NCBI RefSeq assembly: GCF_029948125.1
Contig: NZ_JASAMB010000004.1
Coordinates: 62,001 to 126,000 of the forward strand
Length of the DNA: 64,000 nucleotides
Source: Catellatospora sp. KI3
GTDB lineage: Bacteria; Actinomycetota; Actinomycetes; Mycobacteriales; Micromonosporaceae
Direction of reading: 5' to 3'
Shown here: piece after piece, positions 1 to 64,000 of the stretch
Numbering within the stretch: position 1 is the first letter of the stretch
How the letters are laid out: every line of letters starts with the position of its first letter
The notes under the pieces: generated by a model
What the model was told of the DNA's origin: nothing
The model's database searches: none
What the model saw: only the letters and a program-made list of their open reading frames with translations
Made by a program: the position numbers and the translations under genes

Positions 1-1
1 G

Positions 2-1513
2 GACAACACTCTCGGTGTGCTGAGGGGCGAGGTCACCCTCGACCATCCGCTGCTGCGCTCCGGGCTGCGCCTGGTCGACCTGCCAGGTGCCCAGGGCGTC
101 TCCGCCCAGGTCGCCGAAGCGACTCGGCAACTGCTCACCGGAACGGCCTGCACTCTGGTCCTGGTGTCGCTCGGCCGAGTCAGCCTGTCCGTCCTCGCCG
201 ACGTCCTGCGCGACATCCAGGCCAGCCATCACGACATCCACCTCGCCGCGGTCGTCATTAACGAGATCAATGCATCCGCCGTCGGCCCGGACAGACTGGC
301 CGCCAACCTGGAAATGCGCCGCCGGGCCGTGCGGCAACTGCTGCCGCAGTCGACCGACGACACGGACGTCTTCGTGCTGCACCTGCTGTCACTGGCCGGG
401 TCAGGCACCGATCCGACCGACACCGCCGGGGCAGGCTCCGACCAGCGCGAGCAGTGGGACGAGTTCGTCAGGCGCGTCACCACCCGCGCGCGGGACAACG
501 GGCACACCGTCGCCGTCGCGGCAAGCCGCCGGGCGCTGCGGCTGCTGGACGCCGCCCTAGCCGAGCGCGCCGCGATCCTCGACGACCTGCGGTTCGGCCG
601 GATGAGCCGAGCCCAGCGCGAAGCGCTCGCGCAGCGAGCGCTGACGACCGCCATGGCCGGCGCCCCCGGCGCCGCCACCCGGGCGGAGGAGAGCACCCGC
701 GCGGCGGCCTGGGCTGACGTCGAAGCGGTGGTACGTAGGCACTCCGAAAGCATCCGCGCGCTGCTCGACCGACACGAGTCCCAGGTCGCCGCGCAGGCAA
801 CGCTGCCTTTACAGCAGGCCAAGGCCATCGAAAAGGAGATCGAGGAGGCGCTCGCCGCCGCGACCGCCGACATCAACGCGGCCGTCGCGCGCTCAGGGGA
901 CGACCTGATCGCCGCGCTGCTGACGGTCCACCACGACGCTGTCGAGACGTTCGGCAGCGTGCTGCCGACCGTCGAACCGGTGGGCGACCCGAACCTACAG
1001 GTCACGGCCGGGAAGCCGGAAATCGGCGCCTACACATCCTTGAGCTCCGTAGCCCGGGCCATCCTGGCTCGCCTGATCGAAAAAGGCGGTAGCCAACGCT
1101 GGCGGTCCGCCAGCGCTCAGGTGTTGACGGCCTCCGTTATACCGCTTGCTGCCGTCCTCTGGCCGATAGGCATCGTCGCGCCGTTTACCTATTACGCGAT
1201 GGGAGGCAACCGCAGCGACACGCTGCGGGCGGTTCGCGAACTGCGCGCTCAGATCATCACGAACCTCGCCACCGGTGAATCCGGAAAATTGCGAGCCTCA
1301 TGGCTGGCGAACAGACGGTCGATGGCCCACGCCGTGGCGAAACAGATCCGAGAGGACTTAGTGGCGCTCGGTGGCCGGACTGTCGAGGGTACCGACGGAG
1401 TCATCGTCGGACTCGCCGCGCAGTACGAAGCGGTCGTCCGCGCACGTGCGGAGATCGCCGCTCGGATGCCGCGATTGGAACATCCAAGCGGCGGGGCCCC
1501 GAACTCTCAGTAG
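2..1513 (+). CDS. Dynamin-like GTPase, 5'-truncated by the window edge
   Basis: The reading frame is open from the first bases of the window, so the N-terminus with the Walker A loop lies outside and the GTG at position 17 is probably internal. The visible part has a G3-type motif (VDLPG) near its start, a Rossmann-like segment with VVINEIN where a G4 motif is expected, a long helical middle region (EIEEALAAATADINAA), and one hydrophobic stretch (VIPLAAVLWPIGIVAPF) about 120 residues before the end that could insert into membrane. This layout fits bacterial dynamin-family GTPases, which remodel membranes. The role is inferred; the family call is moderate because the G1 motif cannot be seen. 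It converges on the next gene with a few bases of overlap. Confidence 0.6.
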   Translation, partial: DNTLGVLRGEVTLDHPLLRSGLRLVDLPGAQGVSAQVAEATRQLLTGTACTLVLVSLGRVSLSVLADVLRDIQASHHDIHLAAVVINEINASAVGPDRLAANLEMRRRAVRQLLPQSTDDTDVFVLHLLSLAGSGTDPTDTAGAGSDQREQWDEFVRRVTTRARDNGHTVAVAASRRALRLLDAALAERAAILDDLRFGRMSRAQREALAQRALTTAMAGAPGAATRAEESTRAAAWADVEAVVRRHSESIRALLDRHESQVAAQATLPLQQAKAIEKEIEEALAAATADINAAVARSGDDLIAALLTVHHDAVETFGSVLPTVEPVGDPNLQVTAGKPEIGAYTSLSSVARAILARLIEKGGSQRWRSASAQVLTASVIPLAAVLWPIGIVAPFTYYAMGGNRSDTLRAVRELRAQIITNLATGESGKLRASWLANRRSMAHAVAKQIREDLVALGGRTVEGTDGVIVGLAAQYEAVVRARAEIAARMPRLEHPSGGAPNSQ

Positions 1514-1803
1514 TCCACCGAGGCGTCCCCACCCCACGACGACGACTCGGTATGTGTGCCGTCATCGATCGACTCTTGCCTCTCGTAGTAGGCCTCAAGG
1601 CTTACGGAGATCGTACTGTCGGCCCCGTCGGGCGCCCACGAGTCGGGGTAGTCGATGATCACGGAGCCGCCGTAGGTATCCCGGTCGGTCGTGGTGCCGC
1701 CGTCGATCGCATGGCTTTCCTGGTGGTACACCTCGCCGCTGATATCGACCGAGCTGTCCTCGGCGGTCGCGTCGTCGGTCGAGGGCATATAGGAGTCTTC
1801 CAT
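1507..1803 (-). CDS. Small acidic hypothetical protein
   Basis: I do not recognise a family. The 98-residue product is rich in Asp, Glu, Ser and Thr (DDATAEDSSVDISGE, DGTHTESSSWGGDASVDY) and has no membrane segment or signal peptide. The frame extends upstream to 1899, but that part is Arg-rich and looks non-coding. Two starts are plausible: ATG at 1803 with no clear ribosome site, or ATG at 1788 preceded by GGAAG at 8 nt, which may be the true one. It ends inside the convergent GTPase gene. Confidence 0.45.
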   Translation of the reverse strand: MEDSYMPSTDDATAEDSSVDISGEVYHQESHAIDGGTTTDRDTYGGSVIIDYPDSWAPDGADSTISVSLEAYYERQESIDDGTHTESSSWGGDASVDY

Positions 1804-1977
1804 GGGTTCATTCTGCCGTGTTCGAGACCGGCGAGGATCGGCCGAGCGTCGCGGAACTCCGCCACCCGACGCCACATTACGCATGACTTCTCGCGGCAAC
1901 GATGGCAGGGTGCGGCGCGACAGTCTTCGTCCTCGATGCGTTCGTTGAGGCGAGCTGTGCCGTTCCTACGCCGGTTA

Positions 1978-2489
1978 TCGCACCGAGTTCATCTGGATCA
2001 TGAGGTCTCGGTTGGTTGCACGGGCTGCGGCGAGGTCGCGGTCCCGCTCGTCCAGTCGCGCGACGAGTGCGGCGTTGCGTTGTTGCAGTTCGGTGTTGAC
2101 GTGTTGCAGCGCCTCGATGTCCAGAAGTGCACCGAGGCCTGATTCCCGCCACGCGTTTACGCCCACCATCTCGGATAGGCGCCACTCCGGGAGTTGGACG
2201 CGATCGAAGGCGCTTGGCTCGTGCTCGGGGTGTTGGCGAGTTCGGACTGGATCGTGGTGTTGCTGAGGCTCAGGCCGGTGTGGGTTGTGGTGGTGCTGGT
2301 CTGCGCCTCCTGGAGCGGTTGCAGGAGGTCTGCATGGCGGTAGAGGTATGAGCGGTCGACGCCGGCCGCGCGGGCGATGGCGGAGACGCTGAGGTCACCG
2401 CCGTGGCGTCGGGTGTGCTCGATGGTGGCTTGGACCTTCTCGCGACGGCGCAGGGCGGCTTGCTCGCGTCCGCGGCCTGCGGCGTTCAT
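1978..2489 (-). pseudogene. DUF6262-like integrase partner, frameshifted
   Basis: The first half reads as an Arg-rich helix followed by a helix-turn-helix (LSVSAIARAAGVDRSYLYRH), which matches the start of DUF6262 proteins that accompany paired tyrosine integrases in actinomycete mobile elements. The expected C-terminal coiled coil (ALQHVNTELQQRNAALVARL) is present but in another frame, so the gene is broken by a frameshift somewhere around 2160-2290. It directly follows the integrase remnant with a 4-bp overlap, as in the intact three-gene cassettes (integrase, integrase, DUF6262). A sequencing error cannot be excluded. Confidence 0.6.
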
Positions 2490-3250
2490 GCTGCCCTCAC
2501 TGACCGGAGTTCGTCGTAGTGCGGCCGGATGGGTGTGACCCGGAGGCTGAGTCGGCCTTGGCGCACGACCGCGACAGCCTGCTCGATCTGCTCGCGTTCG
2601 GCGGCGCTGAGGTCGTCGAGGTCGGCCTTGATGCGGCTGATCAGGTGTTGAGGCTGGTGATCTCCTGGCTGGAGGGCAGGGCCTCGGCGCGTGCCCAGTC
2701 GTCGGCGTCGATGCCGGTGGCGAGGATGCGATCGCGGTTGCGGAGGTCGGTCAGGTATGCCTCCAGGTCGGGAAGGTAGGAGGCGTCGGTGCGGAAGTGG
2801 CCGCAGCCGACGCAGCGGAAGCGGATGGGGCAGGCGCCGCCGCCGGCGCTGACGTTGCTGGGCTCGCTGCATCCGCCGTAGGGGACGGCGACCTCGCTGA
2901 TGGCCAGCCTCATCCTTTCGGCGTCGAGCAGGGCGTGCGCGTCCCGCCAGATGCGGTCGCCGTGGCGGTTGAACTGCATGAGCCCGACGCGTTCGACCGC
3001 GTCGCGGCGTCGCTTTTCGCCGATGTGGTAGTAGCGCGGGGTGGTGTCCATGCGCAGGTGGTCGAGCAATTCGCCCAGGACGTCGACCGGACGTCTGCGT
3101 CGGCGTGGCGCTGCGCATAGGTGTGCCGGTAGGCGTAGATCGAAATCGTGTTCATGTCGAACGGCAGGGCGACCAGCTCAGCCCTCCCGTCGATGGTCGT
3201 TTCGACCGAGACCTCGATGTTCACCGTGCGGCCGAGTTGCGGGCTGGTCG
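2486..3250 (-). pseudogene. C-terminal remnant of a tyrosine integrase, two frameshifts
   Basis: Three consecutive frames together give the end of a large tyrosine recombinase: AYRHTYAQRHADADV, then VDVLGELLDHLRMDTTPRYY with the probable catalytic Tyr, then a cysteine-containing tail (CSEPSN, RCVGCGHFRTD) and a final helix (ADLDDLSAAEREQIEQAV). Each frame switch is explained by loss of a single C from a C run, near 3090 and near 2650. The N-terminal core-binding half is absent. With the DUF6262 gene it is the residue of an integrase cassette. Because both lesions are one-base losses in homopolymers, base-calling error is an alternative, but the missing N-terminus argues for a real remnant. 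Confidence 0.65.
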
Positions 3251-3316
3251 GTGGGTGGGTGTGGTCAGTGTCCCCACGCCCGCTCATGCGGCCGGTTCGA
3301 CCGTCGCCTGTGAAAG

Positions 3317-3346
3317 GCACTCGGCTGGCTCACGCCAGCCGAGTGC
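3317..3346. terminator. Perfect 13-bp hairpin
   Basis: GCACTCGGCTGGC and its exact reverse complement are separated by TCAC. The hairpin lies between the integrase remnant and the downstream secreted-protein gene and has only a short T-containing tail (TTCG). It looks like a bidirectional intrinsic terminator, or less likely a recombination site left by the mobile element. Confidence 0.55.
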
Positions 3347-3516
3347 TTCGCTAAGCTCGTCGCAACAGTCAACTGACCGCGTGTTGCGATCATCGCTGGA
3401 ATCCGCCCTCATCACCGGAGTGCGCTGAGCGCACTCTGGAAGTAGGTCCGCTGCCGCCCGACTGCTTAGCGTGAGATCGCTTCCTGCCGAGATCACCGAT
3501 CGGAAAGTGGACACCC

Positions 3517-4722
3517 ATGATACGAGCTTCGCTACGGCTGGGCGGCACGGCGCTGGGCGCCGTGCTCACTGTGACCGGCCTGGTCGCCGCCCCGGCCAGT
3601 GCCGGGCAGCCGGCACCGGCCGCGCAGACGGTGACCGTCGTCGCCTCCGGACTCGACAACGCCCGCGGCATCCTGGTCGGTCCGGGCGGGGTACTGCTGG
3701 TGGCCGAGGCGGGCCGGGGCGGCGCGGGACCCTGCGTCCCGGCCCCCAGCCAGCCGCAGTTGCAGATCTGCCTGGGCCAGTCGGGTGCGGTCACCGCGGT
3801 GGTACCGCCCGGTGTGCTCTCCTTCGGCCAGCCCCGAGCCAACCAGTCCGCGCAGTGGCGCCAGTACCGGGTGGTCACCGGGCTGCCGTCGCTGGCCGGC
3901 GACGACGGCTCGGCCGCGCTCGGGCCGGAGCGGCTGTCCTTCTCCGGCGGCCGGCTGTTGGCCACCGTCAGCCTGGGCGGCAACACCGCCATGCGGGACG
4001 CGCTGGGTACCGGCGGCGCGCACCTGGCGCACCTGCTGGAGCTGCGCCCGGGTGGCAGCGGCACGCCGTTCGCCGACATGCTCGCCTTCGAGGCGGCTAA
4101 CAACCCGGACGGCCCCTACGGCGGTGTGGTGGACAGCAACCCGTGGGGGTTGGTGAGCCTGGATGACGGCCGGACCATCGTCACCGACGCGGCCTCCAAC
4201 GACCTGGTCACCGTCTCGGCTACCGGCCAGGTCAGCCTGCTGGCCGTGGTACCGCCCAGCCAGGTACCGGCGCCGCCGTTCCTGGGGCTGCCGGCGGGCA
4301 CCCTGATCACCAGCCAGTCGGTCCCCACCGGCATCGTGCGCGGGCCGGACGGCGCATTCTACTTCGGACAGCTGACCGGCTTCCCGTTCCCGGTGGGTGG
4401 GGCGAACGTCTTCCGGATCACCGCGGCCGGTGCGCTCAGCACGTACGCCACCGGCTTTACCAACGTCATCGACGTGGCCTTCGACCGGCGCGGCCGGCTG
4501 CTGGTGCTGTCCTACGCCAAGGACGGCCTGACCAGCACGCTGCCCGGCGCGCTGCCGGTGGGCTCGCTGACCCGGATCAACGCCGACGGTACCCGCCAGG
4601 AGCTGGCCGCCGGCCAGTTGCTGGCTCCGGGTGGGTTGGCGGTAGGCCCGGATGACGCGATCTACGTGGCGAACAACTCGGTGACCGCCGGGCAGGGTCA
4701 GATTTTGCGGATCACCGGTTAG
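3517..4722 (+). CDS. Secreted ScyD/ScyE-family beta-propeller-like protein
   Basis: The 401-residue product starts with a typical signal peptide (MIRASLRLGGTALGAVL, cleavage after PASAGQ). The mature part has repeats of the type seen in ScyD/ScyE proteins and NHL/SMP-30-like propellers: LDNARGILVGPGGVLLVAEAG, GIVRGPDGAFYFGQLTG, VIDVAFDRRGRLLVLSY and APGGLAVGPDDAIYVAN. ScyD and ScyE are known from cyanobacterial scytonemin clusters, but actinobacterial relatives have no assigned role, so only an exported propeller-like protein is claimed. It stands alone with remnants on both sides. The start is the first ATG of the frame. Confidence 0.75.
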   Translation: MIRASLRLGGTALGAVLTVTGLVAAPASAGQPAPAAQTVTVVASGLDNARGILVGPGGVLLVAEAGRGGAGPCVPAPSQPQLQICLGQSGAVTAVVPPGVLSFGQPRANQSAQWRQYRVVTGLPSLAGDDGSAALGPERLSFSGGRLLATVSLGGNTAMRDALGTGGAHLAHLLELRPGGSGTPFADMLAFEAANNPDGPYGGVVDSNPWGLVSLDDGRTIVTDAASNDLVTVSATGQVSLLAVVPPSQVPAPPFLGLPAGTLITSQSVPTGIVRGPDGAFYFGQLTGFPFPVGGANVFRITAAGALSTYATGFTNVIDVAFDRRGRLLVLSYAKDGLTSTLPGALPVGSLTRINADGTRQELAAGQLLAPGGLAVGPDDAIYVANNSVTAGQGQILRITG

Positions 4723-4742
4723 CCACCGGCGGCCCGGGGCGC

Positions 4743-5364
4743 TCAGGTAACGCTGTTCGGGGGAGGCTGAGGGTGCCGCGCGGCGAGCTCGTAACGGGCC
4801 CGGACCGCCGCGCGGTCACCAATCAGGGACGGCTCGCGCTGCGCGGCCTCCAGCTCGGCCATGGCGGCGCTGGGCCGCGCACCATGGCGATGGCCACGAT
4901 CCGGCCGAGCGCGACCATCGGCCCGGGGGCGAGGGTGCGCAGCGGGTCGGCCGGTATACACCCCACGCTGCTTGGCCACAGCGATGCCTTCGCGCTGGCT
5001 TTCGAGGATCAGGGCTCGCTCGAACTCGGCGAAGGCGCCCATGACCGACAGCAGCAGGGTGGCCATCGGCGAGTCCCTGCCGGTGACGGTCAGGCTCTCC
5101 TTGACGAACTCCACCCGTACGCCCTTGCCAGTCAGTGTCCGCACGAGCCGGCGAAGGTCGTCGAGGTTGCGGGCGAGCCGGTCCATCGAGTGCACGAACG
5201 CCGTGTCGCCCTCCCGAACGAACGCGATCAGCTCGTCGAGCTTCGGCCGGGCGGTGTCCTTGCCGGACGCCTCGTCGGTGAAAACCAGTTCGACATCGAC
5301 GCCGTCGAGTTGGCGCACGGTGTTCTGGTCGACGGTGCTGACCCCTGATGTAGCCGACTCGCAT
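4743..5364 (-). pseudogene. Serine recombinase/resolvase, frameshifted
   Basis: The N-terminus MRVGYIR is in one frame and the rest (STVDQNTVRQLDG, then the resolvase core VHSMDRLARNLDDLRRLV and GAFAEFERALILESQREGI) is in another. The switch is at a run of four G near 5350 where three would keep the family sequence IRVSTVDQ, so a single inserted G breaks the gene. After VYTGRP the usual C-terminal helix-turn-helix is not readable in frame, so DNA binding would also be lost. It belongs to the small resolvase/invertase family, and the catalytic Ser lies in the STVDQ segment. Confidence 0.75.
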
Positions 5365-5477
5365 TTTCAGTCCCTACCAACCGCGACTGTCGGGTTGAAC
5401 TCCAGGAGCCTGCTGGACACACGTCAGGAAATTCTGGAACGGACTTCATCTTGACGCAGCTTGTTGCTGATGAGCGA

Positions 5478-5507
5478 TGTGGTGTTGGGGTGTACCCCAA
5501 CACCACA
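5478..5507. repeat. 14-bp perfect inverted repeat
   Basis: The arms TGTGGTGTTGGGGT and ACCCCAACACCACA are separated by two bases, and weaker complementarity (CTGATG / CATCAG) continues outward. It lies just beyond the stop codon of the decayed NACHT/HEAT gene and upstream of the resolvase remnant. It may be a terminator for the former or a crossover-site relic of the latter. Confidence 0.6.
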
Positions 5508-5522
5508 CCCACATCAGGCCTG

Positions 5523-6470
5523 TCACGAAGGAAATTGCGCGCTCGCCTTCACCGCCGCCCGCCGCACGCCCGCGTCGGCGTCGGTGGTGGCGCGGTCGCG
5601 CAGCCACGGCAGAGTGCCCGGGTCCTCGGCCCAGCCAGCCACGATCGCCGCCACCGCGGCTGCTCGGGTAGCCCAGTGGGGACTTGTGGCAGCGCGGCGG
5701 AGGGTGCCGAGGTGGTGGCGATTGAGTGTGGCGTGAAGGGTTGCGACTGTTCTGGCTGCGGTGTGCGTAAGGGTGTCGGTGAGCCTGTGGATGGAGCGCT
5801 GGTACCAGTGCAGGTAGAGGTCGGCGGCGGGCCAGGTCTGGCCGAAGTCTCGCCAGGTGGGGGGTCAGCCGGTCGACGGCATCGGGCAGCGGCCGATCGT
5901 AGCGTCGCTCGCGGGTGACGGTCTCCTCCAGCAGGGTGGTCAGTGCCCGGGTCAGGGCGGGTGCGTGCGGTGCCAGGATCGCGGTCTTGCGGATCTCGGT
6001 GCTGACCTGCAACGCGAGCAGCAGATGCCGGGGAACCTGGGGTCGTAGCCGCCAGTGCGGGTCTGCGGTCAGTAGCCGGGTGATGGCCTGGGCGGCAACC
6101 TTGTCCGGGATGATGCCGGTGAGCAGGAGCAGCACCTCGGCCCAGGCCGGGTCCTGCCAGCGCTGTTCGTAGACGGCCAGGACCTGTTCGTGGGTGAGGT
6201 CGAAATCGGTCAGGCGTCGGGCGAGGTCACCGGCGGTCAGGTACTCCAGGAACGCCCGGTGGACGAACCCGTACACCTCCGAGCCGAACCGGGCCAGGAT
6301 GAAGTATGCATGGCGCGAGCGCGTCAGCTCTACCGGAGGCGAGCAGCACCCGCACCCGTTCCCGCAGCACTGGATCGGCGTGCAATGCTGCGGCAAGAGC
6401 GGCGCTGTGTTGGAGCAGGTATCGGACGTAGATGGGGATTCCCTGCTCGGCGCGCAGCGGCCGCCCAGGC
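5523..6470 (-). pseudogene. Decayed NACHT-HEAT (STAND NTPase) C-terminal fragment
   Basis: Fragments in different frames read in order as the end of a STAND protein. LRAEQGIPIYVRYLLQHSA is followed by YGFVHRAFLEYLTAGDLA, the F-H-x-x-F-x-E-Y-L signature at the end of NACHT modules. Helical repeats follow (WAEVLLLLTGIIPDKVAAQA) and then HEAT-like units (DADAGVRRAAVKASAQFPS) with a natural stop. The ATPase core is missing and frames change at least twice. STAND NTPases of this shape are often antiphage sensors, so this is probably a dead defence gene; that role is inference. Confidence 0.6.
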
Positions 6471-6693
6471 TGCGGCGAGGGTCCGGCACTAAGCGGCTGC
6501 CTGGCTATGAATGCGAACCCACGGACCGCTCAATCAGCACCTGAACGCTCACGACGGGAGCGCCCCGAGCTGACGCTGGGCCTGCTCGACGGCATCTTCG
6601 AGCGCCGCGACCTCGACAACCTGCTCACCTTGCTGGCTCCGGCTAGCGACGTACGCGCGCATCTGCGCCGGCGGGGCCACAAGAGCAGATCGA

Positions 6694-6728
6694 ATGCGTG
6701 GTGGCGGCGACAGGCCGCCACCACGCAT
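6694..6728. terminator. 15-bp hairpin followed by a T-rich tract
   Basis: The arms ATGCGTGGTGGCGGC and GCCGCCACCACGCAT flank the loop GACAG, and CCCTTTTTCTT follows 9-10 nt downstream on the plus strand. This is a strong intrinsic-terminator signature reading rightward. No convincing plus-strand gene precedes it, so the gene it once served may have decayed. Confidence 0.6.
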
Positions 6729-6863
6729 ATCGCCGCCCTTTTTCTTGATCCCGACGGCTGTGGCTGGAGGCCGGGGCGATCTGAACACCATCGTCAGCCG
6801 TGACGTAGAGATCTGGCCGAAGCTAGGCTTTCAGCGTTCGCACCCGCGCTACGGAGGATCACA

Positions 6864-7196
6864 GTGACCGACTACCAGTACGCCCAGGTAGTAACAACGA
6901 CCGACTCGCGCGAGGCCGCAGACGCTCTGGCACGCAGCGCCGTCGAAGCACGCGTCGCCGCATGCGGTCAGGTCTCAGGACCGATCACCAGCACCTACTG
7001 GTGGCAGGGCAACGTCGAGACCGCCCAGGAGTGGTACGTCACCTTCAAGGTCACCAGCGACCGCTACGCCGACCTTGAGCAGCACATCCGCGACAACCAC
7101 AGCTACGACGTCCCCGAGATCGTCCTACTTCCCATCCTCGCCGGGAATCCTGCCTATCTCTCCTGGGTCGGTGAAGAGACAGCGCCGAGGGGTTAG
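6864..7196 (+). CDS. cutA: CutA-like divalent-cation tolerance protein
   Basis: The 110-residue product matches the small trimeric CutA family along its length. It has an N-terminal VVTTTDSREAADALARS, the conserved cysteine and glycine segment RVAACGQVSGPITSTYWWQGNVE, and the C-terminal YDVPEIVLLPILAGNPAYLSW. CutA proteins are ferredoxin-like PII-fold trimers linked genetically to copper and other divalent-cation tolerance in enteric bacteria; their exact function remains open. A GGAGG-like site (CGGAGGATCACA) precedes the start. The end overlaps the last codon of the convergent XRE gene. Confidence 0.93.
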   Translation: MTDYQYAQVVTTTDSREAADALARSAVEARVAACGQVSGPITSTYWWQGNVETAQEWYVTFKVTSDRYADLEQHIRDNHSYDVPEIVLLPILAGNPAYLSWVGEETAPRG

Positions 7197-8578
7197 GCAA
7201 CGGTGGCCAACAGCCGGTCATCCAGTTCAGCCAGTGCCGGATCGCTTCGCTTACCCACGATCATGAGGTGAAGCTCGCGAAGGCGCTGGCGGCCCAAGCT
7301 CGCCTCTTGGCTGATTGTCTGGTCCAGCGCCTGATGGCCGAGCACGGCTGCACGATCATTTCGGCCTCGCTGGACCGCGGCGGCAGCCACATCGGCGAGG
7401 ATCACCGCTTTGATCTTCGTATCGGTCGACGGAAGCGCGGCGACCACCGCATCGGCCGTCGAGTCCAGGTCGGCGTGATCGAGACGCGCGTACGCCGTGA
7501 CAGTCATACTCCCCAGACGCGTCGGCGTGAAGAAGCCCGTCCATGAGCGCTCCCGATACGGATGCGCGTAGTCGTAGGCCGTCATCGCGCGTTCGAGTGC
7601 CCGCAGCGCTGCCGTCGATTCTCCTAGGGCCGCGCCCACCTCCGCCTCCCGCGCCGCGAGCCAGGCTCGCGTTCCTGCGCTTCCTTCACCACGCACCAAC
7701 TCCTGAGCGGCGCTAAGAAGCTGCCGTGCATACGGCAAGTCGCCCGCCGCCTCAGCGCCATAGCTCTGATACGCGAGCACACACGCGTACAGAGGTCCGT
7801 CGCCGGCGTCGGTGGCGGCACGGAGCGCGCGGCCGTACATCTCGTCCGCGTACGCGTGCTGTTTGCTGTCCCAAGCGACCCAACCAGCCAAGGCCAATGC
7901 CTCTCCGGTAGTCGCAAGGACGCGACGCGCGAACGGCTCGGGCACCTGGCCCGCCAGCCGCCGCAACCGCTGGACGTGTGCACCCAGCTGGGTGGCCAAC
8001 TGGCTGGCTGGCAGTTGCTCTTCCTGTCGGAACAGCTCTGTCGTGCGCCCTTCCAACTGGCCTAGGGTTGCCTCGTCGAGCTGGGCCGGATGTTCAAGGA
8101 TGTAGGAGAGGCGTTTCCAGGGCTCGGATGGAAGCGCAGCAGCGATCATCGAGATTCCCGGGAGGGTGAGCGCGGTACGGCGTTTCACGCCATCCACAGT
8201 ATCGGCCGGGTCTCTCTCAGGCCACGTGCCCTGATCGCCTGAGCGGACGACTCCCGTGGTGACGGCGGCGGGGATGTCGATCGACGGAGGTAGTTCGCGG
8301 TCGATGTAAAGTCCGAGCGCACGTTCGTCTCGCCCGTACACCGCGCATAGAGCACGACGATAGTCCCTGTTAGGCCAGCGCCTCTCTCCTCTCTCCAGTG
8401 CACCTATGGTGTTCTCCGTGAAACCAGCCCATCGCTGTCGGCGTCCCGCAGCATCATAAATCTTGGCAAGCTCGGCATTACAGGCGTCGGCCACTTCCTG
8501 GCGGGACATCGGGCGCCCTGAGCCTGAGGGCGATTTTCGCTCTTCACGGGCGGCACGAAGCTTGGCGTTCTGAGTCAT
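7193..8578 (-). CDS. XRE-family regulator with TPR-like C-terminal domain
   Basis: The 461-residue product begins with an extended XRE-type helix-turn-helix (RPMSRQEVADACNAELA, then FTENTIGALERGERRWPN) and ends in about 300 residues of helical repeats typical of TPR-containing actinomycete regulators. The ATG at 8578 was chosen because it overlaps the flavoprotein stop as ATGA and because homologous starts begin at the conserved MTQNAKLRAAREER. It is the last gene of the operon with the two flavoproteins. The first gene of that operon encodes a paralogue with nearly the same N-terminal domain, so the two may bind related operators. The ligand and targets are unknown. Confidence 0.8.
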   Translation of the reverse strand: MTQNAKLRAAREERKSPSGSGRPMSRQEVADACNAELAKIYDAAGRRQRWAGFTENTIGALERGERRWPNRDYRRALCAVYGRDERALGLYIDRELPPSIDIPAAVTTGVVRSGDQGTWPERDPADTVDGVKRRTALTLPGISMIAAALPSEPWKRLSYILEHPAQLDEATLGQLEGRTTELFRQEEQLPASQLATQLGAHVQRLRRLAGQVPEPFARRVLATTGEALALAGWVAWDSKQHAYADEMYGRALRAATDAGDGPLYACVLAYQSYGAEAAGDLPYARQLLSAAQELVRGEGSAGTRAWLAAREAEVGAALGESTAALRALERAMTAYDYAHPYRERSWTGFFTPTRLGSMTVTAYARLDHADLDSTADAVVAALPSTDTKIKAVILADVAAAAVQRGRNDRAAVLGHQALDQTISQEASLGRQRLRELHLMIVGKRSDPALAELDDRLLATVA

Positions 8579-9138
8579 TGGTGCCGATCTCCAGTGCGTT
8601 CGGTGAGAGCTGTTGCTATATCGAACGCCTGCTGCCAGGGAAGCCGACCATGACTTCGCCCACCCGCCCCAGGCTCGTGCGGCTCCCACTGGTCGCCTGG
8701 CCCGAGGACGCGAATGCCTTCGGATAATAACACTCGTAATGCAGTTTGATACGGCGCACGCCGCGCCAGAGCAGCATTAACGAAGGGCACGACGACGGTC
8801 GGCAAGCCCACACCCACCAGCTCAGCAACCACCGCGAGGGCATAGTTGTCGGCGACTCCGGCCACCAGTCTATTGATCGAGTTGTAACTGGCCGGTGCAA
8901 TGATCATCGCGTCCGCCTTACGAACCATGCGCGTCTGTCCGCAATCTGCCGGTGGCTCGGACCCAGTCCTTGGTCCTGCGCCGGTCATCGACTCGATTCT
9001 GCTGACGTCCAAAAGGGCACGGCGTTCGGTGTACCGGTTATCGCACCAGCCCGCTGCCTCAGCGATGTTGATGAGTATGCCCATGTCGGCCGCTGGGGCG
9101 GCACCGCATGCGATTGCAAGCAGGTGTCGCGGCATCAT
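8575..9138 (-). CDS. HFCD-type flavoprotein 2
   Basis: The 187-residue product belongs to the flavoprotein fold shared by phosphopantothenoylcysteine decarboxylase and the lantibiotic decarboxylase EpiD. It shows ADAMIIAPASYNSINRL, corresponding to the PASANT flavin-binding motif, and PFVNAALARRAPY, resembling the substrate-clamp segment with its Asn. The start has GGGGGGAC directly upstream. The gene overlaps both neighbours by 4 bp. Enzymes of this family oxidatively decarboxylate cysteine carboxylates; the substrate here cannot be read from sequence. Confidence 0.75.
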   Translation of the reverse strand: MMPRHLLAIACGAAPAADMGILINIAEAAGWCDNRYTERRALLDVSRIESMTGAGPRTGSEPPADCGQTRMVRKADAMIIAPASYNSINRLVAGVADNYALAVVAELVGVGLPTVVVPFVNAALARRAPYQTALRVLLSEGIRVLGPGDQWEPHEPGAGGRSHGRLPWQQAFDIATALTERTGDRHQ

Positions 9139-9716
9139 GTCCCCCCGCCACGGCCGTCTTCTGATGCATGCGAATCTGCCGCAGTCCGGGCCGTCACACT
9201 GATGCCGTTGAGAAGTTCGAGGATGCAGGACCAGTTGAAGGGCGCGTCCGAGTCGGCTGGGCGTAGCGCCTCAGCCGCGGTGAAGCGGACGCCGGCACCG
9301 GCAAGCATGTCGAGATTGCTCCTGAAGGCCGGGTGCGCGGCGAGGGCGGACTTCGCGTAGGGGGAGACGACGACCCGTGTACCTGTCCCGAGAGCCTCGT
9401 TGAGGATGCCCAGTACGACGGTGTCGTTGATGCCGACAGCCCATTGATTGATGGTGTTAAAGGTTGCCGGGGCGACGAGGATCGCATCAGCCCGAGGCAA
9501 CGACTTGGGTTCTTGGGGGCTTCGCGGCTGGCTCTTCACCGCATGGCGCGTGGACTTCTCCAACGCATCCTGGTCGACCCACGCGATAGCTGCCTCCGTG
9601 AGAACGGGGTAGACGTCCCAGCCAGTGCTGGTCAGCAATTCTGCGAGTTCCTGGATCTTGGCAGCTGGCGGTGCGGCGCACACCACCAGTATGAGAACGG
9701 GCCTAGGCTCGGTCAT
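9135..9716 (-). CDS. HFCD-type flavoprotein 1
   Basis: The 193-residue product is a paralogue of the next gene. It has an N-terminal hydrophobic strand (PVLILVVCAAPPAAKIQELA) and the PASANT-like PATFNTINQWAVGINDT. In the substrate-clamp position it reads PYAKSALAAHPAF, with Lys where the neighbour has Asn, which suggests the two copies differ in activity or form a mixed oligomer. It follows the first XRE gene with a 4-bp overlap and precedes the second flavoprotein with another, so all four genes should be translated from one message. Confidence 0.75.
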   Translation of the reverse strand: MTEPRPVLILVVCAAPPAAKIQELAELLTSTGWDVYPVLTEAAIAWVDQDALEKSTRHAVKSQPRSPQEPKSLPRADAILVAPATFNTINQWAVGINDTVVLGILNEALGTGTRVVVSPYAKSALAAHPAFRSNLDMLAGAGVRFTAAEALRPADSDAPFNWSCILELLNGISVTARTAADSHASEDGRGGGT

Positions 9717-11089
9717 GCTTCCGCCACTCCGGCTCGCTGTGCGAGGGAGCGCAGCCCCGGTGTTTGGCTGGCTCTTTCTCGCCGGATAAGCGTCGTGATG
9801 AGCTGCCCCGCGGTGGCGTTAAGCGTGATCGCTTGGGGCACGATCCGTTCGTACTCCAGGAGATGTAGCGTGGCTTGAGGGTCCGAGTTGCCACTGGCGC
9901 CGTGGGCCATGGCGAGGTCGAGATGTACCTGGGCGCGTCGGCTGGTCAAAACGCTCGGGAGTTGCGAGGTGTCCATGCGGTCGGCGAACCCGAGAGCTGT
10001 CGGGTTGTCGTCCAAGGCGACCGCTACCGAAATCCTGTGTAGGTGGACGTTAGCCGGGCCGAACGCGGTCCATAGCTCGTTGCCGTTGCGTCCGAGTTGG
10101 CTCGCGACGGAGTCGGCTGTCTGGATGTACCGCCCTGCGGCGCGGCTGTCACGCCGAAGCGCTGCGGAGAACGCGGCGTGGAGCAGGAGTGCCCCCTGGG
10201 CGGACAGGTAGGCGGCTGTGCGGTGCTGCTTGTGGGTGGCGATGACGTCTGCGGCGGCGGCGGCGACGCTTTCAGCTTCGGCGGCGCGGCCTGGTTGCTT
10301 GGCCAGTGCACATGCGGTCTGATAAGCCGCCATGGCAACCGACAGCGAATCGGCGGCCACCAGCCCGAAGCATCGCGCACGTTCCGCGGTTACCCAGGCA
10401 AGCTCGCCATCTCCGAGTTTGGCGGCGAACTTCGAGGCGAGCAGATAGACGCCACAGACAGCTTTTACCGCTCTGGGAATGGTGCCACTCACCGCGTCTT
10501 GGAACAGTGCTTCGGCACGACTGATCAGCGTGGGTAGCTGGTGGAGTTCATTGTACCAAGCTTTCTGGTAGGCGAGGTTGCCGTATACGACACCTGCTTG
10601 CAGATCATGCGCGGAGACGGGTTCAGCATTGGCGGGGTGGAGCAGGCTATTCCACATCCGCGCCCGCCATTGGTCGGGCGTGAACAAGGCATCAGGCACG
10701 GCCCCAGACTGCCGCAGCCCGTCGTGATCATCATCTGATCGCACAGGGGCAAAGTCCGACTCCGGCTTACCAAAGTCGGCGCCATGCTCAGCCGGGCGGT
10801 CGATATAGAGGCCAATGTCTCGTTCATCGGCGCCGAGCACAACGCACAGCGCCCGCCGGTAGTTTTCGTTGGGCCACCGGATCTCTCCGCGCTCCAGAGC
10901 ACCGATGGTTCTCTCAGTCAGACCGGCCCACCGTTGCCCACCACCTCGTTCGGCGTACGTCCTGGCCAGGACGGCGTTGCAGGCGTCGGCCAACTCCTGG
11001 CGCGACATTGAGCGTTCCGAGCCCGACGGGGACAGCAGCGACTTGCGGGCCGCCGCAAGGCGCGCGTTCGGAACGATCTCCCTTCCCAC
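9713..11089 (-). CDS. XRE-family regulator with TPR-like C-terminal domain, first gene of flavoprotein operon
   Basis: The product (458 residues from the GTG at 11089) has the same N-terminal XRE domain as the last gene of the operon (SMSRQELADACNAVLA, LTERTIGALERGEIRWPN) followed by a divergent helical-repeat region. The GTG was preferred over the longer frame because a G-rich stretch (GGGGGGTCGGCA) precedes it and the 35 extra residues look non-coding. This gene leads a XRE-flavoprotein-flavoprotein-XRE operon with every junction overlapping. Autoregulation is likely but not shown; no clear operator was seen in the short upstream gap. Confidence 0.75.
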   Translation of the reverse strand: MGREIVPNARLAAARKSLLSPSGSERSMSRQELADACNAVLARTYAERGGGQRWAGLTERTIGALERGEIRWPNENYRRALCVVLGADERDIGLYIDRPAEHGADFGKPESDFAPVRSDDDHDGLRQSGAVPDALFTPDQWRARMWNSLLHPANAEPVSAHDLQAGVVYGNLAYQKAWYNELHQLPTLISRAEALFQDAVSGTIPRAVKAVCGVYLLASKFAAKLGDGELAWVTAERARCFGLVAADSLSVAMAAYQTACALAKQPGRAAEAESVAAAAADVIATHKQHRTAAYLSAQGALLLHAAFSAALRRDSRAAGRYIQTADSVASQLGRNGNELWTAFGPANVHLHRISVAVALDDNPTALGFADRMDTSQLPSVLTSRRAQVHLDLAMAHGASGNSDPQATLHLLEYERIVPQAITLNATAGQLITTLIRRERASQTPGLRSLAQRAGVAEA

Positions 11090-11308
11090 TGCCGACCCCC
11101 CAAGATCGATTATTGTCGGTGCGCCCGGCGTCCGACATGGCCCCTGAACTGATGTGCCTATATGGTCCCAGCGCGCCCCAGCTGGTTCAAGCACGGGATC
11201 AACGTCCGCGTGGGCGTGCCGCCGATGGGCGCGCCACGCCCCCGATTCACGGGTTTAGCTAACTGGGGCCGCCAGACCCGTGTATGAGCCCGGCGGCCAA
11301 TCGCAGCG

Positions 11309-11509
11309 TTACAGGTCGAACTCGCCGTCCCGTACCCCTTCCACGAACGCCGACCACTCACCTGGAGTGAAGACCAGGATGCCGCCGTCGGGGTTCTTCG
11401 AGTCGCGGACACCGACCTGCCGATCAGTGCTGGTAGCGACTTCGACGCAGTTGTCGGCGCCACCGCTGCGGGTGGACTTTCGCCATGGACCGAACTGCCG
11501 TTCATCCAT
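11309..11509 (-). CDS. DUF397 domain protein
   Basis: The 66-residue product is a standard DUF397 protein: WRKSTRSGGADNCVEVA near the start, VGVRDSKNPDGGILVFTPGEW in the middle and FVEGVRDGEFDL at the end. In actinomycetes these small proteins are encoded beside XRE-DUF5753 regulators (the whiJ-type arrangement) and modulate them. Here the start lies inside the end of the regulator gene, overlapping by 8 bp, so the pair is co-translated. Confidence 0.95.
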   Translation of the reverse strand: MDERQFGPWRKSTRSGGADNCVEVATSTDRQVGVRDSKNPDGGILVFTPGEWSAFVEGVRDGEFDL

Positions 11510-12377
11510 TGTGAATCGTTCTCCTGATCTCCTCGGCCGTTGCGGCGAGGTAGTCGAGGCTGTCGCCAGGCGACATGGCTGCCTCCTGCAACCGGGCGTA
11601 CAGGTCGAGGTAGCGGTTGACGTCCGTCTCGTCGGTCAGTACGAGGTCATCGGTCACCGTGTCCACGGCGGCTACCACAGGGTCTTGCGGGTCTGGATAC
11701 CGGTAGGTGAAGAACGCCGAACGCGGTACGGCGTGTTGACGGATCTCGGCAGCGAGCGGCAGGACCCTGATCGTGATGGCCGGGCGCTCGTGCCCCACCA
11801 CTACCAGGTGGTCGAGCTGCTGGGCGATCACCGGTGCGGGCGCTGCGTACCGGCGTACCGCCAGCTCGTCGATGATGACCTCGTAGGCGGGGCCATCGGG
11901 TCGCTCCAGCACGAGCTGGCGGCCGGCGCGGGCTTCGAGTGCTCGGGCGAGGCTGTAGGTCGCCCCGTCCGGGCGGTCCATAAGGATCCGCGCCTCGGTG
12001 TACGGCTGCATTTGGAGCAGACCCGGTAAGTACACCATCTGGTATTCGTGGATCTCGCTCGCGCCAGCTTCGAGGTCGGCGTAGAGCGCTTGGCGCGTGC
12101 CCATCTCTTCGTTGAAGGTGGCCCACCATCCGCGTTCCTGTGCGTCGCGGGCGATGGCCATGAGCTGCCGCCATTGCTCCTCGGGCACTGCGAAGTACTT
12201 CAGGACCTTGGCGACCAGATCGAGGTTGGGTACGACGCGGCCGTTCTCCAGCTCCGAGATGCGCTGACGTGAAACTCCTACGGCTGTGGCGACGTGGGCG
12301 GAGGAGTGCCCCTGGCCGTCCCGGAGCCGGATCAGTTCCTGGGCAAGCCTTCGGCGGCGCACGAGCGGGCTGATCAC
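11502..12377 (-). CDS. XRE regulator with DUF5753 domain
   Basis: The product (291 residues) has an N-terminal helix-turn-helix (VATAVGVSRQRISELENGRVVPNLDLVAKVL in two pieces) and the DUF5753 sensor domain (MVYLPGLLQMQPYTEARIL, ITIRVLPLAAEIRQHAV). The GTG at 12377 was chosen because GGAGG lies 6 nt upstream; a frame from 12422 would run over an inverted repeat that looks like an operator. With the overlapping DUF397 gene it forms a whiJ-type unit, a class tied to developmental control in Streptomyces. The specific target here is unknown. Confidence 0.88.
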   Translation of the reverse strand: MISPLVRRRRLAQELIRLRDGQGHSSAHVATAVGVSRQRISELENGRVVPNLDLVAKVLKYFAVPEEQWRQLMAIARDAQERGWWATFNEEMGTRQALYADLEAGASEIHEYQMVYLPGLLQMQPYTEARILMDRPDGATYSLARALEARAGRQLVLERPDGPAYEVIIDELAVRRYAAPAPVIAQQLDHLVVVGHERPAITIRVLPLAAEIRQHAVPRSAFFTYRYPDPQDPVVAAVDTVTDDLVLTDETDVNRYLDLYARLQEAAMSPGDSLDYLAATAEEIRRTIHNG

Positions 12378-12394
12378 TACGCACCTCCGAGTAC

Positions 12395-12420
12395 GAGCCA
12401 TCGCCGGTGGGCGATGGCTC
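12395..12420. promoter_or_regulatory. Inverted repeat upstream of the DUF5753 regulator
   Basis: GAGCCATCGCC and GGCGATGGCTC form an 11-bp perfect inverted repeat with a 4-nt spacer, 18 bp upstream of the regulator's GTG. Its position suits an autoregulatory operator or a 5'-UTR hairpin; binding is inferred only from location. Confidence 0.45.
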
Positions 12421-12822
12421 ATCGGCTGTGCGGTCAGCGTAACCCCGGATTTCGGTGATCAAGCCTGATGCGTGGTGACGGTCCGTATCGAGGACCTGCT
12501 CAGAGGCCATCCGGGTATCAGAACGAGTATCAGACCGGGTGGTAGATCGGGATTCCGGTCTATGTGGACTGTCCGTGAAGGTGGACCTACCACAAGCGAT
12601 GTACCGATGCCTGGGGTCGCGGCCGAGCTTCCAGCCCGGTCGGGCCACGACCCCTGCGGAGGCAGAGAAGGACGCGTGGTAGGGCGTGCACGTGACGCGT
12701 GCGGCTTGACCATACCGGCTTCTCGCCGACGCTCCTAGCGCCCGCCCGCCGTCGTAGCTATGCAGAGCGCGGCGGCGGGCTGGGTCAGACGTCCATGATC
12801 ACCACCGAGGGAGGCCGGTCCC
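12421..12822. other. 402-bp intergenic region between divergent units
   Basis: No open frame here has family resemblance or a good start. The region separates the leftward DUF5753 regulator from the rightward 13-gene lanthipeptide run, so it should contain both promoters. Two TATCAGA elements (GGTATCAGAACGAG, GTATCAGACCGG) lie close together near 12515-12538. I cannot place -35/-10 boxes with confidence. Confidence 0.4.
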
Positions 12823-13458
12823 ATGATGCTCGGCGATGACTTCTTCCGGCTTGCCCACGACGACGGGACCGGCAGGCCCCGCCTACACGCCAAAGCCCTC
12901 AATGTCGGCTGCGGCGCTGCTCTGCTCGCCGAGCTGATCAGCACGCGCCACATCGAGGTCGACGACACCGGCGTGCTGATCAAGAATCGGCAGCCGCCCG
13001 AGGACTCGCTGATGCACTTCGTCCTCGACCACCTCGTCAAAGAGGAAGGGCGCCGGCACAGCGTCAGCACGTGGCTGACCTTCTTCAGCAAAGACGCCGC
13101 CACCCAGATCGCCGAAAGGCTCCTGCGGGGTGGCCACGTCCGGATGACTCCGGTCCGCAAGCTCGGCCGCCAGACCGGGCTGCTCTACATACCGGTGGAC
13201 AGCAACCAGGCCGCCCGCCCGTGGGCGGTGCTGTCGCAGCTGCTCCGACGCCACGAACCTCTGGCCTACAACGAACTCGCTCTCGCCGGGCTCGCCGTCG
13301 CGACGGGCTTGGAGCGCTGGCTGCTCATGGACGCCCCCGCCGAGACGTTCGACTTCCTACACAACCAGGTCGCGACCCTCTGGCCACCGATGACCTGCCT
13401 GCTGCGGTACACGCACGAGGTCATCGGCGAGGCGGTGCTCGCGCACCGCCACAAGTAA
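12823..13458 (+). CDS. GPP34-family protein
   Basis: The 211-residue all-helical product matches the bacterial GPP34 (Golgi phosphoprotein 3-like) family: LGDDFFRLAHDD at the start, a helix set with SVSTWLTFFSKDAATQIAERLL, and the central RKLGRQTGLLYIPVD. Eukaryotic relatives bind phosphatidylinositol-4-phosphate; actinobacterial ones are common but mostly uncharacterised. Two in-frame ATG codons open the gene after GAGGCCGGTCCC. It starts the long co-directional run that leads into the lanthipeptide genes, 27 bp before the permease. Its role in that pathway, if any, is unknown. Confidence 0.85.
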   Translation: MMLGDDFFRLAHDDGTGRPRLHAKALNVGCGAALLAELISTRHIEVDDTGVLIKNRQPPEDSLMHFVLDHLVKEEGRRHSVSTWLTFFSKDAATQIAERLLRGGHVRMTPVRKLGRQTGLLYIPVDSNQAARPWAVLSQLLRRHEPLAYNELALAGLAVATGLERWLLMDAPAETFDFLHNQVATLWPPMTCLLRYTHEVIGEAVLAHRHK

Positions 13459-13485
13459 CCCACCCCCACGATTCAGGAGTTCCCC

Positions 13486-15000
13486 ATGCCCCTCGCTAGA
13501 ACCCCGGCCACGGCGAGCAACGTGGCCAACACCCTGGCCCGCAGCAAGCTCGGCACCCCCGCTGTCGTGGTCTTCGTGATGGCCGCCGCCGCGCCGCTGA
13601 CGGTGACCGCCGGAGGCGCCACCAGCGGATTCGCGATCACGGGCAGTAAGGGCATCCCAGTGGCGTACCTGGCCGTCGCCGTCATCCTGGCCCTGTTCGC
13701 GGTCGGCTACGTCGCGATGTCCCGCCACGTCGTCAACGCCGGGAGCTTCTACAGCTACGTCAGCCGGGGCCTGGGCAAACCGACAGGCGTCGCAGCAGCG
13801 TTCGTCGCCGTGCTGGCGTACAACGCGATGCAGATCGGCTTGTACGGCGGCTTCGGGGCGGTACTGTCCGGCTGGCTGCACGACCGGTTCGGCATCTCGA
13901 TCGCCTGGTGGCTGTGCGCGCTCATCGGCTGGGCCATCGTGGCCGTCCTGGGCGTCCTGCGCATCGACCTCAACGGACACGTCCTGGCCGTCATGCTCGC
14001 AGCCGAGGTCGCCGTCGCGGGCCTGTTCGCGATCGTCATGATCACGCACCCGGCCGAGGGCTCGGTCAGCTTCTCCACCCTGTCCCCCAGCTACCTGATC
14101 GCCCCCGGCATCGGTGCAGCCTTGGTGACCGCGGTGACCGGCTTCGTCGGTTTCGAGGCCACCACGGTCTTCTCCGAGGAGACCCGCGACCCCCGCCGCA
14201 CGGTGGCCCGCGCGACCTACATCGCCGTCGCCATCACCGGCCTGCTCTACGGCGGATCGGCGTGGGCGCTGACGGTCGCCTCCGGGCCGGACAAGATCGT
14301 GGCCGACGCCCAGCAGTACAGCACCGAGCTGATCTTCACGCTGGTGCAGCCGCACCTCGGCCAGTTCTTCGTCGACCTGGGCCACATGCTGTTCGTGACC
14401 TCCCTGTTCGCCGCGCTGCTGAGCTTCCATCACACGGTCGGCCGATACCTGTTCAGCCTGGGCCGTGAGAAGGTCCTGCCAAGCTTCCTGGGCCAGACCA
14501 GCCGGGTCACCGGAGCACCGAAATGGGGCTCGGTCACGCAGAGCGTCCTGGCCCTGGCGGCGCTGATCGGCTACGCCATCGCGCACGCCGACCCGATCAT
14601 CCACCTGTTCTTCTGGGTCACGGTGTCGGGCGGGCTCGGCGTCCTCATCCTGATGACCCTGACCTCGGCCGCCGTGATCGGGTTCTTCGGCCGAGACCGG
14701 CTTGGCGAGAACACCTGGCGCAGAATCACCGCCCCCGCACTGGCGACCGTCGCCCTCGGCTGGATCCTCTACCTCACCATCGACCAGTTCGACGTGCTCC
14801 TCGGCGTCACACCGGATTCGCCGCTGCGCTGGCTGTTCCCCGCCTCGTTCGGCATCGCGGCTCTCGCAGGCCTGGCCTGGGCTGGCCTGCTCAAGGCGTG
14901 GAGCCCCGTGGTGTACGAGGCGATCGGCATGGGAGTCAACGCCGCCTCGGCCAACCCCTTCGCGCCGGCCGCGCCTCTTGCCGAGGCGCGGCAGTCATGA
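13486..15000 (+). CDS. APC-superfamily amino-acid permease
   Basis: The 504-residue product has about twelve hydrophobic segments and opens with the APC signature region (PAVVVFVMAAAAPLTVTAGG, AGSFYSYVSRGLGKPTG). Such proteins are proton- or cation-coupled amino-acid transporters of the plasma membrane. AGGAG precedes the ATG by 6 nt. Its stop overlaps the start of the acetyltransferase gene (ATGA), making the two a translational pair. It is the only evident transporter in the lanthipeptide run; whether it serves that pathway is not visible. Confidence 0.9.
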   Translation: MPLARTPATASNVANTLARSKLGTPAVVVFVMAAAAPLTVTAGGATSGFAITGSKGIPVAYLAVAVILALFAVGYVAMSRHVVNAGSFYSYVSRGLGKPTGVAAAFVAVLAYNAMQIGLYGGFGAVLSGWLHDRFGISIAWWLCALIGWAIVAVLGVLRIDLNGHVLAVMLAAEVAVAGLFAIVMITHPAEGSVSFSTLSPSYLIAPGIGAALVTAVTGFVGFEATTVFSEETRDPRRTVARATYIAVAITGLLYGGSAWALTVASGPDKIVADAQQYSTELIFTLVQPHLGQFFVDLGHMLFVTSLFAALLSFHHTVGRYLFSLGREKVLPSFLGQTSRVTGAPKWGSVTQSVLALAALIGYAIAHADPIIHLFFWVTVSGGLGVLILMTLTSAAVIGFFGRDRLGENTWRRITAPALATVALGWILYLTIDQFDVLLGVTPDSPLRWLFPASFGIAALAGLAWAGLLKAWSPVVYEAIGMGVNAASANPFAPAAPLAEARQS

Positions 15001-15635
15001 CCGGTACCCGCGACCTCACCATCCGCCGCGCCGAGCCCGCCGACGCGAAACGTCTGACGGAGCTGCTCACCGACGCGTTCCTGATCTCCCGGGTCGGCAA
15101 CTGGCTCATCCCGGGCATCGGCGTACGCCGCCACGTCTACCTGCGTTACTTCGACATCTTCGTCCGGCACGGCCTGGCCCACGGCCTCATGGACGTCACC
15201 GACGACCTGACCGGCGTGGCCATCTGGCTTCCACGCGACCACGACACCCCCGGCCCGCAGGACTACGACCAGCAGCTCGCCGAGGCCACCGGAACGTGGG
15301 CCGACCGGTTCCGCGCGCTGGACAAGACGTTCGACGAGCAGCACCCGCACGAGGTGTTCCACCATCACCTGCTGTTCCTGGGCGTCCTGCCCAGCGACCA
15401 GTCACGCGGTATCGGGTCGGCGCTGCTGGCCCACCACCACGCCTACCTCGACGCCGAAGGCATCCCGGCATATCTGGAAGCGAGCATGCCCCGCAACCGC
15501 GACCTGTACATGCGCAACGCCTACACGGCCCGGGACGCGTTCAACCTGCCCGATGACGGGCCGCCCCTGTGGCCGATGTGGCGCGACCCCCAGGTCACCC
15601 AGCCATCCCCGCGAGAGGACGACATCCGGTCATGA
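14997..15635 (+). CDS. GNAT-family N-acetyltransferase
   Basis: The 212-residue product starts with LTIRRAEPADAKRLTELLTD and carries the acetyl-CoA-binding segment LGVLPSDQSRGIGSALL, followed by a catalytic-end strand with YLEASMPRNRDLYMRNAY. These are the usual GNAT elements. The ATG was chosen because it overlaps the permease stop; an open frame extending upstream lies wholly inside the permease gene. The end overlaps the next gene by ATGA. The substrate is unknown. Confidence 0.88.
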   Translation: MTGTRDLTIRRAEPADAKRLTELLTDAFLISRVGNWLIPGIGVRRHVYLRYFDIFVRHGLAHGLMDVTDDLTGVAIWLPRDHDTPGPQDYDQQLAEATGTWADRFRALDKTFDEQHPHEVFHHHLLFLGVLPSDQSRGIGSALLAHHHAYLDAEGIPAYLEASMPRNRDLYMRNAYTARDAFNLPDDGPPLWPMWRDPQVTQPSPREDDIRS

Positions 15636-16564
15636 CCGACGCAGCTGAACGCCCCACCCGCCGCCATCGGCTAGGCCCTGCCGCTGTAGCCGTCGCCGTC
15701 CTGCTGGTGGCATCGGCCGGGGCCGTGGCGGTCACGCCGGGCGGACCCGCCTCACTGACGCCAACGCCGGTCAACGTCGCGCTCCCCGTGATGCCCGGAG
15801 CCGCCTCACCGACGCCGTCGGCCTGCGCCTCCGGGCCGCTGATCGACGTGGCCGACGTGCTGGTCGCCGCTCCTAGCGACGCCACCCGTGGGCGGTACTA
15901 CTACCTGCAGGTCGAGCAGTGGTCACGGAGCGACGCTGAGATCGTCGGATTCCGACGCGAAGTCTGGCTGACCGATGACGGCGGCCTGATCCGCTCGGAG
16001 CAGCGCCTTCCTGGCCAGCCGGCTGTGTCGTTCGACATGGCTCGCATCGGGGTGCCCGGAACCTTCGACGGGGTGAAGCCCCACCGCAACACCGGCGACC
16101 CCGCCGAGGTGGAGTCGTTCATCGAGCGGCACGGGCGCCCCCCGGGCAACCCGACCGAGCTGGCGAAGATCATCGACGGCGACAACGACGGCCAGCCGCT
16201 GACCGACCCGTGCCCGCCCGCGTGCGGCCTCACCATCCGGCCCATCGTGTTCTTCGACGCGGTCACCAGCCTGTACCGCAAAACGTACCTGGACCTGCCC
16301 GCACGGACAGCGCTGCTGCGGCTCGTGGCCGTCCAGCCCGGCATCACGTTCCTCGGTGAAGTCACCGACCGCGGCGGCCGTAAAGCCATCGGCGTGGCCG
16401 TCGCCGAAGGCGGCGTCCGGGTGTCCCTGCTGTTCGACCGCAACACCGGGTTCCTGCTGGCCTCCGAACGAAGCGTCCCTGACCACGGACTGGACGACTA
16501 CACCCTCTACCTGACGCTCGACCGCCGCGACAGCCAGACCCCTACCAACGGCACGGCGGCCTAG
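15632..16564 (+). CDS. Membrane-anchored hypothetical protein (CU044_5270-like)
   Basis: The 310-residue product has a short Arg-rich cytoplasmic start, one transmembrane or signal-anchor segment (AAVAVAVLLVASAGAVAVT, about residues 17-35) and an extracytoplasmic beta-rich domain (YYYLQVEQWSR, VGFRREVWLTDDGGLIRSEQ, NTGFLLASERSV). This layout resembles the CU044_5270 family of actinobacterial proteins of unknown function, an assignment made from general pattern only. It overlaps the preceding acetyltransferase gene by 4 bp. Confidence 0.6.
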   Translation: MTDAAERPTRRHRLGPAAVAVAVLLVASAGAVAVTPGGPASLTPTPVNVALPVMPGAASPTPSACASGPLIDVADVLVAAPSDATRGRYYYLQVEQWSRSDAEIVGFRREVWLTDDGGLIRSEQRLPGQPAVSFDMARIGVPGTFDGVKPHRNTGDPAEVESFIERHGRPPGNPTELAKIIDGDNDGQPLTDPCPPACGLTIRPIVFFDAVTSLYRKTYLDLPARTALLRLVAVQPGITFLGEVTDRGGRKAIGVAVAEGGVRVSLLFDRNTGFLLASERSVPDHGLDDYTLYLTLDRRDSQTPTNGTAA

Positions 16565-16620
16565 CTCAACACCCAGCCGGGCCGGTACCGCCCATCCCTG
16601 AACGTCCCTGGAGGAAGACG

Positions 16621-17199
16621 ATGACCACTCACGTCACGCCCATGACGTCGCCCTCGGCGGCACCGGCCCGACCCAAGACGCCCTTCGCCAGGCTCCTTCT
16701 CGGCCCCATATTCAAGATCATGCGTTGGCGTACGGGTACGCCAACGCAATACGACCCGCCCGCCCAGCCGCCGCTCGACCGCGATCCGGCGACCGTCGAC
16801 AGCATCGACCAGTACACGACCGGCGCACCAGTCTGGGCCTACATCGGCGGCAGCTGGCTCTGCGCTGACGTCGCCGGTATCACCAGCAGTTCCACCCTGG
16901 TGATCTACCCAGCGCCCGGTTCGGCCGACGTCATGGTCGAGACGGTGCACACCAGCCACCTCCAGCTGCGCGACCGGCCAGTACGGGAAGGCGACCGGAG
17001 CGCGTCGCCAGCCGCCTCCGAGGACCTTCCGACCGCCGACCAGGCACGGGTGACCCTCAGCCTGCACCACCGAGACGAGCTCGGACTCTGCACCGCATGC
17101 GCGGAGCGGACCCAGTTCCGGTGGGCACCCTGCCCCGACGCGAAGCAGGCCATGGCAGTGCTCGGCATCGACCCGGCAACGCAGATCGGAGCGCCGTGA
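16621..17199 (+). CDS. Hypothetical protein of the lanthipeptide run
   Basis: I do not recognise the family. The 192-residue product has a basic N-terminus (MRWRTGTP region), a central segment with GAPVWAYIGGSWLCADVAG, and a C-terminal part with paired cysteines (LGLCTACAERTQFRWAPC) that could bind a metal. A GGAGGAAG site precedes the ATG closely. The stop overlaps the start of the next gene, so the two are coupled. Confidence 0.55.
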   Translation: MTTHVTPMTSPSAAPARPKTPFARLLLGPIFKIMRWRTGTPTQYDPPAQPPLDRDPATVDSIDQYTTGAPVWAYIGGSWLCADVAGITSSSTLVIYPAPGSADVMVETVHTSHLQLRDRPVREGDRSASPAASEDLPTADQARVTLSLHHRDELGLCTACAERTQFRWAPCPDAKQAMAVLGIDPATQIGAP

Positions 17200-17483
17200 T
17201 GTCGGCCGTACTGCAGCTGCCCACAGCGGCCCGCCGCCGGATCTACCAGACGCTCGTGAGCCAGCCCGGCAGGCACTGGACCGTCCGCACGCTGACCGAG
17301 GCACTGGCCGCGCACGCCACCGTCAAGGAGACGTCCGTGCGCGACACGGTCAACTTCCTGCTGAGCCTGCGCATCGTTGCCCTGGTCCCGTACCACCGGA
17401 CCATGACCGTCAGCCTGACCAGCCCCGGCGAGCGCGCCCTGATCGTCGCTCTCCGCCGCGCCCAGTCGCAGACGGGAGTATGA
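17199..17483 (+). CDS. Small winged-helix-like protein
   Basis: The 94-residue product reads as a compact helix-turn-helix/winged-helix unit: RRRIYQTLVSQPGRHWTVRTLTEAL, then VKETSVRDTVNFLLSLRIVALV and a beta wing ending in SPGERALIVAL. It could be a local transcription regulator of the cluster. The ATG at 17199 follows the TGA of the previous gene directly, and its own stop overlaps the next start by ATGA. A frame reading in from 17097 is not needed. Confidence 0.6.
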   Translation: MSAVLQLPTAARRRIYQTLVSQPGRHWTVRTLTEALAAHATVKETSVRDTVNFLLSLRIVALVPYHRTMTVSLTSPGERALIVALRRAQSQTGV

Positions 17484-17761
17484 CGATGCGGATGGGGTGC
17501 GCCGACAGTATCGGCAAGCGGCGCGGGACACCGACGGCCCGCACGACGTACGGAAGACTGGCCCCGGTGGGTTCCCCGCTGTGGCACGCCGCCGACGCGC
17601 TGAACAGGCAGGTTCAGGCGTGGCACCGATCCGGAGGGCACGTCACGCCTTCGTTCGTCTACTGGCCCAACGGCCGCAACACCTCACCCATCCCCGCCGA
17701 CGCAGCGGCCATGAGCAAGACCCACGGCGTCCTCGCGATCACCTGGCCCGCGAGCAGCTGA
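17480..17761 (+). CDS. Small hypothetical protein
   Basis: The 93-residue product has no family I recognise. It has a basic N-terminus and a C-terminal part with SFVYWPNGRNTSPIP and GVLAITWPASS. The start overlaps the preceding stop (ATGA), which supports translation. It is the last small gene before the FxLD methyltransferase, and about 100 bp separate them. Confidence 0.5.
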   Translation: MTMRMGCADSIGKRRGTPTARTTYGRLAPVGSPLWHAADALNRQVQAWHRSGGHVTPSFVYWPNGRNTSPIPADAAAMSKTHGVLAITWPASS

Positions 17762-17862
17762 CTCTCCCCAAGCCAGCCCGCTGAGCCAGGCCCAGCACCT
17801 GACCGCCACAACCACCGGGCGACAGGACACGGCTCCGGCCGCCCACGAGCAGAAGGAATCCG

Positions 17863-19071
17863 ATGACATTGCAGGTCGATGACGCAGCCGCCTTGCGCCA
17901 GGCCATGGTGACGCAACTGCGCGCCGAAGGTCTCATCACCACCGAAGACGTCGCCGAGGCGATGAACGCCGTACCCCGGCACGACTTCGCGCCCGGCGAA
18001 CCCCTTGACCGGGTCTACCAGACCAACACGACCCTGGTCCCGAAGGTCGATGCGCAGGGTCGGCAGACCAGCGTCGTCTCGGCCTCGCACATCCAGGCCG
18101 TCCAGCTCGAACAGGCCGAGCTGCGGCCGGGCATGAGCGTGCTGGAGATCGGCTCGGGCGGCTACAACGCCGCCCTCATCGCCGAGATGGTCGGCCCGAC
18201 GGGCGCGGTCACGACGGTGGACATCGACGCCGACGTCATCGACCGCGCCCGCGCGGGCCTGCAACGGGCTGGCTACGAACAGGTCTATGTCGTGCACGCT
18301 GACGCCGAGCACGGCGTGGCCCAGCACGCGCCCTACGACCGGATCATCGTCACGGTCGGGACGTGGGACATCCCGCCCGCCTGGTTGGACCAGCTCACCC
18401 CGGACGGGCGCATCGTCGTGCCGCTGCGCTTCGCCGGGATCACCCGGCTCATCGCCTTCGACCGCACGCTGCAGCACCCGATGCTGACCGCCAGCAACTA
18501 CCGGCTCGGCTCGTTCGTGTCGATGCAGGGCGACGGCGCCGCCACCGAGCAGCTCATTGCGGTCACCCCCGACGTCGGCCTGCGCATGGACCAGAGCAGC
18601 GAGCTGGTCTTCGACGTGCTGGCGCTGCGCAAGGCGCTCAACACCAAGGGCGTGGAGGGCTGGTCAGGCACGCCGTTCGACATGCCCGACGAGCTGGAGC
18701 TGTACCTGCTGACCGCTGGGCCGCAGATGCCGATGCTGCACGCGGCGCAGGCCGCCATCGACCAAGGCGTCGTCAACCGCACAGTACGCACGGGTACCCC
18801 GGCTCTGGTGCGCGGCGACACCTTCGCCTACCGGATGAAGCGCGAGAACCCGGAGACCGTCAGCGGCTTCGAGACCGGCGTCATCGCGCACGGACCGCAG
18901 GCCGAACAGGTCGGCGCCGAGCTGCTCAACATGATCCGCGCCTGGGCGGGCCGCTACTACCGGCGCGGCGCGGCCCGCATCACCTACCACCCGAACCCCG
19001 CCGACACCAGCGCACTCGTCGGGTGGCACACGACCAAGCGACACGGCGTCCTGGCCGTCGACTGGTCCTAA
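17863..19071 (+). CDS. FxLD-system methyltransferase (PCMT-type)
   Basis: The 402-residue product has an N-terminal protein-isoaspartate O-methyltransferase domain: VPRHDFAPG, the SAM-binding loop VLEIGSGGYNAALIAE around residues 93-108, VTTVDIDADVIDRA, and YDRIIVTVGTWDIPPAWL. A family-specific C-terminal region ends in ARITYHPNPADTSALVGWHT. This two-part structure is that of methyltransferases found next to FxLD lanthipeptide precursors. Related enzymes in other RiPP pathways methylate Asp on modified peptides and can lead to isoaspartate. It lies just upstream of the precursor gene, separated by a large hairpin. The exact residue modified is not known; Asp42 or Glu49 of the precursor are candidates. 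Confidence 0.88.
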   Translation: MTLQVDDAAALRQAMVTQLRAEGLITTEDVAEAMNAVPRHDFAPGEPLDRVYQTNTTLVPKVDAQGRQTSVVSASHIQAVQLEQAELRPGMSVLEIGSGGYNAALIAEMVGPTGAVTTVDIDADVIDRARAGLQRAGYEQVYVVHADAEHGVAQHAPYDRIIVTVGTWDIPPAWLDQLTPDGRIVVPLRFAGITRLIAFDRTLQHPMLTASNYRLGSFVSMQGDGAATEQLIAVTPDVGLRMDQSSELVFDVLALRKALNTKGVEGWSGTPFDMPDELELYLLTAGPQMPMLHAAQAAIDQGVVNRTVRTGTPALVRGDTFAYRMKRENPETVSGFETGVIAHGPQAEQVGAELLNMIRAWAGRYYRRGAARITYHPNPADTSALVGWHTTKRHGVLAVDWS

Positions 19072-19078
19072 CAGACTT

Positions 19079-19117
19079 CGGCGCTCACCTGGGCGACCCA
19101 CGCCCAGGTGAGCGCCG
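19079..19117 (+). promoter_or_regulatory. 17-bp perfect hairpin before the precursor gene
   Basis: CGGCGCTCACCTGGGCG pairs exactly with the segment starting CGCCCAGGTGAGCGCCG across the 5-nt loop ACCCA. It begins 7 bp after the methyltransferase stop and ends 23 bp before the precursor ribosome-binding site. No U-tract follows, so it may be a processing or stabilising hairpin at the 5' end of precursor mRNA, or a terminator isolating the precursor promoter. Confidence 0.7.
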
Positions 19118-19152
19118 GGGAACCATATCCACCCCTCACCAAGGAGGTTGTC

Positions 19153-19320
19153 ATGACCACCCAGCTCGCCCCGGCCCCGACCGACGCCGACGGCCGCGCG
19201 CTCGACGACTTCGACCTCGACATCACGTTCATCGAGGCCGGGGGCACCGTTGAGCACATCATCAAGATGACCGAGGACAGCTGCGGCAGCACCTGCGAGT
19301 CGGCCTGCACCAGCTGCTGA
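19153..19320 (+). CDS. FxLD-family lanthipeptide precursor
   Basis: The 55-residue peptide has the diagnostic leader motif FDLD at residues 20-23 within DDFDLDITFIE, followed by a short linker and a Cys-rich C-terminus with CGSTCESACTSC. The core has four cysteines (44, 48, 52 and 55) and seven Ser/Thr residues from T40 onward, enough for several (methyl)lanthionine rings, and it ends in Cys. An AAGGAGG site lies 5 nt before the ATG. The gene sits between the FxLD methyltransferase and the LanB gene, and is bracketed by hairpins. The leader cleavage site is not certain; no protease is encoded nearby. Ring pattern and activity cannot be inferred. Confidence 0.93.
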   Translation: MTTQLAPAPTDADGRALDDFDLDITFIEAGGTVEHIIKMTEDSCGSTCESACTSC

Positions 19321-19405
19321 CCGCCGCACCAACCGATGACGGCTTCCGACTGTTAGCCCGGCCCCGGTGATCTAGCGCCGACGAGCCGCCACCGCACTCC
19401 GTCAT

Positions 19406-19449
19406 GGGATGCCCGGCCCTGGAGAACATGTTCCAGCGCCGGGCATCCC
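19406..19449 (+). terminator. Large hairpin between precursor and LanB genes
   Basis: GGGATGCCCGGC and GCCGGGCATCCC form a 12-bp perfect outer stem, and the interior can continue pairing through CTGGA/TCCAG around a GAACATGTTC palindrome. It lies 86 bp after the precursor stop and 38 bp before the LanB GTG. Partial read-through hairpins of this kind after lanA genes in other operons set precursor far above enzyme levels; that role is inferred here. Confidence 0.7.
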
Positions 19450-19487
19450 CATCCATAGTCAAACGATCATTGCCCCTGGGGGTCGGT

Positions 19488-22400
19488 GTGTACCGCAGCG
19501 TGAACAACGCACTAATGCTCCGCGCGTCAGTGCTCCACCCGGGTCACCTCGCGAGCTGGCCAGACCTCACCAGCAGCGACGGAGCCGCGACCTGGCGGCC
19601 GTGGCTCGAGGACACCCTCGCCATTCCGGGGTTCGCCGCCGCGCTGGTGCACGCCTCACCCGACCTCGCCGAGCGCGTTGCCGCGGCAGTCAAAGGCGAC
19701 CTGCCGCCCACCGCTGTCCGGCGGGTGCTGCTCGGGGTCATGCGTTACCTGCTGCGCGCCACCAGCCGCGCTACGCCCTTCGGCCTGTTCGCCGGGGTCG
19801 CTCCCGTCAGCGCAAACGGCAAAGCCACTCTCCGCTGGGGTGCCGACCACCGTCCCTTCGCCCGTCTGCAGGCGGCGTGGCTGACCGGTGTCCTGGACGG
19901 CCTGGAATCGGACCCGATGCTGCGCCCGCACCTGATCGTCCGGGCGAACAACCTGCTCGTATACCGGTCGGGCAAGGTCGTGCTGGAGTACCGTGCCGCC
20001 ACCAGCGACCCTCGCGGTGCGCCGACGCATCTGCGCGTCAAAGCCAACAACTCGATCCGTGCCGCATTGAATCTGGCGGCTGAGCCGATCCGCTGGGCAG
20101 ATCTCAGCGGCAAGCTCGCGGCCGAACACGGAGCGCCGCCCGAAGGCGCCGACCGGCTGATCGACCAGATGGTGGCGCAGCGGCTGCTGCTCACCAGCCT
20201 GCGCCCGCCGTCGATCCAGACCGATCCCCTCGCCCACATCGTCAACGAGCTGGAGACCTTGCCCACCGGCGGCTCCGACAACGTCCGGGGCCAGCTGCGT
20301 ACGCTGCGTCATCTGCGGGCACGACACGACAACGCTCCCGACCAGGCCAGCGCGGATGAGCGTCGCCGGGACCTCGGCCAGGCCGCCGCCGCGATCCGCC
20401 CCGGACCAGCTGTCGGCGTCGACCTCCGGCTGGACTGCGACCTCATCCTGCCCACGGCGGTGACGGACGAGGCATGTCGTGCCGCAGCCGCCCTGACCCG
20501 CCTGGCCCGCCCATCGTCGTGTCAGTGGCGCGACTGGCACGCCCGGTTCCTGGCCCGCTACGGCCTGCACGCCCTCGTCCCGATCCTGGACGCGGTCGAC
20601 GGGCAAGTGGGGCTCGGCTACCCGGACGGCTTCACCGGCGAGCCCACCGATCACACGACCAAGCTGCACGACCAGGACCGACGCCTGCTAGCCCTCGCGC
20701 AGCGGGCCGCGCTGCGGGGCGAACACGAGGTGGTCCTCGACGATGCCGCTCTGGAGCAGGTGGCCGGCGCAGCCCCGAGCGAGGTTTACCCGACCGCCGA
20801 ACTCACCGTCCGCGTCCACGCCGAATCCCTGCAAGCCATCGGTAGAGGCGACTTCCAGCTGTCGGTCGTACGGGCCTCCGGGCAAGCCTTCTCCACCGCG
20901 GGCCGATTCCTCGACCTGTTCGGCGAAGCGGCCCGACAGCGCATGGCGGCCGAGGCGGTCACCAGCCCCGCCGCCAGCGAAGGAGCCCTACTGGCCCAGC
21001 TGACGGCCGTGACCCGCTACACGATCAGCCTGGACGTCAACCGTGCCACACAACTGCTGCCCCACCTGATCCCGGTCGGGGAGCACCACCCACCGTCGCA
21101 GGCCACTATCGCCCTGGACGACATCGCCGTCACCGCCGACGCACACCGCCTCTACCTGATCTGCCTCTCCCGACAGCGCGCGCTGCAGGCGATCGCGGTC
21201 AACGCCGTCGAACCGGTCCGCCATGCCCACCCCCTTGCCCGGTTCCTCGCCGAAGCACCCGAGGCGCTGGCCACCGGATGTTCCCCGCTGGAATGGGGAC
21301 CAGCGGCCAAGGGCCTGCCGTTCCTACCCGCCCTGCGCTACGGCCGCACCGTCCTGAGCCCCGCCCGATGGCACCTGGCCGCAGACGAGCTACCCGACCG
21401 CCAAGCCTCCTGGCCCGCATGGGACCGCGCGCTCGGCGCCTGGCGAGATGCCATCGGCTGCCCCCGGCTGGTCGCCCTCGGCGTCGGCGACCAAACGATC
21501 AGACTCGACCTGGACGAACCCGCCCACCGCGCCCTGCTGCGCAACCACCTGACCCGCGAACCCACCGCCCTGCTACGCGCCATCACCGAAGGCAACGAGT
21601 GGATCAGCGGCCACGCCCATGAGATCGTCATCCCGCTGTTCGCCACCGCCGCCAGGCCACCAGCACCCCGCATCGGCACGACGGCCATCGACGTTCGCGA
21701 TCACGGCATCCTGCCCGGCGGCGACCACCACTACCTCAAGATCTACGCCCGGCCCGAAGAACAGGATGCCATCCTCGGCGGCCACCTGCCCCGGCTGCTG
21801 ACGCAATACCCCGAGGCGGGCCCCTGGTGGTACCTGCGGTACGCCGACCCCGAACCACACCTGCGGCTGCGCCTACGCGGCCTACCCAGCGAGGCCGTCT
21901 ACAGCTGGACACGCCAGCTGCACGCCGACGACCTGACCCGCCGAGTCCAGTGGGACACCGACTTTCCCGAGCCCGGCCGCTTCGGCGGCCCGGCCACGTA
22001 CGCCGCGACAACGGCAGTGTTCGGCGCCGAGTCCGAGGCCGCGCTCGCCGAACTCGCGGCGACCCTGAGACACCCCGCGCTGCATCGGCTGGCGCTGACC
22101 GCCGCCAGCATGGCGGACCTCGTCCACGCCGTCATCGGGGACCCGACCGAAGCGATGCGCTGGCTGATCTCCCACACCCGCACCCACCGGCTAGCGCCCC
22201 CACGAACGGTTTACGACGACGCGGTACGGCTGGCCAACCCCTACAACCACTCCGCGTTGCGCGCCCTACCCGGCGGCAACGCCATCGCCGAACGGTGGGC
22301 CGCACGCCGCCGCGCCCTGACCGCCTGGCGCGACCACCCCGGCATCAGCACCACCACCCCGGCCGACCTACTGCCCGACCTGCTGCACCTGCATCACGTC

Positions 22401-22493
22401 CGCGTCATCGGACTCGACCTGGAAAGCGAACGCGCCTGCCTGCACCTCGCCCGCGCCGCCGCACTCAGCTGGACGACAAGGAGCACCCCGTGA
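19488..22493 (+). CDS. Class I lanthipeptide dehydratase (full-length LanB)
   Basis: The 1001-residue protein has both LanB modules. The N-terminal glutamylation domain opens with YRSVNNALMLRASVL and has the hallmark RATSRATPFGLFAGVAP near residue 88. The C-terminal elimination (SpaB-C) domain begins around residue 745 with HHYLKIYARPEEQDAIL and includes WWYLRYADPEPHLRLRL. It should use glutamyl-tRNA to activate Ser/Thr of the precursor and eliminate glutamate to give dehydro residues. The GTG at 19488 follows GGGGG at a good distance; a longer frame from 19404 runs through the hairpin and is unlikely. The stop overlaps the LanC start (GTGA). Confidence 0.92.
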   Translation: MYRSVNNALMLRASVLHPGHLASWPDLTSSDGAATWRPWLEDTLAIPGFAAALVHASPDLAERVAAAVKGDLPPTAVRRVLLGVMRYLLRATSRATPFGLFAGVAPVSANGKATLRWGADHRPFARLQAAWLTGVLDGLESDPMLRPHLIVRANNLLVYRSGKVVLEYRAATSDPRGAPTHLRVKANNSIRAALNLAAEPIRWADLSGKLAAEHGAPPEGADRLIDQMVAQRLLLTSLRPPSIQTDPLAHIVNELETLPTGGSDNVRGQLRTLRHLRARHDNAPDQASADERRRDLGQAAAAIRPGPAVGVDLRLDCDLILPTAVTDEACRAAAALTRLARPSSCQWRDWHARFLARYGLHALVPILDAVDGQVGLGYPDGFTGEPTDHTTKLHDQDRRLLALAQRAALRGEHEVVLDDAALEQVAGAAPSEVYPTAELTVRVHAESLQAIGRGDFQLSVVRASGQAFSTAGRFLDLFGEAARQRMAAEAVTSPAASEGALLAQLTAVTRYTISLDVNRATQLLPHLIPVGEHHPPSQATIALDDIAVTADAHRLYLICLSRQRALQAIAVNAVEPVRHAHPLARFLAEAPEALATGCSPLEWGPAAKGLPFLPALRYGRTVLSPARWHLAADELPDRQASWPAWDRALGAWRDAIGCPRLVALGVGDQTIRLDLDEPAHRALLRNHLTREPTALLRAITEGNEWISGHAHEIVIPLFATAARPPAPRIGTTAIDVRDHGILPGGDHHYLKIYARPEEQDAILGGHLPRLLTQYPEAGPWWYLRYADPEPHLRLRLRGLPSEAVYSWTRQLHADDLTRRVQWDTDFPEPGRFGGPATYAATTAVFGAESEAALAELAATLRHPALHRLALTAASMADLVHAVIGDPTEAMRWLISHTRTHRLAPPRTVYDDAVRLANPYNHSALRALPGGNAIAERWAARRRALTAWRDHPGISTTTPADLLPDLLHLHHVRVIGLDLESERACLHLARAAALSWTTRSTP

Positions 22494-23713
22494 CCGCCCC
22501 CGCCACCACGTCCCATCGCGCGGACCCGCTCACCGCCGTCTGCGCCAGCCTCGCCGACCCCTCGATCGTCGGCCCCGCGCCAGACGGACGGACCCGACCG
22601 CAGTCATTGGCCGGAGGCGCGGTCGGCATCGCGCTGCTGCACATCGAACGCGCCATCTCCGGCCTCGGCGACGAAACCACCGCCCACACCTGGATACGCG
22701 CCGCGGTCAGCGAGCCAGTCAGCATCGGCCACAACTCCGACCCGTTCCACGGAGCCCCAGCACTGGCGTTCATGCTCCACACCGCGAGCCCGCTCGGCGG
22801 CTACCGCCGCGCCACCACCAGCCTCGACGAGGCCACCACCACCCTCACCCGGCAACGGCTGGCCGCCGCGCACGCCCGCATCCACCGCCGGGAACCGCTG
22901 ACCATGTACGAGTTCGACCTCGTGCACGGCCTCACCGGCCTCGGCCTCTACCACCTGCACGCCCACCCCGACCACCCGATCAGCGGCGACCTGGTGACCT
23001 ACCTCACCCGCCTCACCGAACCCCTCGGCGACAACACCGACCGGCCGCCGTGGTGGCTGCCGTCCGGCCTCGGCGGCGTACCCCACGACGACTTCCCCCA
23101 CGGCCACGGCAACATCGGAGCCGCCCACGGCATCAGCGCCGTCATCGCCCTACTCGCCTACGCCGTCCTGCACGGCCACGACACCCCCGCCGCCCGCGAC
23201 GCCCTCACCGCCCTGTGCGACTGGACCGACCACTACCGCCAAGACGACCCCGCCGGAACCTGGTGGCCCGGCTACGTCGCGCCCGACACCGAACTCAAAC
23301 GTCACCGGCCTTCCTGGTGCTACGGCACCCCCGGCACCGCCCGCGCCCAGCAACTCGCCGGGCAGGCCCAACGCGACCCCATCCGCCAGCAACGCGCCGA
23401 AGAGGCCATACTCACCGCACTCGCCGATGACACGCAGCGACGACGACTCCCCGAAATCGGCCTATGCCATGGCAAAGCCGGGCTGCTGCAATCCGCCTGC
23501 CGCATGGCAGCCGACAGCACCAATCCAACCCGATCAGCCCAGTTCGCCGCCCACCTTCCCCGCCTTGCCGCACAACTTGCCACCCAACTCGCCAGCGAGA
23601 CCCCGGCCGACCCGGAGCTGATGAACGGCACCGCCGGAGCCGCCCTCGCCCTACACACCGCCGCCATCGGCAACCCGGCCACCGGCTGGGACACCTTCCT
23701 CGCCCTCTCCTGA
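22490..23713 (+). CDS. Lanthipeptide cyclase (LanC)
   Basis: The 407-residue protein has the zinc ligands of LanC cyclases: Cys in SWCYGTPG around residue 278 and Cys-His in IGLCHGKAG around residue 326. Glycine-rich helix ends of the double alpha-toroid are also present (VHGLTGLGLYHL, GHGNIGAAHGISAVIALLA, NGTAGAALAL). It should catalyse Michael-type addition of cysteine thiols to dehydro residues made by LanB. The GTG start overlaps the LanB stop, which implies coupled expression. Confidence 0.92.
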   Translation: MTAPATTSHRADPLTAVCASLADPSIVGPAPDGRTRPQSLAGGAVGIALLHIERAISGLGDETTAHTWIRAAVSEPVSIGHNSDPFHGAPALAFMLHTASPLGGYRRATTSLDEATTTLTRQRLAAAHARIHRREPLTMYEFDLVHGLTGLGLYHLHAHPDHPISGDLVTYLTRLTEPLGDNTDRPPWWLPSGLGGVPHDDFPHGHGNIGAAHGISAVIALLAYAVLHGHDTPAARDALTALCDWTDHYRQDDPAGTWWPGYVAPDTELKRHRPSWCYGTPGTARAQQLAGQAQRDPIRQQRAEEAILTALADDTQRRRLPEIGLCHGKAGLLQSACRMAADSTNPTRSAQFAAHLPRLAAQLATQLASETPADPELMNGTAGAALALHTAAIGNPATGWDTFLALS

Positions 23714-23726
23714 CCGGACAAGCGCC

Positions 23727-24539
23727 ATGACCGCACTACGATGGCGGCAGACCGCCATCACCTTCGCCGACCCCGACACCGCCCAGCAGACCGCCGTCGC
23801 CCACCTCGCGCCGATCCTGGCCGACGCCGAGGCCCGCAGCCTCATCACCGCCTGGTTCTATGTACGCAAAGGCGAATGGCGGCTGCGCTACCGGCCCACA
23901 GACAGCAGCCGCAGGGCCGAAGATCACATAGGCAGCGAGCTGGAAAGGCTCGTTCGACATCGCCTCGTTCACAGCGCCGTCGCCGGCACCTACGAGCCCG
24001 AGGTCTACGCCTTCGGCGGCCCCGACGCCATGGACGTCGCCCACCGGCTCTGGCACCACGACAGCCGTCACCTCCTCACAGGCACCACCGGGCACCAACG
24101 CGAGCAGTCGATCATGCTGGTAGCGGCGATGATGCGATCGGCCGGGCTGGACTGGTACGAGCAAGGCGACGTGTGGGCGCGCGTCGCCGAACACAGAGAC
24201 CCGCCGGACCTCGCCAATGTCACGTCTCTGCAACACGCCACGCAGCGGCTCCTCACCGTCGACATCGCCAGCCTCACCGCCCCCGGAGCCACGATGGCGA
24301 CCTGTTCAGCCCTGATCGAGGCGTACGTCACCGCTGGTGACAGCCTTCGGCGACTCAACCAGGCCGGACGGCTCCGCCACCGCGGACTAAGAGACATCCT
24401 CAACCACCACGTGATCTTCGCCTGGAACCGGCGCAGCATCCCCGGACGTCATCAAGCCGCCATCGCCGCAGCCGCGAAGACCCTCATCTTCGGCCCCGGC
24501 CCCAACATCGGCCCCCTCACCACAGGCGGTGAAGCATGA
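23727..24539 (+). CDS. Stand-alone SpaB-C-like (thiopeptide-type bacteriocin) protein
   Basis: The 270-residue protein resembles the LanB elimination domain as a separate polypeptide: WFYVRKGEWRLRYRP at the substrate-contact strand, GTYEPEVYAFGGPDAMDVAHRLWHHDS in two adjacent pieces, and a helical C-terminus. Such proteins are annotated as thiopeptide-type bacteriocin biosynthesis proteins. Since the LanB here already has its own elimination domain, this copy is additional, as is usual in FxLD clusters, and may act on a glutamylated or methylated intermediate. It starts 13 bp after LanC and overlaps the next gene by 4 bp. Confidence 0.85.
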   Translation: MTALRWRQTAITFADPDTAQQTAVAHLAPILADAEARSLITAWFYVRKGEWRLRYRPTDSSRRAEDHIGSELERLVRHRLVHSAVAGTYEPEVYAFGGPDAMDVAHRLWHHDSRHLLTGTTGHQREQSIMLVAAMMRSAGLDWYEQGDVWARVAEHRDPPDLANVTSLQHATQRLLTVDIASLTAPGATMATCSALIEAYVTAGDSLRRLNQAGRLRHRGLRDILNHHVIFAWNRRSIPGRHQAAIAAAAKTLIFGPGPNIGPLTTGGEA

Positions 24540-25648
24540 ACCCAGAAGTAGCCCGCCGCTTCCCACTGATCGCCCGACCTCGGCCCGCCTGCACGCCCCT
24601 GGTCCAACGCGTCGCCGACCTCGAACACCGTGCAGCCCTCGCCCAAGAACACCACAACGCAGCCGCCGCAACCGCCGTCTTCAACCTCGCCGCCCTCCTC
24701 GCGTCCGACTGCGGCCTGCCCGACCTAGCCCGCACCTGGTGCCACCGACTCGCCGCCATCACGCTGGCCCACAGCACCGAACCCCGCCATGCCCTCGAAC
24801 CCATCGTCAACCTCGCCCGCCTGCACATCCGCGCAGGCGACGGCCCCACCGCCTGGACCCTGCTGGAAACCCTCTACCAGGCAATCACCACCCGCACCGA
24901 CACGATGATCGACGGCATCATGATCCCGGCCGCTCACCTCACCGAAACACCCACCAGCCACACCAACGCCCGTACCTGGCTATGGAGCGTCCTCCTCGGC
25001 ACCGGCGCGCACGCGCTCGCCACCGCCAGCCGCTGGGACGAAGCAAGCCAACGCCTCGCCCAACACAACGGAGTCGGCGAGCGCATGCTCGACGGCCGAC
25101 AGGTCACCGTCATCGCCCACGCCGTCGCGGGTCGCCACAAGCAGGCGCACACGCTGCTGTGCGCCACCCAACCGGGCGAGACGTGGGAGAACGCAGTCAC
25201 TGCCAGCCTGCATCTGCATGTGCCCGGTCGCGATCCAGCGGAAGCGACCACCATCGCGTTGACGACCTATCACTCGCTCGGGCCAATCGAACCGACGCTC
25301 TTCCGGACCCGCCTGGGTCTCATTCTCGTGGACGCCCTCCACGCCAACCATCCGGAACGCGATCGGTTCATCACGGATCTTGTCGCCCTGGCGGCCGAGG
25401 ACGGCTACGCCGCCCGCGATTTCCTCGAACACCCGGAGTGCGCTGACGCCACTAACAACCAGCAACGCGCTGAACTCGCCGACCTGCTGTCACGATGCGG
25501 CCTCGGCCAAGGCGCCCTACCGGCCGCCGTTCTCGCCGCCATCGAACAAGCCCTCAACGTCGCGGAAGCAACCATCACGCAATCGACCTGTGACCCTGCT
25601 CAATCGGCGACCGCAACCACGGCGAACAGCGGAGGACGCCGATCATGA
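24536..25648 (+). CDS. TPR-like hypothetical protein of the FxLD cluster
   Basis: The 370-residue product is built of helix pairs resembling tetratricopeptide repeats (AAATAVFNLAALLASDCG, EPIVNLARLHIRAGDGPTAW, RWDEASQRLAQHNGVGER). It has no catalytic motif I can identify. It is the last gene of the co-directional run, coupled to the preceding gene by ATGA, and is followed at once by a terminator-like hairpin. A scaffold or regulatory role in peptide maturation is possible but unsupported by motifs. Confidence 0.65.
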   Translation: MNPEVARRFPLIARPRPACTPLVQRVADLEHRAALAQEHHNAAAATAVFNLAALLASDCGLPDLARTWCHRLAAITLAHSTEPRHALEPIVNLARLHIRAGDGPTAWTLLETLYQAITTRTDTMIDGIMIPAAHLTETPTSHTNARTWLWSVLLGTGAHALATASRWDEASQRLAQHNGVGERMLDGRQVTVIAHAVAGRHKQAHTLLCATQPGETWENAVTASLHLHVPGRDPAEATTIALTTYHSLGPIEPTLFRTRLGLILVDALHANHPERDRFITDLVALAAEDGYAARDFLEHPECADATNNQQRAELADLLSRCGLGQGALPAAVLAAIEQALNVAEATITQSTCDPAQSATATTANSGGRRS

Positions 25649-25678
25649 ACACCCGAGCCGAAGCTGGATCCCACCTCC

Positions 25679-25704
25679 AGGTGTTGCCAGAGCTGGCAAC
25701 ACCT
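25679..25704 (+). terminator. Hairpin closing the lanthipeptide run
   Basis: AGGTGTTGCCAG and CTGGCAACACCT form a 12-bp perfect inverted repeat with two central bases, 30 bp after the last stop codon, followed by CATTGTG. It overlaps a 41-codon frame starting at 25645 that I do not consider a gene. Confidence 0.7.
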
Positions 25705-26062
25705 CATTGTGACTCAGCACGCTTGTTAGCGTTCCTTATGGCCGCTAGCTCGATGAGCCATCCGAGCTGAGCCGCCATGGCGGGGTGTTAGCGCCCTTAT
25801 CGGCAAGCAGTAGCTGTCGGCCGGGAAGTTGTCGCTCGATCCGGCGACCCGGCAAATGCTGTGAGCGTAAGCGCCAGCCGGGTGGCCCGTAGCAGCCAGC
25901 TCGACGGCAGAGCCGAATCGGCTGCGGCCACAATCTGCATTTGCCCGCTCGCGAGCCTGCTCAATGCCGACGCCCGACACGGCCCAGGGTTCAGCAGGGA
26001 TTGTCGGCGGAATGTCGGAGTCGGTGTCAGAGACTGTCCGACATCAGGTCACCGTGTACTGG
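25705..26062. other. Gap between the lanthipeptide run and CRISPR array 1
   Basis: No supported gene. A leftward 84-codon frame at 25726-25980 has no family resemblance. Near the array an inverted repeat (ATGTCGGA / TCCGACAT) spans about 26012-26044 and could terminate the outward transcript of array 1, which should end here. Confidence 0.4.
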
Positions 26063-29000
26063 GGATCACCCCCCGCGTGCGCGGGGAGCAGACCTGGTAG
26101 ATCCGGCCGACGAGGTCCGGGTCGGGATCACCCCCGCGTGCGCGGGGAGCAGGGTTCTTTCGGCGTCGCGGCGCTGCTCTGGCTAGGATCACCCCCGCGT
26201 GCGCGGGGAGCAGTCGTTGGTCCCGCTGCCCACGGTCAACCCGGTCGGATCACCCCCGCGTGCGCGGGGAGCAGGTTCCATGTCCGATTTGTATATGGCA
26301 CACCCTGGGATCACCCCCGCGTGCGCGGGGAGACAGGGGTTATCCCGCAGCAGCTCGCGGAAGAACGCCGGATCACCCCCGCGTGCGCGGGGAGCAGGTC
26401 GCCTGGTACCACACCCGCAAGGTAATGATCGGATCACCCCCGCGTGCGCGGGGAGCAGGCCTCTCCTCTCTGGGGGTGCCCGGCGCGGTGGGGATCACCC
26501 CCGCGTGCGCGGGGAGCAGGCACTGGATGCCGAGTGCGAGGCGGGGGTGTGCGGATCACCCCCGCGTGCGCGGGGAGCAGCGGCCGCGCCGGCAGCACGG
26601 GCCGTCGATCCGGGGATCACCCCCGCGTGCGCGGGGAGCAGGCCTGCGCCAGGGACACGCCAGCACTGTCGAACGGATCACCCCCGCGTGCGCGGGGAGC
26701 AGGTCCCCGGCCCGCCGCGCGATGGCGGCGTCGCGGGATCACCCCCGCGTGCGCGGGGAGCAGGGCCACGGGACGGCGCCCGTGGGCTTGCGGGTCGGAT
26801 CACCCCCGCGTGCGCGGGGAGCAGACCCGTGCCGAGCAGGACCGGGCGCTGACCGACGGATCACCCCCGCGTGCGCGGGGAGCAGACCTGTCCGCCGCTG
26901 TACGCGACCCGGCGCGACGGATCACCCCCGCGTGCGCGGGGAGCAGCAGTCGGGTGTTCTTCTCGCTATAGGGGTGGCCGGGATCACCCCCGCGTGCGCG
27001 GGGAGCAGCGAGGTCGTCGCCCCACATGCCGATGCGTACGGGGATCACCCCCGCGTGCGCGGGGAGCAGTGCAGGCGGGTGAGCTTGACGAGGTGCTGGA
27101 GGGGATCACCCCCGCGTGCGCGGGGAGCAGCACCACGTCGGGCCGCCTGCACAGCCGACACCGGGATCACCCCCGCGTGCGCGGGGAGCAGCCGTGGTGG
27201 CGCTGCTGGTCGTGGTGACCACGGGGATCACCCCCGCGTGCGCGGGGAGCAGGCCGATGCCTTCGAGATCCTGTGGCCGGGCAAGGGATCACCCCCGCGT
27301 GCGCGGTGAGCAGCGGCAGCCACGGCGGCAGCACGCGAGTCACCAGGGATCACCCCGCGTGCGCGGGGAGCAGGGCACCAGCCAGGACATCATCCTGTCC
27401 GTGTCGGGATCACCCCCGCGTGCGCGGGGAGCAGCTGGCGATCGGTGACCGTCTGCCGCGTATGCCGGGATCACCCCCGCGTGCGCGGGGAGCAGTGGTT
27501 GGTGATCTCGTTGAACTTCTCGCGGTGGGGATCACCCCCGCGTGCGCGGGGAGCAGCCTGTCAGGCCTTCGATGGTCCCGGCCAGGCCGGGATCACCCCG
27601 CGTGCGCGGGGAGCAGATGGGGACCTCCTCTGTTGAGTTTTCAAACGCCGGATCACCCCCGCGTGCGCGGGGAGCAGCCGGCGCCACCGGCGGCAGCTTC
27701 GAGTTCATCAGGATCACCCCCGCGTGCGCGGGGAGCAGTAGCGGGTGAGCGCGACGGAGGTCTGTCCGACCGGATCACCCCCGCGTGCGCGGGGAGCAGG
27801 CTGGCAGCTCGTTGCGCTGGTCGCGATCATCGGGATCACCCCCGCGTGCGCGGGGAGCAGTCACGCCGTCCGAGCGTAGCCGCAGGTAGGCCGGATCACC
27901 CCCGCGTGCGCGGGGAGCAGCCACGGCTGTGACCGGATCGGTGGTGCCGGCCGGGATCACCCCCGCGTGCGCGGGGAGCAGTGCAGCCGCTGCGCGATCC
28001 TCGCTGGCAAGCACGGATCACCCCCGCGTGCGCGGGGAGCAGGGGCGGGACGGGGGCGGTCATGCCACACCGCCGGGATCACCCCCGCGTGCGCGGGGAG
28101 CAGGCTGGTGCAGGTCGGTGATGGCCATGCCACTCCGGATCACCCCCGCGTGCGCGGGGAGCAGCGAGTAGTCGAGCCACTGGCCGCGGCCGAGCCGGGA
28201 TCACCCCCGCGTGCGCGGGGAGCAGCACGTCGTCGCAACCACCTGGGCGATCGACCGCGGATCACCCCCGCGTGCGCGGGGAGCAGTTGGTGACGTTGAC
28301 CGGCCCGCCCGGCTGCGCGGGATCACCCCCGCGTGCGCGGGGAGCAGAAGCTCTGAATCCACGACCACGGCGCGTCCTCCGGATCACCCCCGCGTGCGCG
28401 AGGAGCAGCGGATAGACGCCGCTGATGGTCTTCCAGAGCGTGGATCACCCCCGCGTGCGCGGGGAGCAGCCGTTCTTGGCCTGGGCGTCGACGAGCTCCT
28501 TGGGATCACCCCCGCGTGCGCGGGGAGCAGCGTGCCGCGCATCCGGGCCGAGTCCGCGCCGCGGGATCACCCCCGCGTGCGCGGGGAGCAGGCCAGTCGT
28601 GAATGAGTGAAATTCGGGATCTCAGGATCACCCCCGCGTGCGCGGGGAGCAGTCGGCGCCATGAGTTGGGCGAGCAGGTCGGAGCGGATCACCCCCGCGT
28701 GCGCGGGGAGCAGTTGTCGGGTGCGCCGCAAGTTCCGTTTTACCTGGGATCACCCCCGCGTGCGCGGGGAGCAGTCCAGCGGCAACTCCTCCTCGCCCTC
28801 CTCGTCGGGATCACCCCCGCGTGCGCGGGGAGCAGGACGGCGCCGTCATGGTCCACATGGTGGCCCGGGGATCACCCCCGCGTGCGCGGGGAGCAGTCCG
28901 TTCGGCTACCAGGAAGTCGCGCAGCGCGGGGATCACCCCCGCGTGCGCGGGGAGCAGTCGATCCAGTCGGCGGCGGGGTGGCCGAACAGGGGATCACCCC

Positions 29001-30116
29001 CGCGTGCGCGGGGAGCAGCGGCCGGCCGCCTCCGGCGCGTCCGGGGGCGAGGGATCACCCCCGCGTGCGCGGGGAGCAGCGGCCGGCCGCCTCCGGCGCG
29101 TCCGGGGGCGAGGGATCACCCCCGCGTGCGCGGGGAGCAGCTGAGGGGCACGCTGGCCAGCATGTCCGCGCAGGGATCACCCCCGCGTGCGCGGGGAGCA
29201 GTCGTCGAAGAACCCGAGCGTGATCGCCGCGTCGGGATCACCCCCGCGTGCGCGGGGAGCAGGGCGTCGGCGGGATTGGTCCACGGACATGCGCCGGATC
29301 ACCCCCGCGTGCGCGGGGAGCAGCGCGGTCAGCCGTTCAAGCAGGCCGACTGGCAGGGATCACCCCCGCGTGCGCGGGGAGCAGGCCGGGCTGCTGCCGG
29401 AGCACCGGCGGGCCGAGGGATCACCCCCGCGTGCGCGGGGAGCAGTTCTTCGCGTCCATCTTCGTACTCCCTGTCTCGGGATCACCCCCGCGTGCGCGGG
29501 GAGCAGATCGTCCTCGGCGGTGCCGCCGCCGTCTGGCTGGGATCACCCCCGCGTGCGCGGGGAGCAGGCGTCGGTTGCCTGCTCGGTCGCGACCTGGAAC
29601 GGATCACCCCCGCGTGCGCGGGGAGCAGTCCAGGCGTCGACGCGCCTTCTCGATCTGCGCCGGATCACCCCCGCGTGCGCGGGGAGCAGTACTACAACCA
29701 GCCAGCCGCCATGACGCTCGACGGATCACCCCCGCGTGCGCGGGGAGCAGGGGCGTACGTCTGGTCGCGGCACGACGACCAGCGGATCACCCCCGCGTGC
29801 GCGGGGAGCAGGGTGGCCACCTGTGCATCAGTTGCGCCTCCGACGGATCACCCCCGCGTGCGCGGGGAGCAGAGTCGGACAGGTCACAGCCAGCAGGTTG
29901 GCGCCGGATCACCCCCGCGTGCGCGGGGAGCAGTCCAGGACCCGGACTCGGCTCGCCGCGGGCGAGGGATCACCCCCGCGTGCGCGGGGAGCAGGGCCCC
30001 GCCTTCCTCCGGGAGGGCGGGGCCTTCGGATCACCCCCGCGTGCGCGGGGAGCAGACGCCCGGTGCACAGATTGGCAATGCGGTCATGGGATCACCCCCG
30101 CGTGCGCGGGGAGCAG
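26063..30116 (-). CRISPR. CRISPR array 1, type I-E, 67 repeats
   Basis: I counted 67 copies of a 28-nt repeat with period 61, giving 66 spacers, nearly all 33 nt. Read on the minus strand, the repeat starts CTGCT, contains the hairpin CCCCGCGCACGCGGGG and ends GTGATCC, which would be the crRNA 5' handle. Transcription should therefore run leftward from the leader near 30117. The leader-distal copy (26063) has an extra base, and others (26308, 27286, 27347, 27590, 28381) carry single changes. Two adjacent spacers (29019-29051 and 29080-29112) are identical. Many long open frames across the array are artefacts of the 61-bp period. Confidence 0.98.
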
Positions 30117-30166
30117 GCTTCTTGACCTGGAAAGCTATAGATCCACATCGCGGATTTCGTTCACTT
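30117..30166 (-). promoter_or_regulatory. Leader of CRISPR array 1
   Basis: The 50 bp preceding the first repeat in the crRNA direction match the 50 bp before array 2 at 33 positions without gaps. The shared blocks are AAGTGA, AAATCCG, GATCTATAGC and CAGGT. The AAGTGA block contains the stop codon of cas2, so the leader begins inside the cas gene. It should contain the signals for spacer integration; an array promoter may lie further upstream in cas2. Confidence 0.8.
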
Positions 30167-30541
30167 CTCCTCCGCTTCTCCGTCACGTCCGCCGTCTCGG
30201 CGACCGAATCGGCGGCGTCTACCCGCCTTGCTCCATCCTGGGCGCAAAGCCGGATTGGCGACACCACCATCGAGCGGGCGAAGCATGAGTGTAACTCCGT
30301 CTACGTCGACAGGCGTCCAGTGATGATCGTGTACGACAAAAGACATCCGCTGCTCACCACGGGTGTGAAAGACCATCAACGCTCTTCCAGCACCCGCCAT
30401 TCCGACCACCCGTTCCCACAGCCGTTCCCTGATTCGCGCACTGACGTGCCCCACATACACCCCCGCTGAGATTTCGAGCAGCCATTGGGTGAGGTATCCG
30501 CGAAGCCCCGACGGGCACACGGTCAACACGATGACGACCAT
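30161..30541 (-). CDS. cas2: Cas2e, spacer-integration subunit
   Basis: The 126-residue product opens with the type I-E Cas2 sequence VVIVLTVCPSGLRGYLTQWL and continues with GVYVGHVSARIRERLWERVV and DHHWTPVDVDGVTLMLRP. Cas2e is the central dimer of the Cas1-Cas2 integrase. The C-terminal 35 residues are a basic Arg/Gly-rich tail. It is the last cas gene, overlapping the cas1 stop by one base, and its final codons form part of the leader. Confidence 0.97.
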   Translation of the reverse strand: MVVIVLTVCPSGLRGYLTQWLLEISAGVYVGHVSARIRERLWERVVGMAGAGRALMVFHTRGEQRMSFVVHDHHWTPVDVDGVTLMLRPLDGGVANPALRPGWSKAGRRRRFGRRDGGRDGEAEEK

Positions 30542-31503
30542 CAGAAGTCCACGTCACTTGAGCCGGCGTAGTTCCTCCCGGACGGGATCTCGACCCCGCT
30601 GTCATCCCACAGCCTGACCTCATCGGGTTCGAGCCAGTCCTCATCGATCTCACCCGTGTGCGTCGTCTGCAGCAGCAGCGTCCGGATGTCGCGAACGCAT
30701 CGCGTTAGCAGCCCACCGTCGTGCACCCGGTCGCGTACCGCGCGCCGGGTGTCGGCACTGACATCGCTGCTCCCACCTGCGGCGATGTCGAAGGCGACCG
30801 GAATGGTGATCTCGGCCTTGTACAGGTCGGCCACGTCATACACGAACGACCGCTCGTGACCGGTGTGGACGAACCCGAGACCTGGCGACGCCCCGATCGC
30901 CACGATCACCGCGTGGACGATCCCGTACAGGCAGGAGTGCGCCGCCGACAGCGCCTGGTTGATCGGATCGCCGCTGTCGAAGTCAGCGCGATCGTAGTCG
31001 CGGCTGCGCCACGCCACCCCGGTCCGCTCTGCGTGCTCGCGGTAGCACCGGCGCACCCGTGCCCCTTCCTTGCCGCGCAGCTGCTGCATGGTCAGCGACC
31101 CGGTGTCCTCACCGGGGAAGCGCATCGCATACATGGCACGTGCGACGGCGAGCCGGCGGTCGCGGCTGCTCACCGCCGTTGCCTGTGCCACGAGCAGCCG
31201 GCTGGAAGCGGCGAGCGTGCGCCCATGGGCGTAGTAGCGGACGCCCCGCTCACCGACCCATACGGCGGTGGCGCCGTGGTCGGCGAGCAGGGCGATCGCC
31301 TGGTGCGTGATGGTGGTGCCCGGTCCGAGCAGGAGGACGCCCACCGAGGCGGCCGGGATGTGCATGACACCCCGGTCGTCGGTGGAGGTGATGGCGTTGC
31401 TGTCGCGGTGGACGATGCTGCGTTCGAGGTAGAGGAAGCTGATGCGATCTTCGGCCCGTACCAGGTCGGCTAGTTCCGCTGGCGGAACGCCGGGAATCTT
31501 CAT
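30541..31503 (-). CDS. cas1: Cas1e integrase
   Basis: The 320-residue product is a type I-E Cas1: RISFLYLERSIVHRDSNAIT at the N-terminal beta domain, a Glu in the LRGKEGARVRRCYREHA helix, and GFVHTGHERSFVYDVADLYK containing the catalytic His and Asp region. With Cas2 it inserts new spacers at the leader-repeat junction. Seven bases separate it from cas6e. Confidence 0.97.
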   Translation of the reverse strand: MKIPGVPPAELADLVRAEDRISFLYLERSIVHRDSNAITSTDDRGVMHIPAASVGVLLLGPGTTITHQAIALLADHGATAVWVGERGVRYYAHGRTLAASSRLLVAQATAVSSRDRRLAVARAMYAMRFPGEDTGSLTMQQLRGKEGARVRRCYREHAERTGVAWRSRDYDRADFDSGDPINQALSAAHSCLYGIVHAVIVAIGASPGLGFVHTGHERSFVYDVADLYKAEITIPVAFDIAAGGSSDVSADTRRAVRDRVHDGGLLTRCVRDIRTLLLQTTHTGEIDEDWLEPDEVRLWDDSGVEIPSGRNYAGSSDVDF

Positions 31504-31510
31504 CGCGCGC

Positions 31511-32176
31511 TCAGGTGGCCGGTGCGACGGTGAGCAGACCGCAGCCGTACGCCTTGCCGTGGCCGATGCCCGCAGTAAGCGCGCGCCGGAACTCCGTGAC
31601 GTCGGTGACGGTCAGGACTCCGTCGTAGCTCGCGGTGACCAGGGTGACGGTGCCCATGCCGCGATTGAAGGTCTGTGTCTGCCGCTTGTGCAGACGCAGG
31701 TTGGGTTGGCCGTCCTGCTGGGCGGCGATCGTGAACCCGTGCTTGGCCGCGCGGTTGACCAGCCAGTCGGCTTGCTCGTGCTCGCGGAGGTAGCCGAAGC
31801 GCTGGGTCTCCTTGGCGTCGGCGTTCTTACGGCCGCTGTGGCTTGGGTTGGCGGTGAGCCGGAACGCCCATCGCTGCTGCTCGCGCAGCTTGTCGAGCAG
31901 CGGGTCGTAGTCACGGGTCTCCCAGGTCTCGGTGGTCGGCCAGCCGGCCTGTTCGACCAGGTGGGTCAGGTCCGGTCGTCCGGGACTGACCAGGTACAGG
32001 TGGACGGTCGCCAGGGCAGGGTTGTCGAGTCGCCAGAGACTGCGGGTGCCGTCGCGGTCGTAGTCTTCTGGCCGGGCGAACGCCGCACGGATGGCGGCGT
32101 GCATTGCTTGCGGGGAGCCGAGCAGCTTGCGTGCCCCGCGGCGGGCCGTGTTGACACGGAACCGGGTCAGATACAT
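31511..32176 (-). CDS. cas6e: Cas6e crRNA endoribonuclease
   Basis: The 221-residue product has the Cas6e pattern: MYLTRFRVNTARRGARKLL at the N-terminus with the nearby QAMHAAIRAAF helix, and the C-terminal glycine-rich loop GIGHGKAYGCGLLTV. It should cut each repeat at the base of the hairpin and stay bound to the crRNA 3' end. It lies 3 bp after cas5e. Confidence 0.96.
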   Translation of the reverse strand: MYLTRFRVNTARRGARKLLGSPQAMHAAIRAAFARPEDYDRDGTRSLWRLDNPALATVHLYLVSPGRPDLTHLVEQAGWPTTETWETRDYDPLLDKLREQQRWAFRLTANPSHSGRKNADAKETQRFGYLREHEQADWLVNRAAKHGFTIAAQQDGQPNLRLHKRQTQTFNRGMGTVTLVTASYDGVLTVTDVTEFRRALTAGIGHGKAYGCGLLTVAPAT

Positions 32177-32179
32177 CGC

Positions 32180-32875
32180 TCAGCCTCCTAGCAGGCTCAT
32201 CGGGTCGTGATCGACGCTGCGATCGGCGAGGTCGTTCTGGATCTCGGTGTGGCGCCGGATCACCGGCCGCCACGAGTGTTGACGGCGTGCGGGGTCGAAG
32301 CTGACGGGCTCGTCGCAGTGGGTCTCGGTCGTCGGTTCACCAGCCCGCGCGTCTCTGATGATCTCCAGGTGGACCTTGGCGTCGGCGCGCTTGCGGAACC
32401 ACTCGGCCGCGCACCATGGGAAGTCGCCCAGTTTGGTGTCCACATCCCCTTCGTGCACACCGAGGCTGACCCTGTCCGCCGGTGGGCACGAGCGGCGCCC
32501 CAGGAACAGCGGAAAGACCGGGCGGCACAGTGCCTCATGCAGCCCGCGCAGCAGCTCATCGGGACCGCCTACGGCGGCGAGGAACACCGCGTCGGCGAGG
32601 TAGTAGCGGTAGGTCAGCGGGAACCGGGTGCGGCCGTCAAGTGAGCGTGCGACCTGGAAGTCCCGCATGATCTGGCCGGGCTGGTCGATCCGCACCCCGA
32701 ATTCGAGTCCCAGCAGTTCGGTGATCGGCTCGGTGCGGCGGATGCCCCGGGCGGCGGCCAGCAGGCCCAGCACCCCGCTCTTGGTGGGTGCGACCTCGGT
32801 GCCACGGAGGGCGAACCGGCTGGAGGAGCCCCATGACTGCATGGGGCCCGCCAGTTTGAGCAGCAGGACGCTCAT
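32180..32875 (-). CDS. cas5e: Cas5e Cascade subunit
   Basis: The 231-residue product starts with VLLLKLAGPMQSWGSSSRF, the typical Cas5 beginning, followed by PTKSGVLGLLAAARGIRR and FQVARSLDG. Cas5e caps the 5' handle of the crRNA within Cascade. The start overlaps the cas7e stop by ATGA. Confidence 0.96.
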   Translation of the reverse strand: MSVLLLKLAGPMQSWGSSSRFALRGTEVAPTKSGVLGLLAAARGIRRTEPITELLGLEFGVRIDQPGQIMRDFQVARSLDGRTRFPLTYRYYLADAVFLAAVGGPDELLRGLHEALCRPVFPLFLGRRSCPPADRVSLGVHEGDVDTKLGDFPWCAAEWFRKRADAKVHLEIIRDARAGEPTTETHCDEPVSFDPARRQHSWRPVIRRHTEIQNDLADRSVDHDPMSLLGG

Positions 32876-33996
32876 GCCTGCCGTCCGAGCGCGGCCGCGA
32901 CCTGCTCCCCCACCTCGGTGACGAGTTCGGCGAACGGCACCACCGATCCGAGATCTGCCAGTGCCGCGGTCTGCGCGCCGACGTGCGTGACCCAGCTCGC
33001 GACGGGCTCCTCGCCGTACGCCTGCTCGACGTTCTTAACATGTGCGGACAGGGCCTCGGCGGCGAGCTTGATCCGGCCGGCGGCTTCGGTCTCCCGGACC
33101 GGGGTCTCGAACGCGCCCACCAGGTTGATCGGCTGGGTGTCGCGGACCCGGACAACGACGGCGTCGGGCAGCGTGCGGTGGGCGAAGGTGTTCTGCTTGC
33201 CGGTGGGCATGCTACGTACGAACGCGGCGAGGAAGGCCTCGACCGCCGCGCGGGTCACCGCGGCGTCGCCAAGCGTCTCGTGCAGCAGGTCCACGTCGAG
33301 GGTGGCATACCGGTAGAGCGTCGAGGAGTTGAACTCGATCGTGCCGATCATCCCGGCGCCGGTCTCGGCGGCATCTGCCTTGCGGTCGTCGACGGCGGTG
33401 AAGTAGTCGTACTCGTTGTCGACGGGGTGGACGCTGATGGCGTGCGACACCTGGCAGGCGGCGTCCACGTTGATGTCAGACATGTCGGCGACCATCCGGC
33501 CGAACATCGCGATGTCGACCGAGTGCTCGGCGTCGGCCAGCGCCTTGAACCGCGCCTTGTCCAGCGGCGTTCCACCTCGGCTGCCCTCCAGCGCCGCGGC
33601 GGCGATGTTGTCGAGCTGGCGGCGGCTCAGGAAGAGCAGGTAGCCGGACTCGACGTCCTTGGCCTCGCCCTTCTTCTTGTCGGCCTTGGCCAGACCGGAG
33701 GCGGTGAACGCCTCGGTGGCCAGCGCCGAGGCCTGCTCGTCGTCGAGGCCCGGGTCGAGGGCCTGGATGCGGGTCGCCAGCGCCTCGCCGACGCGCTTGG
33801 TGCGCTCGCCAAGTTGGGTGGAGTCGAGCAGGTCCACGAAGGCGAGCCGCATGGCGCGCTTCCAGGCCTGGCTCGACACGCGGGCCCGGCGGACACCGCC
33901 GTAGACGGCGGTCTTCGGCGAGCCGGTGTCGTCGCGGTTGAGGTTGCTCGGCGGGACGGTCTGCAGGATGTGGACGTCGATGACGGTGCGGCTCAT
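32872..33996 (-). CDS. cas7e: Cas7e (Cse4/CasC) backbone subunit
   Basis: The 374-residue product has the Cas7e signature: VDVHILQTVPPSNLNRDDTGSPK near the start in two pieces, YGGVRRARVSSQAWKRAMR, and AMFGRMVADMSDINVDAACQ. Six copies form the crRNA-binding filament of Cascade in the Escherichia coli complex. It has GGAG 8 nt before the ATG and overlaps cse2 by 4 bp. Confidence 0.96.
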   Translation of the reverse strand: MSRTVIDVHILQTVPPSNLNRDDTGSPKTAVYGGVRRARVSSQAWKRAMRLAFVDLLDSTQLGERTKRVGEALATRIQALDPGLDDEQASALATEAFTASGLAKADKKKGEAKDVESGYLLFLSRRQLDNIAAAALEGSRGGTPLDKARFKALADAEHSVDIAMFGRMVADMSDINVDAACQVSHAISVHPVDNEYDYFTAVDDRKADAAETGAGMIGTIEFNSSTLYRYATLDVDLLHETLGDAAVTRAAVEAFLAAFVRSMPTGKQNTFAHRTLPDAVVVRVRDTQPINLVGAFETPVRETEAAGRIKLAAEALSAHVKNVEQAYGEEPVASWVTHVGAQTAALADLGSVVPFAELVTEVGEQVAAALGRQA

Positions 33997-34685
33997 GATG
34001 CGATCTCCTCGGTGTCGGTGGCGTCGGTGGTCGTGGTGGCGTCGGTGTCGGTCAGGTCGGCCGGTCGGCTGCGGAAGAACTCCCGTCCCCAGACGCCCTG
34101 CATCCGGGTGCGCCCGCCGGGCAGGCGCAGGGTCCGCAGGTCGTCGGCGAGTAGCCCGTAGTCGAGGCTGATCTCGTGTTCGCGCAGCATGGTGATCAAG
34201 CTGCGCAGGTGGTGGATCGTCTCGGCGTAAGTGGTGGCGGTGCCGAGGGCGGCGAAGCGGCGGCGTACGCCGTCGGGCCCGCCGGACTTGGCGATCAGAT
34301 CGGCCAGTCCGCGGCCCAGGCCCCGCCCGGACATGTGCATCCGCTGGCGGCGGGACTGCTGGTGCAGCGCATAAAGCGTGATCGCGTCGTGGGCTGCGTG
34401 CTCGGCGTCGGTCGCCTCGCCGACGTTGTGGCGCCGGAGGTCGAGCAGGTCCTCGGGCACCGCCAGGTAGCGTTCGAGGGTGTAGTCGAAGCCGGGTTCG
34501 CGGCCGATGCCGCGGCGCAATCGGGCCAGCGCGCTGACAGCTTCCGGCTGGGGCGTGTCAGCGAGGAGCCTCGATTGCAGCCGCCCGATCGTCGCGGCGA
34601 CGTGTTCGCCTAGCGGGCCGCGAGGCCGTCCCGGGGTTCGGGGACGGTCGGGGTCGGCACGCTGGACGGGTACCGCGGTCGTCAT
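33993..34685 (-). CDS. cse2: Cse2 (CasB) small subunit
   Basis: The 230-residue helical product carries ALARLRRGIGREPGFDYTLER, a run of helices with HDAITLYALHQQSRRQRMH, and LRSLITMLREHEISLDYGLL, matching Cse2. The ATG at 34685 has AGGAGG at 8 nt and overlaps the cse1 stop, so the longer frame to 34961 is rejected. The Thr/Asp-rich tail is unusual but short. Confidence 0.93.
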   Translation of the reverse strand: MTTAVPVQRADPDRPRTPGRPRGPLGEHVAATIGRLQSRLLADTPQPEAVSALARLRRGIGREPGFDYTLERYLAVPEDLLDLRRHNVGEATDAEHAAHDAITLYALHQQSRRQRMHMSGRGLGRGLADLIAKSGGPDGVRRRFAALGTATTYAETIHHLRSLITMLREHEISLDYGLLADDLRTLRLPGGRTRMQGVWGREFFRSRPADLTDTDATTTTDATDTEEIAS

Positions 34686-36328
34686 ACCGTAACCTCCTGT
34701 TTCTTCTCGATGGACGCCGAGGCCAGCGGTAGTGCCTGGGTGAGCTTGCTGCGGAACCACGCCTCGGCCAAAGGGCTGCAGTAGTGGGTGTCGCGGCCTT
34801 CGTTGGTGACCACCCGGCCGACCCACGCCTTCTCCCCCGCGGCGTCGACAAGGCTGCGTCCGAGCCGGACCAGCGTCAGCCGCACCCGGTTCTGCCAGTT
34901 CCGCCTGGCCTCCAGTGGATCGGTACCGGGCCGCAGCGTGGCGAGCCACTCGCGGAACCACTTGTCCAGCCTTGCGTACGCTTCCTCGGCGGCCCGGTCG
35001 GCGTCGCCGCCCGCGTCGGAGCCGCCAGCCGCACGGGCGAGGTTCACCGCGAGTTTGCGCAGCTCGCCGACGGCCTTCTCTGCGTCGGCGGCGCTGTCGA
35101 CGGCGGCGGTACGCAGGTCGGAGCCTTCGACGAGCAGCTGGACGTGCATGGTGAGGCTGTCGCTGAACACCTCGTCGATTACGGACTGGTTGCTGCCGTA
35201 ACTGATGCTCGTGGCCCGTGTGCGAACCCTGAGACCGCCGTCAACCGCGCGAGTGATCCACAGGTGGGCCAGCCACTGCAGCACCAGCGGCGAAAGTCGC
35301 TTGGGAGCCTCGTCAGACGCAGGAGGTGGTGGCGGCAACAGCGTTTGCAGACCGCGCCAGAGCGAACGTGCGGGCTCGTGCGGGCGCGGCAAATACACGA
35401 CCCTCTTCTGTTCCTTTTCACGCGGACCACTGCGGCCCCACACGCTCATCGGCTCCAGCCGCTGACGGTCCTGCCATTCGAACCGGTCACCGTTCGAGAT
35501 CATCGCTCCGGTGACGCCGTCCCGGTCGCCGAACAGGCGGATCCGCCGCGACTGCCACGTGTAGAGGCTGAGCAGTCCGAACGGTCCGCGTGTCGCATCG
35601 GCCTCCTCAGCGGCAGTCTGCGGCTCACGCTCCCAGCTCGGCAGGTCGCGGTCGTCAGGCTCACGCCAGCCGGGCGCGATCGGCACGAGGTTGAGCAGCA
35701 GCGTCTCCAGCAGCGTCTCGCCTTCTAGGTGCACGGCACCGAGCGAGCCGAGCGAGCTGACTCCGATCGGATAACCCCTGCCTCCTTTGACCCGTGGGTC
35801 ACCCATGGCACCGGTCTTGATCCCAGACGGATCCCATGCCTCGCAGTGCACCAGCCACAACGCCGCCTCAGCGGGGCTAAGCCGGGTCATCCCCTCTGCC
35901 GCGCGGGTCGTGAGGTAAGGCAGCCCGTTCGGGACGTCGGCGATCAGCCGCTCAAGCCCGTAGGTGTTGTCCTTGTCCGCCCGCAGGTCGGCCACCTGGT
36001 AGAACGGATGCACCGGATGCAGCAGGTCGAACCGGTCCGCGACCGAGTTCAGGTAGTCCTCGACGTCCGCCAGCGGAAGCTGGCGGCCGTGCCACAGCTC
36101 TCGCCAGGCCGCCTCCCCGTTGGGCCCGTCACTGGCCCGATGCAGCACGGCCAGCGCCAGCCGCAGCACCGCGAGCGTCTGCGTCGGCAGTTCGCACGCG
36201 ATCATCTGGATCTCGCTCGCCTCAGCGAACAGCTGCCGCAGCGAGACGTCCCGCCGACGTGTCTGCCGGTCCAGAACCGGGATCCAGGGCTCATCCAGCA
36301 GGCTGAATGAAGTTTGCGATACGGGCAT
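34682..36328 (-). CDS. cse1: Cse1 (Cas8e/CasA) large subunit
   Basis: The 548-residue product starts with FSLLDEPWIPVLDRQTRRRDVSLRQL (two pieces) as in Cse1, includes HPVHPFYQVADLRADKDN and GYPIGVSSLGSLGAVHLEGE, and ends in a four-helix-type region. Cse1 recognises the PAM and recruits Cas3. The ATG at 36328 has GAGAGG at 7 nt; an N-terminal extension in frame to 36658 lies inside cas3 and is not coding. Confidence 0.95.
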   Translation of the reverse strand: MPVSQTSFSLLDEPWIPVLDRQTRRRDVSLRQLFAEASEIQMIACELPTQTLAVLRLALAVLHRASDGPNGEAAWRELWHGRQLPLADVEDYLNSVADRFDLLHPVHPFYQVADLRADKDNTYGLERLIADVPNGLPYLTTRAAEGMTRLSPAEAALWLVHCEAWDPSGIKTGAMGDPRVKGGRGYPIGVSSLGSLGAVHLEGETLLETLLLNLVPIAPGWREPDDRDLPSWEREPQTAAEEADATRGPFGLLSLYTWQSRRIRLFGDRDGVTGAMISNGDRFEWQDRQRLEPMSVWGRSGPREKEQKRVVYLPRPHEPARSLWRGLQTLLPPPPPASDEAPKRLSPLVLQWLAHLWITRAVDGGLRVRTRATSISYGSNQSVIDEVFSDSLTMHVQLLVEGSDLRTAAVDSAADAEKAVGELRKLAVNLARAAGGSDAGGDADRAAEEAYARLDKWFREWLATLRPGTDPLEARRNWQNRVRLTLVRLGRSLVDAAGEKAWVGRVVTNEGRDTHYCSPLAEAWFRSKLTQALPLASASIEKKQEVTV

Positions 36329-36363
36329 GACACCACCTCTCTCGGAGTTCGATAGTCGGGCGG

Positions 36364-39210
36364 TCAGCCTGCACGGCCGACCAGTAGTCCCTCGTGAACG
36401 TCGTAGTGCAGGTCGAACCCCGCGATGCTCGTCCGGCCGTCCGGTCCTACGTCGAGGACGAGTTCGCCGCTCAGCCACGGATTCGTCTGCCAGGCGGCGA
36501 AGGCTCCGCGTTGCTCGAGCTCGGCGAGGAGTCGCGCGCCTCGCTCTGCTCCGGTCATCCGCTGCGGCAGCGGCAGGGTGCATCGGGCTATCTGCTTCGG
36601 AAGCGGCCACCGCGGCTCCGAATCGGTCGGCACCGGGGTTCCGCCCGCGTCCGTCCACGGCGGGATGATGAGGCCTGTCGCGGTCCGTACCAGGAGCAGC
36701 ACTTCGAGCGTGTCCCCACTGGTGTCACGGACATGGCCGGTGGCGACGTGGTCGGCGGCTTTGCCGATGCCGCCGGTAGCCCAGCCCGTCACGGCGGTGC
36801 CCGGTTCCCCGACCTCGGCGAGCCGGAAGCCCTTTGCCGACTGCTCCTTGGCCGTGATCGTGTCCTGTTGCGCCTGCCTGGCCTCGGCCATCGCCGATTG
36901 CCATTCCGCTGGGCCGACTGCCTCGGTGCCGTAGGCGAGCTGGGTCAGCGGTGCGATGTCATCGGGTAGCCGCAGCGGCGCGGCACCGGTCAGGTGCGGC
37001 TGGAGCACTGCCGCGCTGCGCAGCAGCGTGGACAGGTCGTAGACGCGTCGCGAGCCCGCGACCGGCTGCGGGGGTTGTACCGTCCAGTCCGCGCCGGTCA
37101 CCCAACACGTCGGCGCCGACACCCCAGCGGGCCGGGTGGCGCGAGCGTGGCGGTGCAGGCGACCCATGCGCTGCAGGACCAGGTCGACGGGGGCCAGATC
37201 GGTCACCAGAAGGTCGAAGTCGATGTCGAGGGACTGCTCGGCGACCTGGCTGGCCACGACGATGTGACGGTGCGGTCTTACTCCGGAGCCGGGCGGCCCG
37301 AAGCTGTCGCGCAGCCAGCGGTCCTTGCGGGCGCGGTCGGCGGCCATGAACCGCGAGTGCGCCACCGACACCTCGATCTCCTCGCCGTATGCGGCGCGTA
37401 GCGCGGCCGCCGTCTCCTGCACCCGCGCCACGGTGTTACGAATGACGAGCGCGCAGCCGCCGTCGGCGAGCCGGGTGCGGAGCAGGTCGACCAGGTGCGG
37501 CAGGTCGTCGTCGAGCGGCCGCACGGCGACGGCGAGACCGCGGCCCGATCCCGGGCACGGTGTCGCGATGGCGCCGCGTTCTGTTGCCGAGGTCGTGACG
37601 AGGGGATATCGCTGATCGGTGCCTACCTCGGCGTAGTGGTCCACCCGCGTCTTGCCCCGGTCACGCCAGGTGAGTGGCGGTTCGGGACCGAGGCGACCGC
37701 GGTCGTAGGCTTCCAGTAGCGCGGCCCGGCGCTGGGCGGGCAGCGTCGCCGACAGCACGATCACCGGCACGCCGTAGGCGCCGAGCCATTCGAGGGTGCG
37801 GTCGAGGAACTGGTTCATGTAGACGTCGTAGGCGTGAGCCTCGTCGATGACGACCACTTTCCCGGCCAGGCCGAGATGCCGCAGTGCCAGGTGCTTGGCC
37901 CGCAGTGCCGCGAACAGCAGCTGGTCGATGGTGCCGATGACGAAGCTGGACAGCATCACGCGTTTGCGCCCGGCGAGCCAGTCGTGCACACCGATCGCGG
38001 TGCCGCCCTCGTCCTCGGCGATGGCACTGGGCAGGAAGTTGCGGCGCAGGTCGTCGTATTCGGGGTTGAACGCGGCCTTGCCGTGCGCCAGCCGCACGTC
38101 GCGGTCGCCGCGTCCGGCGTCGGCGTCGGGCAGGCGCCGCAGCCATGACAGGACCCGAGTGAACATGGCGTCGCTGTTGGCTCGGGTGGGCAGGGCGACG
38201 AAGCACCCGGACGCGCCGGTACGCCGGGCCAGTATCTCGACGGCGGCCAGCGCGGCCTCGGTCTTGCCCTCCCCCATCGGCGCCTCGACGATCATCATGC
38301 CGGGTGCCGGCATCGTCTCGGCCAGCTCCGCCACGGTGTGCTGGACAGGTCGCGGCACGGCCTGCGGGGGCAACTCGAACCGGGCGGCGAACAGCTGCCC
38401 GCCGGGCTGGGACGCGACCGCCCGCCACGGCGTCGGCAGGCTGACGGCCTCCCATCCGGCGTGGAGCCGGTCGCGGTCGCTGCTGTCTAGCTGGTACGGG
38501 AAGAACTCCTCGGCGCTGGCGAGCCAGTCAGCGACGATCACCAGGCCGGTGAGCGCGACCTGGACCGGCTGGGACAGCCTGACGGCGCTCCAGTCACCGA
38601 GCCGGGAGTCCGCCCCGACCCGCTCGGTCATCCAGCCGAGCAACTCGCACTGCACCGACTGCCAGGCCGTGTCGCCGAGCAGGAACCGGTGCACCTGAAC
38701 CCCGCGCAGTACCTCGTCCGACGGCGGCAGGCCGTGGTGCCCGCCAACGACCACTGCGTACGCGTGTGGATCCTGCCAGCCTCTGTCCTGCAGCCAGTCG
38801 CCGACGATCATGTGCCCGGCGTATTCGTGGCGGGCACGGGCACGGGCGCCGAGGACCTCACCGCGGTCGAAGCCCAGCCCACGGTCGCGCATCCGCTCGG
38901 CGAGGTGTTCGGCCTGGATGGCGAACGCCGGTGTGGCCTTGCCGACGTCGTGGATGCCGGCGAGCCAACGGGTCAGGATCCTGCCGTCGGAGTCCCCTTC
39001 AGGCAGTTCACCGGCGATGCGCTGACGGACCGCAGGGCTGAGCCAGTGGTCCCAGAGCCGGCCCGCGACGTCGGCGGAGTCGGCCAGATGCCGCCACAAT
39101 GGCAGCCAGCCCAGCAGGGAGGTGCCCTTGCGGTCGGTCTTGCCCCACACGGAGCGGGCCGCGTCGCTCAGCGATGGGCCGAAGGTACGGACGTGCGATG
39201 AGGCGGTCAT
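36364..39210 (-). CDS. cas3: Cas3 HD nuclease-helicase
   Basis: The 948-residue protein combines an HD nuclease and an SF2 helicase. GIHDVGKATPAF has the HD pair at residues 87-88, with HEYAGHMI and GGHHGLPP supplying further ligands. Helicase motifs are APMGEGKTEAAL (I), VVIDEAHAYD (II), LSATLP (III) and QRMGRLHRH (VI). It degrades the target after Cascade binding. Its ATG overlaps the stop of the helicase gene upstream, so it is translationally tied to a non-Cas gene. A 35-bp gap separates it from cse1. Confidence 0.97.
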   Translation of the reverse strand: MTASSHVRTFGPSLSDAARSVWGKTDRKGTSLLGWLPLWRHLADSADVAGRLWDHWLSPAVRQRIAGELPEGDSDGRILTRWLAGIHDVGKATPAFAIQAEHLAERMRDRGLGFDRGEVLGARARARHEYAGHMIVGDWLQDRGWQDPHAYAVVVGGHHGLPPSDEVLRGVQVHRFLLGDTAWQSVQCELLGWMTERVGADSRLGDWSAVRLSQPVQVALTGLVIVADWLASAEEFFPYQLDSSDRDRLHAGWEAVSLPTPWRAVASQPGGQLFAARFELPPQAVPRPVQHTVAELAETMPAPGMMIVEAPMGEGKTEAALAAVEILARRTGASGCFVALPTRANSDAMFTRVLSWLRRLPDADAGRGDRDVRLAHGKAAFNPEYDDLRRNFLPSAIAEDEGGTAIGVHDWLAGRKRVMLSSFVIGTIDQLLFAALRAKHLALRHLGLAGKVVVIDEAHAYDVYMNQFLDRTLEWLGAYGVPVIVLSATLPAQRRAALLEAYDRGRLGPEPPLTWRDRGKTRVDHYAEVGTDQRYPLVTTSATERGAIATPCPGSGRGLAVAVRPLDDDLPHLVDLLRTRLADGGCALVIRNTVARVQETAAALRAAYGEEIEVSVAHSRFMAADRARKDRWLRDSFGPPGSGVRPHRHIVVASQVAEQSLDIDFDLLVTDLAPVDLVLQRMGRLHRHARATRPAGVSAPTCWVTGADWTVQPPQPVAGSRRVYDLSTLLRSAAVLQPHLTGAAPLRLPDDIAPLTQLAYGTEAVGPAEWQSAMAEARQAQQDTITAKEQSAKGFRLAEVGEPGTAVTGWATGGIGKAADHVATGHVRDTSGDTLEVLLLVRTATGLIIPPWTDAGGTPVPTDSEPRWPLPKQIARCTLPLPQRMTGAERGARLLAELEQRGAFAAWQTNPWLSGELVLDVGPDGRTSIAGFDLHYDVHEGLLVGRAG

Positions 39211-41315
39211 GCCGCCCCCTGCAGCAGGCTGCTAGGTTCGCCGCTGTGGGACAGGTAGAGCATGTCCCGGGCGCGGGTGAGTGCCACGAAGACGAGGCAG
39301 CGCTCACGCTGCAGGTCCTGACGATGGCCGTGCGGGTCTTCGGTGGCCGAGATGACCGCGTTGGGTGCTGGCAGGACGGCGTCGTCGAGGCCGACGACTG
39401 CCAGGCACTGGAACTCCAAACCCTTCATGCCGTGCATCGTGTCCACGCGCACTCCTTCGGCTCCGGTCTGCTCGTCGTAGACGTCGATATAGGCCTCGCG
39501 CAGCACCGCAGTGATCTTCTTGACGAGTTGGCCGGTGCGGGCGGCCACCCCGACGGCATGGGGCTCGACGCCCTGCTCCAACCAGGTCCCGACGCGCTCG
39601 ATGAGGGCGTCGAACTCCGCGTCGCGGTCGGCGTGCGCGGTCAGCTTCGGCGTCTGGCCCCGGGTGAGCGAGCGGTATCCCGTCAGGGAGTCGGCCTCGT
39701 CGTCCAAGCCGACGGCGGCGGTGCCGTTGAGAACGCCGACCGACATCCGCAGGATCTCGTGGGTGGTCCGATAGTTGATCGTGAGCCGTCGGCTGCGACC
39801 GCGTACGTCGATGCCGAGCCCGGCCAGCGACACCTGGCTGTCGTAGATACGCTGGTGCGGATCGGCGAGCAGGAACATGTCGTCGGGTCCGGGTGCGACC
39901 AGTGCCCGCAACAGCCGCCACTGGGCCGGGTGCAGGTCCTGGCCTTCATCCACGATGACGTGCCGATATGCGGGCGGCTGCTGCTCGGCGATCCGTGATG
40001 CCTCGTCGGCGAGCTGCAGGTAGGTGCATTCGCGGCGGCGCGACAGCTGCGCCACGACCTGTTCGATCGCGGTCCACACCTGCTGCCGCTGGGTGCTGCG
40101 CAATGCGTCGCCCCGACCGCGGCGGGAGGCGGTGAGGTAGACGTCGACACTGTCGATCCGCTGGGCCAGAATGATCTGCTCCCACTCGCGTTCGAGGAAG
40201 GCGGGGCTGAACCCGGTCACCGTGCCGACGGAGTTGACGAACGAGGGCCCGAGCCGGGCCGCCTCGACCCACAGGGTCCGCAGGTCGGCCTGTTCCACGA
40301 TCTTCAGTTGCTTGCCGCCCCGGCTGCTGTTGACGATGCGCCGGGCAAGGCGGTCGACGCTGATCACCTCGATGCGTCCGAGTGCTGCCGGGTCGTCGGC
40401 GAGTCGGCGCAGCTGCCGTTCGAGGGCCTCGGCGAGTTTACGGGTGTACGTCGTCAGCAGGATGCGCGATCCGTCGTCGGGAAGGCGTTCGGCGAGGAAG
40501 ACGGCCCGGTGCACCCCGGTGACGGTCTTGCCCGTGCCCGCTCCGCCGGTGACCAGCATGGAGCCGCTGTACTGCGGGTGGTAGGCGATGTCGTGCTGCG
40601 TGGGGTGGAGGAAGGTCCGCCACACGTCGAACGGATGGGCGAGGATCGCTTCGAGGTCGAGCGGTCCCTTCACGAACCTGATCCGCTCCGGCGTGCGCCG
40701 CGCGGCCGCCAGCAGGTCAGCGGTGTCGACCTCGCCGGCGAGGATGCGTTCGGAAAGCTCCGCAAAGACCTCGGACACCGACATGCCGCTGGCCAGGCCG
40801 CTGAGCACGTCGAACTGCAGTGAGGGCAGCACCTTCGTGAGGCTGTCGAGCTCCTGGTAGGTCTCGATCTTCCTGATCATCGGCACCAGGTCGGCGTCGA
40901 TGCCGAGCCGGACCAGGTCGGCGGTCTTGACGGTGTCGAACAGTCCGGTCCGCGTCGGTACCCTGCCGTGGTCGAACTGCTCCAGGCGGGACTGGTCCCG
41001 CACCTCCAGGACCCCGAGGGCCTGGTTGACGCTGAAGACGCGGCTGGTGGCGAAGGCGATCGCGTCGTCGTGCGGCTTGACGTCGTACAGGACGTAGCGG
41101 TCGCCGCCCAACGCCAGCACGACGCCGCGGTAGAAGTCGGTGACCCGGATCGTACGGATGTTGGGATCGCGTGACGCCTTCAGCTTCTCCAGATGCAGTC
41201 CGGCTTCGGTGTGCTGGGTGAACTTGGCGAACACCGCCTCGACCGCGCGCCGGACCGTGGGCTGAAGTTTCGCGTACGCCGCCAGGAACTCCACCGCCAG
41301 GGCGAGCTCGGCCAT
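39207..41315 (-). CDS. UvrD-like SF1 helicase with toxin-fold-like N-terminus, coupled to cas3
   Basis: The 702-residue protein has SF1A helicase motifs: Walker A GGAGTGKTVTGVH around residue 258, Walker B VIVDEGQDLHPAQW around 453, NYRTTHEILR and VFVALTRARDMLYLS near the end. The first 90 residues (FLAAYAKLQPTVRRAVEAV, RTIRVTDFYRGVVLALGG, RYVLYDVKPHDDAIAFA) resemble a RelE/ParE-like fold, an impression from pattern only. GGAGG lies 5 nt before the ATG. As first gene of the operon, overlapping cas3 by 4 bp, it should be co-expressed with the CRISPR machinery, although it is not a standard I-E component. A repair or adaptation role is possible. Confidence 0.85.
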   Translation of the reverse strand: MAELALAVEFLAAYAKLQPTVRRAVEAVFAKFTQHTEAGLHLEKLKASRDPNIRTIRVTDFYRGVVLALGGDRYVLYDVKPHDDAIAFATSRVFSVNQALGVLEVRDQSRLEQFDHGRVPTRTGLFDTVKTADLVRLGIDADLVPMIRKIETYQELDSLTKVLPSLQFDVLSGLASGMSVSEVFAELSERILAGEVDTADLLAAARRTPERIRFVKGPLDLEAILAHPFDVWRTFLHPTQHDIAYHPQYSGSMLVTGGAGTGKTVTGVHRAVFLAERLPDDGSRILLTTYTRKLAEALERQLRRLADDPAALGRIEVISVDRLARRIVNSSRGGKQLKIVEQADLRTLWVEAARLGPSFVNSVGTVTGFSPAFLEREWEQIILAQRIDSVDVYLTASRRGRGDALRSTQRQQVWTAIEQVVAQLSRRRECTYLQLADEASRIAEQQPPAYRHVIVDEGQDLHPAQWRLLRALVAPGPDDMFLLADPHQRIYDSQVSLAGLGIDVRGRSRRLTINYRTTHEILRMSVGVLNGTAAVGLDDEADSLTGYRSLTRGQTPKLTAHADRDAEFDALIERVGTWLEQGVEPHAVGVAARTGQLVKKITAVLREAYIDVYDEQTGAEGVRVDTMHGMKGLEFQCLAVVGLDDAVLPAPNAVISATEDPHGHRQDLQRERCLVFVALTRARDMLYLSHSGEPSSLLQGAA

Positions 41316-41615
41316 TCGGACCTCCGTCGATCATGCGACCCGGGTTCGGGATCTGCAGCCGTCTGTCGTGACGCGACCCGAGCGTCATGCGACCCGACAC
41401 ATGAGACCACTTGTGAACCATGTTTGCAAATAAAATCTTGCACAGCTTTATTCACCAGCATGAGGGCTTGACAACGGTAGTCGCCGATGGCCATGGCCGG
41501 CGACGTCGGGGTCCGATGTGGCCGCAACGGAGCGCGAAAATGGCTTCTTACGGGCGATACGCTGGCCCGTGGCCGCGTCTTGCCGGCTGCGCATCGAGTC
41601 AGGCGGAGGATCACG
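41316..41615. promoter_or_regulatory. Divergent control region between helicase-cas operon and kinase
   Basis: This 300-bp gap feeds both the leftward helicase-cas operon and the rightward kinase. It has a locally AT-rich segment (about 41423-41452, with AAATAAAATCTTG) in otherwise GC-rich DNA, suited to promoters, and a TGTGAACCATGTTTGCA element at 41412-41428. That element resembles the palindrome upstream of the methylase gene. A TTGACA occurs at 41468. Confidence 0.5.
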
Positions 41616-42998
41616 GTGATCGCAGGAGCCGACCTCAAGAACCGGTATACCGTCGAGGACTATCCGCTCGACAGTGGCGGCATGGGCCAGGTATTCCGTG
41701 CACACGACCGGGACCTGGACCGCCCGGTGGTGGTCAAACAGCTCCGAAAGGAATTCCTGGCGGCCGACATGGTCGAGAGGTTCAAACGCGAAGCGCGGCT
41801 CACCGCCCGCATGGACCATCCGGGTGTGCCGGTCGTCTACGACATAGGCACCCACGAGGGCATCCCCTACCTGGTGCTGCAGCCAGTCAAAGGCACCAAC
41901 CTCGCCGACCTCGTGGAAGAGCAGGGCGCGCTTCCCGTCGCCTGGGTCGCCGCGATCGGGGCCCAGATCAGCTGCGTCCTGCTGGCCGCGTACCGGCTAG
42001 GTCTGGTGCATCGCGACATCAAGCCGAGCAACGTCATGCTCGGCACCAACGGCGCCGTCAAGGTGCTGGACTTCGGCCTGGCGGTGGCGTACGGCGACGA
42101 CCGCTACTCCCGCATCACCCAGAGCGGCCAGATACTCGGCACCCCCGGCTACATGGCCCCGGAGCAGCTGCTGGCGCAGCGGCCCACCCACCGCACCGAC
42201 CTCTACGGCCTCGGCGCACTCCTGTTCGAGCTGATCACCGGTGCACCACCGTTCGACGAGGACAACCCCGCGCTGCTGTACGACATCCAGCTCAACCAGC
42301 CACCCGAGCCCCCGAGCCGCGCACGGCCCGACCTGCCTGCGGTTCTGGAGGATCTGGTCCTTTCCCTGCTGGCGAAGGCTCCGAGCGATCGCCCGGCCGA
42401 TGCCGGCGAGGTCTACGACACCCTCGCCGGCCTGGCGACCGAACTCCCGCCGATGCCGGGTGTGGTCGACCCCGACACTGACGCGACACAGGCTTACAGC
42501 TCGATCATCGGTCGGGTCTCCCCCGCCCCGATTGTCGGCATCTCCCGCCCCACCCCGCCCCCGGATCCGACCCAGACGGCCGACCGTGCACGAAGGCTGC
42601 TGGCCGACGGGCACACGGACTCCGCCTTGCAGGCATTCGAGAATGCGCTACGGGGTGACGTACTCCAGCCCGCCGACGAGATCACTCTGCGCAGGCAGTT
42701 CGCCGATGCCCTGGACCGGGCGGGGCAGCACCGCCCGGCGGCAAGTCAGTGGCGCAGGCTAGCCATGCTGGCGGCAAGGAAGGACGGTCCCGACAGCGGG
42801 CAGGAATTCGAGTTTCGCCTGCGGACCGCTCGCGCCCACGCGGCGCTCGGCGAGCGCGACCGGGCACTGACCGTCCTGCAGCGGCTGCTCACCGACCGCG
42901 TACGGGTGGACGGCCCGGGCGATGCCGCGGTGCTGGCGCTGCGGCATGAGATCACGGCGCTCACGGAAGCCCCAGAGACACCGAGCGCGGATCACTGA
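41616..42998 (+). CDS. Soluble Ser/Thr protein kinase with TPR-like tail
   Basis: The 460-residue product has a full Hanks-type kinase domain: DSGGMGQVF (P-loop, first Gly replaced), VVVKQL with the ATP Lys near residue 40, LVHRDIKPSNVML, LDFGLAVAYGD and GTPGYMAPEQLL. After about residue 290 comes a linker and helix pairs (ARRLLADGHTDSALQAFENAL, ERDRALTVLQRLL) resembling TPRs. There is no membrane segment, unlike many PknB relatives. The GTG at 41616 follows GGAGGA at 5 nt. It lies between the cas operon and the methylase. Substrates are unknown; kinases occur in phage-defence systems such as Pgl, but no homology to PglW beyond the fold is evident. Confidence 0.88.
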   Translation: MIAGADLKNRYTVEDYPLDSGGMGQVFRAHDRDLDRPVVVKQLRKEFLAADMVERFKREARLTARMDHPGVPVVYDIGTHEGIPYLVLQPVKGTNLADLVEEQGALPVAWVAAIGAQISCVLLAAYRLGLVHRDIKPSNVMLGTNGAVKVLDFGLAVAYGDDRYSRITQSGQILGTPGYMAPEQLLAQRPTHRTDLYGLGALLFELITGAPPFDEDNPALLYDIQLNQPPEPPSRARPDLPAVLEDLVLSLLAKAPSDRPADAGEVYDTLAGLATELPPMPGVVDPDTDATQAYSSIIGRVSPAPIVGISRPTPPPDPTQTADRARRLLADGHTDSALQAFENALRGDVLQPADEITLRRQFADALDRAGQHRPAASQWRRLAMLAARKDGPDSGQEFEFRLRTARAHAALGERDRALTVLQRLLTDRVRVDGPGDAAVLALRHEITALTEAPETPSADH

Positions 42999-43632
42999 AC
43001 GCGCGGGGCAGTAATACCGCCTTCTGCTCCGGAAAGCGGGAGCCGCGGTAGTGCAGGAACAGCACGCAGCTCTGCCCTCGGGTCTCGGTGGTCATCGCGC
43101 GTCGGGCGAGTTCGGAGTACATGGTGCAGTGCTTGCGCCAGGCGGCTTCCTCTCCATCGGCGTCGAACCCACGCCCGCTGGCGGCGTGCCCGAAGGCGTC
43201 GTGCACCGCCCGGAACATGTCATTCTCGGTGTCGCTGAGGTAGGGGTGCGGGTTGCCGCATGCCGCGCTGGCGAACACCTTCAACCGCCGTTCGCGCAGG
43301 TCGGCGACCATCGACTCCAGGTCGGGGTAAGGATCGGCGTCCACGATGCGGACGGCTACGCCCAAGCCGCCGTTGGCGGGCCTTCCCACGAGGAAGTGGA
43401 ACTGCCGCACCGTCTCCGCGCAGAACGCGGCGTAGGCGGAACGGGCACCGGGCTGGTGCGTCGGGGCCGCCAGGTAGGCCGCGGCGATCGCCGCTCCTCT
43501 GCGCGGATCGAGCCGAATCCGTGAGTAGTCGACCGCCGGTGCGGCGTTACCGCTGCGTGCGGCGTACCGGCGCGCACCGGCCGCGACGAACGAAACCAGG
43601 GACTGCGAATCCTGCGGCAACGAAGCTGACAA
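42961..43632 (-). CDS. Conserved protein of unknown function, N-terminus disturbed
   Basis: The 223-residue frame contains a block I recognise from a widespread bacterial and phage protein family of unknown function: DPRRGAAIAAAYLAAP, TENDMFRAVHDAFGHAASGRGFDADGEE (two pieces), MYSELARRAMTTETRGQS and FPEQKAVLLP. The frame can only start at a TTG (43632). Ten bases upstream is an ATG with a perfect GGAGG site, out of frame, which encodes MNTLVSFVAAG and then stops early. The same LVSFVAAG is encoded again 34 bases later in the main frame. Either the gene is inactivated by a 34-bp insertion or it has an odd leader peptide. It overlaps the convergent kinase end. Confidence 0.65.
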   Translation of the reverse strand: MSASLPQDSQSLVSFVAAGARRYAARSGNAAPAVDYSRIRLDPRRGAAIAAAYLAAPTHQPGARSAYAAFCAETVRQFHFLVGRPANGGLGVAVRIVDADPYPDLESMVADLRERRLKVFASAACGNPHPYLSDTENDMFRAVHDAFGHAASGRGFDADGEEAAWRKHCTMYSELARRAMTTETRGQSCVLFLHYRGSRFPEQKAVLLPRAFSDPRSVSLGLP

Positions 43633-43688
43633 GGGTGTTCATGGTCCTCCTTCAATGTCGGAATCTGTCAGGAAAGGACGAAGCGTGA

Positions 43689-43859
43689 TCAGTGACGCGC
43701 GGGCGCCTCTTCGGTGTGGGCCGTGAGCGCGGCGGCCGGAGCGAGCTCGCGTCGCTCCTGGCGAAGCTGCTCGGTCAGCAGCCGCATCTCCGATACGCGT
43801 CGGCTCTGGTTCACCTTCGCGATCTTGCCGATCGTCGTCGTGTAGCCACGGCGTGCCAT
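43689..43859 (-). CDS. Small 56-residue basic protein
   Basis: A short frame begins ATG-GCA-CGC and reads MARRGYTTTIGKIAKVNQSR, then a helix with EMRLLTEQLRQERREL and an Ala-rich tail ending in ARH. AAAGGGG precedes the ATG at a normal distance. It lies 57 bp upstream of, and in the same direction as, the conserved unknown gene, so the two probably share a transcript. I do not recognise a family; the basic N-terminus and amphipathic helix suggest protein or nucleic-acid binding. Confidence 0.6.
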   Translation of the reverse strand: MARRGYTTTIGKIAKVNQSRRVSEMRLLTEQLRQERRELAPAAALTAHTEEAPARH

Positions 43860-44021
43860 GCCGGCCCCTTTCTTTGTCGACCGCCGATCGGCGGTCGTCC
43901 GTCGCTTTAGGAGACCACCTTCACAGCCGGAACGTCAATGACGAATTGTTTGTGAAGCTGGTTCACAGCAAAATCAGTCATGGCGCTGGCCACTTCACAA
44001 GGGCGATGCTAAGGTGCGGAC
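43860..44021. promoter_or_regulatory. Divergent control region with TGTGAA/TTCACA palindrome
   Basis: Between the leftward small gene and the rightward methylase lies a perfect palindrome TGTGAAGCTGGTTCACA (43951-43967), plus single TTCACA half-sites at 43920 and 43994. The latter is within 30 bp of the methylase GTG. The spacing suggests an operator array controlling both directions. Confidence 0.6.
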
Positions 44022-46103
44022 GTGAGCAGCGACCCCATGCCCTCCATCGGCGACACGACGCTGACCGCAAGCGGTATCGCTCAACTCGCCAACGTCGGGC
44101 GGGCAGCAGTGAGCAATTGGCGCCGGCGTTACGCGGACTTCCCGACGCCAGTCGGCGGCACCGCGACCAGCCCGGTGTTCGACGCACGCGCAGTGGAGCA
44201 ATGGCTCCAGACACAGGGCAAGATCACCGCCGCCACCACCGAGCAGTGGCTATGGCGCCACTTCGAAGGCTATTCGCCGGCCACCCATCTCAGCGACGCA
44301 CTCTGCATCGCAGGAACGCTCCTGCTAGTCGCACCCGGCAAGCCGGCACGCGGCGAGCTGCCCTCACCCCGTCAGCTGCTGACGCGCGCCCGCACCCACG
44401 ACACCAGCCTCGCCGACATGATCGAGCCGCTACTGCCAACCGAGTGGCCCCAGCAGCTCCAAACCATCCTGCGCGGCGTCCAGCAACTCAGCACCGAGAT
44501 GGCGCCCGACCACGCCTTCGAATACCTGCACACACAGTACGTCACGTCGCCCAGCTCGATGTCCGGACTGGCAGCCACCCCCGAGATCATCTGCGACCTC
44601 ATGGTGGAGATACTCGGCCGGGTGCCCGAGATCCTCGACTTCACCACCGGCACCGGCTCCATCCTGCACACCGCCGCCGAACATGCACTACGCGACGGCA
44701 CCGCACTTCAGTGCCACGGACAGGAGATCAAGCCACAGTACGCGACGATCACGCTCCTGCGCCTGCTGTTCGTACACGCACGCGCCCGGGAAGCAGGCGT
44801 GACCTCAGCCCGGCCTCCCGTCGTACGCGTCGGAGACAGCCTGCTCAACGACCGATTCGTCGGCCTGCAGGTCCCCGCCATCGCCGCCAACTTCCCCTTC
44901 GGCCTGCACAGCTGGGGCCACGAACACCTCGCCCTCGACCCCCGATGGGCATTCGGCATGCCGCCGCGCACCGAGCCGGAGCTCGCCTGGATACAGCACG
45001 CACTGTCCCACCTGGCGCCCGGCGGCAGGGCCACCGTGCTGATGCCACCAGCCTGCGCGGTGCGACCCGCCGGTCGCCGCATCCGCGCCGAACTCGTCCG
45101 ACGCGGAGCGCTGCAGGCGGTCATCGCATTGCCCGCCGGGCTCATGCCGCCGACCGGGATCGGGCTGCAGATCTGGGTACTCGCCCGGCCACTCGAACAC
45201 CAGCCGGTAAGCCACCGACTCCTCATGGTCGACGGCGCGGCATTGCCTCAGGACTCCAACCTGCGGACGATGGTCGCGCAGGCCTGGAAGGCCTATCAGG
45301 ACTCGGCCGACACCGACGCCATGCCGGGGACGTACCGAATCGTTCCGGCCATCGACGTGCTCGACGACCGGATCGACCTCACACCGCGACGACATCTGCC
45401 TCAGCAGGCCGACCCGGCGGACAGCGCGGAGCGAACGATTGCGGCCATCCGCGCGTTTGAAGACCTGCTGGGTGATGTACGAGCCCAGCTCCCAGCCGTA
45501 CGCCCAGGTGAGCAGGGGCAGACCGCGCCCTCGCACATCTCACTGGCCGACCTCATCCGGACCGGCAGCCTGGAACTCCATCGGTCCATCTCGAGGACCG
45601 GCACCGGCACGATCAGCCTGCCACTGCTGACCGCCACCGACGTCCTCAACGGGCACCCGCCCACCACGACCAGCAGCCAGATAGACGAGACCGCGCTGAC
45701 CCGGGTGCAGGCCGGCGACGTCCTGGTTCCTGTGCTCAGCCGAGAAGTCGTCGCCATCGTCGCGACCGTCGAGCAGGTCGGAGCCGCGCTCGATCCCGGC
45801 GTGCAGGCGGTTCGAGTGAACCCGGACCTGCTCGATCCATGGTTCGTGGCAGGCATGCTGTCCAAGAGCGACAACGCGCGAGTCGCCGGGCGCACGTCAC
45901 GCAGCAGCACGGGGACGATCCGCTTCGATCTGCGCAGGTTGACCGTACCGATGATGCCGCTGGAACAGCAGCAGGAACGAGGGAACGCCTTCAAGGGGGT
46001 TGCGGCGTTCCGCACCGCTATCCTGAGGGCAGCTGAGGCGGCTGACAGGCTGGCAAGAGGCCTTAACGACGGACTCGCCTCTGGACAACTTAGAGGCCAG
46101 TGA
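44022..46103 (+). CDS. Orphan HTH-N6 DNA methylase, altered catalytic motif
   Basis: The 693-residue product starts with a DNA-binding module (ASGIAQLANVGRAAVSNWRRR followed by DFPTPVGG and FDARAVEQWL). An N6-adenine methylase domain of the HsdM type follows (ILDFTTGTGSILHTA around residue 206, LPAGLMPPTGIGLQIWVL), and then a C-terminal region (ISLADLIRTGSLEL, AGDVLVPVLSREVVAIVATVE) resembling a specificity domain. The family is common as orphan genes in actinomycetes. The catalytic NPPF-type motif reads NFPF here (AANFPFGLHSWG near residue 290), which may weaken or abolish methylation. No restriction subunit is adjacent. The gene ends 77 bp before array 2. GTG is the start. Confidence 0.85.
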   Translation: MSSDPMPSIGDTTLTASGIAQLANVGRAAVSNWRRRYADFPTPVGGTATSPVFDARAVEQWLQTQGKITAATTEQWLWRHFEGYSPATHLSDALCIAGTLLLVAPGKPARGELPSPRQLLTRARTHDTSLADMIEPLLPTEWPQQLQTILRGVQQLSTEMAPDHAFEYLHTQYVTSPSSMSGLAATPEIICDLMVEILGRVPEILDFTTGTGSILHTAAEHALRDGTALQCHGQEIKPQYATITLLRLLFVHARAREAGVTSARPPVVRVGDSLLNDRFVGLQVPAIAANFPFGLHSWGHEHLALDPRWAFGMPPRTEPELAWIQHALSHLAPGGRATVLMPPACAVRPAGRRIRAELVRRGALQAVIALPAGLMPPTGIGLQIWVLARPLEHQPVSHRLLMVDGAALPQDSNLRTMVAQAWKAYQDSADTDAMPGTYRIVPAIDVLDDRIDLTPRRHLPQQADPADSAERTIAAIRAFEDLLGDVRAQLPAVRPGEQGQTAPSHISLADLIRTGSLELHRSISRTGTGTISLPLLTATDVLNGHPPTTTSSQIDETALTRVQAGDVLVPVLSREVVAIVATVEQVGAALDPGVQAVRVNPDLLDPWFVAGMLSKSDNARVAGRTSRSSTGTIRFDLRRLTVPMMPLEQQQERGNAFKGVAAFRTAILRAAEAADRLARGLNDGLASGQLRGQ

Positions 46104-46130
46104 GGAACCCGGCAATCGAAGATGTAGAGC

Positions 46131-46180
46131 AAGTGACGAAAATCCGATCAGTTGATCTATAGCACCGCAGGTAGATTAGT
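46131..46180 (+). promoter_or_regulatory. Leader of CRISPR array 2
   Basis: These 50 bp directly before the first repeat align without gaps to the leader of array 1 (33 of 50 identical, including AAGTGA, AAATCCG and a 10-base block GATCTATAGC at the same distance from the repeat). It starts 28 bp after the methylase stop. The AAGTGA block, which in array 1 spans the cas2 stop, is kept here without any cas2 gene, suggesting that this array arose by duplication of a leader. Confidence 0.8.
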
Positions 46181-49100
46181 CTGCTCCCCGCGCACGCGGG
46201 GGTGATCCGGTCGAGGTCACCGCCCGCTACGCCGACTGCTCCTGCTCCCCGCGCACGCGGGGGTGATCCGTCCAGGCGCGGCACCCAGCCGCACGAGACA
46301 CACTGCTCCCCGCGCACGCGGGGGTGATCCCTTGCCGTCCGGTCCCCACAGCACGCAGTCGCCCTGCTCCCCGCGCACGCGGGGGTGATCCGGAGCCCGC
46401 GTATGTTCGACGTCCGCAAGTCCCCTGCTCCCCGCGCACGCGGGGGTGATCCCTGCCGAGTCGCCCCGGTGCCATGCGACTGTCCCTGCTCCCCGCGCAC
46501 GCGGGGGTGATCCGTGCTCGCCTGCCAACTGTGCCCGCACCCGGACCTGCTCCCCGCGCACGCGGGGGTGATCCCACCTGTTGCATCCGGTCGGGTTCCA
46601 GCAGGTTCTGCTCCCCGCGCACGCGGGGGTGATCCCTGATGACCGACCACGTGCAGCAGGGCCGCAGCCTGCTCCCCGCGCACGCGGGGGTGATCCCGGA
46701 CCGCCGCCGCTGAACACGGGCCGGGGTCGCTGCTCCCCGCGCACGCGGGGGTGATCCGGCCCACTCGCTGACCGACATGACCCGGTCGACCTGCTCCCCG
46801 CGCACGCGGGGGTGATCCGTCGAGGCCGACCTTCGGCAGCCGCAGGCCGGGCTGCTCCCCGCGCACGCGGGGGTGATCCGTACGCGTGGACCATCACCGC
46901 GCCGGAGACGGTCTGCTCCCCGCGCACGCGGGGGTGATCCCGCGCTGCCGACGTTCGGGCAGGGCGGCGCTGACTGCTCCCCGCGCACGCGGGGGTGATC
47001 CCAGTTCGGCACAGAACATCGCGTATCCGCAGCTCTGCTCCCCGCGCACGCGGGGGTGATCCGGTCACTGCGCCTGGTGTCGGCCGCGGTGTGGTCTGCT
47101 CCCCGCGCACGCGGGGGTGATCCCCCAGCGCCCTCGGTCCACGCCCGGCAGTTCGGCTGCTCCCCGCGCACGCGGGGGTGATCCGCCGATCGCCGACCCG
47201 GGTCGGCACCACCACGGCTGCTCCCCGCGCACGCGGGGGTGATCCCGACGCGGCCATGTCCTCGGCCCCGCCGAGCAGCTGCTCCCCGCGCACGCGGGGG
47301 TGATCCTTCGGCTCATCCGGGGCCGGTCGCTGCTACTGCCTGCTCCCCGCGCACGCGGGGGTGATCCCTCGGCGAGCATCTGGTCGTCCTGCTGGGCGTA
47401 CTGCTCCCCGCGCACGCGGGGGTGATCCCTCGGCCGCCCAGCTCAACACCAGCGCGCAGACCTGCTCCCCGCGCACGCGGGGGTGATCCGCCCTCGTTCC
47501 AGCGAGGGCTTCTGCGTGTGCGCCTGCTCCCCGCGCACGCGGGGGTGATCCCCTGACGTCGCTGATCACGAAGTCGGGCCTGAACTGCTCCCCGCGCACG
47601 CGGGGGTGATCCGGGCAAGACGCCTGGCTACGGGCTGATCCCGGACTGCTCCCCGCGCACGCGGGGGTGATCCGGGCGTCCCGAAGAACGGCCTGGTCAA
47701 GTGGGCCTGCTCCCCGCTCACGCGGGGGTGATCCTGCCTTCGTGACGCCGTTGGTGCCGCGGGTGACCTGCTCCCCGCGCACGCGGGGGTGATCCGCCGA
47801 AGCCGTACCGGGGCCGCCACTGGGTCGCCTGCTCCCCGCGCACGCGGGGGTGATCCCAGGCGCAGCGCCGAGCTGTGCAGGACGGTGTGCTGCTCCCCGC
47901 GCACGCGGGGGTGATCCGTTCAGCGCGTCCTGCATCGCCGTCGCGACCGTCTGCTCCCCGCGCACGCGGGGGTGATCCGCGTGATCTTCGGCCGGTCCAT
48001 CAGTGCATCATCTGCTCCCCGCGCACGCGGGGGTGATCCCTGCCGTCCTCCCGCCGGGTGGCGGGTGCTCTACTGCTCCCCGCGCACGCGGGGGTGATCC
48101 CCGGCCATGCCACAGGATCAGCACTCGGCCCGACTGCTCCCCGCGCACGCGGGGGTGATCCCGGCTACATCGCCGCCGCCATCGGCGTCCCCAGCTGCTC
48201 CCCGCGCACGCGGGGGTGATCCGGTCCTCGACAAGGACACCTACGCCGCGATCTCCTGCTCCCCGCGCACGCGGGGGTGATCCGCCGTTCGGCGGGATCG
48301 CGATGGTGTGGGTCGCCTGCTCCCCGCGCACGCGGGGGTGATCCCCGCTCCTGGTATCCGAGCGGGATGTAGGTGTCCTGCTCCCCGCGCACGCGGGGGT
48401 GATCCGACCAGGCGGCCATCGCCGCCGACATGCAGGGACTGCTCCCCGCGCACGCGGGGGTGATCCGTATCTGCCGCTGCTGCGGACGTGGAAGATGCCC
48501 TGCTCCCCGCGCACGCGGGGGTGATCCGCGGGCGATCGTGCTGACCAGGTTGTTGGCGCCCTGCTCCCCGCGCACGCGGGGGTGATCCGCGGGCGATCGT
48601 GCTGACCAGGTTGTTGGCGCCCTGCTCCCCGCGCACGCGGGGGTGATCCCTGGAAGCCGGTCACGTCCAGCCGGGCCTCGTACTGCTCCCCGCGCACGCG
48701 GGGGTGATCCCAGCTGGTCGAGCTGCACGGCACGACCCGGCACCTGCTCCCCGCGCACGCGGGGGTGATCCCAGCTGGTCGAGCTGCACGGCACGACCCG
48801 GCACCTGCTCCCCGCGCACGCGGGGGTGATCCTGGAGCCTGCAGCGTGACCGGACCCGACACCAGCTGCTCCCCGCGCACGCGGGGGTGATCCCCGGTAC
48901 GTCGTCGCCCGGCCGTGGTTCTGCTCCTGCTCCCCGCGCACGCGGGGTGATCCCAGCCGGGAGGCCAGGATCTGGTTCGCTTCCGCCTGCTCCCCGCGCA
49001 CGCGGGGGTGATCCGCGCGAGGTCATGCCGATTCCGGAGCCGCCGTCCTGCTCCCCGCGCACGCGGGGGTGATCCCCCTCGGAGGGTGAAGTGAGTACCG

Positions 49101-50774
49101 ACACCACTCTGCTCCCCGCGCACGCGGGGGTGATCCTTCGATCGTCGAGCCAACCTGGGCGGTGCGGAACTGCTCCCCGCGCACGCGGGGGTGATCCGGG
49201 CGCCGAGGTCGTCCGCCTACCGGCGGGCGCCTGCTCCCCGCGCACGCGGGGGTGATCCCGGCCTGATGCAGTGGGCGACCATCGGATCGGCCTGCTCCCC
49301 GCGCACGCGGGGGTGATCCCCTGGCCTTGTACGGTTCGGTGTCCTGGAGCATCTGCTCCCCGCGCACGCGGGGGTGATCCCAGCCTTCATGGATACGCTT
49401 GAACGAGAACATCCTGCTCCCCGCGCACGCGGGGGTGATCCCCGTGGCCCAGCGACGGACGCGAACCGCGCTACCTGCTCCCCGCGCACGCGGGGGTGAT
49501 CCCGGCCAGCGCCGCGTCTCGGATGGTGCTGAAGCTGCTCCCCGCGCACGCGGGGGTGATCCCGAGCAGATGGGGATTCTGCCGGCTGAAGCTCTCTGCT
49601 CCCCGCGCACGCGGGGGTGATCCGTCGGCCATCGTCCGGGCGTCACGGACCTCGTTCTGCTCCCCGCGCAGGCGGGGGTGATCCCTCCTCGATCAGGTAC
49701 GACAACTCGTTGAAGTCCTGCTCCCCGCGCACGCGGGGGTGATCCGCCACCCGCCAACTCGACCTGCTTGAGATACCACTGCTCCCCGCGCACGCGGGGG
49801 TGATCCGGCGCTGCCGCTGATGGCTTGCGTCCCGGAGGTCTGCTCCCCGCGCACGCGGGGGTGATCCATCTTCTTTCCCCAGCCGTCGATCGTCTTTACC
49901 CTGTTCCCCGCGCATGCGGGGGTGATCCGGACCACGAGCGGCAGCGCGAAAAGGAGCAGTGCTGCTGCCCGCGCACGCGGAGGTGATCCGTGATAGGGCG
50001 ACACTGCTCAGGTGACGCGGTTCTGCTCCCCGCGCACGCGGGGTTGATCCGATCGCGCAGAAGCTGTTCGTGTACGACGAGCTCTGCTCCCCGCGCACGC
50101 GGGGTTGATCCGAAGGGTAGCGGCAAGGCGCTGTCGTGCACCGTCTGCTCCCCACGCACTCGGGGTGATCCGGCCGGATTCTTCGTGACCTACCTCGAGG
50201 GGCACTGCTCCCCACGCACGCGGGGGTGATCCCCGCCGAAGTTGCCGCCGCTGGAGCCGACCTTCCTGCTCCCCGCGCACGCGGGGTGATCCCGAGTACG
50301 GGACCAGCAAGATGCACGCCCAGCCCTGCTCCCCGCGCACGCGGGGGTGATCCGGCCACGCACGAGACCTCCGACCAGGCGTTCGGCTGCTCCCCGCACG
50401 CGGGGGTGACCCGCAGCGCCGCCATCCGCTTGTCGACGTCGTGTCCTGCTCCCCGCGCACGCGGGGGTGATCCGTGGGCCGGGGACCAGCTGGATACGGC
50501 GCTGCGCTGCTCCCTGCGTACGCAGGGTGATCCCTCCTCCGGGAAGCCGACCCGGATACGGGTCGGCTGCTCCCCGCGCAGGCGAGGTGATCCGGTGTCC
50601 TGATCCACACTGGAGGGCGTTGTACTGCTCCCCGCGCACGCGGGGGTGATCCTCCGAGGTCGGGGCGGACCTGCGCGGGCGTGCGCTGCTCCCGCGCACG
50701 CGAGGGTGATCCGCAGTTCGATTTCAAGCGTCGTGGGAGTGTGGTCCGCTCCCCCGCGCACACGGGGGTGATCC
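46181..50774 (+). CRISPR. CRISPR array 2, type I-E, 76 repeats
   Basis: I counted 76 repeats with the array 1 consensus in the opposite orientation, so crRNA runs rightward, with 75 spacers mostly 33 nt. The first 60 or so repeats are nearly invariant; from about 49901 onward most carry substitutions or lost bases, as expected at the leader-distal end. Two pairs of neighbouring spacers are identical (48528-48560 with 48589-48621; 48711-48743 with 48772-48804). The repeat at 50507 keeps its hairpin through paired changes (CCCTGCGTACGCAGGG). The array shares the cas genes of the island; none lie beyond it. Confidence 0.98.
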
Positions 50775-50799
50775 GGTCGCCTACCACTGGCGCGGAGGT

Positions 50800-50828
50800 C
50801 CGGGGTGGGCACTGCCAGCCCACCCCGG
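50800..50828 (+). terminator. Hairpin after CRISPR array 2
   Basis: CCGGGGTGGGC and GCCCACCCCGG form an 11-bp perfect stem around a 7-nt loop, 25 bp beyond the last degenerate repeat. It is well placed to end the array transcript, though no U-tract follows. Confidence 0.6.
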
Positions 50829-51429
50829 CCGACCATCGTCAGCGTGCCGCCGATGACCGTAACGCTGTTGCGTGTCCGGACAAGGACGTGACCAAGCGAT
50901 CACCCTCTATGAGGTTCGGTGCAGCGTCGCCTCAACTATGCGTCATCGGACGGCCAGGTGAAAGGGCCGTTTGTTCACACGAGGCGCGTCTAGGCTTGTC
51001 AGGCTGGCGTGAACGGCCGCCGTGCACAGATACGGCTCCGTGATGTTGCTCCCCGACCTGTACGTGTCACAGTGAGTGACGCTTCGGTAGGTCGTTGTTC
51101 ACAACATATGCACGCCGACGGGCGCCGTCACGTGCCGCTGCTCGGCCAGTGACGTGAACAATGACGCTGCCGACGATCACATGCGCTGAGCGCATGTCGT
51201 TCACGCCTGGAAGTTGTTCGCACGGAGCTGATAGGCATCCTCCTGCGGCTTTTACGTCCTGCGGCCGACGCCGGTGTGGCTGGCAACCGGAATCGGTCAC
51301 GTGGCGTCAGATGTGCACATCACCTGGCTTGCATCGAAACGGCACGGCCATCAGCATTCTGGGTGAGATCGCGCCAACCGGCTGCCACCGGGAAGCGGTA
51401 AACGATCTCGACAGTCCGGACAAGGACGG
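50829..51429. other. Gene-free, signal-rich region after array 2
   Basis: About 600 bp hold no gene I can support. They do hold structured sites: a 9-bp perfect inverted repeat ACATGCGCTGAGCGCATGT (51179-51197), TTCACA elements at 50974 and 51098 (the second within GTTGTTCACAAC), and two copies of GTCCGGACAAGGACG (50874-50888 and 51414-51428). These look like operators for the downstream pair of genes. A leftward 77-codon frame at 51067-51300 is probably spurious. Confidence 0.45.
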
Positions 51430-51457
51430 GGCCCCGTCTCAACCGCGGGACGGGGCC
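51430..51457 (+). terminator. GC-rich hairpin just before a small membrane-protein gene
   Basis: GGCCCCGTC and GACGGGGCC form a 9-bp stem with a 10-nt loop and are followed by TTC. It ends 20 bp before the ATG of the next gene, so it could be an attenuator or simply the end of an upstream transcript. Confidence 0.5.
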
Positions 51458-51477
51458 TTCACGACCGAAGAGGATAA

Positions 51478-51714
51478 ATGTCGACCATCTCAACGACCGA
51501 CCGCGGACGTTCGGTCACCCCGCCTCGCCTTAAGCAGGCACGTCGCAAGCCGCAACGCTGTATCGCCGGCGCTGCGCTCAAAGTGCGGCTGGCCGCACTG
51601 AGCATCGCGGTCTTGCTCGTTCTCGGCCTGGTCTACCTCGGCTGCGAACCTTACCTGGCTCTTGCCGGTGGGGTAGCACTGATGAGCGCGGCCTTCAAAC
51701 TGACCAGCCGCTAG
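51478..51714 (+). CDS. Small membrane protein
   Basis: The 78-residue product has a basic N-terminal third (PRLKQARRKPQR) and then one long or two short hydrophobic segments (LAALSIAVLLVLGLVYLG and LALAGGVALMSAAF). It is a hypothetical inner-membrane peptide with positive-inside topology. GAAGAGGA precedes the ATG. The stop is 15 bp before the HTH-Pro-TM gene, so the two form an operon. Confidence 0.6.
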   Translation: MSTISTTDRGRSVTPPRLKQARRKPQRCIAGAALKVRLAALSIAVLLVLGLVYLGCEPYLALAGGVALMSAAFKLTSR

Positions 51715-51729
51715 CGAGGCGCAGAGAAC

Positions 51730-54090
51730 ATGCCTCGGACTCTGGCTCCGCTGTCGCCAGAGCTGACCGGGCCGGTCGTGGATCTCGCGCGCACACTGCG
51801 CGAGATCCACGACGACGCCGGTCGGCCGGGCGTCCGGACGATAGCGCACCTGGGACACTGCAGCCCTTCTGCGGTGTCAGCCACTATGAACGGCCGCAAG
51901 CTGCCCACTTGGCAGGCATGCGAATCGTTCCTGCGCGGCTGCGGCCGCCTCACCGAACCCCACATCAGCAGGGTGCAGGAAGCACATCGCAAGGCCTGCG
52001 CGTTCCAGCCGTCTCACAGCAGCGGCAAACGGGCTCCCGAGCCGCGGATACGGCCGGCACTTCCGCCCCCGCCCCGTCCCCACGACATCAATACGCTCGC
52101 CGACCTGCAACGCGCCCTGTGCGTCCTGCACATACGGACCGGTGGCCCCTCTCGTCGTGCGATGCAGCGCAAAGCCGAAAGCCTGTATCTCAAGCTGCCT
52201 GCCAGCACCATCGGCGACATGGTCAGCTGGCAACGGCCCCATCTGCCCCACTGGAACTCGGTGGGTCTGTTCCTGGTGGTGTGCCAGGTATCCGATGACG
52301 AGTACCTCCACTGGGAACAGGCCTACCAGCGAGTAGCCATAGCGACCGCCGCGCAACGCCGCATCCCGAAGCCACGGGTATCACTGGAACCGCCACCCGA
52401 GGACGGTGCCGGCAGCTACCTGTGGAACGGTCCGGTACTGCCCCGCAGAGCGGTCAACCCCAACTGGCCATGGCGGCGCCCCGTCACACAGCAGCCGTTC
52501 GACGCCTGGCTCCCCACCCAAGCCCGCAGAGACACCCCGGCTACAACGCAAGGCCACCTCCCAGGTGCAGTCGACACCCAGAGCCGCCACGGCCGGAGCA
52601 CAGATATACGCCGCCTACTCGACGCCAGAACCCTCAACCGGCTCGCCACAGGACTGCGCGGCCACCACGCAATGATCACCTACCGGCGTCCCTCGGCCGT
52701 CCACGACGCAGCCGACCAGCTGGTGCCCGATCAGACAGCCATCCTTCTCCCGGACCCGCCAACCTCCTCCGCGCAGCCACAACCCACACAAGCTCCTACT
52801 CCTGCCCCACCGCGGCCCGCGCCAGCCACGGCAGCCTCGTCACCACCGGCTGCGACAGACGCCACGCTGCTGCTACCGATCGTCGCCTGGCTGCCATCAA
52901 TAAACGTGCCAGCGCTCGGCGTCGTTCCGCTCATCGAAACCTGGCGGGCCCGAAGCCGTCCTGCGCCGACCCCTGCCGTCGATGACACCGTCCAGTTGGC
53001 GGCGATGATGCGACGACCCGCAACAACCGGCGGCGTACCTTTCCCCTCAACACACCAGCCTGCGCCCACCGAACAGGCGACGCTCCACATCCTGTCCTCC
53101 CATGCGCCGTCACCCTCCTCTGCCGGATACCGCTATCCGTGGCCCTTCCTCCCCCACGACACCCGATCGCCTGACCTGCCACACAGCCTCTCCACCTCCG
53201 CGGAGGTCACGCCCTCCTCAACAGCTCCCGCCAGCCCGACCCGCCATCACACCCCAAGCCCCACGACCGCAGCCCGACATGAGCACCGCCAACAGCTGCG
53301 TATGGGCAGTCGATGGACCTACCGGGGCAGACACCAAGCCCGCCGCACCAACACAGTCGCCCCGTCACGGCGTGCTCCGCAGACCAGCCGACCGACGCCC
53401 GCCGCGACACACCCCGAAGACCGAGACTGGACTGGACTGAACCGCACAGGCCTCACCCCCAGATCCACCCTCGCCCTGCTGGCCACCATCTGCGCACTGG
53501 TCGCGACAGCATGGACCACGCCCGCTCTACTCCTGGCGACTGACAACACAACCTCCCAGACAGCCAACACCCGCCCTCCGAGGTCAGCTCCTGCGCACAA
53601 CCGCCCCGTGGCCGTATGGGTGTCGGCACCCATACGGCAGAACTACATACGCACACCGCCGGTCAGGCAGGCCAGCCCGTCAACGACCGAACAGCGCCTC
53701 CACAACATGCAGGCAACCACGGTCATGACAGCAGCCCTGCTCGCTCTGCTTGCACTGCTCGTGACCGTCCATGTACTCGCCAACGAGGATGTCGGCTCTT
53801 GGACGGGTCGGCTCAGACGCCGCCGGACCGCACCGGCACCAGCCAGCGACCCGGCAGCGGCCACACCCGGCGGCGACTGGCGGGGCCTGGCTAACAGATC
53901 AGGCAAGCAACGATATGTATTCTCCGACGCGCTCGAAAGGTCCAGGACCATCACAGGCGGGCGCCCAACAGCGTCGACGGCAAGCCATCCGCCCAGGTTA
54001 CGGTCAAATCCTCACGGGCCTCCTTCTGGCCGACGAACGCGTCCGCCGCGACTCCGTTCTATCTCGCGAATCATGAAGTGGGTTCGTTAG
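51730..54090 (+). CDS. Unusual HTH, Pro-rich, two-TM protein
   Basis: I know no named family for this 786-residue architecture. Residues about 10-75 (DLARTLREIHDDAGRPGVRT, HCSPSAVSATMNGRKLPTW) and about 120-205 (LADLQRALCVLHIRTGG, LPASTIGDMVSWQRPHLPHW) look like two XRE-type helix-turn-helix modules of the kind seen in actinomycete regulators. A very long Pro/Ala/Thr-rich disordered linker follows. TM helices are predicted at about 579-604 (LALLATICALVATAWTT) and 663-684 (TAALLALLALLVTVHVLA). The protein could tether DNA-binding modules to the membrane. It starts after GAGGCGCAGAGAAC with a modest ribosome site. Confidence 0.65.
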   Translation: MPRTLAPLSPELTGPVVDLARTLREIHDDAGRPGVRTIAHLGHCSPSAVSATMNGRKLPTWQACESFLRGCGRLTEPHISRVQEAHRKACAFQPSHSSGKRAPEPRIRPALPPPPRPHDINTLADLQRALCVLHIRTGGPSRRAMQRKAESLYLKLPASTIGDMVSWQRPHLPHWNSVGLFLVVCQVSDDEYLHWEQAYQRVAIATAAQRRIPKPRVSLEPPPEDGAGSYLWNGPVLPRRAVNPNWPWRRPVTQQPFDAWLPTQARRDTPATTQGHLPGAVDTQSRHGRSTDIRRLLDARTLNRLATGLRGHHAMITYRRPSAVHDAADQLVPDQTAILLPDPPTSSAQPQPTQAPTPAPPRPAPATAASSPPAATDATLLLPIVAWLPSINVPALGVVPLIETWRARSRPAPTPAVDDTVQLAAMMRRPATTGGVPFPSTHQPAPTEQATLHILSSHAPSPSSAGYRYPWPFLPHDTRSPDLPHSLSTSAEVTPSSTAPASPTRHHTPSPTTAARHEHRQQLRMGSRWTYRGRHQARRTNTVAPSRRAPQTSRPTPAATHPEDRDWTGLNRTGLTPRSTLALLATICALVATAWTTPALLLATDNTTSQTANTRPPRSAPAHNRPVAVWVSAPIRQNYIRTPPVRQASPSTTEQRLHNMQATTVMTAALLALLALLVTVHVLANEDVGSWTGRLRRRRTAPAPASDPAAATPGGDWRGLANRSGKQRYVFSDALERSRTITGGRPTASTASHPPRLRSNPHGPPSGRRTRPPRLRSISRIMKWVR

Positions 54091-54354
54091 ACGGGCATGG
54101 CCTGTGGAGACCTGAGTAAACGCCGAGGTGGGCTGTGCTGGCACCGTTGCTGCCGGCGCAGCCCCCTCGTGGCGGTCAGTGGCGTGACCACAGGCAGGTC
54201 GGCAATGCGATCTGCCGGATCAAGCGCACCGGGTCGCCGTGACGTGACCTGCCCGAACGGTACGGGCCGTGGAAGACCGCGCATCAGTGAATGTTTGAGA
54301 AGTCCTGCAGCAGTGAACGTCAGGGCGAAGCGAACCGCCCATGAGTGGTGCCGG

Positions 54355-54789
54355 TCAGATTTCTCGGCGGTCGGATCGTGACAGCACGCCCGTGACGCTG
54401 TAGGGGGATGGTTCTCGCTTGGTCCGTGGCAGCGGGACCTCGGTCAGTTTGCCGTCATAGATCATCCAGAGGCCGAAACAGTCGTCCTCCTCGTCGCGAA
54501 CGAGGACTTGGACGGAGTGCGGATGGGGCCACGGCAGCGACTCGAGGCGAGATAGCAGTCCATGCCAGTTGAGGCGTTGGAACTGGATCACCCAGGCATA
54601 GCACTGGGTCGAGCCGAAGTTTGTGCCGTAGAACTGGTTCTCATCGACTCGCGTGAAGCGCTGATGCCATTCGCGTTGCTCGTCGGCGTGAGTCAGTGCC
54701 TCCATCACCTCCTCGGCGTCTTTGGCGAGAACGATGACTTCGGCGAATCTGCTCACCAGCGCATTGTCGTCAGGGTGGCGGCCGATCAC
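54355..54789 (-). CDS. IS passenger protein of unknown function
   Basis: The 144-residue acidic product has no family I can name. Features are ALVSRFAEVIVLAKDAEEVME at the start, a central QCYAWVIQFQRLNWHGLLSRL and DEEDDCFGLWMIYDGKLTEV. The compact acidic, Trp-rich character is reminiscent of immunity-type proteins, a weak impression only. The GTG start overlaps the transposase stop, so it is co-translated. It lies between the transposase and the left terminal repeat, making it cargo of the element. Confidence 0.7.
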   Translation of the reverse strand: MIGRHPDDNALVSRFAEVIVLAKDAEEVMEALTHADEQREWHQRFTRVDENQFYGTNFGSTQCYAWVIQFQRLNWHGLLSRLESLPWPHPHSVQVLVRDEEDDCFGLWMIYDGKLTEVPLPRTKREPSPYSVTGVLSRSDRREI

Positions 54790-55686
54790 CAGCGGGTTTC
54801 ACTGCTGGGGTAGCAGTCCGTTGATGGTTGGCAAGTCCACGCTCGCTGGCGCGTGGCGGGCCTGCCGCGCGTCAGGCGGCGGACCGTACCGCTGATCGCG
54901 GCCCAGCGGATCATCGCTTCGGCGGTAGCGGGGTGGCGTTCGTATTCGCGGGCGACCCTGCGGTGGGCGGTCAGCCAGGCGAGAGACCTCTCGACGAACC
55001 ACCTGCGGGCGATCACGGCGAACCCTTTCTGACCAGGTGCTTTACGCACGATATGCAGGGTGGTGCGCAGGATGCGCTGGCACCACTCGACCAGAAGGCC
55101 GGCGAACCCGGCGTCGGCGTAGACGAACCGCACAGGGGTGAACAGGTACACGGACAGCAGGGTGGTCTTGGCTCCGTCGCAGTCCTGGACCGAGGCCGCC
55201 ATCACGCACACGACCAGGAACAGGCCGAGTGTGTCGGTGACGATGAACCGCTTGCGTCCGTTGACCTTCTTGTTCGCGTCGTAGCCCCTGGTCTGGCGCG
55301 GCACGGCGTCGGCGCCTTTGACGATTTGAGTCGATGACTCCAGCCGAGGGCTCCTCCCGGCGGCCCTGTGCAGCACGGATGCGCCGGCGCAGCGCGGCCA
55401 TGATCTGCTCGGTGAGCTTGGCTTCCTCCGACCGCACGAAGTACCAATAGACGTTCTGCCAGGGTGGGAAGTCGGACGGCAACTGCCGCCACGAGCACCC
55501 TGCCCCGACCGCATGCAAGATCGCGTCCACGATGTCGCGGCGTGAGCGCTTCTCCGGATGCCCACCAGTCTTCCACTGCGGCAGCAGCGGCTCCATCACC
55601 GCCCACCGGGCATTGGTCAGGTCCGACGGGTAGCGGCGGGAGCGCGGCCCTGGACCACTATGGACGAGCTCTCGCACATCGAACAA
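54786..55686 (-). CDS. IS5-family transposase in two frames
   Basis: The first frame gives the N-terminal part (RSRRYPSDLTNARWAVMEPL, GCSWRQLPSDFPPWQNVYWY) through GVIDS. The second continues with IVKGADAVPRQTRGYDANKK, VYADAGFAG and WFVERSLAWLTAHRRVAREY. The catalytic residues are all present: Asp in GVIDS, Asp in YADAG and Glu in VERSLAWL. The switch occurs near 55325 at GACTCAAATC and needs a +1 (or -2) change of frame. Programmed frameshifting is known in the IS5 family, so this may be functional, but I see no canonical slippery site, so a disabling indel remains possible. Confidence 0.82.
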
Positions 55687-55728
55687 CCGGCCTATCCAAG
55701 ATCAAGAAACGACTTCTCAAACACTCAC

Positions 55729-56084
55729 TCAGCGATTCCGGCGCTGGGCCGCGGCCGGCTCACCGCCGGTCCCGCGAACGAGATTCTGGCCATCGACTCG
55801 AAGAGTCTGCTCACCAGCGACACACGGCGGCTGAATCCCGACCGGACGTGGGATCTTCCGGACGTCGCTCACATCGGCGACTTCCGCCCACCGGTACGAC
55901 CCGATCCTGATGGAGGGTGTCGCCCACAGCCCACCGCCGGCAGGACCTTGTCGTGCCCTACCTGGTCAACGGGCCGAGTTTCGGGTCGTCGGCTATGGAG
56001 GGGCGGCGTTGGCTTGGTCACGATCACCGGAGGCAGCCGCGGTGAGAACCCGGCCACACCACCAGCACGTCACGCAGGCGTTGC
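55729..56084. other. Gene-free flank of the insertion sequence
   Basis: No frame here carries family resemblance or a ribosome site. Joining it to the left flank across the insertion does not restore an obvious gene, so the IS seems to have entered non-coding or already decayed DNA. Confidence 0.35.
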
Positions 56085-56759
56085 CTACTCAGCAGCGGCC
56101 AGCAGGATCCAGGTGCGGAACTCCACCGCGAAATGCTCCAGGTGCTGCTCCACCAGCCCTTCGCAGGTGCTCGGCAGGGTGACCGACAGTTGCGCGGTGA
56201 GCCCGTCGGCCTCGTCGCTGAACGCCGTGGAGACGGAGCCGACGACCGTCCCATCTTCCAGCACGATGTGGGATCTGCGGACGTTGCCGGATCCAGCCGC
56301 AGGCAGGGACGCCCCGGCGGGGTCGACCGTGCTCGCGCCCCACGGGCGCATGAAGAACGAGCAGACGTAGTCGCCCAGGGTCTCGACGATGTTGACGTCG
56401 CGGCCGGGGGCGTGATGGATCGAGTAGTGCTCGGGGTGTCCCGCGAGCAGGACGTCCTCGCGGCCGAACGCACGCGACAACCAGCCGGTGAACTGGGTCG
56501 CGGTGACGCCGTGAACGCGCAGCACGATGGTCCCGGTCGTCTCCTGGCCGGCGGCGCGCTGGACCTGCGCGCGCAGGAAGGCGTTGCCTATCTCGATCTC
56601 CTCGTCGAGCAGTCCCAGCAACCGTTCGCGGCCTAGCTTTCGCTTCAGCAGGCCGAGGGCTCGCCGTGCGGAGAACAGCTCGAATCCGTCGATGGTGCCG
56701 TCGTGGTCCTCGCCGTCCGGGCGGACCCAGCGCGCTGGTGCCTGCGTCGTGTCAGTCAT
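56085..56759 (-). CDS. Hypothetical protein next to CocE-type hydrolase
   Basis: I do not recognise the family. The 224-residue soluble product starts with ARWVRPDGEDHDGTIDGFEL, has a helical segment with LGLLKRKLGRERLLGLLDEE, and ends in an alternating beta/helix region with LEDGTVVGSVSTAFSDEADG. It lies 39 bp downstream of the CocE/NonD hydrolase gene in the same direction, so the two are probably co-transcribed under the TetR regulator. Confidence 0.6.
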   Translation of the reverse strand: MTDTTQAPARWVRPDGEDHDGTIDGFELFSARRALGLLKRKLGRERLLGLLDEEIEIGNAFLRAQVQRAAGQETTGTIVLRVHGVTATQFTGWLSRAFGREDVLLAGHPEHYSIHHAPGRDVNIVETLGDYVCSFFMRPWGASTVDPAGASLPAAGSGNVRRSHIVLEDGTVVGSVSTAFSDEADGLTAQLSVTLPSTCEGLVEQHLEHFAVEFRTWILLAAAE

Positions 56760-56798
56760 GTCCTGCTGCTTCCTCGTCGTGGTCGTGTCGTGCGGCGG

Positions 56799-58538
56799 TC
56801 AGCGGGTCAGTACCGGCAGCTGCAGGTAGGACGGGGTCGATCCGCCTGTGTGGATGACGTGCCGGCCGCTGTTGGCGCCGACGTACTCCCGGATGCCGGG
56901 CATCATGGTGCCGAGCAGGTTGCGGGCGCTGATGACGAACCGCAGCTGCTCGCCGGGGTTGAACCTCAGGCCGATGGGCAGCAGGTCGATCTCGATGTCG
57001 ACGATCTGGCCCGCGGACAGCTTCTCGACGCGGTCGAAGGTGTGCGCCGGGACGTCCGGGGTCGACAGGGCCGCGTCGAGGTGCCGGGCGGAGACGCGCA
57101 GCCGGCCGTCGGAGCCCTTGTACTTCAGGATGGTCGCGCCGTGGTCGGTCAGGTCATGGGCCATCGCGCTCTGGTTGGGCACGGTGAAGGCGGCCAGCGG
57201 CGTACCGTGCGCGTCGAGTTTCTGCAGCAGCACGAACAGGTCCATGTCGTCGGCGTCGTGCGCCTGTACCCACAGGTGTGCCTTGGGGTAGCCGACCAGC
57301 ACGGTCTCGACGTCGAACCGGGTGATGAAGGAGACCGCGTTCGGGTTGGCGTCCACGGCGTACCCCGCTTCGGCCTCCGCTGCCGGGGCTGCCGTGGTCA
57401 GTGAGCGGGATCGGGCGTCGAGGTGAAACCGCTGCGAGGTGGCGTCGTTGGGCGGGAACGTGTCGGCGGGGACGTCGACCTGGTCGCCGCCGTGCAGGTC
57501 GAGGATGGAGTACCGGACACGCGGGGTCTGCTCCCAGCCGTTGTCGACCTCCTTGAGGTAGTGGTCGAAGAAGCGGCGCAGGTCCTCCACGTTCGCCGCG
57601 TCGTAGTAGTCGGGCCACTCCTGGCCGTTGTGGATGCGCAGCCACTTGTCGGGCGAGGCGATGCGCCGCCAGGCGCGGAAGGTGCCGGCGGTGTGCAGGG
57701 TGTTGGAGTAGCTGGCCACCACGTAGGCGGGCACGGTGATCCGGTCGAAGTCCGGGATCTTGTCGGCCCACAGGTCGTTCATGAGCGGGTAGCGGTCGAC
57801 CTCGGCGAGGATGTCCTCCTTGCGGTTGCGGCCGAAGAAGCTCCCGTCCTGCAGCTGCCGGGCGAAGCCGGTGTCGGGCATCCCGCCGCGCATGACGAGG
57901 TCGCGGTAGACGTCGCTGACGCCCTCCCACGGGTTGATCGCCGCCAGGTGCGGCGGCTGCTCGGCGGCAGTGAACCACTGCGCGACCGCGAGGTACGACG
58001 TGCCGCTCATGGCGACCTTGCCGGTGCACCACGGCTGGACGGCCAGCCACTCGACCAGGTCGTAGCAGTCCCGCCCCTCCTGCCGGTCCCACAGCACGCT
58101 GTCGCCCTCGGAGTCGGCGACTCCGCGCACGTCGGGGTTGCAGACCGCGTACCCCTGCGCGCACCAGTAGGCCGGGTCGGGCGCCTCGAACTTCGCCAGC
58201 CCGGAGACGGTCTGGTTGCTCAACCCGACCAGGCCGAACACGCCCATGACACTGGCCGAGGTGCCCTGGCCCTTGCCGTACGGGCTCCAGGCCACGATCA
58301 CCGGCACCTGCTCATCGCCTGTGGGCCGGAACACGTCGACGTAGATCGTCACACCGTCGCGCAGCGTTACTGCGACGTCCTTGTCCAGCACGATGTCGAC
58401 CGGCAGGGTCCGGAACTGCGGGGCGATCCGGAAGCCGGCCTCCAGCGTCCGGGTGCCGGGCTCGAAGGGGGTCAGCGTCCCGGTGCGGGCGGCGGGCAGC
58501 GGTCCGGAGGGGGTGTAGATCGTCAGGTCGCTGCTCAT
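56799..58538 (-). CDS. CocE/NonD-family serine hydrolase
   Basis: The 579-residue protein has the X-Pro dipeptidyl-peptidase/CocE layout. An N-terminal alpha/beta hydrolase contains DGVTIYVDVFRPTGDEQVPV, WCAQGYAVCNPDVRGVADSEG and the nucleophile elbow KVAMSGTSYLAVAQW. A C-terminal jelly-roll follows (GQIVDIEIDLLPIGLRFNPGEQ and HTGGSTPSYLQLPVL). Known members hydrolyse acyl bonds such as the cocaine ester; the natural substrate here is unknown. No signal peptide is visible. It is divergent from the TetR gene, with tandem operator-like repeats between them. Confidence 0.9.
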   Translation of the reverse strand: MSSDLTIYTPSGPLPAARTGTLTPFEPGTRTLEAGFRIAPQFRTLPVDIVLDKDVAVTLRDGVTIYVDVFRPTGDEQVPVIVAWSPYGKGQGTSASVMGVFGLVGLSNQTVSGLAKFEAPDPAYWCAQGYAVCNPDVRGVADSEGDSVLWDRQEGRDCYDLVEWLAVQPWCTGKVAMSGTSYLAVAQWFTAAEQPPHLAAINPWEGVSDVYRDLVMRGGMPDTGFARQLQDGSFFGRNRKEDILAEVDRYPLMNDLWADKIPDFDRITVPAYVVASYSNTLHTAGTFRAWRRIASPDKWLRIHNGQEWPDYYDAANVEDLRRFFDHYLKEVDNGWEQTPRVRYSILDLHGGDQVDVPADTFPPNDATSQRFHLDARSRSLTTAAPAAEAEAGYAVDANPNAVSFITRFDVETVLVGYPKAHLWVQAHDADDMDLFVLLQKLDAHGTPLAAFTVPNQSAMAHDLTDHGATILKYKGSDGRLRVSARHLDAALSTPDVPAHTFDRVEKLSAGQIVDIEIDLLPIGLRFNPGEQLRFVISARNLLGTMMPGIREYVGANSGRHVIHTGGSTPSYLQLPVLTR

Positions 58539-58604
58539 CGCGGACTCCTTCTGGCTGGCCCAGTGGGCTCGGCGTCGTCGTGGGTGGTGGCCCCGACCGC
58601 TCTA

Positions 58605-58648
58605 TATAAACACGTGTTGAGAAAAAATATAAACACCTGTTGAGAAAA
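58605..58648. promoter_or_regulatory. Tandem operator-like repeats for TetR regulator
   Basis: Two 21-bp copies, TATAAACACGTGTTGAGAAAA at 58605 and the same with one base changed (CACCTG) at 58628, lie 23 bp apart, about two helical turns. Each is centred on AACAC-TGTT dyad symmetry. They lie in the AT-rich gap between the hydrolase and TetR genes and reach to within 7 bp of the TetR start, so binding should repress both. Confidence 0.75.
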
Positions 58649-58654
58649 TGTTCG

Positions 58655-59296
58655 GTGAGTAACATCTGGCTGGTGACCGAGCCGCAGGAACCGACGCCCA
58701 AAGCCCGGCGAGGACGCCGTTCGGGATCCGCCAGCACCCGCCAGGCGGTGCTCGACGCGGCTCGGCTGCGCTTCGCCACCGACGGCTTCGCCGCGACCAC
58801 GATCCGGCGCGTCGCCGCCGACGCGGGAGTCGACGCCTCCCAGGTCATGCAGTTCTTCGGCAACAAGGACGAGCTGTTCGCCGCGGTCAGGGCCATCCCC
58901 GCATCGGCCGTCCGACGGTTCGACACCGCCTTCGAAGGGCCCGACGAGCACCTCGGCGAGCGGGTGGTCCGGGCCTACCTGGCCGCGTGGGAGGGGGCCG
59001 CAGAGGAGTCCGAGCCGCTGATGGCGATGCTGCGCGGCGCGATCGTCAACGAGGACGCCAGCGCCCAGCTGCGTGACTTCATCCAGTCCCGGCTGCGGCA
59101 CGGCGCCGGCGGCCGCACCGGCGCCGACGAGCAGGACGCGATGCTGCGCGTCGGGCTCGCCGCGGCGATGCTGGTCGGCATCATCACCAGCAGGCGCGTC
59201 ATAGGCGTCCCCGTGCTCACCGCAGCCGACACCGAACAGATCGTGGCCGCCGTGGCACCAGCCATCCAGCACGTCCTCGTCGGTCGCCACCCATAG
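58655..59296 (+). CDS. TetR-family transcriptional regulator
   Basis: The 213-residue product has a clear N-terminal TetR helix-turn-helix: TRQAVLDAARLRFATDGFAA, TTIRRVAADAGVDASQVMQF and FGNKDELFAAV. A helical ligand-binding domain follows. GTG at 58655 was taken as start; a GTG at 58673 is also possible, and the frame open to 58640 overlaps the operator. It most likely represses the divergent hydrolase operon and itself. Confidence 0.9.
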   Translation: MSNIWLVTEPQEPTPKARRGRRSGSASTRQAVLDAARLRFATDGFAATTIRRVAADAGVDASQVMQFFGNKDELFAAVRAIPASAVRRFDTAFEGPDEHLGERVVRAYLAAWEGAAEESEPLMAMLRGAIVNEDASAQLRDFIQSRLRHGAGGRTGADEQDAMLRVGLAAAMLVGIITSRRVIGVPVLTAADTEQIVAAVAPAIQHVLVGRHP

Positions 59297-59416
59297 CCTG
59301 AGGTGACGTCGCTGCCGGTGCGCGGTGAGGCAGTCGAAGGCGAGATCGACCGGTTCCGCACGCCAGGCCGACCCGGCTGCCCGCTCAGCAGGGTCGTCGT
59401 GGGGTTCCCGCGTCGA

Positions 59417-59953
59417 TCAGTCGATGAGCCGGTCGAGCAGTTCGAAGGTGTCGTACTGCTGGTTGTAGTCGCCGAAGTGGCCGTCGTCGCGAATGATCTG
59501 CGTCCCGCCGAGTCGTTCGAACATGATGCGGCCCTGCGCGGCGTCGCAACCGTACGGATCCTGGGTGGAGTTGATGAAGTAGATGTCGCGGACGTGGGAT
59601 CTGATCGCGGCCCAGTCATAGGAGGCTTGCAGGACCGGCTCGTCGGAGGCGTTGGGCGGTGTCGAGTAGCCCGCCACGAGGATCGCCTGCGCGACCGTCA
59701 CCTGGAGGTTCTCCAGCAGGGCCAGCAGGAAAGCCGCTCCCCCGGAGTGCCCGACCAGCACCGTACGCTCATCGAAGTGGTGACCGGACAGCACCTTCGG
59801 CAGCAGGGTCGCGACCGGCTCGGCGTTCATGCCCGGGTAGTGCGGGATCTCCACGGCGTACCCCCGCTGGGCGAGACGCTCGCCCAGCCAAGGGAACCAC
59901 AGGATCTCAGGGTTCCCACCGGTTCCATGGAAGATGATCACGTTTGACCGCAT
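59417..59953 (-). CDS. RBBP9/YdeN-type alpha/beta hydrolase
   Basis: The 178-residue product is a minimal alpha/beta hydrolase: VIIFHGTGGNPEILWFPWLG at the start, the nucleophile elbow VLVGHSGGAAFLLALLENL, and a final GHFGDYNQQYDTFELL supplying the probable catalytic His. Length and motifs match the RBBP9/YdeN group of small serine hydrolases. The start at MRSNVII (59953) was preferred over seven extra residues. It converges with the TetR gene. Confidence 0.85.
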   Translation of the reverse strand: MRSNVIIFHGTGGNPEILWFPWLGERLAQRGYAVEIPHYPGMNAEPVATLLPKVLSGHHFDERTVLVGHSGGAAFLLALLENLQVTVAQAILVAGYSTPPNASDEPVLQASYDWAAIRSHVRDIYFINSTQDPYGCDAAQGRIMFERLGGTQIIRDDGHFGDYNQQYDTFELLDRLID

Positions 59954-60306
59954 GCCCGTGGATGCTACCGCCACTCGTCTGGCATACGCGGTAAGCGGTC
60001 GCGGCCTCCTGCGGCTCGTCCACGCTGACGGCCAGGATCCGCCCCACCAAGCTGCACCTGGCCTGCGAACAGACGCAGAAGCCGCTGTCGATGTCGGTCA
60101 ACGCCAGGCTGGCCGGTGACAGCCCCAGTTCGCGGCCATGCCTGCCGCCATCGGCGCTGATCCCAGCGCGCAACGCGAGCAGGACGCCCTCTACACCGGC
60201 CCGATCCGGGTCCGAGTCAGCCCGTCCGTACCGACATTCAGCCTTAGATCGCCTCAACGCACAGCACGCTGCGTGGGCCCAACACGCCAGCCGACCACTT
60301 CGGCGA

Positions 60307-60460
60307 GACCGTTCGCGCCGGTACCCGTCGGACAACGCCAGCACCGAGTGGCAGATCATGGCCCGGTTCGTACCCGCGGCGGCAACGGCCGCGTCCGATT
60401 CGACATACCGGACTCCGGCGATCGGGCCACGCCTCATCCCACGATGGCGTTACATCTAAG
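60307..60460 (+). pseudogene. N-terminal remnant of an IS5-family transposase
   Basis: The segment RSRRYPSDNASTEWQIMARF aligns with the N-terminus of IS5-type transposases, including the intact one in this window (RSRRYPSDLTNARWAVMEPL). It then drifts into unrelated sequence and stops. The rest of the roughly 575-bp gap between the small hydrolase and the protease holds nothing else I can identify. Confidence 0.55.
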
Positions 60461-60550
60461 AAATCAAGTATATCGATGATTGTTCTAGAATGCGGGAGAC
60501 CGCCGTGCTCCCGTCCCGGGGCACGGCTCCGTCAACCGCCAGGAGATCCG

Positions 60551-62017
60551 ATGCGCCGACCGAGGCGATCCCCCACTCTCATCCTGACCGCTCTCGCGTT
60601 ACTTACGTCGTCGGCCACGGCCGAGGCCACGGCGGCCGCCGCGCCGCGCCCCGCCGCGCCGCCGGCTGCCACCGCCCCGGCGACGATGTTCGAGGCGGTG
60701 CAGCGCGACCTCGGCCTCACTGCCGAGCAGGCCCGCGACCGGCTGGCCGTCGACGGGCGCGCCCGCGAGGTCGACGCCGCGCTGCGCGCCCGGCTCGGGG
60801 CCGCGTACGCCGGAAGCTGGCTGCCCGACGGCGCCGACCGGCTGACCGTGGCGATCAGCGACGCCCGCCAGTCCTCGGCCGTGACCGACGCGGGCGCGAC
60901 CCCGGTCGTGGTACGCCACAGCGCCGCCACCCTCGCCTCGGCCCACTCCCGGCTCGATCGCGCCCGGGCCGGCCTGCCCGCCTCCGTCACCAGCTGGTAT
61001 GTCGACGCGATGCGCAACCGGGTGGTGGTGACCGCGACGGACACCACCGCCGCCGCGCGCTTCGTGGCCGCGGGTGGTGTCGACCCCGCCCTCGTCGAGG
61101 TGCGCCACGCCACCGCGCGGCCGCGCAAGATGATCGACATTCGCGGTGGTGAGGGCTTCTGGACCGCGCTGCACGGCTGCTCCATCGGGTTCGCCGTGAA
61201 CCGGGGCTACATCACCGCCGGCCACTGCGACCCCGCCGGCACCTGGACGATCCACGCCAACGGCGTCAGCCTCGGCGCGATCCAGGCCGCGACGTTCGAC
61301 ACCAACGGCGACTACGCGTGGGTGGCGACCACCTCGGACTGGACGCCGCAGCCACTGGTCACCCAATGGAACGGCACCGACGTGACCGTGGCCGGCGCGA
61401 TGGTCGCCCCGATCCGGACGCTGGTCTGCCGCTCAGGCGCCACGACCGGCTGGCACTGCGGCCTGATCGACGCGTTCAACGTCACCGTGAACTACTCGAC
61501 GGGCGAGACGATCGGCGGCCTGACCCGCACCACCGCCTGCGCCGACCACGGCGACTCGGGCGGCCCGTTCCTGGCCGGCCCACACGCCCAAGGTGTGCTG
61601 TCGGGCGGCTCTGGTGACTGCGTCAGCGGCGGCGACAGCTACTTCCAGCCCGTCGGCGAGATCCTCTCCGCGTACGGGCTGGAGCTGACGGTGAACCCGC
61701 CGCAGGCCTGCGGCACGTACCCGAACGTGCAGACCGGGTCGATCCCGCGCATGAACGCCTCGGCGTTCGAGCCGGACCCCGACGGCGCCGGGTTCCAGGC
61801 CTCCGCCGGCACCCACCGCGCCTGCCTGACCAGCGGCGGCGCCCTGCGCCTGGAGTTGCAGTACTTCAGCCTCAAGCAGTGGCGCACCGTCGCCACCTCC
61901 GACGCCCCGTTCGGCGACGAGCACATCACCTACAGCGGCGCGGCGGGCAAGTACCGCTACCGGATCGTCGGCGACACCGGCGGCGCCGGCTACACCCTCG
62001 GCTACAGCCGGCCTTGA
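60551..62017 (+). CDS. Secreted S1-family serine protease with prodomain
   Basis: The 488-residue product has a signal peptide (TLILTALALLTSSATAEA), then a prodomain of the alpha-lytic/streptogrisin type (FEAVQRDLGLTAEQARDRL, SWYVDAMRNRVVVTATD). The chymotrypsin-like domain shows the triad His in YITAGHCD, Asp in TNGDYAWV and Ser in DHGDSGGPFLAG. A further 90 residues (TSGGALRLELQYFSLKQWR, SGAAGKYRYRIVGDTGG) look like a beta-sandwich binding module. It should act outside the cell after self-processing. The ATG at 60551 has GGAG at 7 nt; the longer frame is rejected. Confidence 0.92.
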   Translation: MRRPRRSPTLILTALALLTSSATAEATAAAAPRPAAPPAATAPATMFEAVQRDLGLTAEQARDRLAVDGRAREVDAALRARLGAAYAGSWLPDGADRLTVAISDARQSSAVTDAGATPVVVRHSAATLASAHSRLDRARAGLPASVTSWYVDAMRNRVVVTATDTTAAARFVAAGGVDPALVEVRHATARPRKMIDIRGGEGFWTALHGCSIGFAVNRGYITAGHCDPAGTWTIHANGVSLGAIQAATFDTNGDYAWVATTSDWTPQPLVTQWNGTDVTVAGAMVAPIRTLVCRSGATTGWHCGLIDAFNVTVNYSTGETIGGLTRTTACADHGDSGGPFLAGPHAQGVLSGGSGDCVSGGDSYFQPVGEILSAYGLELTVNPPQACGTYPNVQTGSIPRMNASAFEPDPDGAGFQASAGTHRACLTSGGALRLELQYFSLKQWRTVATSDAPFGDEHITYSGAAGKYRYRIVGDTGGAGYTLGYSRP

Positions 62018-62022
62018 CCGTC

Positions 62023-62049
62023 GCGGGGGCGGTCCACGACCGCCCCCGC
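62023..62049 (+). terminator. Hairpin after the protease gene
   Basis: GCGGGGGCGGTC and GACCGCCCCCGC form a perfect 12-bp stem with the loop CAC, 5 bp after the stop codon. Confidence 0.75.
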
Positions 62050-62382
62050 ACCTGCGGCAAAAGGATGGCACTTGCGGCGAGGGTAACGCCCGAGCCGGCA
62101 CCCACCCCACAACGATGACCCTGACCATCGACTGCCGTCACGATGCTTCGCCTCGCTGAACAGCGGCATGAAGCAGCACCGCTCGGCTCTCTCCCCCGCC
62201 GGTGACGGCAGGGCAGCTCGCTGCCGGAGCACCTGCCCCGGATTGGCGCGATCTTGTCGAGCAACGGCGTTCACATCACTTGCCCCTTCCGCGCTCAGCC
62301 GCCAAGCTGCTCTCATGCAAGAAATGATCGTTCCGGTACAAGCGCAGGGCTGTGCCGGCCTCGCGCCGGTCGCGGTCATGCC
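62050..62382. other. Gene-free gap
   Basis: The 333 bp between the protease terminator and the next acetyltransferase contain no supported gene, repeat or RNA. The promoter of the acetyltransferase is presumably here. Confidence 0.35.
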
Positions 62383-62838
62383 ATGACGATCCGGCCCGCA
62401 CGCCCCGAGGACCTGCCCGCGCTGGCGGCGTTGTGCGCGGCGCACGCGGCGTACGAACGTGCGCCGGCCGTGCCCGTCGACCTCGCGGCGCGACTGTCCA
62501 TGGCGCTGTTCGCCGAGCCGGCGCGGCTGTGGTGCCTGGTCGCCGTCGATGACGACGGCCAGAACCTGATCGGGTACGCGACGCTGACCGTGGACTTCGC
62601 GACCTGGCGCGGGCGCTCCTTCGGCCACCTCGATTGCCTCTACGTCGCGTCGGCACGCCGCGGCAGCGGCGTGGGCAGGCGACTGTTCACCGAGGTCGCC
62701 CGGCTGGCCCGAGTGAAAGGAGTCGACGAGCTGCAATGGCAGACGCCGTCCTGGAACACCGACGCCATCCGGTTCTACCAGCGTGTCGGCGCGACGTCAT
62801 CGACGAAACTTCGCTATACCCTCGACCTGGCGACCTGA
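62383..62838 (+). CDS. GNAT-family N-acetyltransferase
   Basis: The 151-residue product has a complete GNAT fold: MTIRPARPEDLPALAALCAA, LIGYATLTVDFATWRG, the acetyl-CoA loop LYVASARRGSGVGRRLFTEV, and WNTDAIRFYQRVGA. The ATG was chosen because it begins the conserved TIRPA strand; upstream codons in frame look non-coding. The substrate is unknown. Confidence 0.9.
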   Translation: MTIRPARPEDLPALAALCAAHAAYERAPAVPVDLAARLSMALFAEPARLWCLVAVDDDGQNLIGYATLTVDFATWRGRSFGHLDCLYVASARRGSGVGRRLFTEVARLARVKGVDELQWQTPSWNTDAIRFYQRVGATSSTKLRYTLDLAT

Positions 62839-62908
62839 CGCGGGGCCCTGCGCTGTGTCGACCAGACAAGATCAGGGCATCGACTTTCTCGACCCGGGAG
62901 CAACCACA

Positions 62909-63211
62909 TTGATCACCGTACATCTGCGCTACGAGATCGACCCGGACAGGATCGCCGACTTCGAGGAGTACGGGCGACGCTGGATTCGCCTGGTCAACCG
63001 CTTCGGTGGGGATCACCACGGATACTTCCTGCCCAGCGAAGGTGACAGCGACATCGCGTACGCCCTATTCACCTTTCCCAGCTTCGCACGGTACGAGCAG
63101 TACCGGGCCGACAGCATGACCGACCCCGAATGCCAGGAGGCGTTCGAACTCGCCCGCGTCACCGGGTGCATCAAGCGCTACGAGCGCCGGTTTCTCCGAC
63201 CACTGAGCTGA
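62909..63211 (+). CDS. NIPSNAP-like small protein
   Basis: The 100-residue product is a ferredoxin-like alpha+beta barrel protein of the NIPSNAP type: ITVHLRYEIDPDRIADFEEY, FLPSEGDSDIAYALFTFPSF and a Tyr/Arg-rich end (CIKRYERRFLRPL). The start is TTG, with GGGAG 8 nt upstream. It follows the acetyltransferase by 70 bp. Function is unknown. Confidence 0.8.
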   Translation: MITVHLRYEIDPDRIADFEEYGRRWIRLVNRFGGDHHGYFLPSEGDSDIAYALFTFPSFARYEQYRADSMTDPECQEAFELARVTGCIKRYERRFLRPLS

Positions 63212-63473
63212 CCGACCACCAGGTCCGCCGCCGGTGGACACCCGCTCAACTGCGCCCCGAGGCCGGCGGCAGGGCCTGAGCCGGTGTGGCCCCGCCCCCC
63301 AAGGGCGTGAGGCACACCGCGATGATCGACAATCTCGCCGACACTACGACAGCGCACGGCCGCCAGCCGCAGCCACCCGGCCATCGTGATCGGACGGACA
63401 CCACCGGCGCACGCCATGCCCACCGCTGCAACCTGAGAAGCAGCCGCAACGAAGAATCCAAGCCCCGCAACGC

Positions 63474-63680
63474 CACGCACCGGTCGAGCCGATCCCTAGC
63501 CGCAGCGACCGGCCTGTCGCAGACAACGGTGTCGCGGATCTGGCACACGTTCGGGCTGCGGCCCTGGCGGGCCGAGACGCTCAAGCCATCGACCGACCCG
63601 ATGGCGGTCGACATGGTCCGTGACGTCGTCGGCCTCTACCTGAACCCACCCGATCGGGCTCTGATCCCGTGCGCAAGAGC
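63474..63680 (+). pseudogene. IS630-family transposase fragment
   Basis: The stretch SRSLAAATGLSQTTVSRIWH, with the following FGLRPWRAETLKPSTDP and VRDVVGLYLNPPDRAL, is the N-terminal part of an IS630 transposase up to just before the first catalytic Asp region. It then degenerates. No inverted repeats were found around it. Confidence 0.75.
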
Positions 63681-63907
63681 CCGCAGGCGGATTGGTGTTG
63701 CGGTTGACGTAACGCTCGGACTGGCGACCGAGCCGTCGTTCGAGTTCGTAGGTGTCGCTGCTGGCGGCCTCGGTGACAGGCAGCGGTCGAAGCCGATCAA
63801 CGTGATGCCGAACCCACCTGGGCTGGCCTTGGAAGTCAGCGAAGTTGTATTCGGCCTTATGGTGAGTTAGTCTCATGTGGACCGAATTCATCGGTAAGGG
63901 GGAATTT

Positions 63908-64000
63908 ATGAGTACTACCGCGCGCTCGAAGACACGTATGCTCGCCGCGGTCGCGGTGGGAGTGTTGGCCAGCACGTTCATCGTGGCGCCCGCATTCGCG
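63908..64000 (+). CDS. Secreted protein, cut by the window end
   Basis: Only 31 codons are visible: a basic start (TTARSKTRMLAA) and a hydrophobic core ending APAFA, a textbook signal peptide with its cleavage site at the window edge. AAGGGGGA lies before the ATG. The mature protein is outside the window. Confidence 0.75.
   Translation, partial: MSTTARSKTRMLAAVAVGVLASTFIVAPAFA

Follow-up and report, generated by a model that had tools for sequence, protein, structure and literature searches.

An FxLD-type class I lanthipeptide cluster of Catellatospora sp. KI3 with a separate predicted syn-glutamyl lyase and a TPR-fold companion protein

Which product could a class I lanthipeptide cluster make if it carries a second elimination-domain protein next to a full dehydratase? 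This question is raised by a locus of Catellatospora sp. KI3 that lies within the 64,000-nucleotide stretch of DNA analysed here (the window; contig NZ_JASAMB010000004.1, positions 62,001 to 126,000). Of all class I precursors in Actinobacteria, those of PIMT-containing clusters are the most abundant (PMC7268733). The initial annotation had called FxLD products barely characterised. This holds for the native products, since the relatives coi and olv were, as of 2022, without a known native product, cleavage site or function (PMC9486935), but not for their ring patterns and stereochemistry, which are published there. Its family is common and has been described before; within it, the cluster is a compact and intact representative of the sub-type that has the predicted syn-lyase as a separate protein. 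The predicted product is a small peptide studded with rings, whose backbone has an unusual kink and whose synthesis would draw on an additional dehydration enzyme of a type discovered only recently. The analysis adds the association of the TPR protein with the syn-lyase, a contrast between core peptides, a methyltransferase deletion, a corrected LanB start and two conserved hairpins.

Gene content and layout of the cluster

The genes lie on the forward strand between 17863 and 25648 in the order methyltransferase, precursor, full LanB, LanC, second LanB-type elimination domain and TPR-fold protein, as first annotated; profile matches bear out this set and order, and for the TPR protein homologues and a structural model do so. 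The name FxLD-type class I lanthipeptide cluster is likewise upheld by the curated models TIGR04364 and TIGR04363. The description as complete holds with reservations: no peptidase or peptide exporter was seen among the neighbouring frames that were scanned, and a second methyltransferase upstream has been deleted. The transporter nearest to the cluster is an amino-acid permease (13486-15000). The idea of a wholly new system was dropped, since all genes except the last pass curated models and the arrangement is already published.

The first gene (17863..19071, forward strand) encodes a PIMT-like peptide-aspartate O-methyltransferase of the LanSA type and the FxLD system, with 402 amino acids (TIGR04364 476.6 bits, cut-off 320; PF01135 145.7 bits). 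A C-terminal extension of more than 100 amino acids distinguishes the LanSA or PAMT homologues of PIMT (PMC10787088), and such an extension is present here, with PF01135 matching residues 13-202 and TIGR04364 residues 8-401 of 402. FxLD methyltransferases over the cut-off occur in 50 of the 151 genomes searched, the strain's own included. The comparisons below draw on two samples. The first comprises 92 loci (70 regions round 78 other places over the methyltransferase cut-off, and 22 further loci), and many of its methyltransferases have no LanB nearby; its precursor table covers 52 loci and the window. The second comprises 40 of 61 listed hits to TPR homologues, from 35 genomes, after setting aside the window's own, G104 (already covered as L036), G392 at a contig edge and the 18 weakest. 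L126 duplicates the DNA of L110 in the first sample, so that 39 of these loci are new; precursors were found in 31 of the 40.

The precursor gene (19153..19320, forward strand), preceded by AAGGAGG, encodes a LanA peptide that scores 51.8 bits against the model 'FxLD family lanthipeptide' (TIGR04363, cut-off 30). Its annotated details were confirmed, with 55 amino acids, an FDLD leader box (residues 20-23), Cys at 44, 48, 52 and 55 and seven Ser/Thr from residue 40 onwards; the core reads TEDSCGSTCESACTSC. The dehydratase LanB (19488..22493, forward strand) carries the glutamylation domain and an anti-type elimination domain in one frame (PF04738 620.6 bits, PF14028 125.4 bits). Alignment with relatives and the Pfam match place its start at the GTG at 19488, giving 1001 amino acids, rather than at 19404 where the longest frame begins. 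It holds the Arg826-type and His961-type residues. LanC (22490..23713, forward strand; PF05147 125.5 bits) overlaps LanB by four bases and carries the stretches WCYGTPG and CHGKAG, presumably its zinc-site motifs. The cluster thus has what defines class I, a separate LanB with glutamylation and elimination domains and a LanC, with PF04738, PF14028 and PF05147 all over cut-off. This LanB is the only match in the genome.

The second lyase and its TPR-fold companion

The second elimination-domain protein (23727..24539, forward strand; PF14028 82.4 bits, TIGR03891 157.8 bits) is a stand-alone glutamyl lyase of predicted syn type. Syn-lyases differ from anti-lyases by Lys in place of Tyr, by a hydrophobic residue in place of Arg826 and by lacking the catalytic His (PMC9486935). 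In the protein studied here Lys48 sits where anti-lyases have Tyr, and Ala95 lies at the position of NisB Arg826. Among lyase domains scoring at least 80 bits to the window's own, Lys is found in 51 of 51 second lyases, and the Arg826 position holds Ala 48 times, Thr twice, Val once and never Arg; LanB C-domains of at least 30 bits have Arg there in 58/58 and the catalytic-type His in 56/58. The second sample has Lys in all 28 lyases that could be parsed (the pattern went unparsed in 12 of 40) and Ala 34, Thr 4 and Val 2 at the Arg826 position. The catalytic-His columns are occupied by Ala and Trp here, and the first of them has His in 23 of the 51 second lyases, the C-terminal parts aligning poorly. 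Judged by Lys48 and Ala95, the protein that had been annotated simply as a second elimination-domain protein fits the published syn-glutamyl-lyase class. In CoiSA the exchange K46A leads to a pile-up of glutamylated intermediates (PMC9011353). The SapT or spt lyase also has Lys for Tyr, lacks the catalytic Arg and His and makes (E)-Dhb; it is one half of a split LanB, whereas the lyase here is an addition to a full LanB (PMC9011353, PMC9890492). Clusters that pair a full LanB with a stand-alone lyase have already been listed as a category (PMC9486935). As a separate protein the syn-lyase can be omitted, restored or paired with the TPR protein.

The last gene (24536..25648, forward strand) overlaps the lyase gene by four bases and encodes a protein of 370 amino acids, modelled by AlphaFold as an all-helical TPR-like solenoid (pLDDT 94.3). 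The protein itself has no family match at E 0.01; of its 33 aligned homologues, 10 match TPR_7 with E values of 0.1 or lower, and Foldseek matches of the model are mostly of TPR type, none of them at E 0.001 or below. Each of the 40 homologues sampled has a syn-lyase within 1.5 kb on its own strand, and the protein occurs in none of seven clusters without a syn-lyase. In Lentzea it is fused to the lyase, with one open frame in L116 and L117 (one species in two records, both counted). Thirteen of the 37 stand-alone-lyase loci lack a detectable TPR protein. The TPR protein accompanies the syn-lyase, and this tight association offers a first testable role for a protein of unknown function. It is probably of the CoiH type, as suggested by gene position in fused clusters. 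No paper on the TPR protein was found in the open-licence literature searched, and PMC9486935 names CoiH once.

Proposed pathway and the core peptide

The coi cluster of Streptomyces coelicolor A3(2) resembles the one described here in its anti-type full LanB, LanC, PIMT-like methyltransferase and extra syn-lyase, in the additional protein CoiH of unknown function and in a similar core with ring positions Thr43-Cys47 and Thr50-Cys55 (PMC9486935). The coi methyltransferase and syn-lyase form one fusion protein; here they are encoded by separate genes (17863-19071 and 23727-24539). The olv cluster of Streptomyces olivaceus shares LanB, LanC and the LanSA methyltransferase, which makes isoAsp within a methyllanthionine ring (PMC9486935, PMC13001092). 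The published chemistry of olv and coi comprises the conversion of aspartate to isoaspartate and an extra lyase with syn-elimination, in the case of coi from expression in E. coli (PMC9486935). The same gene order as here (fxlM, FxLD precursor, dehydratase, LanC, 'thiopeptide-type' protein, hypothetical protein) is found in FxLD clusters on Streptomyces plasmids such as NZ_CP108098.1, with a precursor match of 55.6% identity over residues 20-55.

Gene content, lyase residues, conservation and the association of lyase and TPR protein make it very probable that we are dealing with a class I cluster of the coi/olv kind ('lanthimiditide'), of the sub-type with an unfused syn-lyase; for the chemistry the characterised relatives serve as guide. 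The FDLD leader box would dock the precursor on LanB, which would transfer glutamate from Glu-tRNA onto Ser and Thr residues of the core and remove it by anti-elimination to yield Dha and (Z)-Dhb. The second lyase would act by syn-elimination of glutamate from one chosen Thr, giving (E)-Dhb. LanC would then add the Cys thiols, so that one ring would be a D-allo-L-methyllanthionine. The methyltransferase would esterify Asp42 within the first ring (Thr40-Cys44), leading through an aspartimide mainly to isoaspartate. The TPR protein might act as partner of the syn-lyase, most likely as a scaffold that hands over the glutamylated precursor.

Of 54 precursors that accompany a LanB, 53 have a T-x-D-x-C core with the Asp, L099 being the exception, a count that rests on a pattern requiring T/S-x-D and on precursors located by a leader-motif script, with missed ones uncounted. 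Such a core with Asp is likewise found in PIMT-associated lanthipeptides (PMC7268733, PMC10787088, PMC13001092). Measured against the form T-x-D-G-C, the peptide has T, D and C and carries Ser in place of Gly (TEDSC). The residue after the core Asp is G in 24, N in 20, S in one and Q in one of 46 distinct cores from stand-alone-lyase clusters. Asp-Ser, as at Asp42 here, should give the aspartimide more slowly than Asp-Gly. With the register taken from the T-x-D-x-C ring, the position of coi Thr57 is Ser54 here, and an extra C-terminal Cys55 follows. Among distinct cores, position 57 holds Thr in 9 of 10 from clusters with a methyltransferase-fused lyase against 7 of 31 with a stand-alone lyase, and Cys at coi position 58 or 59 is seen in 1 of 10 against 28 of 31 (Fisher tests, p 0.0003 and 6e-6, ignoring relatedness; cores of other spacing left out, 11/21 fused and 15/46 stand-alone). 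Since the stand-alone-lyase cores mostly lack the Thr of the coi lyase and have the extra C-terminal Cys, it would be unsafe to transfer the ring pattern of coi to this larger group.

It might be that the second lyase acts on a Ser, or on Thr40, Thr47 or Thr53, instead of the coi position, with ring pattern and stereochemistry unlike those of coi and olv. We regard this as a real prospect, if somewhat short of even. The position contrasts just described point in this direction, as do six of 22 first-sample stand-alone cores in which no Thr follows the third conserved Cys; the neglect of relatedness and the omission of differently spaced cores weigh on the other side. The coi variant T57S was poorly processed (PMC9486935). 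More tentatively, and with some doubt, clusters with a stand-alone syn-lyase could form a distinct sub-type with a dedicated TPR partner, (E)-Dhb at a non-coi Thr (Thr40, Thr47 or Thr53 here), an extra C-terminal Cys closing a further ring and isoaspartate formed from Asp-Ser or Asp-Asn. If true, the resulting topology and set of methyllanthionine isomers would be new among lanthipeptides.

A deleted methyltransferase and two conserved hairpins

Upstream of the cluster lies a remnant of a second FxLD-type methyltransferase (17588..17758, forward strand), its last 57 codons being 81% identical to the upstream methyltransferase of the relative L050. A 93-aa frame (17480-17761) joins these 57 codons to 36 codons from the start of a neighbouring gene. 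About 1.75 kb present in L050 is absent from the window, and the junction shows a 9-base overlap. The gene, whole in three near relatives, has been deleted here but for these codons, and it was dropped as a live gene of the window. One could suspect that the whole cluster is decaying, with the other genes on their way out and the product no longer made, and the deletion would agree with this, as would the dN/dS of the remnant (1.07 against L050, 0.59 against L102 and 0.78 against L105, over 54-57 codons). We consider decay improbable, because the remaining genes are open and the dN/dS values of methyltransferase, LanB, LanC, lyase and TPR protein against three relatives (0.22-0.50; methyltransferase 0.26-0.28) indicate purifying selection. 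The precursor gave 0.84, 1.74 and 0.31 over 51-55 codons, too short to be informative. Moreover, L103, L104, L107, L109 and L110 have the same architecture with no upstream methyltransferase seen in the fetched DNA, so the second methyltransferase may be dispensable.

We regard it as very improbable that the second elimination-domain protein works as a [4+2] aza-cyclase instead of a lyase, forming a pyridine or piperidine from dehydroalanines as in thiopeptides and pyritides, a possibility raised by Walker et al. 2020 (PMC7268733). It does share the superfamily, its profile finds TsrE (27.6 bits) as the best solved-structure match by sequence, narrowly ahead of the lyase-bearing MibB (26.8 bits), and its Foldseek matches include pyridine synthases and aza-cyclase variants. 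Its fold, however, is closest to MibB, MadB and NisB with the first six matches all dehydratase chains, the catalytic Lys of syn-lyases does not vary among the second lyases aligned, and the coi relative has been shown to eliminate glutamate (PMC9486935).

Returning to the cluster itself, the precursor gene is flanked by two hairpins, in stretches of the window chosen by eye before folding. A 20-bp hairpin (19076..19120, forward strand; -44.2 kcal/mol, z -9.05) occupies the gap between methyltransferase and precursor, and one of 18 bp (19406..19449, forward strand; -37 kcal/mol, z -5.59) the gap between precursor and LanB. A scan of the window against Rfam at gathering thresholds gave no match to a known RNA family. 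Three pairs of the first hairpin changed on both sides in 7 sequences and four pairs of the second in 8, out of 10 from which poorly aligned sequences and those without a resolved intergenic region had been dropped beforehand; these counts alone are weak, since shuffles reached them in 40/500 and 182/500 cases. Both hairpins are conserved: folding gave a hairpin in 9 of 9 intergenic regions for the first and in 10 of 10 for the second, where each LanA-LanB region of the relatives was represented by its best 60-base stretch, without shuffles.

An intact FxLD cluster and the start of its LanB

The six genes at 17863-25648 of the window (forward strand) form an intact cluster of a family that is widespread and in part characterised. 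They had been described as a complete FxLD-type class I lanthipeptide cluster, and the FxLD class I assignment is borne out by domain matches in hmmscan. The intergenic gaps are all below 170 bases, and two gene pairs have 4-base overlaps. The FxLD-system methyltransferase (17863-19071, +) and the 55-aa FxLD-family precursor (19153-19320, +) score above the NCBI cut-offs. Both Lant_dehydr domains are present in LanB and a LANC_like domain in LanC, and a second, stand-alone Lant_dehydr_C/thiopep_ocin protein is encoded at 23727-24539 (+). The residue numbers given for the precursor are also right: FDLD at 20-23, Cys at 44, 48, 52 and 55, and seven Ser/Thr from residue 40. The view in the initial annotation that FxLD products are barely characterised stands only in part, since the rings of coi, the characterised Streptomyces coelicolor A3(2) cluster, have been described (PMC9486935). 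The specific additions made here are the pairing of the second lyase with a TPR protein, a warning about the coi ring pattern, a lost methyltransferase and a corrected LanB start. The longest LanB frame opens at 19404, yet the Pfam match begins only at its residue 75. In relatives the conserved protein opens with (V/M)YR, and two relative loci (L105, L108) have an in-frame stop a little upstream of this start. In the window the conserved start is the GTG at 19488, giving a LanB of 1001 aa.

The own genome has a single LanB match and a single methyltransferase above the FxLD cut-off; together with 150 relatives, 50 of 151 genomes have such a methyltransferase. Close relatives by name include Micromonospora inaquosa (methyltransferase identity 90%), M. 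matsumotoense, Actinoplanes and Jiangella, among others. The core of the window precursor, TEDSCGSTCESACTSC, is identical in the M. matsumotoense locus L105. A similar precursor occurs on ten Streptomyces and Embleya plasmids; the two that were inspected have the same gene order and are annotated with fxlM and "FxLD family lanthipeptide". Among the class I precursors of Actinobacteria, those with a conserved core Asp from PIMT-containing clusters are described as the most abundant; a full LanB with an additional elimination-domain protein has been noted already (PMC7268733). The 6 kb upstream of the cluster (11589-17596) are collinear with L050, a locus from another genus of the same family, at 90.6% identity.

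The second lyase and the TPR protein

An alignment with the two domains of the window covered 51 second-lyase domains and 58 C-terminal domains of LanB, taken from 92 fetched loci (first sample). A Lys is found in 51/51 second lyases, where the LanBs have Tyr (39), His (11) or other residues (8). At the position of NisB Arg826 the second lyases have Ala (48), Thr (2) or Val (1), and all 58 LanBs have Arg; the catalytic-type His is kept in 56/58 LanBs. These differences are the published marks of syn- versus anti-glutamyl lyases (PMC9486935). The syn class leads to (E)-Dhb and D-allo-L-methyllanthionine (PMC9890492), and the Lys of syn-lyases is important (PMC9011353). The AlphaFold model of the second lyase (pLDDT 94.0) is nearest to MibB, MadB and NisB, followed by aza-cyclases and pyridine synthases. 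Clusters of the coi type have a lyase-methyltransferase fusion, whereas the window lyase stands alone. This arrangement is not a new kind, because PMC9486935 already names a category of stand-alone syn-lyase beside a full LanB.

The 370-aa TPR protein (24536-25648) has no family of its own. Weak TPR_7 matches came from 10 of 33 aligned homologues. The model of the window protein (pLDDT 94.3) folds as an all-helical solenoid; Foldseek matches it mostly to TPR proteins, all with E above 0.001. Invariant polar residues across 33 sequences are Asn50, Asp58, Asn92, Arg95, Arg99, Arg188, Gln189 and Asp289. A profile search of the 52 loci that have both precursor and LanB found the protein beside 24/37 stand-alone and 7/8 fused syn-lyases, and in 0/7 loci without one. 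In a sample of 394 genomes of the class, 45 carry a homologue. Surroundings were fetched for 40 of the 61 listed matches (35 genomes; second sample), one place being L110 of the first sample. All 40 contain syn-lyase, methyltransferase and LanC, and 39 a LanB, the remaining locus lying at a contig end. The TPR protein is on the lyase's strand and at most 1.5 kb from it in 40/40, and within 150 bases in 13. In 23 of the other 27 the methyltransferase domain lies between, because lyase and methyltransferase share one frame. In Lentzea albidocapillata syn-lyase and TPR protein are a single open frame (L116 14775-17093; L117 14781-17093; two records of one species). We read this association from gene arrangement as a physical partnership, in which the TPR protein would most simply be a scaffold for the lyase; it could equally serve the methyltransferase instead. 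Against a partnership with the lyase, about a third of the stand-alone-lyase loci are without the TPR protein, and only CoiB, CoiSA(ED) and CoiC are listed for the reconstitution of coi in E. coli (PMC9486935).

Possible rings and putative target Asp of the core

The rings of the coi precursor CoiA1 are Thr43-Cys47, Thr50-Cys55 and Cys51-(E)Dhb57 (PMC9486935). Transferred in the register of the T-x-D-x-C ring, they fall on Thr40-Cys44, Thr47-Cys52 and Cys48-residue 54 of the window precursor. Unlike coi with Thr57, the window has Ser at residue 54 next to Thr53, and Cys55 is additional. Across both samples, in same-spacing cores and ignoring kinship, Thr occupies the coi-57 place in 9/10 fused versus 7/31 stand-alone cases, and a Cys follows one or two places on in 1/10 versus 28/31; cores of other spacing (11/21 fused and 15/46 stand-alone distinct cores) were set aside. 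By analogy, the first two coi-type rings are a fair guess for the window. The third is not, because stand-alone cores are mostly without the Thr and with an extra Cys, and the syn-lyase may act at another residue than in coi. Seven fused-lyase clusters (L040, L043, L044, L083, L093, L101, L164) have a short, TDDGCDTVKGSDC-type core with only two Cys, so that it does not fit the coi ring pattern.

PIMT homologues in lanthipeptide clusters methylate a single core Asp within a formed ring, which proceeds through aspartimide mostly to isoAsp (PMC13001092, PMC10787088). T-x-D-x-C is present in 53/54 precursors beside a LanB found with a leader-motif script. In the first sample, Gly follows the Asp in every distinct core that lacks a second lyase (6/6) or has a fused one (6/6), and the 34 distinct stand-alone cores have Asn (19), Gly (13), Ser (1) or Gln (1). 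Once the second sample joins, the contrast between fused (G 14, N 6, T 1; n=21) and stand-alone (G 24, N 20, S 1, Q 1; n=46) is blurred. The window precursor has Asp-Ser; Gly, Thr, Asn and Asp are the following residues given in a passage of a review (PMC13001092). In L050, L092, L102 and L105 tandem methyltransferases precede a precursor with one core Asp.

A lost methyltransferase and other features of the locus

The C-terminal 57 residues of another FxLD-type methyltransferase are matched by window 17588-17758; the whole gene stands immediately upstream in the near relatives L050, L102 and L105 (remnant identity 81, 70 and 52%). Bases 1-6007 of L050 align to 11589-17596 and bases 7756-15748 to 17588-25577; because the alignment is split at 6007/7756, about 1.75 kb are absent from the window. 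In L050 this stretch is flanked by two copies of a 9-base repeat, and the comparison indicates that the remnant was left by a deletion at that repeat. The absent part contained most of the second methyltransferase and most of a preceding gene, which by its motifs is presumably a 3'-5' exonuclease. In the comparison with L050, the five genes for the enzymes and the companion protein have dN/dS values of 0.25-0.36, and the remnant has 1.07. For the remnant the value is 0.59 with L102 and 0.78 with L105 (54 codons, the relatives' own constraint contributing).

A hairpin of 20 bp sits between the methyltransferase gene and the precursor gene, and one of 18 bp between the latter and LanB; neither matches Rfam at family thresholds. 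Hairpins fold at the same places in relatives (9 and 10 regions, window included), with 3 pairs changed on both sides in the first (7 sequences) and 4 in the second (8 sequences). Shuffles reached the covariation score in 16/500 and 2/500 cases, and the number of two-sided changes in 40/500 and 182/500. A possible role of the hairpins is to separate the transcript of the precursor from the genes for the enzymes.

About 400 bases past the cluster begins the first of two long CRISPR arrays (26050-30060 and 46180-49680), in which a repeat of roughly 28 bases recurs every 61 bases, with 58 and 50 copies respectively in register. Between them, within 30541-39210, lies a type I-E-like cas set (Cas1, Cas6-type CRISPR_assoc, Cas5, CT1975-type Cas7, Cse2, Cas3). 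A UvrD-like helicase (39207-41315) adjoins Cas3, and a Ser/Thr protein kinase is encoded on the opposite strand at 41487-42998.
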